Positions 1 to 20,789 of a DNA stretch of 20,789 nucleotides are shown one piece after another. How positions within the stretch are numbered: the first letter of the stretch is position 1; each line of letters opens with the position of its first letter. Source of the stretch: an uncultured SAR324 cluster bacterium (GTDB lineage: Bacteria > SAR324 > NAC60-12); contig CABXOR010000033.1 of assembly GCA_902513935.1 (NCBI GenBank), forward strand, positions 1 through 20,789, in the 5' to 3' direction. The translations under genes and the position numbers were made by a program. Below the pieces are notes generated by a model. It searched no databases. It was not told where the DNA came from and saw nothing but the letters and a program-made list of their open reading frames with translations.

Positions 1-2
1 TT

Positions 3-164
3 CATGCAGAAATTCTCAAAAAACCTATTATTTGGGATTCAGGTTATGTGATACCATCCACGGAACCCGGACTTGGCGTGGAACTGAATGAAGAAGTTGC
101 CCTGGCAAATCCTTACAATGATTCTGCCTTACATTTGGAAATGGCAGATTCCCCTATTCTTTGA
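3..164 (+). CDS. Mandelate racemase/muconate lactonizing enzyme family protein, C-terminal end (cut by window edge)
   Basis: The third frame is open from the window edge to TGA at 162-164 and gives 53 residues that I recognise as the tail of an enolase-superfamily sugar-acid dehydratase or racemase. The visible signature is P-S-T-E-P-G-L-G-V-E-L-N followed by A-L-A-N-P-Y and the terminal L-H-L-E-M. These enzymes abstract the proton alpha to a carboxylate and often convert aldonic or aldaric acids to 2-keto-3-deoxy acids. The catalytic barrel lies outside the window, so substrate cannot be told. It converges on the D-threonine aldolase-like gene, so it belongs to an operon entering from the left. 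A sugar-acid dehydratase would suit the kdgK-eda pair further right; that link is inference. Confidence 0.8.
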   Translation, partial: HAEILKKPIIWDSGYVIPSTEPGLGVELNEEVALANPYNDSALHLEMADSPIL

Positions 165-407
165 AAGTAAGTCTGCATTTCGGGAAGTTTTGCCAAATGC
201 GGATTATTCGTATTACACTTTTAAAACTTCAGGCTTTAAAACTTTCTGAATTAGGTTGGAAATATTTGAAAAATTATAGGGGAAGACTGTGACAAAAATG
301 TGACAAATATATTTCCACACTTTATGTCACTTAAGTAATACGTTTGCCTAGATTACCTGACACCCGTGAGGAAATCCGATTGAAACTGCGTTTCTGATTA
401 TCGGCTG
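165..407. other. Convergent intergenic region with a diverged repeat copy
   Basis: The 243 bases lie between two converging genes. They contain a 10-base direct repeat (TTTAAAACTT, twice between about 220 and 247), a short GAAAC/GTTTC stem-loop at 382-394 without a T-run, and one copy of a diverged repeat also found near 18850. I see no convincing terminator or coding stretch. Confidence 0.5.
289..339 (+). repeat. Diverged intergenic repeat, left copy
   Basis: The core at 318-339 matches 18859-18881 at 20 of 22 aligned bases plus one inserted T. Both copies read CACTTT, then ATGyCACTkAAGTAAT, in the same orientation. The preceding 30 bases also agree loosely (ACAAAA, ACAA, TTTC in the same order). 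The two copies lie near opposite ends of the catabolic block. What the element is, I cannot say. Confidence 0.45.
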
Positions 408-1481
408 CTAGATCACCTTGCCGCGGGCCGCAACTTTTTCTTCACCAATAACCTGCCCGTCACGAACAAGCCAAACTGAATCGGCGATGTTCGAAACGAC
501 ACAACAGTGGTTCGGAATGATGCGGATCCTTTCACCGATGGCGGGTCGCCAATCGGTTTTCGATAAATCAATTGTGCCGTGCTCTTCATTGAGAGTACAG
601 ATCGACGCATCGTTGACGCCCAGAATATAGCCATAGCCGTTCAGGCCCAGCAGGTCGGATGTCAGGGTTTTAGATCCGGCGTCGATAATTGCACGGATAT
701 CGGTGGGGCAACTAACGACCGTTGCCAGAACCGTCAGTGCACAGTTTTCGACTTCACACACGCCTTTTTCGATCAGTGAGCGATCATTGTAAACATAAGT
801 GCCGGAGCGGTGTTCAGTAGCAATTTCAGAAGTATGTGCGTGCCACATATTCGGACTTCCACCGCTTGAAATCAAATCGCACTCAAGGCCCGCTTGATTA
901 ATTTGTAATTTGGCTTCCACCAGCCAGTCATTAACATCGATTTGGTCCTGGGCGGATCCAAACGGTGGATACGTCATCAATCCGGCAAAGTGTAAACCTG
1001 GCAAAGCTTCAACAACCTGTGCAAGCCGGGCCGCCTGTTCATGGTTTTGGACACCACAACGACCAGCACCGGTGTCACATTCGATCAATACCGCGAGGCT
1101 TTGTTCTGCATCAGCAAAGCCATCTGAGAGACCGCTAATAACCGTGTCACTGTCTGCGACAACACTTAGCCTGCATCGTTCATTCAGGGCACGTAGTTTA
1201 GCTATCTTGGTTTTTCCGATAATGTTGTAGGTGATCAGGATATCCTTGATCCCGGCATCGGCCATTACCTCAGCCTCGCTGATTTTCTGGCAGGTAATGC
1301 CAACCCCGCCGACCGCGACCTGTCGATGGGCAAGACGTGGCAGTTTGTGTGTTTTAATATGCGGCCTGGATTTGATGCCATGGACATCACAATAGGCCTG
1401 AAACTTATCAATATTGGCTTCTGCTATGCCGATATCCACTAGTACACAAGGCGTTTCCAACTGATCAATTCCCATTCTCAT
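408..1481 (-). CDS. D-threonine aldolase / D-serine dehydratase-like PLP enzyme (metal-dependent type)
   Basis: This is a fold-type III PLP enzyme: an alanine-racemase-like N-terminal barrel followed by a DSD1/D-threonine aldolase C-terminal domain. Counted from a GTG at 1490, the PLP lysine motif R-P-H-I-K-T-H-K is at residues 42-49 with Lys46 the likely Schiff-base lysine. The C-terminal P-N-H-C-C motif gives His328 and Cys330, matching the HxC zinc ligands of D-serine dehydratase and D-threonine aldolase. Members cleave D-threonine-type beta-hydroxy amino acids to glycine and an aldehyde, or dehydrate D-serine to pyruvate and ammonia; sequence alone does not separate the two. I prefer the in-frame ATG at 1481 (or 1475) over the GTG; none has a clear ribosome site. 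It lies 168 bases downstream of ridA on the same strand, which favours an enamine-forming dehydratase. GC was about 53% in two 60-base lines counted, higher than most neighbours. Confidence 0.85.
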   Translation of the reverse strand: MRMGIDQLETPCVLVDIGIAEANIDKFQAYCDVHGIKSRPHIKTHKLPRLAHRQVAVGGVGITCQKISEAEVMADAGIKDILITYNIIGKTKIAKLRALNERCRLSVVADSDTVISGLSDGFADAEQSLAVLIECDTGAGRCGVQNHEQAARLAQVVEALPGLHFAGLMTYPPFGSAQDQIDVNDWLVEAKLQINQAGLECDLISSGGSPNMWHAHTSEIATEHRSGTYVYNDRSLIEKGVCEVENCALTVLATVVSCPTDIRAIIDAGSKTLTSDLLGLNGYGYILGVNDASICTLNEEHGTIDLSKTDWRPAIGERIRIIPNHCCVVSNIADSVWLVRDGQVIGEEKVAARGKVI

Positions 1482-1658
1482 GAAAGACACCGTTTGTTTT
1501 TGTTTTCTGGCATGCTCATTTTCTATTAAGTCACTAATGGAAAAGTATAGAGGAGGTTTATGAGGTTACATTAACATACCAATCCCATATTTATCACGAT
1601 ACAAAGGGTAAGATTCTCATCTTTATTTGAAAGTATGGATCTTTAAAAAAGCTCTATA

Positions 1659-2048
1659 TTACGATAGCGTTTTATAAGCCACCACGTCAGCTTCTATCTT
1701 TGCATCTACAACCAATTTCGACTGAACTGTAGAACGGGCGGGCGGATTTTTAGGAAAATTCTTAATGAAAACTCTATTGAATCCTGCAAAATCTCGAGTA
1801 TCATCCAGCCACACATTTACTTTGATTACGTCTTCCATTCCACAACCTGCCATCTCTAGAATATTTTTAATGATCTCAAACACCTTATGTGCTTGGACTT
1901 CAATTCCCCCAGAGATAATTTCTCCTTGATCGTTCATAGCTGTCTGTCCTGACACATAAACATAATCTCCTGCACGAACAGCTGGACTGAAAGGTAAGCT
2001 CTGCCCACCAGAACCTGACCGAATGTCTCCAATACATTGTTTGTTCAT
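1659..2048 (-). CDS. ridA: RidA family reactive intermediate/imine deaminase
   Basis: At 129 residues it has the usual length of the YjgF/YER057c/UK114 family. RidA trimers hydrolyse reactive enamines and imines, such as 2-aminoacrylate released by PLP dehydratases, to keto acids and ammonia in the cytoplasm. The conserved ending is visible: P-P-A-R-S-T-V at 102-108 with Arg105, and the acidic residue Glu119 in K-I-E-A-D-V-V-A-Y; these correspond to the substrate-binding arginine and catalytic glutamate of the family. The YVSGQ motif is at 31-35. It is transcribed toward the D-serine dehydratase-like gene, so the pair could form an operon in which RidA removes that enzyme's product. Some relatives act instead in ring-cleavage or aminomuconate pathways, so the exact substrate is open. 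Confidence 0.88.
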   Translation of the reverse strand: MNKQCIGDIRSGSGGQSLPFSPAVRAGDYVYVSGQTAMNDQGEIISGGIEVQAHKVFEIIKNILEMAGCGMEDVIKVNVWLDDTRDFAGFNRVFIKNFPKNPPARSTVQSKLVVDAKIEADVVAYKTLS

Positions 2049-2187
2049 TTCACTTTCTCAGTCTAAAGAGTTGATTTACTATCGAGTTTCAAGGATCGAA
2101 ATTATTATATGGTACGTAAATTAACATAAAAGCAGCTGAAAAAACAAGCAGGAACTCACCTTAAGTGGGATTTTTGTCCCCCACTCC

Positions 2188-2223
2188 CTTGCATCCTATT
2201 CAATACTTGCATCCTATTCAATA
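2188..2223 (+). repeat. Perfect 18-bp tandem duplication
   Basis: The unit CTTGCATCCTATTCAATA occurs twice head to tail with no mismatch and no gap (2188-2205 and 2206-2223). Two copies only, inside the non-coding ridA upstream region. It may be a slippage duplication or a duplicated binding site for a regulator. Confidence 0.85.
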
Positions 2224-2427
2224 ATCAATAGATTATTTAACTGGTACTCTGATTATTCCCTGTCCCATTGTGTGCTCAGTTTCTCAGGGAGCCCGAAGAA
2301 GGTCTATAAACTATTCTATAAGTCAAAACTATTTGGCATTGTTAGTTTTGGCATAAATTATTTTCTAGAAGAATATCATTTACTTGAATGGAGTTAATGA
2401 TTATTGTAAAAAATATTAATTTTTTAC

Positions 2428-2456
2428 TTGACAAGTATTTGTCAAAAAACTAAAAT
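2428..2456 (+). promoter_or_regulatory. Sigma70-like promoter overlapped by a palindromic operator
   Basis: TTGACA at 2428-2433 is followed after 17 bases by TAAAAT at 2451-2456, a near-consensus promoter reading rightward. The -35 box is the left arm of a perfect palindrome, TTGACAA-GTAT-TTGTCAA at 2428-2445. A third half-site TTGTCAA lies at 2467-2473. The promoter points into the TetR remnant, beginning about 25 bases before its only upstream ATG. This is the classic arrangement of an autorepressed TetR-family regulator. The binding protein is inferred, not shown. Confidence 0.6.
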
Positions 2457-2477
2457 TCTTTGAATTTTGTCAACTAA

Positions 2478-2615
2478 CTAAATGAAATTGTGTTTGAAGA
2501 GACAAAACAAAAGATCATGAAAGGTTCGTGCAAAAGTTTGATTAAGGAAGGTTACCAACGTTCCACGATCAAAGTTATTGCGGATTGTGCTGGGGTCAAT
2601 CAAGGCACTGGTTAA
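2478..2615 (+). pseudogene. TetR-family regulator remnant (N-terminal HTH only)
   Basis: In the frame starting after TAA at 2475-2477, 45 codons encode a recognisable TetR N-terminus: K-Q-K-I-M, then L-I-K-E-G-Y-Q-R-S-T, then I-A-D-C-A-G-V-N-Q-G-T, the helix-turn-helix. TAA at 2613-2615 interrupts it just where the recognition helix should continue into Y-x-H-F. A one-base shift there gives V-K-W-S-N-R-I-I-L, which faintly resembles the next TetR segment, so a frameshift plus deletion is likely. The only upstream ATG (2482) is also in another frame. No ligand-binding domain remains before the binding protein gene. It was probably the local repressor of the ABC cluster. Confidence 0.7.
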
Positions 2616-2846
2616 GTGGAGCAACCGCATAATTCTTTAAGCAGGTAATTCCTATAAATATTTAAAAAATTATTTTTTGAATAACATATGTTTGATTTCT
2701 GTTATATAAAAAATAATTGGAAAGGAGGAAAGAATATAGACTTTGGCTTCAAAAAGAAATAATTAAGTTTTGAAAACATGAATTGCCTATCAAAGTAAGA
2801 TGGGTAAATTTTATCATTTATCAACTTTTCAACAAGGAGATTTATT

Positions 2847-4121
2847 ATGAGAAAACCAATCATAATTTTATTAATAGCATCATTCTGTTTCCTCGGTACA
2901 GCATTAGCGAAAGATACTGATGTCGAATTGACAGGGTGGCCCTATCAGGTGGATGTAGTGAAGGAGAACCTAGGACGTTTTGCCAGCCAGTCAGGCCTCA
3001 GTGCCACATTCAATCCCTTTCCGAGTAATGAGTACCATACCAAGATGGTCGCCAGTTTTACCTCAGGGACGAATTTTGATGTGGTCTATGTTCGGGACAG
3101 TTTTCTGGCTGAATGGGCCTCAGCGGGTTGGATCGTCCCAATCACAGGTTTACCAGGGGTTGATGATTACATGGCAGACTTGCCCCAGGGAATCATTGAA
3201 CAGATGTCTTTTGAAGGAGAAGTATACGGACTTCCTTATTACTCAGGAAATTCAGTATTCGTATATAACCAACGTCTATTAAAAAAAGCAGGGATAAATT
3301 CACCTCCTAAGACTTGGGATGAATTAACGAAGCAAGCCAGTACCCTGAAACAAAAGGGAGTTGTTAGAAACCCTATTGTGATCGGCTTGGCAGCTAATGA
3401 AAATTCAATCCTCAGAAATTTAGAAATCGTTTCTGCTGGGTTTGGAGGTAGGTTTTTCAACGACAAGCTTGAGCCAGTGTTTCATCATAAAAACAGCGGG
3501 GTTAAAAAAGCCCTTGCTTGGATTGCAGATGGGATTAGTAAAGGTGTTATAAATCGAGCCTCTATTAGTCAGGGAGACGGCGAGATTGACAAATTCATGC
3601 GTTCAGGAACAGCAGCTTTCACCATCGTTACAGATTATGAGATGAAAGTTTTGAATGATCCGAAAAAATCCGATGAAGCAGGGAACATCAAAAATGCTCT
3701 TGTACCCGGTTCCGCAGATGCTGTTAGTGGTACCATTGGATATGTCCGATTATATTCCATTACCTCTGAAGCTGATAAAGCTAAAGCTTGGAAACTTGTT
3801 CAGTTTCTTGGAGGGAAAGATGCAACAGGTGCTTATTATGTCCCAAAAAGATGGGCACTTGAATTTGGACTCGGCTTTTCACCAGCCCCCCTTTACAAAG
3901 ATGCTGCCGTGAGGAATTCCATTTCAGGATGGATCAACCCCGATATACTTCAAGAGCAGGCAAAATATGGCATCAACCGTGCCTACCGATTCGTTCCTTA
4001 TTTTTCGGATTGGGAGTCAGAAGCCTGGAGTGAATTTCAGGAAATCATCAATGGTGGCGAAATGGATAGTAGTTTAGATAAATTGGCTAAAAATTGGAAT
4101 GAATTGAAAGCAGAATATTAA
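2847..4121 (+). CDS. ABC transporter solute-binding protein, carbohydrate family 1
   Basis: The 424-residue product is a periplasmic family-1 (MalE/UgpB-like) solute-binding protein. It has a Sec signal peptide of about 21 residues (basic M-R-K, hydrophobic core, A-L-A before K-D) and no lipobox cysteine, so it should be soluble in the periplasm. Recognisable parts are V-V-Y-V-R-D-S-F near residue 75, the Y-G-L-P-Y-Y segment near 127, the hinge-like V-Y-N-Q-R-L-L-K-K-A-G-I and P-K-T-W-D-E-L typical of sugar-binding members, and an aromatic-rich C-terminal lobe. The start has a good AAGGAG site 7 to 8 bases upstream. It is first in the cluster with two permeases, so it sets the specificity of import. 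Neighbouring enzymes argue for a sugar-acid or acylated substrate rather than a simple disaccharide, but the ligand cannot be read from sequence. Confidence 0.9.
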   Translation: MRKPIIILLIASFCFLGTALAKDTDVELTGWPYQVDVVKENLGRFASQSGLSATFNPFPSNEYHTKMVASFTSGTNFDVVYVRDSFLAEWASAGWIVPITGLPGVDDYMADLPQGIIEQMSFEGEVYGLPYYSGNSVFVYNQRLLKKAGINSPPKTWDELTKQASTLKQKGVVRNPIVIGLAANENSILRNLEIVSAGFGGRFFNDKLEPVFHHKNSGVKKALAWIADGISKGVINRASISQGDGEIDKFMRSGTAAFTIVTDYEMKVLNDPKKSDEAGNIKNALVPGSADAVSGTIGYVRLYSITSEADKAKAWKLVQFLGGKDATGAYYVPKRWALEFGLGFSPAPLYKDAAVRNSISGWINPDILQEQAKYGINRAYRFVPYFSDWESEAWSEFQEIINGGEMDSSLDKLAKNWNELKAEY

Positions 4122-4164
4122 TCTTTGAAAAGCTAATTGGATTCATTCGGGGCATGCAGCAAGT

Positions 4165-5073
4165 ATGTCCCGATCGACTATGGTTGTTCTTAAAAATAAA
4201 GAAATTTCTCCCGGTAAACTGGCACTTTTCTTTAGTGCTCCAGCCCTTTTTGTCCTTACGGTTACAGTCCTGATACCCATCATTTATGCTGTTTATTTGA
4301 GCCTGTATCGATACAAACTCAAACGTGCGAAGAAACCTTTTGTTGGGTTACAGAATTATGAAAAAATTCTGACTGATGAGAAATTCTGGGACTCGTTGAC
4401 GACAAGTTTAATTTTTGCCGTCAGTGTTGTAGGGGTGATCATTACAGTATCCTTTTTTCTGGCTTTGTTACTGGATCAGGATTTCCCAGGTAGGGGCTGG
4501 CTAAGGGCTCTGTTGCTCATACCCTGGGCAATTCCAGATGTTGTGAATGCCTTGTTATGGAAGTGGTTGCTACATCCTACATTTGGTGTTATGAATGCTT
4601 TATTTTCCATGGGGGGCCTCATAGATGAATACGTCGCCTGGTTAAGCAGCATGCCCAGTGCAATGATTTGGGTCGTCATTGCCTATTCCTGGAAGAACAT
4701 ACCCTTAGCAACACTGTTGATACTTGCAGGATTGCAGACGGTATCCAAAACTCTTCATGAAGCAGCAATGGTTGAGGGAGCTAGTGCATGGCAAAGAACA
4801 TTAAACATTACATTGCCTTTACTCAGGCCAACCTTGACGGTGGTATTGATATTCGAAACGATTTTCGCCCTCAAAGTCTTCGACCTGATTTATATCTTAA
4901 CCTCAGGAGGCCCGGGTAGATCGACTGCGGTTCTGGGATGGAACATTTATATCAATACATTTAAGAAACTGGATTTTGGTTCAGGAAGTGCGCTGGCGAT
5001 GATTTTGGGATTGATCACACTTTTTCTTGCAATCTTTTTTTACTCATTTCTTGATCGAGGCGAACGGCAGTGA
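4165..5073 (+). CDS. ABC transporter permease, MalF/UgpA type
   Basis: This 302-residue inner-membrane protein has about six hydrophobic segments, the first near residues 22-45. The EAA loop that docks the ATPase is E-A-A-M-V-E-G-A-S-A-W-Q-R, then T-L-P-L-L-R-P, near residues 199-221. The segment S-L-Y-R-Y near 47, G-L-Q-N-Y, and the late F-D-L-I-Y-I-L-T-S-G-G-P-G motif are typical of the first permease of family-1 sugar importers. The stop overlaps the next permease by four bases (GTGA), so translation is coupled. The start is uncertain: neither ATG 4165 nor the in-frame ATG 4180 has a good ribosome site. It pairs with the 297-aa permease as a heterodimer. Confidence 0.9.
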   Translation: MSRSTMVVLKNKEISPGKLALFFSAPALFVLTVTVLIPIIYAVYLSLYRYKLKRAKKPFVGLQNYEKILTDEKFWDSLTTSLIFAVSVVGVIITVSFFLALLLDQDFPGRGWLRALLLIPWAIPDVVNALLWKWLLHPTFGVMNALFSMGGLIDEYVAWLSSMPSAMIWVVIAYSWKNIPLATLLILAGLQTVSKTLHEAAMVEGASAWQRTLNITLPLLRPTLTVVLIFETIFALKVFDLIYILTSGGPGRSTAVLGWNIYINTFKKLDFGSGSALAMILGLITLFLAIFFYSFLDRGERQ

Positions 5074-5963
5074 AGCGAAATAAATTAAAGCGTTATATTC
5101 TGATTTATCTTGCATCCGCGGTTTTCCTCACCGTGTTTATCGGGCCCTTCCTCTGGTTAGTCAGTTCCAGTTTACAGATGGAAAACCAGCTCTTTAAGGT
5201 ACCTCCTGTATGGCTCCCGAATCCAGTCAGCACGGAGAGTTACCGTGAGATTTTCATGGGAGCTATATATGATGAATCTTATGTTTCTGTCTACGGAAAG
5301 AGTTCGTCTTATCAGGCAAGGATATATTTAGGATCCTTCTTAAATAGTTTGATCATTGCTTTAAGTGTTTCTTTTTTTAGTGTCCTGTTTGGAGCTTATG
5401 CTGCCTATCCCATTGCAAGGATGGATTTTAAAGGAAAATATTTCCTTTTGTTCTCCATTCTAGCGGTCAGGTTGGTACCTGCTCTGGCGTTGGCAATCCC
5501 AATCGTATTGTTTGCTAAAAAGATGGGAATGAATGACAGGTTAATCACGCTTATATTCATCAACATGTCATTTGTTTTACCCTATGTCATTTGGCTTCTT
5601 CAAGCTTATTTCAAAACCATTCCATCTGAATTAGAGGATGCTGGAAGAATTGATGGATGCAGTCGTTTTCAAGTCCTCAACAAGATTATTTTACCATTAT
5701 CCCTCCCTGGTTTAGTGACCACTGGAATTCTGGCATTTTTACTTTCCTGGGGAGAATTCCTGTTTGCGCTACTGATTACAGAAACCGAAAAATCCTTTAC
5801 CAGTACTGTGGTTGCAGCTATGTTTGCCACCATGGTTGGGGATATCAATTATGTTACTATCATTGCAGCCGGAGTACTTGCAGTCATCCCACCGGTATTA
5901 TTTGCTCTCTTTTTTCAGAAATACATCATGAGCGGCCTGCTTTCAGGCGCCGTCAAGAACTAG
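5070..5963 (+). CDS. ABC transporter permease, MalG/UgpE type
   Basis: The second, 297-residue permease starts with GTG in a four-base GTGA overlap with the preceding gene, with GAGG ten bases upstream. Its single N-terminal membrane segment (residues 9-32) ends in S-S-S-L-Q, typical of the MalG side. The EAA loop reads E-L-E-D-A-G-R-I-D-G-C-S-R-F, then I-I-L-P-L-S-L-P-G-L, near residues 188-215. The last segment ends K-Y-I-M-S-G-L-L-S-G-A-V-K, a common tail for this family. With its partner and the binding protein it makes a three-gene importer that lacks its own ATPase: no Walker A/ABC-signature gene occurs in the window, so an ATPase encoded elsewhere (MsmK/UgpC-like) must energise it. Confidence 0.92.
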   Translation: MKRNKLKRYILIYLASAVFLTVFIGPFLWLVSSSLQMENQLFKVPPVWLPNPVSTESYREIFMGAIYDESYVSVYGKSSSYQARIYLGSFLNSLIIALSVSFFSVLFGAYAAYPIARMDFKGKYFLLFSILAVRLVPALALAIPIVLFAKKMGMNDRLITLIFINMSFVLPYVIWLLQAYFKTIPSELEDAGRIDGCSRFQVLNKIILPLSLPGLVTTGILAFLLSWGEFLFALLITETEKSFTSTVVAAMFATMVGDINYVTIIAAGVLAVIPPVLFALFFQKYIMSGLLSGAVKN

Positions 5964-6072
5964 CATCCTATCTCTTAAATGAATCAAAAAGAGAAAAAAT
6001 ATTGATAACTATGAGTTTCATCAAACGATTAACTCAGATTAGGAGTAGGGAAAAAACTTAAATTAAAGTCTT

Positions 6073-6588
6073 ATGCCGTTCAACATCAAAAAACGTGGAA
6101 AACTGACTTATTACTTTGAAGGAGAGGCTCCCGTCCTGTCTGCGATGGTAGTAGAGGAGCAGATGGATGGAGACCTTAGGATTCATTTTTCAGGATTGAC
6201 AGGTGGCCATTCTGCCACAGGGATTTTGAATCTGGACACGGTAACCAGCATGGAACCCTCGATCGAAGTTCCATTGGTATTTCGCTGTTGGGAGCAGTGG
6301 TTGCAGGAAGCCGAACTGTGTCAGTCGATTGGGGAGATTGACTTCATTGAAATCCATGCATTCGGTGCACAGCCAAAAACGCCCAGCCCTCTTTCAGATC
6401 CTGCTGGATATCGTCGGGAGCAAGAAAGGGTGCGTGCGGAATATGCTAAAGCGTATCGAAATTTTTTCAAGGAACAATGTCCGGAAAATGGAGTTCCGGC
6501 ACGCTTCACAGTCCATGTGGTGGATTTCCCTGATGAAGCCGCTTCATATGAATTTTATGCTGTCGGGCTGCTTCAAGGTCGACATTGA
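6073..6588 (+). CDS. Unrecognised 171-residue cytoplasmic protein
   Basis: I do not recognise this family. The ORF starts at the first ATG after an in-frame TAA at 6064. It has no signal peptide or membrane segment. The N-terminal 75 residues look beta-rich (T-Y-Y-F-E-G, then L-R-I-H-F-S-G-L-T-G-G-H-S, then I-L-N-L-D-T-V-T). A charged, probably helical stretch (R-R-E-Q-E-R-V-R-A-E-Y-A-K-A-Y) spans roughly 114-132, followed by an F-T-V-H-V-V-D-F strand and a Y-E-F-Y-A-V-G ending. It lies 109 bases after the permease and 42 before the SelA-like gene, in the same direction. Codon use resembles its neighbours, so it is a real gene and most likely an accessory subunit or small enzyme of the same pathway. 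It could equally be a small substrate-modifying fold; no catalytic motif is evident. Confidence 0.75.
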   Translation: MPFNIKKRGKLTYYFEGEAPVLSAMVVEEQMDGDLRIHFSGLTGGHSATGILNLDTVTSMEPSIEVPLVFRCWEQWLQEAELCQSIGEIDFIEIHAFGAQPKTPSPLSDPAGYRREQERVRAEYAKAYRNFFKEQCPENGVPARFTVHVVDFPDEAASYEFYAVGLLQGRH

Positions 6589-6630
6589 AAAAAAGTCATC
6601 CACCATCATGCATCCACTGAAATATAAAAC

Positions 6631-7737
6631 ATGACTTCGTCTTACGACTCGCTTGGTATCCGACCCATCATCAATGCCCTAGCAAGCTTGACCATGTTGG
6701 GCGGATCGCTCATGCCTGATGAAGTTCGAAAGGCCATGGATCAAGCTGCAGGTTCGTTTGTGGATCTTCATGAACTGCAATTGAGTGTTGGGGAACGCCT
6801 CGCAGAATTGACACACAACGAAGCGGCCTATGTAAGTTGTGGTGCAGCTTCAGGGTTACTTCTTGCAACTGCGGCCTGCATTTCCAGGCATACTGCTGAT
6901 GCATATGAGGATTTCTCCAAATTGAATGGAGTTCCAAACGAAGTAATCGTGCAGAAGATGCATCGTAATTCATATGATTATGCGGTTCAAGAGGCCGGAG
7001 CCAAAATGGTGGAAATAGGCAGTAATGAAGGAACTCAAATCGAAGATCTGGAACAAGCGGTCAGTCCTGAAACCGTTGCAATTTTTTGGTTTCAAGGGGC
7101 GATGAACGGTCCTTCCGAATTGTCCCTGAAAAACGTGATTCGATCTGCAGGCAAGCATAAGGTTCCGGTAATCGTGGATGCTGCCGCTCAACTTCCTCCG
7201 GTTTCAAATCTATGGAATTTCACTCAGCAAGGAGCTGATCTTGTGATCTTCAGTGGAGGGAAGGATCTGGCCGGTCCACAGGCATCAGGGCTTATTCTTG
7301 GGAGTAAGGATCTGATTGAACGAATTCGGGGTTATGGAGCTCCCTACCATGGGGTGGGGAGACCAATGAAGGTGGGCAAGGAGGAAATGATGGGGCTACT
7401 TGCAGCAGTGGAACGTTACCTAAACCTAGATCATGAAAGTCTACTTCAAACTTATGAAAAACGGGTTCAATTTTGGATCAGCGGTCTTGATGGAAAGAAA
7501 GGGATCCTTGCCCAGCGGGATTACCCCAATGAAGCAGGACAGCCTGTTCCTAGAACACGAGTTGAATTACCCGTTGAAGTGTCAAAAGAAGAAGTGATTG
7601 ATGCTCTGATGAAGGGGGAACCAAGAGTGGCAGTAGCTCCTTCAGAAAACGGGAATGCTTTGCTGCTGAATCCAATGACCGTAATTGATGGGGAATCTGA
7701 AATTGTACTCGAACGACTCTTGCAGGTTCTTGGTTGA
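6631..7737 (+). CDS. SelA-like PLP-dependent lyase (DgaE-type)
   Basis: The 368-residue protein belongs to the fold-type I PLP group related to selenocysteine synthase SelA and to D-glucosaminate-6-phosphate ammonia-lyase DgaE. The N-terminus G-I-R-P-I-I-N-A, the small-residue turn S-C-G-A-A-S-G at 69-75, Asp183 in V-D-A-A-A-Q (PLP pyridine contact) and Lys211 in F-S-G-G-K-D (Schiff base) are all visible. It is about 90 residues shorter than bacterial SelA and sits among catabolic genes, so it is not the tRNA-Sec enzyme. Known relatives eliminate ammonia and water from 2-amino-sugar acids to make 2-keto-3-deoxy acids. An amino-sugar-acid substrate is therefore a reasonable inference, helped by kdgK and eda nearby, but other amino acids are possible. 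The ATG at 6631 has no clear ribosome site. Confidence 0.85.
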   Translation: MTSSYDSLGIRPIINALASLTMLGGSLMPDEVRKAMDQAAGSFVDLHELQLSVGERLAELTHNEAAYVSCGAASGLLLATAACISRHTADAYEDFSKLNGVPNEVIVQKMHRNSYDYAVQEAGAKMVEIGSNEGTQIEDLEQAVSPETVAIFWFQGAMNGPSELSLKNVIRSAGKHKVPVIVDAAAQLPPVSNLWNFTQQGADLVIFSGGKDLAGPQASGLILGSKDLIERIRGYGAPYHGVGRPMKVGKEEMMGLLAAVERYLNLDHESLLQTYEKRVQFWISGLDGKKGILAQRDYPNEAGQPVPRTRVELPVEVSKEEVIDALMKGEPRVAVAPSENGNALLLNPMTVIDGESEIVLERLLQVLG

Positions 7738-7809
7738 CTAAGGCTTTATTGACAAACGAGCATAAAAGTTTCCTTAATTGAATTTCACACAAATTTTTGA
7801 AAAAGCTTC

Positions 7810-8736
7810 GTGACTCAACGTGACCCTTCTAAATACGGAACTCAGGTGATCAAACCTGATGATTTTGACATATTCTGGGGTGAGCTTCTTGAACGCTCCG
7901 ACAAAATCCCTCTCAATGTATCGCTAACTCTGGATAGCATGCGTTCAACCGAACAGGTTGATGTGTTTGAGGTGCATTATGATAGCCTGAACTCTTTAAG
8001 AGTGTTTGGATGGTATTGCCTTCCCCGTTTGAGACCGCGACCTCTTGCGGCAAGGGTCTTCTATCCGGGATACATCAGTGAACCCACTCTTCCTAAGGCT
8101 CATGCAGAACAGGGGTATGCTACCTTTGGTGCCGCTCCACGAGGCAAATTGAGGAGCAACCGGCAGTTCAACCCTGGATATCCAGGGCTGTTGACCCACA
8201 ACCTCGTCGATCGTCAAAGTTATGCTTATCAGGGATTTTATCTGGATGCAATTAGGGTGATTGATTTCCTGACAGAGCAACCAGAAGTAGACTCTGAACG
8301 GATAGGAATCCAGGGAAGCAGTCAGGGAGGTGCTTTGACTCTGGTGGCGGCTGCTTTAAGGCCTCAGGTAAAGGCCGCATCTGCAGGAGCACCTTACCTT
8401 ACTGGGGTTGTGGATGCTATCGATCTAACACGCACCTATCCATATGAAGAGATCAACGACTACCTCCGTCTGCATCCCCAAAACCGGGATGCGATGGTCA
8501 AAACTTGGAATTACTATGATTGCATCAATTTCGCTGACCGCATTAAATGCCCTATCATCCTCTACATTGGACTTCAGGATGATGTATGTCCTCCAGAAAC
8601 CGCCTACCCTCTAATGGATAAAATTCAGTCTACTGAAAAAAAACTTTACGCTTATGATGGGCATGGACATGACGCAAATTTCCATGTGCATGACCAGGTG
8701 GTTGAAAACTTTTTTGACAATCAGTTAAAAACCTAA
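7810..8736 (+). CDS. CE7-type acetyl esterase (acetylxylan esterase/cephalosporin-C deacetylase family)
   Basis: This 308-residue alpha/beta hydrolase lacks a signal peptide, so it acts in the cytoplasm, probably removing an acetyl or other acyl group after uptake. The nucleophile elbow is G-S-S-Q-G-G with Ser171; Asp257 in G-L-Q-D-D-V-C-P-P and His285 or His287 in D-G-H-G-H-D complete the triad. The CE7 framework is clear: Y-P-G-L-L-T, S-Y-A-Y-Q-G-F-Y-L-D-A-I-R, then P-E-V-D-S-E-R-I. The family's R-G-Q motif reads R-G-K here (111-113). The reported start is GTG 7810; GTG 7846 would give a protein beginning V-I-K-P-D-D-F, matching the start of the following paralogue. It is 72 bases after the SelA-like gene and is followed by a non-catalytic copy of itself. 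Confidence 0.88.
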   Translation: MTQRDPSKYGTQVIKPDDFDIFWGELLERSDKIPLNVSLTLDSMRSTEQVDVFEVHYDSLNSLRVFGWYCLPRLRPRPLAARVFYPGYISEPTLPKAHAEQGYATFGAAPRGKLRSNRQFNPGYPGLLTHNLVDRQSYAYQGFYLDAIRVIDFLTEQPEVDSERIGIQGSSQGGALTLVAAALRPQVKAASAGAPYLTGVVDAIDLTRTYPYEEINDYLRLHPQNRDAMVKTWNYYDCINFADRIKCPIILYIGLQDDVCPPETAYPLMDKIQSTEKKLYAYDGHGHDANFHVHDQVVENFFDNQLKT

Positions 8737-8775
8737 AGTGGTGAAAACTTCAGATTCCTAAATAAAGAGAGAACC

Positions 8776-9642
8776 ATGAAACCTGATGACTTCAGTTCCT
8801 ACTGGCTTCAATTGGAACAGGAACTCATTCGAGTTGAACCAGCACCAGAATGCACAGAAATCTCTCTTCGGTCCACTCCAGAAGGCAAGGTGTTCGGATT
8901 GCTACTTACGAGTCTTGGAGGGTACCGAATTTTTTCTTATTACTGCGTTCCTCATGGAAAAGGACCTTTTCCGGTCATTTATCGTCTTCCCAACTATGGT
9001 AGTGTGGTCCACATCCCTCCTTTCGAGGAACGTTGCAATCACATTTCAATTGCTTTATGTCATAGAGGACAGAGGCTTTCTGATGAACCCTTTGCTGCTT
9101 CCTATCCAGGACTGTTGACACAAGGCATTGAATCACCTCAAACTTATATTTACCGGGAGATTGCTAGTGATTGTCTTAGAGTAATGGATTTTCTCCTGAC
9201 TTGTGAAGAAGTAGATCATCGTAGAATTAGTCTGGTGGGTGGGGATCTGGCTTTCTGGACTGCTGCAATGCGTCCTCAAGCACTTACATTGTTTTATACT
9301 CCTTCTATGTTTTACAAATCTCTACAAAAAGCCTCTTCAAGCAGTCATTATCCTCTTGAAGAATTCAATGACTATTTTAGGGCTTTTCCAAAATCTAGGA
9401 AACAGGTTGAGACGACGTTAGAATACTTTGAGCCCATGAACTTTGCTCCATGGGTATCTAGTTCGACAATGATGATGGAAGAGTCTGAAGGAGATGGAGA
9501 TGACTTGGCGGCGGCCTTTGGAAGAGAGATTGATCGGTGCACTACCTATCATTCCAGCTTTCGGGATGGAGTTTTTCAGGCTCAATGGATTGCGGATAAA
9601 CTCAAAACAGGGAAGCCACTTCTTCCTAAACATTGGTCATAA
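8776..9642 (+). CDS. CE7-like esterase paralogue without catalytic residues (pseudoenzyme)
   Basis: The intact 288-residue ORF is collinear with the preceding esterase: M-K-P-D-D-F, Y-P-G-L-L-T, Y-R-E-I-A-S-D-C-L-R-V-M-D-F-L, Y-P-L-E-E-F-N-D-Y. The nucleophile elbow is gone: where the neighbour has G-S-S-Q-G-G, this one has G-G-D (155-157) followed by what looks like a four-residue deletion. The acid-residue region (S-S-S-T-M-M-M-E-E-S-E-G-D) and the histidine region (F-R-D-G-V-F-Q) also lack the triad. The CE7 R-G-Q motif, implicated in oligomer packing, is kept (97-99). The frame has no stops, so the protein is probably made; GAGAG precedes the ATG. It may be a structural or regulatory partner of the active esterase, since CE7 enzymes are oligomers. 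Early decay of a duplicate is the alternative. Confidence 0.85.
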   Translation: MKPDDFSSYWLQLEQELIRVEPAPECTEISLRSTPEGKVFGLLLTSLGGYRIFSYYCVPHGKGPFPVIYRLPNYGSVVHIPPFEERCNHISIALCHRGQRLSDEPFAASYPGLLTQGIESPQTYIYREIASDCLRVMDFLLTCEEVDHRRISLVGGDLAFWTAAMRPQALTLFYTPSMFYKSLQKASSSSHYPLEEFNDYFRAFPKSRKQVETTLEYFEPMNFAPWVSSSTMMMEESEGDGDDLAAAFGREIDRCTTYHSSFRDGVFQAQWIADKLKTGKPLLPKHWS

Positions 9643-9764
9643 AAGAGGAATTTTATCTATAATACACCAGGTTTCATCTGTAAAATTATTAATTTGAATG
9701 AAATTACTGGAAGAACTTGGTAAATTGGAACCTACCTTCAAGAATCTCTATTATTTTTCACACC

Positions 9765-10520
9765 ATGGAAATGCGAATCAATCCTGACTTTCCGAAAAGA
9801 CCATACCGAAACAAGGTGGATGCTTTAAAAGAAATCGGTGCTGCCACGATTAGTGCAGAACTCAAACATATTGCTGGCATAAAGGATTCATTCATGATGG
9901 GGCCTAAATCCTGTACTCTTGGTAAAACAATTGGGGGGCCCGCCATCACCCTCCAATTCATGCCCATTCGAGAAGATTATTATCAAGATGCTGAGGAGTA
10001 TCAAAATGTCGAGGAACAGCTTCATCGTCATGCTCTTTATCTTGCTCAAGCTGGTGATGTGGTTGTGGTAGACGCTAGGGGAGACTTGAGTAGTGGTGTT
10101 TTTGGAGAGATGATGCTTGCCTATTTTCATGGAAAGGGTGGAGAAGGTGTGGTTCTGGACGGTTGTATCCGGGATTCTAGAAAAATTCTTGAAACAGGAC
10201 TTGGAATCTGGTCGAGGGGATTTACCCCTAATTATCATATCCAGACGGGAATTTTCCCCTTTTGCGTAAATGATCCTATCTCCTGTGGAGACAGGCTTGT
10301 TTTCCCGGGAGATATTATCGTTGCAGATGATGATGGTGCAGTCGTGGTACCATTAAAACTAATAGATGTTTTGCTTGAAAGTGCAGGGGGGCACAAGGAG
10401 TGGGAAGAATTCTCAAAACTCAAACTTTCAGAGGGAGGAGACTTGCGTAAATACTACCCTCTCAATGAAGAGGCGCAGAAGGAATATGAAGCTTGGAGCA
10501 AGAACCAAGGGGAAATATGA
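9765..10520 (+). CDS. RraA family aldolase/decarboxylase-like protein
   Basis: This belongs to the RraA/HMG-CHA aldolase family (formerly labelled dimethylmenaquinone methyltransferase). Class II pyruvate aldolases of this family cleave 4-hydroxy-4-methyl-2-oxoglutarate-type compounds or decarboxylate oxaloacetate using a divalent metal; the RNase E inhibitor RraA is a non-enzymatic relative. The motif L-D-G-C-I-R-D-S holds the Arg-Asp pair needed for catalysis (about residues 132-138 counted from the chosen start), then W-S-R-G-F-T-P, then P-G-D-I-I-V-A-D-D-D-G-A-V-V-V-P. I start at ATG 9765 (or 9771), because a TTG at 9717 would add 16 residues unlike the family. It closes the + cluster and could split the keto acid formed upstream. 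Its stop overlaps an ATG (ATGA at 10517-10520) that opens a truncated ORF. Confidence 0.88.
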   Translation: MEMRINPDFPKRPYRNKVDALKEIGAATISAELKHIAGIKDSFMMGPKSCTLGKTIGGPAITLQFMPIREDYYQDAEEYQNVEEQLHRHALYLAQAGDVVVVDARGDLSSGVFGEMMLAYFHGKGGEGVVLDGCIRDSRKILETGLGIWSRGFTPNYHIQTGIFPFCVNDPISCGDRLVFPGDIIVADDDGAVVVPLKLIDVLLESAGGHKEWEEFSKLKLSEGGDLRKYYPLNEEAQKEYEAWSKNQGEI

Positions 10521-10588
10521 CTCACGAATCTCTGATCGAAGTGACCAATCCTGCGGATGGAGCGTTAACTCGATTGTATTTTTTTTAA
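10517..10588 (+). pseudogene. Truncated ORF resembling an aldehyde dehydrogenase N-terminus
   Basis: An ATG overlapping the RraA stop in ATGA fashion opens 23 codons and then TAA. The peptide starts M-T-H-E-S-L-I-E-V-T-N-P-A-D-G and collapses into L-Y-F-F. The V-T-N-P-A-D-G turn is a common beginning of NAD-dependent aldehyde dehydrogenases (such as those for succinate or 2,5-dioxovalerate semialdehyde). A translationally coupled start with an abrupt end suggests an operon gene whose body was deleted. The match is short, so the family call is tentative. Confidence 0.45.
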
Positions 10589-10647
10589 TATTTAATTTTG
10601 AGGAAAGTCTGAATTACTAAAATGCCGACTTCTGCTGATCCGAAACT

Positions 10648-10675
10648 AAAATAGATTCTAAGTTCTATTTTTCTT
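10648..10675. terminator. Possible terminator stem-loop between converging genes
   Basis: AAAATAGA (10648-10655) and TCTATTTT (10664-10671) form a perfect 8-bp inverted repeat around an 8-base loop and are followed by T-rich sequence. It sits between the + cluster and the converging kdgK gene. The stem is AT-rich and therefore weak, but the paired A and T runs would allow use in both directions. Confidence 0.35.
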
Positions 10676-10789
10676 CAGTGCAAGCCCTAACTTGCCTTGC
10701 TAAAGCCCATTTGACGTCTACCTAATTCGGTCAAGTCCTGCAGTGAGGCACGGTTTATACAGGCAAGCTCATAATCTTCCGTAGCAAAA

Positions 10790-11737
10790 TCAGGAGCGCA
10801 TTGTCCTTCCTAAAAATGCTGCAACGTCGTCACGGTTTGGAATGGAATCCACAGCTCCGTAATTGGTTGTGGATAACGCAGCGGCAGCATTGGCGTATTC
10901 AGCCGCGGCGAATGGATCATCACTTCTTAGCCATTCCGACAGGAACGCTCCGTCAAAAGTATCTCCTGCTCCGGTTGCATCAATAGCCTTCACGGCATGT
11001 CCGGAAATATAGCACTCATTATTTCCGTCGGCAACAAGAACCCCTTGCTCACCCTGCTTTAAAACAACTAATTTAGCTCCGAGTTTTAGATAATAATCAA
11101 TAATATCTTTTGGTTCCTTGAGTCCTGTTAAAGATGTGACATCATCCAAACTGGGCAGAAGTACATCACACATTGGTACAACATGGTTAATCACATTTCT
11201 TGCTTGATTTAAAGTCCAAAGTTTAAGCCGTAAATTAGTATCATACGAAATTTTTAATCCTCTTTTACGTGCATGATGAATGGCTGCAAAAGCTGTTTCG
11301 CGAGACGAATCACTAATTGCCTGAGTGATAGCAGACAAATGCAAAACTTTCGCTTGTGAAACAACATCAACCGTTACATCTTCCGGAGTCATTTGACTAG
11401 CAGCTGATCCTCTTCTGTAATAGCTGAAGTGATGGCCATTTTCGTCATGTGTAACAAAGTAAATACCTGTTGGAAACTCCGGATGCTGCAAGACATATGT
11501 GCAATTCACACCTTCTCTTTTCCACAACTCCAATAATTTTCTACCAAAAAGATCATTGCCTACTTTGCTCAAAAAACCTGAAGAAGTCTCCTGACGAGCA
11601 ACTGCGATAGCTGTGTTGGAGGTGTCTCCCCCAAATCCTGAACGATAAGTATTATTAGTGTCATCAGGAATTTGATTGAATTCTATTAGAGCTTCACCCA
11701 AACATAGTACATCCATTTTCATGTGATTTACTGTCAT
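10790..11737 (-). CDS. kdgK: 2-keto-3-deoxygluconate kinase (PfkB family)
   Basis: The 315-residue PfkB-family sugar kinase probably phosphorylates 2-keto-3-deoxygluconate with ATP to KDPG in the cytoplasm. The N-terminal G-G-D-T-S-N-T-A substrate turn is at 36-43. The Y-Y-R-R-G-S-A-A-S segment at 106-114 is characteristic of KDG kinases rather than ribokinase or fructokinase. The signature D-A-T-G-A-G-D-T-F-D-G is at 253-263 with catalytic base Asp259. The gene overlaps the stop of eda by one base (TAATG on the minus strand), so the two are translated together and form the classic KDG to pyruvate plus glyceraldehyde-3-phosphate pair. In the one 60-base line counted, GC was 22 of 60, much lower than the flanking D-aminoacylase. 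Fructokinase-like activity is the main alternative. Confidence 0.9.
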   Translation of the reverse strand: MTVNHMKMDVLCLGEALIEFNQIPDDTNNTYRSGFGGDTSNTAIAVARQETSSGFLSKVGNDLFGRKLLELWKREGVNCTYVLQHPEFPTGIYFVTHDENGHHFSYYRRGSAASQMTPEDVTVDVVSQAKVLHLSAITQAISDSSRETAFAAIHHARKRGLKISYDTNLRLKLWTLNQARNVINHVVPMCDVLLPSLDDVTSLTGLKEPKDIIDYYLKLGAKLVVLKQGEQGVLVADGNNECYISGHAVKAIDATGAGDTFDGAFLSEWLRSDDPFAAAEYANAAAALSTTNYGAVDSIPNRDDVAAFLGRTMRS

Positions 11738-12372
11738 TATAATCCAGCGGTTTTCTGCAAAACCTGCTTCCCAAGCTGAATTATAGTTTCTCGCTGACCT
11801 TCCAGAATCAGTCCTTCATTCACCAGTTCATCTCCAAGACCAACACACATAGCTCCGTTTTCAAGATATTGAGAAATATCATCTGATTTTACACCACCTG
11901 TAGGAATTAGGTGAACTTGCGGAAAAACCGACGAGAGCGCTTTCAAATAAGATGCTCCGCCCAAAAGGTTGATGGGGAATATCTTAACAGCGTCAGCACC
12001 CGCAATAACAGCACTCTGGACTTCAGTTGGAGTCATTGCTCCCAAAAAACACGGCACATCTTTTTGATGAGAAATTCCTGGCAATTCTTTTACAATACAA
12101 GGCGAAACCAGATATTTAGCTCCGGAATCAAGACAACGCTCAGCATGTTCTGCTGAGGTAACTGTTCCTGCACCAATCAAAAGATCTTTTCGTGAGGCGT
12201 ATTTAGTGATTAACTTAAATGCGTCCGGAATCGTCAGAGTTATTTCAAAAGTTCTAAAGCCCGCATCGGTTAACCACTCAATGGCAGTTTCCGCTATTTC
12301 TGGTGTACTTGCACGTACTACAGGAATGATACGTAATTTCCGGAGTCGTTTCAAAACAGAATTTAAAGCCAT
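11737..12372 (-). CDS. eda: KDPG aldolase (2-keto-3-deoxy-6-phosphogluconate aldolase)
   Basis: At 211 residues this is a class I KDPG/KHG aldolase. Lys130 in D-A-V-K-I-F-P is the Schiff-base lysine; Glu43 in F-E-I-T-L is the catalytic base; I-P-V-V-R ends with Arg20; G-A-G-T-V-T is at 67-72, and the phosphate-binding P-T-G-G-V is near 170. It cleaves KDPG to pyruvate and glyceraldehyde-3-phosphate. The E. coli R49 position is a threonine here (L-T-I-P), a change common in non-enterobacterial members. It is translationally coupled to kdgK and could serve a sugar-acid dehydratase such as the partial enolase-superfamily enzyme, or a DgaE-like lyase making KDPG. The 330 bases upstream hold a broken deacylase gene. 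Confidence 0.92.
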   Translation of the reverse strand: MALNSVLKRLRKLRIIPVVRASTPEIAETAIEWLTDAGFRTFEITLTIPDAFKLITKYASRKDLLIGAGTVTSAEHAERCLDSGAKYLVSPCIVKELPGISHQKDVPCFLGAMTPTEVQSAVIAGADAVKIFPINLLGGASYLKALSSVFPQVHLIPTGGVKSDDISQYLENGAMCVGLGDELVNEGLILEGQRETIIQLGKQVLQKTAGL

Positions 12373-12485
12373 TTAACCTCATTCACAACATTTAAGTTAT
12401 AAGTTCCATAACTGCTTAAAAAAGTTTAAATTTACATTCTTTCAAAAATTAAAAATAAGCATGCATAACAGCTGGTAATATCAGC

Positions 12486-12680
12486 CTAGAATTTCACAAG
12501 ATCACCGTGAACACCTCCGGTGAGGAGCAAAGTTGGGCCGTCTTTATTACCTCGAATCACCAACAAGGTTTGTTGAACGGCTTCGCCCTTTTAATCTGTA
12601 AAAATCTCAACTCTCAGAATTGTTTTGGAGTTTTTTCTAGTTTGGAAATTCTGAAGTCTTTTAGATCCAGTTATATTCAT
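12486..12680 (-). pseudogene. Remnant of a succinylglutamate desuccinylase/aspartoacylase family gene
   Basis: Read on the minus strand from ATG at 12680, one frame runs through an internal TAA (12591-12593) to TAG at 12486-12488. After the internal stop it encodes V-I-R-G-N-K-D-G-P-T, then L-L-L-T-G-G-V-H-G-D, the N-terminal core of the zinc carboxypeptidase-like AstE/AspA family, whose H-G-D-E supplies two zinc ligands. Here H-G-D is followed by L-V-K-F and a stop, so the glutamate and the rest of the enzyme are missing. It occupies most of the gap between the D-threonine aldolase-like gene (stop 22 bases away) and eda. Members deacylate N-acyl amino acids, which would suit the D-aminoacylase in the same run. 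Confidence 0.7.
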
Positions 12681-12702
12681 CAGTTTGTAAATGAATTTTA
12701 AT

Positions 12703-13782
12703 TCAGGCAGTTTTCCCACGGCCTTGAATTTTCCAAACTTTTTCGAGCTTTTGGTTCCTTAATCCACAGATTATATCATGGAGAAACACAGTGGCGTCAC
12801 CGTAACCAACCTGATAGTCAATCTTATCTCCAACCATAAGTGTGGTATTTTCATCTTTGAGTTTCAAAATCCCGTGTTCAGATGACATACTGACGTTTTC
12901 CAGTTCATTTAAATTTAATGGGAGAGGTTCTGCGATCCAGCCAGGTAGTGTTTTAAATCCAGCATCTGTGATTATCCTTTTTACCGTTGGTCGACTGGTG
13001 ATGCTGCTACGGACAAAGAGTGATGGTTGAGTGGATACTCCCCAAGACTTGTAGGCTTGATCTGTGAAAATAGCCCCTCCAGCCTGGATTTCGGTATAGA
13101 TATTAAAATCAGTAGATATTTGATATGTTGCACTACCGGCACCACTGATGATATTGAGTTGAATCTTCTCTTTCTCCAACTTATCGACTGTATCTATTAA
13201 ACTACGTAACGATTCCGTGATAGTTTCTTTTTTTTCGACAGGATTTGTTATTCCAACAGCATGTCCCTCCCAGGCCATCAACCCCTCAAAATTCAACCCA
13301 TCAAGACCGATGATCCTTTTGCAGAAGTCAAGAGTCTTAAAACCAGGAGCAACCCCCGCACGGTCCATTCCAACATTCACTTCAACCAAAACACCGATTG
13401 ATACATTTTTCAGTTTTGCAGCGTTAGCCATTTGTACTGCTATTCCATAATCATCAACAGCTACGATCACTTTAATTTTTTCAGCAAGATTACATAAGCG
13501 TTCGAGTTTACTGGTTCCCACCACCTGATTAGCGATGAGAATATTCCCGATACCGGACCCAGCCATTACTTCAGCTTCGCTCAGTATAGCGCAGGTTATT
13601 CCTGAAGCACCTGCTTCAATTGCCATTTTTGATATTTCAGGAATCTTGATCCCTTTAGTATGTGGTCTCCAGTTCAATTTTCGATCTCTGAAATAGGCAG
13701 AAAGACTGGCAATGTTTTCTTCCATCCTATCCAGATCAACCCACAAAAAAGGTGTATCCACGTTTTTAATGTTTTGGAGCAT
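12703..13782 (-). CDS. D-threonine aldolase-like PLP enzyme with altered metal site
   Basis: This 359-residue fold-type III PLP protein is a distant paralogue of the enzyme at the left end of the window. It shares L-x-W-V-D-L-D, R-P-H-T-K (39-43, Lys43 the probable Schiff-base lysine; K-G-I-K replaces the usual K-T-H-K), S-E-A-E-V-M-A, G-M-D-R-A-G and the C-terminal domain ending R-G-K. In the C-terminal metal region the family pattern H-x-C/D-x-T-V-N-L-H-D reads Y-G-D-A-T-V-F-L-H-D, starting at Tyr327. The metal-binding histidine is thus tyrosine and the cysteine is Asp329. It may act on a different D-amino acid, use a different metal geometry, or be metal-free; D-3-hydroxyaspartate-type aldolase or racemase activity is conceivable. 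It sits downstream of M81 and D-aminoacylase genes. No ribosome site precedes the ATG. Confidence 0.82.
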   Translation of the reverse strand: MLQNIKNVDTPFLWVDLDRMEENIASLSAYFRDRKLNWRPHTKGIKIPEISKMAIEAGASGITCAILSEAEVMAGSGIGNILIANQVVGTSKLERLCNLAEKIKVIVAVDDYGIAVQMANAAKLKNVSIGVLVEVNVGMDRAGVAPGFKTLDFCKRIIGLDGLNFEGLMAWEGHAVGITNPVEKKETITESLRSLIDTVDKLEKEKIQLNIISGAGSATYQISTDFNIYTEIQAGGAIFTDQAYKSWGVSTQPSLFVRSSITSRPTVKRIITDAGFKTLPGWIAEPLPLNLNELENVSMSSEHGILKLKDENTTLMVGDKIDYQVGYGDATVFLHDIICGLRNQKLEKVWKIQGRGKTA

Positions 13783-13919
13783 GCTAATTAAATAATTATA
13801 AATATAAATTGAATTTTCATACTTTCTTCAAAGACATAAATTCAACCATGGAATTTCACTACCACTTTAAATCAATGCGAATTTTATATTAATGAGATTT
13901 TGAGAAGATTTTTCCATAA

Positions 13920-15407
13920 TTATGTTTTGTAACACCAGTCAAAGTCTTTTTCAAAGGGATACATAGGCCTGCGACGGAATTGGTAGTCAAAATAATCAAG
14001 ATTTGCTGATGTTACTCCCGGAGTATCAACTCGAATGAAAAGGGAACAAACTTTCTGATAAGCTGCAAGCGGAGAATTGACACCCTTTGCAACGAGCACA
14101 TCGAAATCTTCTGGATCCAGATCACAGCTATAAAGTTGTTCCAAACTGAAGGGAGCCATCCTCTTTGTGGTGAGCATTATGGTTAATCCAGAATTGTTTT
14201 CGACAACGACCGTTTTTCCCTGATCGAAACATGAAAAACCTCCGTGACGGGGTTGCTTTTCCTTGAATTTTCCAGAATAAATTCCTCGCACTTTCACTTC
14301 TGCTGTGATTGGTGCCCCATGATTTGAGTCGGTTTTGCCGCCAATTTGCAACATAACAGATTGACCGATTCCCGCCCTGTAGGCCAGTTCTGACGCATGC
14401 GGATCATATAGACATACAAATGACCGCTCCACCAGATTAGTTATCAGCGCCTGTGCGAGCAAGGTCCCGTCTGCCGGTGAACCACCTCCAACATTGTCTC
14501 CCATGTCCAACAGACAGGTTCTGCCAGTTATTTTCTTCAGAGATTCCATAGCTGTTTCTAAATCCACTCCTGCCCCATTAAATTGACTGCGGGAGTTCCA
14601 AAGCTTCTCAGAAAGCTCCTCGAGTACTTTTTCCGCAGAGCCATCATCACCATCAGAAATGGCAAGTAGCGTACTACCCATTTCAGAAACATCGGCGTAG
14701 GGAAACCCCTGTAGGACGCTGATTGAGAGAATGCCGTCTCTTTCTCTAAGCTTTTCGGCAAGTTCGTAGAGTTCTTTGCAGGGCGTTTCCGTTGTACACT
14801 GCTTTTCAATGGTCATTATAAACGGAGGAAAAACAGCTTTCTGGCAGGGATTGATCTCACCACGAAGCATTTTTACCATCATTTCTGCCGCTTCTATTCC
14901 TCTATCTCTTTGATCTAAGTGGGGGTTGCTCCTGTATCCAATCAGTGCATTCGTCGCTTCTACCATTTGTTGAGAGAGGTTAGCATGCAGATCCAGTGTG
15001 CCGATAATGGGAGTTCCGGACCCCACCCTCTGTCGGAGTTTATAGAGCCAGTGTCCATCCGCATCCGGATATTCATCACTAACTGTTGCTCCATGTGGAG
15101 CGACCAGATAGCCGTCTAATTTTCCTGCTTTTTTAGTCAGGAAAAACATTTTCTCAATCAGTTTTGTGTAGGCCGAAGAACTTACCTTTCCAAAAGGAAG
15201 AGCCCTTGCCGTAAAAATTGGTACGGCTTCCACTTTCTGATCTCTCAGACCTTGGAAAAATCCTCCGATTTCATGGTGAGCATTTTCCATGTTACTTCTA
15301 ATCTCCTCGCCTTCTAATAACAGATCTTCTTCAAAATGACTAAGTTCGGTTTCATTTTGGATGAAGGTATTTGATTCCTGCATCAGGCTGAGAATGCCGA
15401 CTCGCAT
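13920..15407 (-). CDS. M81 family metallopeptidase (MlrC-like)
   Basis: The 495-residue protein has the length and landmarks of the M81/microcystinase C family: Q-E-S-N-T-F at 10-15, H-H-E-I-G-G-F with Glu46, T-L-D-L-H-A-N with Asp139 and His141, N-P-H-L-D with His163, and D-M-G-D-N-V-G-G-G-S-P-A-D-G-T opening the C-terminal MlrC domain. The listed acidic and histidine residues are the expected zinc site. There is no signal peptide, so it is cytoplasmic. Only a few members are known to cleave linear microcystin; most sit in operons for amino acid or acylated-compound breakdown and their substrates are unknown, so the peptidase name should not be read literally. It follows the RraA gene after 18 bases and precedes the D-threonine aldolase-like gene by 137. 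Confidence 0.9.
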   Translation of the reverse strand: MRVGILSLMQESNTFIQNETELSHFEEDLLLEGEEIRSNMENAHHEIGGFFQGLRDQKVEAVPIFTARALPFGKVSSSAYTKLIEKMFFLTKKAGKLDGYLVAPHGATVSDEYPDADGHWLYKLRQRVGSGTPIIGTLDLHANLSQQMVEATNALIGYRSNPHLDQRDRGIEAAEMMVKMLRGEINPCQKAVFPPFIMTIEKQCTTETPCKELYELAEKLRERDGILSISVLQGFPYADVSEMGSTLLAISDGDDGSAEKVLEELSEKLWNSRSQFNGAGVDLETAMESLKKITGRTCLLDMGDNVGGGSPADGTLLAQALITNLVERSFVCLYDPHASELAYRAGIGQSVMLQIGGKTDSNHGAPITAEVKVRGIYSGKFKEKQPRHGGFSCFDQGKTVVVENNSGLTIMLTTKRMAPFSLEQLYSCDLDPEDFDVLVAKGVNSPLAAYQKVCSLFIRVDTPGVTSANLDYFDYQFRRRPMYPFEKDFDWCYKT

Positions 15408-15425
15408 AGTTAAATCACTTTAAAG

Positions 15426-16091
15426 CTAGAGAATACCATGATCGGCGAAGATTTTTTCCAGGCTTTCACCACTTGCAATTTTTTCCCGGACCATGTTTTC
15501 GTCCGATACTTTTTGCAGAGACTGATCCAATACTGTTTCCACCAACTTTTTTGGAATTATTACTACACCATCTACATCACCGAAAACCAGATCTCCCGAC
15601 TCCACATCTACTCCATGGATTTCCCCGGGAACATCATACCAGGTTAATTTCCCTCGGTACTTGGTGTCCACAGAAGTTATACCGCCTGTAAAGACTGGAA
15701 ATTTCATCTCACGTATGACGCGCACATCGCGTACAGATCCATCAGTGAGACAGCCAGCGGCTTGTAGATAACGAGCTCGGGTGGAAAGTAATTCCCCCCA
15801 AGGAGCAATGTGATTTAATCCGTGGCAAATGAGAACCGGAACTTCATCAGGCTGAAGGCTGTCTATTAGTTTTAGTTCCTTTTCATAGACTTTTACAAAT
15901 TCATCGTCATGGTAAATAGGCAAATAAAGCCCTACACGTGCCCATCCACAAAGAATGGAGGAATCATCCAGAGGGCGAATTCCGGGACTTAGAACCTGAT
16001 TCAAGTATCCTAATGAATCCAAAGTATCTGAAAGAACCGCTGAATAGAGTTTTTGTTTATGATTTTCTAGATTTTTTGTTTGTGGTTTCAT
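15426..16091 (-). CDS. RraA family protein (second copy)
   Basis: This is a second member of the RraA/HMG-CHA aldolase family, only distantly similar to the one at 9765. Visible motifs are A-P-W-G-E-L-L-S-T-R-A (the G-E-L/G-x20-R-D aldolase pattern), then T-D-G-S-V-R-D-V with the Arg-Asp pair, then G-D-L-V-F-G-D-V-D-G-V-V-I-I-P. Those active-site residues predict a metal-dependent aldolase or decarboxylase rather than a pure RNase E inhibitor. I prefer ATG 16091 because AGGA lies six bases before it; an in-frame ATG at 16118 has no ribosome site and would add nine residues. It is 18 bases upstream of the M81 gene and certainly co-transcribed with it. RraA-M81-aldolase neighbours suggest stepwise cleavage of a hydroxy-keto acid made from an amino acid. 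Confidence 0.88.
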   Translation of the reverse strand: MKPQTKNLENHKQKLYSAVLSDTLDSLGYLNQVLSPGIRPLDDSSILCGWARVGLYLPIYHDDEFVKVYEKELKLIDSLQPDEVPVLICHGLNHIAPWGELLSTRARYLQAAGCLTDGSVRDVRVIREMKFPVFTGGITSVDTKYRGKLTWYDVPGEIHGVDVESGDLVFGDVDGVVIIPKKLVETVLDQSLQKVSDENMVREKIASGESLEKIFADHGIL

Positions 16092-16279
16092 CTCATTTCC
16101 TGAATGTGCTTGATTCATTCATTAATTTTTTAATGCAATACCAGTTTGTTTTCCTGTTAAACGTCCTTTAGCTTTAATCTGAAATCTGTGAAGGCTGAAA
16201 TGTCGTGCTGTAAACCGGCTAAAAAGTTTATTTTTGAAAGCAGCGGTGCTGTCTAACTTACGTGCTAAGTCGGGGCAGA

Positions 16280-17761
16280 TTATTCCTGAGAAGTGTTAAA
16301 ACTGAATGGTGCCAGTTCCTGTAAACGCAGAGCACGACCCGGACGGTTGCCGGTGTGTTCACCGTCTTTCCAGACTATTCGACCGTTGACCATGACTTGT
16401 TCAATGCCCTGCGCGGGACAAATTGGGTCATCGAAAGTGGCGCTGTCTGTAATGGTGTCCGGATCAAAAATCACTAAATCTGCATAGTTTCCGGCCTTAA
16501 GTATGCCCCGATTCTTAAGACCAAAACAGGCTGCCGGTAAAGAGGTCATCTTCCGTACCGCTTCTTCCAGAGTGAACAGTTTGATATCCCTCACATAATG
16601 TCCCAAAATCCGTGGGAACGTTCCCCAAAGCCGTGGATGAGGGTGCGCGTCTGAAGGCAGTCCATCCGAACCGATCATCGTATTTGGAAAGGCCAGGATA
16701 CGGCGCACATCTTCTTCGTCCATCATGAAAAAGATTCCACCGCCAGGGCTGAGGGCTTCTACAGCTTCCTGTTCACTCATCGCGAGTTCCTCTGCAATTT
16801 CAAAGAGTTCCCTGCCTGCAGCTTCAGGGAACGGTTCTGACCAAGTTATTAAAACCCTCTCTGGCAGTAAATTGCCCATGGCTGAAAGTACGGTAGATCC
16901 GGCGGTATAGGGATAAGCGTCAAGTCCAAGTGGCTGCCCCTTACTCGCCTGATCAATCAGTGAGAGGGTTTCAGCAGAGCGTCCGTGATTGGGAGCTCCG
17001 CTGCATTTATGATGCGAAATAACCACTGGAATTTGCGCTTCGGCACCAATAGCAAAGGTTTCACGCAAAGAGTCTGCAATCCTTTCACCTTCGTCACGCA
17101 TGTGAGTCGTGTGTAAAGCTTTGTGCTCATAAAGGGCGTGAGCGAGCTCGATTACCTCTGAGGTTGGCGCCGCGTTTGCGGTAGCATAAAACAGTCCGGT
17201 ACTCATTCCGCAAGCACCGGCTTCCAGGGAATGCTCCAGCAATTTCCGCATCTTCCGGATTTCTTTTTCAGTTGCCGGACGATCATAAGAATCCATGACG
17301 GCTGCCCGGAGGGAGGTATGTCCAACCTGGCAAACTGCGTTGAGGGAAGGAGGATTTTTAGTTAATGCCTGAATATATTTGCCAAAATCGGCAAAAAATT
17401 GATCCCCACGCTCAACCAGTATATCGAGTGGAGGAGGTGGACTTTGGTCAATTCGCAAAGGTGCTAGGCTGATTCCGCAGTTTCCTGTAACCACAGTGGT
17501 TACGCCCTGACTGACCTTGCAATTCATCTTTGGGTCAGAGAGCAAAACTCGGTCATCATGGGTGTGTGTATCTATAAATCCGGGACAAACTACTTTTCCA
17601 GCAACATCGAGTTCACGACCTGCCTGAAGATCTCCCAACTCACCCACAGCCAGTAGCCGATCATCCAGAATGGCAAGATCACTGTATTGAGAAGAAGCGC
17701 CTGTGCCGTCTATAAGACGGGCGTTACGCAGAATAAGATCAGTTTTTTTAGTTTGAGACAT
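16280..17761 (-). CDS. D-aminoacylase (N-acyl-D-amino-acid deacylase)
   Basis: The 493-residue amidohydrolase matches D-aminoacylase closely in length and in residue numbering. His66 and His68 lie in D-T-H-T-H; Cys95 in G-N-C-G, the bridging zinc ligand typical of this family in place of a carboxylated lysine; His220 in T-T-H-M-R; His250 in I-S-H-H-K; Asp366 in G-S-D-G. It hydrolyses N-acetyl- or N-formyl-D-amino acids to the free D-amino acid and a carboxylate in the cytoplasm. N-acyl-D-glutamate or aspartate deacylases and dihydroorotase-like relatives are the alternatives. It is 49 bases downstream of the SDR gene. GC was 36 of 60 in one counted line, far above the adjacent SDR (25 of 60) and kdgK (22 of 60), so its history may differ from its neighbours. 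Confidence 0.92.
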   Translation of the reverse strand: MSQTKKTDLILRNARLIDGTGASSQYSDLAILDDRLLAVGELGDLQAGRELDVAGKVVCPGFIDTHTHDDRVLLSDPKMNCKVSQGVTTVVTGNCGISLAPLRIDQSPPPPLDILVERGDQFFADFGKYIQALTKNPPSLNAVCQVGHTSLRAAVMDSYDRPATEKEIRKMRKLLEHSLEAGACGMSTGLFYATANAAPTSEVIELAHALYEHKALHTTHMRDEGERIADSLRETFAIGAEAQIPVVISHHKCSGAPNHGRSAETLSLIDQASKGQPLGLDAYPYTAGSTVLSAMGNLLPERVLITWSEPFPEAAGRELFEIAEELAMSEQEAVEALSPGGGIFFMMDEEDVRRILAFPNTMIGSDGLPSDAHPHPRLWGTFPRILGHYVRDIKLFTLEEAVRKMTSLPAACFGLKNRGILKAGNYADLVIFDPDTITDSATFDDPICPAQGIEQVMVNGRIVWKDGEHTGNRPGRALRLQELAPFSFNTSQE

Positions 17762-17810
17762 TTAGTTTTTTAGTACTGTCTGTAATATTTATTTTATTCA
17801 TAATTTCTCC

Positions 17811-18563
17811 TCAATAAGTTGAACGTCCACCACTCAAATCGAAGACCCCTCCGGTCGTGAAAGAGTTTTCTTCAGAACAAAGCCAAGAAACCATTGAAGC
17901 TGCTTCTTCTACTTTTAAAAAACGATTTCGAGGAATTTTGCTTAACATATATTGGATATGTTCTTCGCTTATCTGTTTAAAGATTTGAGTTTTAGCTGCA
18001 GCTGGTGTCACACAGTTAACAGCAATATCATATTCTGCCAGTTCTTTCCCAAGGGATTTTGTGAGAGCTATTACTCCTGCTTTTGCAGCGCTATATGGGC
18101 CAGCATTGGGATTCCCCTCCTTTCCAGCAACAGAGGCTATATTTACAATACGTCCATAGTTTTGTTCTATCATAAGAGGAGTTACGGCGTTCAAACAGTT
18201 GAAAACACCTGTTAGGTCAACACTTATCACTCTTTCCCACTCCTCAGGTGGGTATTCCCAAATTTTCCCTGATGGACCTGCAATGCCTGCGTTACAAATA
18301 AGAAGATCAATACTACCAAGAGAATCTTTTGTCTGTTTGGTTGCCTTTTTTACAGAATCAAGATTGGTCACATCCATAACCAAATATTCTACATTTCCTT
18401 TTGAAGCAAGAATATTTGCAGTCTTTTTTACTAATGTTTCATCACGATCCCATAGGCTTACTAAAGCTCCAGACATTATTAGGCGTTCTGCAATTGCTAA
18501 ACCTATTCCTTGGGCTCCACCTGTTATTACAGCTTTTCTATTTTGCAAATCAATTTTATTCAT
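17811..18563 (-). CDS. SDR family NAD(P)-dependent oxidoreductase
   Basis: This 250-residue classical short-chain dehydrogenase has T-G-G-A-Q-G-I-G at 14-21 (cofactor loop), N-A-G at 91-93, catalytic Ser144, Tyr157 and Lys161 (Y-S-A-A-K), and the late V-x-W-L-C-S-E-E-N-S-F-T-T-G-G ending. An aspartate at the tip of beta-2 (L-W-D-R-D, Asp39) favours NAD over NADP. It probably oxidises or reduces a hydroxy acid or sugar acid; 3-oxoacyl-ACP reductase is the usual automatic name but the context is catabolic. AAAGG precedes the ATG. It is the first gene of the leftward run that continues with D-aminoacylase. The upstream 615 bases carry the tRNA-Lys remnant, so this gene marks the inner edge of the catabolic block. 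Confidence 0.9.
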   Translation of the reverse strand: MNKIDLQNRKAVITGGAQGIGLAIAERLIMSGALVSLWDRDETLVKKTANILASKGNVEYLVMDVTNLDSVKKATKQTKDSLGSIDLLICNAGIAGPSGKIWEYPPEEWERVISVDLTGVFNCLNAVTPLMIEQNYGRIVNIASVAGKEGNPNAGPYSAAKAGVIALTKSLGKELAEYDIAVNCVTPAAAKTQIFKQISEEHIQYMLSKIPRNRFLKVEEAASMVSWLCSEENSFTTGGVFDLSGGRSTY

Positions 18564-18827
18564 AAAAAACCTTTAAAGTATTATTATTCGAATTGAAAAA
18601 GAGAAACTTCAGCATTTTCATATAATTTCAATATGCATTTGACAAATTATTATACCCAATATGAATGAATAGTCCTAGACGATACTTTAGATGTTGCAAA
18701 TTTATTGCAATTAAACGACGAAAGTTTGACTTATTAAAACACTTCAATGCCTGATATTTATAGACTTGACGAGAAGGGATTATGGAAGTAAAGGGGCCTT
18801 GAAAGTTGACTTAACCTTTTCAGCAAG

Positions 18828-18881
18828 TGCAACAAAATTACAACAATTTCTTCAGTAACACTTTTATGCCACTGAAGTAAT
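18828..18881 (+). repeat. Diverged intergenic repeat, right copy
   Basis: The partner of the repeat at 289-339, in the same orientation; the core is 18859-18881. It ends 14 bases before the CCA end of the tRNA-Lys remnant. The placement beside a tRNA fragment and at the far side of the gene block makes an integration-related origin thinkable, but divergence is too great to settle it by eye. Confidence 0.45.
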
Positions 18882-18894
18882 TAGTTGTAAATGC

Positions 18895-18944
18895 TGGTGG
18901 GTAGGCTGGGTCTCGAAACACGGACTACCTGATTAAAAGTCAGA
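18895..18944 (-). pseudogene. Degenerate 3' half of tRNA-Lys (UUU)
   Basis: On the minus strand a 50-base stretch reads as the 3' half of tRNA-Lys. The anticodon arm TCTGA-CTTTTAA-TCAGG has five pairs (one G-U) and anticodon TTT flanked by C-T and A-A. It is followed by a five-base variable region, a T-loop TTCGAGA, the acceptor strand CCTACCC, discriminator A and an encoded CCA. The T-stem no longer pairs (CGTGT against CCCAG). The 5' acceptor strand GGGTAGG and the D-arm are absent upstream, so it cannot be functional. A tRNA 3' half on its own is what site-specific integrases leave behind at element borders. Confidence 0.65.
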
Positions 18945-19178
18945 TGTAGTGGGTAAACAGGGAGAAACTGCAACAAATAAGGATAACAATATAAGTAAGA
19001 TCATTGAACTTCACTGTAGCCACATATCCCAGAATATTGTTTGAAACCTGATTTGAAGTGAAACTGAATGTAGAGACTGCTTTGCAAATCCGTACAACGG
19101 AACCCACCAAAATAACTCACATTTGTTCGGAGTGACACGACAAAACTCGTTACTGTCCAGTCAAATTGTTCTTCTAAT

Positions 19179-19967
19179 CTATAAATAGGCAGTAAAGAGG
19201 AAACGGTTCACACAAAAGAAAAAACTATCTGAATGTCCCCGATTCTGCAAATCCTCCAGCCAGTTTGATCTTTGTTCTTTTTTTATTACACCCTTATTCT
19301 CTGCATTTTTTGAGATCCACTTCAGCATGCTGTGTGAAAAATTACTTGTAGAATATTCTGTATTTAGAATAGGAATGGGGTCAACTTTGATTTTCGAAAA
19401 TCCATGTTTTTCCAGAAGTGGTTTTAAATGTACCGGAAGATTTGGACTTGGAACAGAATTATCCCAGGCTGAGAAGATTTTATTTGTCAAAGAATCATCG
19501 GCATTGTTTAAAACCACTCCCCGCCAATCAGTTTCCACAATAACAAGCCGCCCTCCGGGTTTTAGAATGCGCCGCATTTCAGCAAGCACATTTGGAACAT
19601 CCTTTACATATAGCAAAACCTGTGTACAGGAAACTGCATCTAAAGTTCGATCATCAACGGGCAACTTGCCGGCATCTCCGTTGTAAAATTCTGTCTGCTT
19701 CAAGCCTTCGCAACGCTTTCTGGCGTGTTTGATCATTTCAGTATTTTTATCTAAACCAATTATTTTACCCGTTTTCCCAACCTGCAGTGCCATTTCATGT
19801 GTGAGGAATCCAACACCACAACCTATGTCTAAAACCAGCTCACCGGCTTTAAGTCTCAGTGCAGTCAAAGTTTTCTGCCGTTGCTTCACTATGTCGGCTA
19901 GTCGGTAGCTTTTCTCTAAATCCTGGGCTTCTGAAACTCTACGTTTAGTTAATTTTTGCATGATCAA
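19179..19967 (-). CDS. Class I SAM-dependent methyltransferase
   Basis: The 262-residue protein has a Rossmann methyltransferase core: motif I V-L-D-I-G-C-G-V-G at 45-53, an acidic residue ending beta-2 (Asp73 in I-G-L-D), N-G-D-A-G-K-L-P near 96-103, and the post-motif R-R-I-L-K-P-G-G-R-L typical of the Methyltransf_11/UbiE-like group. The N-terminal 35 residues are basic and helical, and the C-terminal 90 residues are variable, probably the substrate lid. It lies 24 bases downstream of the EamA transporter and is probably co-transcribed with it. The substrate cannot be inferred; it does not obviously belong to the catabolic genes to the left and may be part of the host backbone. Confidence 0.85.
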   Translation of the reverse strand: MIMQKLTKRRVSEAQDLEKSYRLADIVKQRQKTLTALRLKAGELVLDIGCGVGFLTHEMALQVGKTGKIIGLDKNTEMIKHARKRCEGLKQTEFYNGDAGKLPVDDRTLDAVSCTQVLLYVKDVPNVLAEMRRILKPGGRLVIVETDWRGVVLNNADDSLTNKIFSAWDNSVPSPNLPVHLKPLLEKHGFSKIKVDPIPILNTEYSTSNFSHSMLKWISKNAENKGVIKKEQRSNWLEDLQNRGHSDSFFFCVNRFLFTAYL

Positions 19968-19991
19968 TTAAGGAAAATATGTAAATGCAGA

Positions 19992-20789
19992 TCATCTGTT
20001 TATTTTTTTGAAGAGACTAAATCCTTGCTGAGTAGCACTTGCCAGTACAAGTGCTACCAAAATAACAGCAACACCCAAGGTTTGAGACAGCACTAAACTT
20101 TCTCCAAGTAAAATGACAGCAGCTAAAATGGAAACCAGTGGTTCAATATTCAGCATTAGACTCGTTTGCGCGGAACCGATGGTTTTTGTAGCAGCAAATA
20201 AACACAACTGTCCAAAGACAAACAAAATACAAATTGTTGCTTTTACTGACCATACCCATGTGGTCTGATTCAATGTAAAAGAGTCAGTGAAAAATAGAAT
20301 CAATCCAACCAAGATGACTCCTATTGTGTTAGACAAGAATACCAGATCAGACATGGATATTATTTGAGATGCTTTAGTAGCGCCAACAATCATTCCCGCT
20401 GAAAAAATTGAACCTCCAAGAACAAGTGCTATTCCACGCCAGTCAAGTACTTCCCAAGTTGGTACAAGGCTCAGAGCAAGACCTGAAAAAGCGAGAACAA
20501 ACGCAAAGAGTTTTAGCCAACTTACAACTATACCGTGAATGATGAAATTTAAAAGCAAAACCCAAAATGGAAAGGTGAAGAACAGCAAAACACTGAGGCT
20601 GACGGGAATGTATTTTACTGAGCCTAAATAACCCAAACTCATTCCTGCAATGCAAAAACCTATCGCAATAATTAAAAAAACAATAGGTAAATTAGTTGCC
20701 TGCAAAGATTTACGAATCACATATTTTAGATTATTCCTGTGAGAGTATACAGACCAGACTCCCATCAGCAGACATCCTGCAAGAATGCG
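19992..20789 (-). CDS. EamA/DMT family transporter (5' end cut by window edge)
   Basis: The frame is open through the window edge at 20789, so the ATG at 20765 is probably internal: the eight residues before it continue a hydrophobic helix. At least eight membrane segments are visible. The two-repeat EamA pattern shows in E-V-L-D-W-R-G-I-A-L-V-L-G-G near the middle and in the second-repeat ending L-N-I-E-P-L-V-S-I-L-A-A-V-I-L-L-G-E-S-L, a hallmark of the drug/metabolite transporter superfamily. It sits in the inner membrane and typically exports amino acids, nucleosides or other metabolites. A short basic tail (K-K-I-N-R) ends in the cytoplasm. It precedes the methyltransferase by 24 bases. 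Confidence 0.88.
   Translation of the reverse strand, partial: RILAGCLLMGVWSVYSHRNNLKYVIRKSLQATNLPIVFLIIAIGFCIAGMSLGYLGSVKYIPVSLSVLLFFTFPFWVLLLNFIIHGIVVSWLKLFAFVLAFSGLALSLVPTWEVLDWRGIALVLGGSIFSAGMIVGATKASQIISMSDLVFLSNTIGVILVGLILFFTDSFTLNQTTWVWSVKATICILFVFGQLCLFAATKTIGSAQTSLMLNIEPLVSILAAVILLGESLVLSQTLGVAVILVALVLASATQQGFSLFKKINR

Follow-up and report, generated by a model that had tools for sequence, protein, structure and literature searches.

A predicted amino-sugar-acid catabolic operon of an uncultured SAR324 bacterium with a predicted Rid-fold protein beside a DgaE-like lyase

Organization and conservation of the gene cluster

The window, which is the whole analysed DNA stretch of 20,789 nucleotides from an uncultured SAR324 cluster bacterium, carries eight plus-strand open reading frames with remaining gaps of 39–109 bases, in agreement with the preliminary description of eight co-directional genes with overlapping permeases. 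The genes of this operon are listed below.

2847..4121, plus strand: solute-binding protein of a sugar-type ABC importer, 424 aa, with a signal-peptide-like start as judged by eye (SBP_bac_1, E 3e-32)
4165..5073, plus strand: ABC permease 1 (BPD_transp_1)
5070..5963, plus strand: ABC permease 2, with a 4-base overlap with permease 1 (BPD_transp_1)
6073..6588, plus strand: 171-aa predicted Rid-fold protein (u171), putative imine/enamine deaminase (R144 aligned with the Rid catalytic Arg, E160 with the Rid Glu)
6631..7737, plus strand: DgaE/SelA-like PLP lyase, 368 aa (SelA; TIGR01437, 210.6 bits, under the cut-off of 385.3; PDB 7lc0 DGL, E 4e-37)
7810..8736, plus strand: CE7/AXE1 esterase of active type, with S171 and H287 (AXE1, E 2e-59; cephalosporin C deacetylase 1l7a, E 3e-50)
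8776..9642, plus strand: CE7 pseudo-esterase without nucleophile Ser and catalytic His (AXE1, E 2e-19; 1292 relatives)
9717..10520, plus strand: RraA-like protein, putative aldolase, PRK08245-type (RraA-like, E 5e-30; NF006093, 258.7 bits, above the cut-off of 208)

Pfam assigned the eight proteins, in this order, to SBP_bac_1, BPD_transp_1 (twice), no family (the 171-aa protein), SelA, AXE1 (twice) and RraA-like. The start of the RraA-like gene is uncertain, being either TTG at 9717 or ATG at 9765 or 9771. No ABC ATPase was found among the 19 window proteins scanned, promoter-like matches stayed at the chance level (23 found versus 23.7 expected), and Rfam gave no family at threshold.

The eight-gene cluster is part of a larger catabolic region. 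The genes for RidA and a DSD1-type PLP enzyme are located upstream of the operon on the opposite strand, and the opposite strand downstream encodes KdgK, KDPG aldolase, a D-threonine-aldolase-type enzyme, an M81-family protein, a second RraA, a D-aminoacylase-type protein and an SDR protein.

408..1490, minus strand: DSD1/D-3-hydroxyaspartate-aldolase-type PLP enzyme (PF14031 and PF01168; NF045642, 209 of 690 bits)
1659..2048, minus strand: canonical RidA-family protein, divergent from the operon (PF01042, E 2e-27)
10790..11737, minus strand: KDG-kinase-type sugar kinase (KdgK), convergent with the operon (PfkB, E 3e-60; KDG/KDGal kinase as best NCBIfam match, 215 of 400 bits)
11737..12372, minus strand: KDPG/KHG aldolase (PF01081, E 3e-41; TIGR01182, 166.9 bits, above the cut-off of 156)
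12703..13782, minus strand: D-threonine-aldolase-type PLP enzyme (PDB 7dib, E 3e-49)
16280..17761, minus strand: D-aminoacylase-type protein of the OngB family (PDB 1m7j D-aminoacylase, E 4e-166; PpOngB 9kb1, E 5e-129)

All eight genes of the operon were found in the same order and with 96–100% identity at locus L001 (CAJXDX010000077.1), and parts of the operon core recur in records of Chloroflexota, Spirochaetaceae, Trueperaceae and Devosia, indicating that the gene order is not due to chance. The cluster, proposed at the outset to be catabolic, has matching neighbourhoods both in L001 and in other lineages and is supported as a conserved one; the refuting outcome named at the outset, a neighbourhood found in no other genome, did not occur. 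Binding proteins with 52–60% identity adjoin the importer and the 171-aa gene in 10 loci outside SAR324. Among the 80 loci of the 171-aa gene, a SelA-like gene is present in 38 and the CE7 pair in 11; gene-order counts do not include L071, of which the 171-aa gene was lost in ORF selection.

The 171-aa protein

The 171-aa protein was initially described as an orphan, but it is so only with respect to Pfam and NCBIfam: a sequence search reported 1660 relatives (120 listed), 156 stretches encoding relatives were found in genome contigs, and the predicted fold is RidA-like. With the better of two predicted models, all 50 Foldseek rows listed and all 50 VIA rows were named as RidA/YjgF/UK114/L-PSP-type proteins or carried no family name; the earlier of the two models, which was the weaker, had an unrelated periplasmic domain as its best Foldseek match, and a few more of its matches were to unrelated proteins as well. 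In hhalign comparison, R144, which is invariant in the family, was paired with the arginine of the Rid PAR motif with a score of 22.7, a value reached by none of 200 column shuffles, the hhalign probability between the two families being only 8.8–8.9%. In these low-probability alignments, R144 corresponds to Rid Arg105 in two alignments and E160 to Glu120 in one, and both equivalents are invariant across the 171-aa family. Strong conservation extends along the entire protein, the mean column identity being 74% across 77 sequences, and the protein is about 40 residues longer than RidA of the window.

The sequence profiles gave no above-cut-off match of the 171-aa protein to PF01042 or PF14588. 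At E<=10, PF01042 appeared in two of 28 family sequences (best 0.04), the apparently unrelated DUF896 in 10 of the 28 (best 0.0068), and PF14588 in none of the 28; a profile search of PDB sequences with the family found no Rid chain. The beta subunit of C-glycoside deglycosidase (DUF6379) was considered as a candidate for the 171-aa protein and was discarded, as no Pfam match supports it.

The 171-aa protein may be an enzyme of a new type that disposes of the unstable compound released by the adjacent, ammonia-removing lyase. The Rid (RidA/YjgF/YER057c/UK114) family (PMC4433059, PMC8113886) resembles it in predicted fold, in the Arg and Glu positions and in the link to a PLP-dependent eliminating enzyme; the 171-aa protein differs in falling below the PF01042 and PF14588 cut-offs, in its length of 171 aa with insertions and in its very high conservation. 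The PAR arginine is, according to PMC4433059, essential for imine hydrolysis by RidA and is a hallmark of those subfamilies for which imine hydrolysis is predicted.

Active-site residues of the lyase

The assignment of the lyase to the DgaE kind is supported by the match to DGL (7lc0, E 4e-37) and by retention of the PLP lysine, K211 of the SGGK motif (K213 in the 7lc0 chain; Lys-217 in PMC9529869), with NCBIfam scores below the cut-offs (176.6 of 600 bits and 210.6 of 385.3 bits). By alignment only, the positions of DGL His162 and His163 are occupied by Ala-Met, and those of Arg301, Arg332 and Arg346 by Arg, Ala and Met. According to PMC9529869, His162 and His163 are strictly conserved in DGL, His163 being the proton donor, the substrate phosphate lies near Arg301, Arg332 and Arg346, H163A DGL releases an enamine, and RidA is named as breaking down such compounds.

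The comparison of these sites took in 39 related genes from 37 of the 80 loci; L056, whose SelA-like gene was lost in ORF selection, is not among them. The His162-His163 pair is missing from all 29 SelA-like genes situated no more than 1.5 kb from the 171-aa gene, the gene of L075 having a His in alignment with position 163. Of the 27 with sequence at the arginine sites, none has Arg332 or Arg346. Four genes with the His pair, 29–30% identical to the window lyase, are located 1.6–5.5 kb from the 171-aa gene, and six further SelA-like genes, also more than 1.5 kb away, have no His pair. A lyase naturally devoid of the histidines beside a Rid-fold protein would fit directly with the enamine release of H163A DGL. 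The His pair is also absent from other SelA-like subfamilies, of which 26 of the 29 loci show no Rid neighbour, and the idea of a general need of His-less lyases for such a neighbour was rejected.

Linkage of the 171-aa gene, the lyase and Rid genes

In the class sample of 298 genomes, counted by hand and, as in all co-occurrence counts herein, with phylogeny ignored, lyase-like genes (E < 1e-40) were found in 22 of the 25 genomes with the 171-aa gene and in 37 of the 273 without it (Fisher 1e-14). The lyase-like gene is located within 15 kb of the 171-aa gene in 13 of these 25 genomes and was not found within that distance in 12; likewise, no SelA gene was found in 42 of the 80 loci, many of which are on short contigs. 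A lyase at E < 1e-100 is present in 32 of the class genomes; 17 of these also have the 171-aa gene, at whatever distance, and eight without it carry a PF14588 Rid about 3–5 kb from the lyase, above the Pfam cut-off in all eight; these eight are probably related species, and this linkage may therefore represent one event. In the other seven, the 171-aa gene is absent and no Rid gene is close to the lyase, the contig being shorter than 6 kb in two of these cases. By hand count, 19 of 33 loci of the close lyase type and three of 29 loci of other types show one or the other sort of Rid (Fisher 1e-4). The pair of lyase and 171-aa gene is also carried by Devosia sp. Root413D1 (locus L046).

A common order elsewhere is an NAD-dependent sugar-dehydrogenase-like gene, the 171-aa gene, a PRK09237-type amidohydrolase gene (all four amidohydrolases tested were above the cut-off) and the lyase. 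An amidohydrolase gene is no more than six genes away from the 171-aa gene in 25 of 79 loci, and in 18 it is the next gene downstream. Since records of Anaerolineae carry the 171-aa gene with the importer of 52–60% identity and a sugar-kinase-like gene but without the lyase, and records of Poribacteria carry it with neither that importer nor the lyase, the role of the 171-aa protein extends beyond this lyase.

The esterase and pseudo-esterase pair

The proposed pairing of an active-type esterase with a pseudo-esterase was supported, the second AXE1 protein being without the nucleophile serine. The two CE7 genes are adjacent in all 16 loci checked; the first esterase has both Ser and His in every one of them, and the second has the nucleophile Ser in none of the 16, one of two L007 fragments being unreadable. 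In the window, the second protein carries Asp and Arg at the active-site Ser and His positions. At L020, the eleventh CE7-pair locus of the 80 and outside the 16, the first esterase has Ser and the second Asp. The catalytic Asp was taken to be the GLxD aspartate, as in CE7 enzymes. The mean column identity of 62% among 11 pseudo-esterase sequences suggests that the protein is kept by selection.

The CE7 pair was detected in four of the 298 class-sample genomes, three of which have the 171-aa gene on the same contig. It also occurs away from the lyase and the 171-aa gene, as in a Poribacteria genome where a GH127-type gene comes after it, and is thus a module of its own. The first esterase is similar to CE7 acetyl xylan esterase/cephalosporin C deacetylase in family match and active-site Ser and His; unlike these enzymes, it is paired in the 16 loci with a second CE7 protein without Ser and His. 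The two CE7 proteins may form a heteromeric complex. A possible model is the metformin hydrolase MetCaCb, reportedly a heterohexamer of two subunit types (PMC11271267), although it belongs to an unrelated enzyme superfamily.

RraA, KdgK and KDPG aldolase in SAR324

The suggested tie of RraA to the cluster was strengthened by the finding of RraA matches (E<=1e-25; two of the nine partial) in the same nine of 52 SAR324-phylum genomes that have the 171-aa gene and the CE7 pair. In L001 and L006, RraA is the gene immediately after the pseudo-esterase; G002 has a partial RraA in this position, at a contig end. In five other SAR324 genomes, RraA is near a DSD1-type gene, a protein 50–51% identical to the DSD1-type enzyme of the window being encoded near RraA in five SAR324-phylum genomes; in L275, RraA also adjoins two sugar-acid-dehydratase-type genes and an amidohydrolase gene. 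This co-occurrence and these gene neighbourhoods support RraA as a candidate aldolase of the same metabolism as the operon.

KdgK and KDPG aldolase were each found, at the thresholds applied, in five of the nine operon-bearing SAR324 genomes, the four absent calls for each coming from fragmented genomes. Both adjoin the operon in the window, but neither was seen beside it in other SAR324 loci, where some contigs end. A complementarity between RraA and the KdgK-aldolase route was considered and dropped, because RraA matches are present in all nine genomes (two partial).

Comparison with the dga and ong pathways

The preliminary description knew of no pathway with this combination of enzymes. 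This view is not supported: the dga pathway (PMC9529869) and the ong pathway for N-acetylglucosaminate (PMC9537276) share the same logic, while neither the pseudo-esterase pair nor the 171-aa partner is named in the passages of the two papers that were covered. The DGL/dga system (PDB 7lc0) has a lyase of the same family with the PLP lysine, and a 2-keto-3-deoxy product and a KDPG-type aldolase are expected in both, but the window differs in having ABC import instead of PTS phosphorylation, replacements of His162/163 and Arg332/346, a Rid-like partner and the esterase pair.

The ong pathway (PMC9537276) deacetylates, deaminates and then phosphorylates, and deletion of ongD (RidA-family) abolishes growth on N-acetylglucosaminate, the role of OngD being left open by its authors. 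The likeness covers deacylation, deamination without prior phosphorylation, KdgK and a RidA-family protein, whereas the window operon has a SelA-like deaminase, an ABC importer instead of an SSS symporter, and the CE7 pair and RraA. The window flanks hold family-level counterparts of OngB (closer to D-aminoacylase), OngD (RidA) and KdgK, an OngC-like enzyme assigned by annotation only, and a KDPG aldolase; SSS symporter, TonB receptor and GH20 (hexosaminidase) were not found among the 19 window proteins scanned. Among the matches listed from the open-access literature, only PMC9529869 and PMC9537276 join glucosaminate/KDG metabolism with RidA, and none brings a CE7 pair together with a lyase of the SelA/DgaE type. 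Against a pathway logic that is already known, what is new is the SelA-like lyase without the histidines, its Rid-like partner and the esterase/pseudo-esterase pair.

Proposed pathway and alternative explanations

Gene order, conservation, predicted fold, residue states and co-occurrence together allow a pathway to be proposed, each reaction and the substrate of which are deduced. An acylated 2-amino-2-deoxy-aldonic acid or a similar beta-hydroxy-D-amino acid would be imported and O-deacylated, probably by an esterase/pseudo-esterase complex. The DgaE-like lyase would then dehydrate it at C2-C3, without prior phosphorylation since two phosphate-binding arginines are lost and import is of the ABC type, and, being devoid of the proton-donor histidine, should release an enamine product in the manner of H163A DGL. 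In view of its fold, invariant arginine and gene linkage, the 171-aa Rid-fold protein would hydrolyse the enamine/imine to 2-keto-3-deoxy acid and ammonia, and the keto acid would be cleaved either directly by the RraA-like protein or via KdgK and KDPG aldolase. That the operon imports and breaks down a modified amino-sugar acid, with the 171-aa protein clearing the lyase enamine, is as a whole the best explanation, to which we assign an even chance.

The region might instead degrade beta-hydroxy-D-amino or N-acyl-D-amino acids, the lyase being a D-amino-acid dehydratase and the 171-aa protein handling 2-aminoacrylate-type enamines. This is in line with the flanking D-aminoacylase-type protein, which scores 556 bits against D-aminoacylase but 434 bits against PpOngB and is thus nearer to the former, with the D-threonine-aldolase-type and DSD1-type enzymes and RidA in the flanks, and with a single gene run in L015 of RidA, DSD1, the 171-aa gene, amidohydrolase and lyase. 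The sugar-type importer, KdgK and KDPG aldolase, however, argue against it, as does the location elsewhere of the 171-aa gene or RraA beside sugar-acid-dehydratase-, sugar-dehydrogenase- or sugar-kinase-like genes, and we regard it as unlikely.

The 171-aa protein could also be of Rid fold without being an enzyme, in which case it would assist the lyase or the amidohydrolase as a subunit, as a chaperone or by sensing a ligand. Invariance of the catalytic Arg and Glu equivalents, and separation of the gene from both lyase and amidohydrolase in many loci, make this rather improbable, even though the whole-length conservation (74% over 77 sequences), the additional 40 or so residues relative to RidA and the frequent amidohydrolase neighbour (25 of 79 loci, 18 directly downstream) speak in its favour. 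Loose co-localization of unrelated sugar-acid genes, with the second esterase as a decaying duplicate, could account for the differing positions of RraA and KdgK/aldolase among SAR324 genomes; it is very improbable against the adjacency of the CE7 pair in 16 of 16 loci, the 62% identity of the 11 pseudo-esterases and the joint presence of the 171-aa gene, the CE7 pair and RraA in nine of 52 SAR324-phylum genomes.

Within the amino-sugar-acid pathway, a more specific proposal can be made tentatively, at well below even confidence: the 171-aa proteins would be an undescribed Rid subfamily for amino-sugar-acid enamines, to which a lyase clade without an internal proton donor outsources enamine clearance, and the CE7 esterase would be active only in complex with the conserved pseudo-esterase. 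If so, the window lyase would correspond in nature to the engineered H163A enzyme, making enamine release as a selected trade-off directly testable, and the system may help to explain the essentiality of OngD in the ong pathway (PMC9537276). The conserved esterase/pseudo-esterase pair offers a second testable case, that of a bacterial pseudoenzyme partner, and a widespread hypothetical family with 1660 relatives gains a hypothesis of function.

Related genes in other genomes

In the Poribacteria records L063, L067, L068 and L069, the 171-aa gene for the predicted Rid-fold protein is flanked by CBM9-type and Amidase_3-type genes, and no DgaE/SelA-like lyase was seen with it. At another locus (L043:12892-14730), genes for an EcoRV-type endonuclease and a D12-class DNA methyltransferase are located near the 171-aa gene. 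Eight class genomes (L213-L217 and L219-L221) lack the 171-aa gene; in these, the close lyase type (match at E < 1e-100) has a PF14588-type Rid gene nearby, often accompanied by an M81-family gene.

In a Poribacteria genome (L185:9342-13065), a GH127-type gene comes after a CE7 esterase/pseudo-esterase pair; neither the lyase nor the 171-aa gene was found in the 20 kb examined there. In a SAR324-phylum genome (L275:1048-9375), RraA is grouped with two MR_MLE sugar-acid-dehydratase-type genes, a DSD1-type gene, a PRK09237 amidohydrolase and an SDR-like gene.

Importer and operon flanks

No ATPase gene for the sugar-type ABC importer (2847-5963) was identified among the scanned proteins of the window; the ATPase is likely shared and encoded elsewhere. 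The operon flanks carry the following genes.

Window 408-2048 and 10790-18563: D-aminoacylase-type protein, DSD1/D-threonine-aldolase-type enzymes, RidA, KdgK
Same intervals, further genes: KDPG aldolase, M81-family protein, second RraA, SDR

These flank genes make up a set surrounding the operon that resembles the known N-acetylglucosaminate (ong) pathway (PMC9537276).
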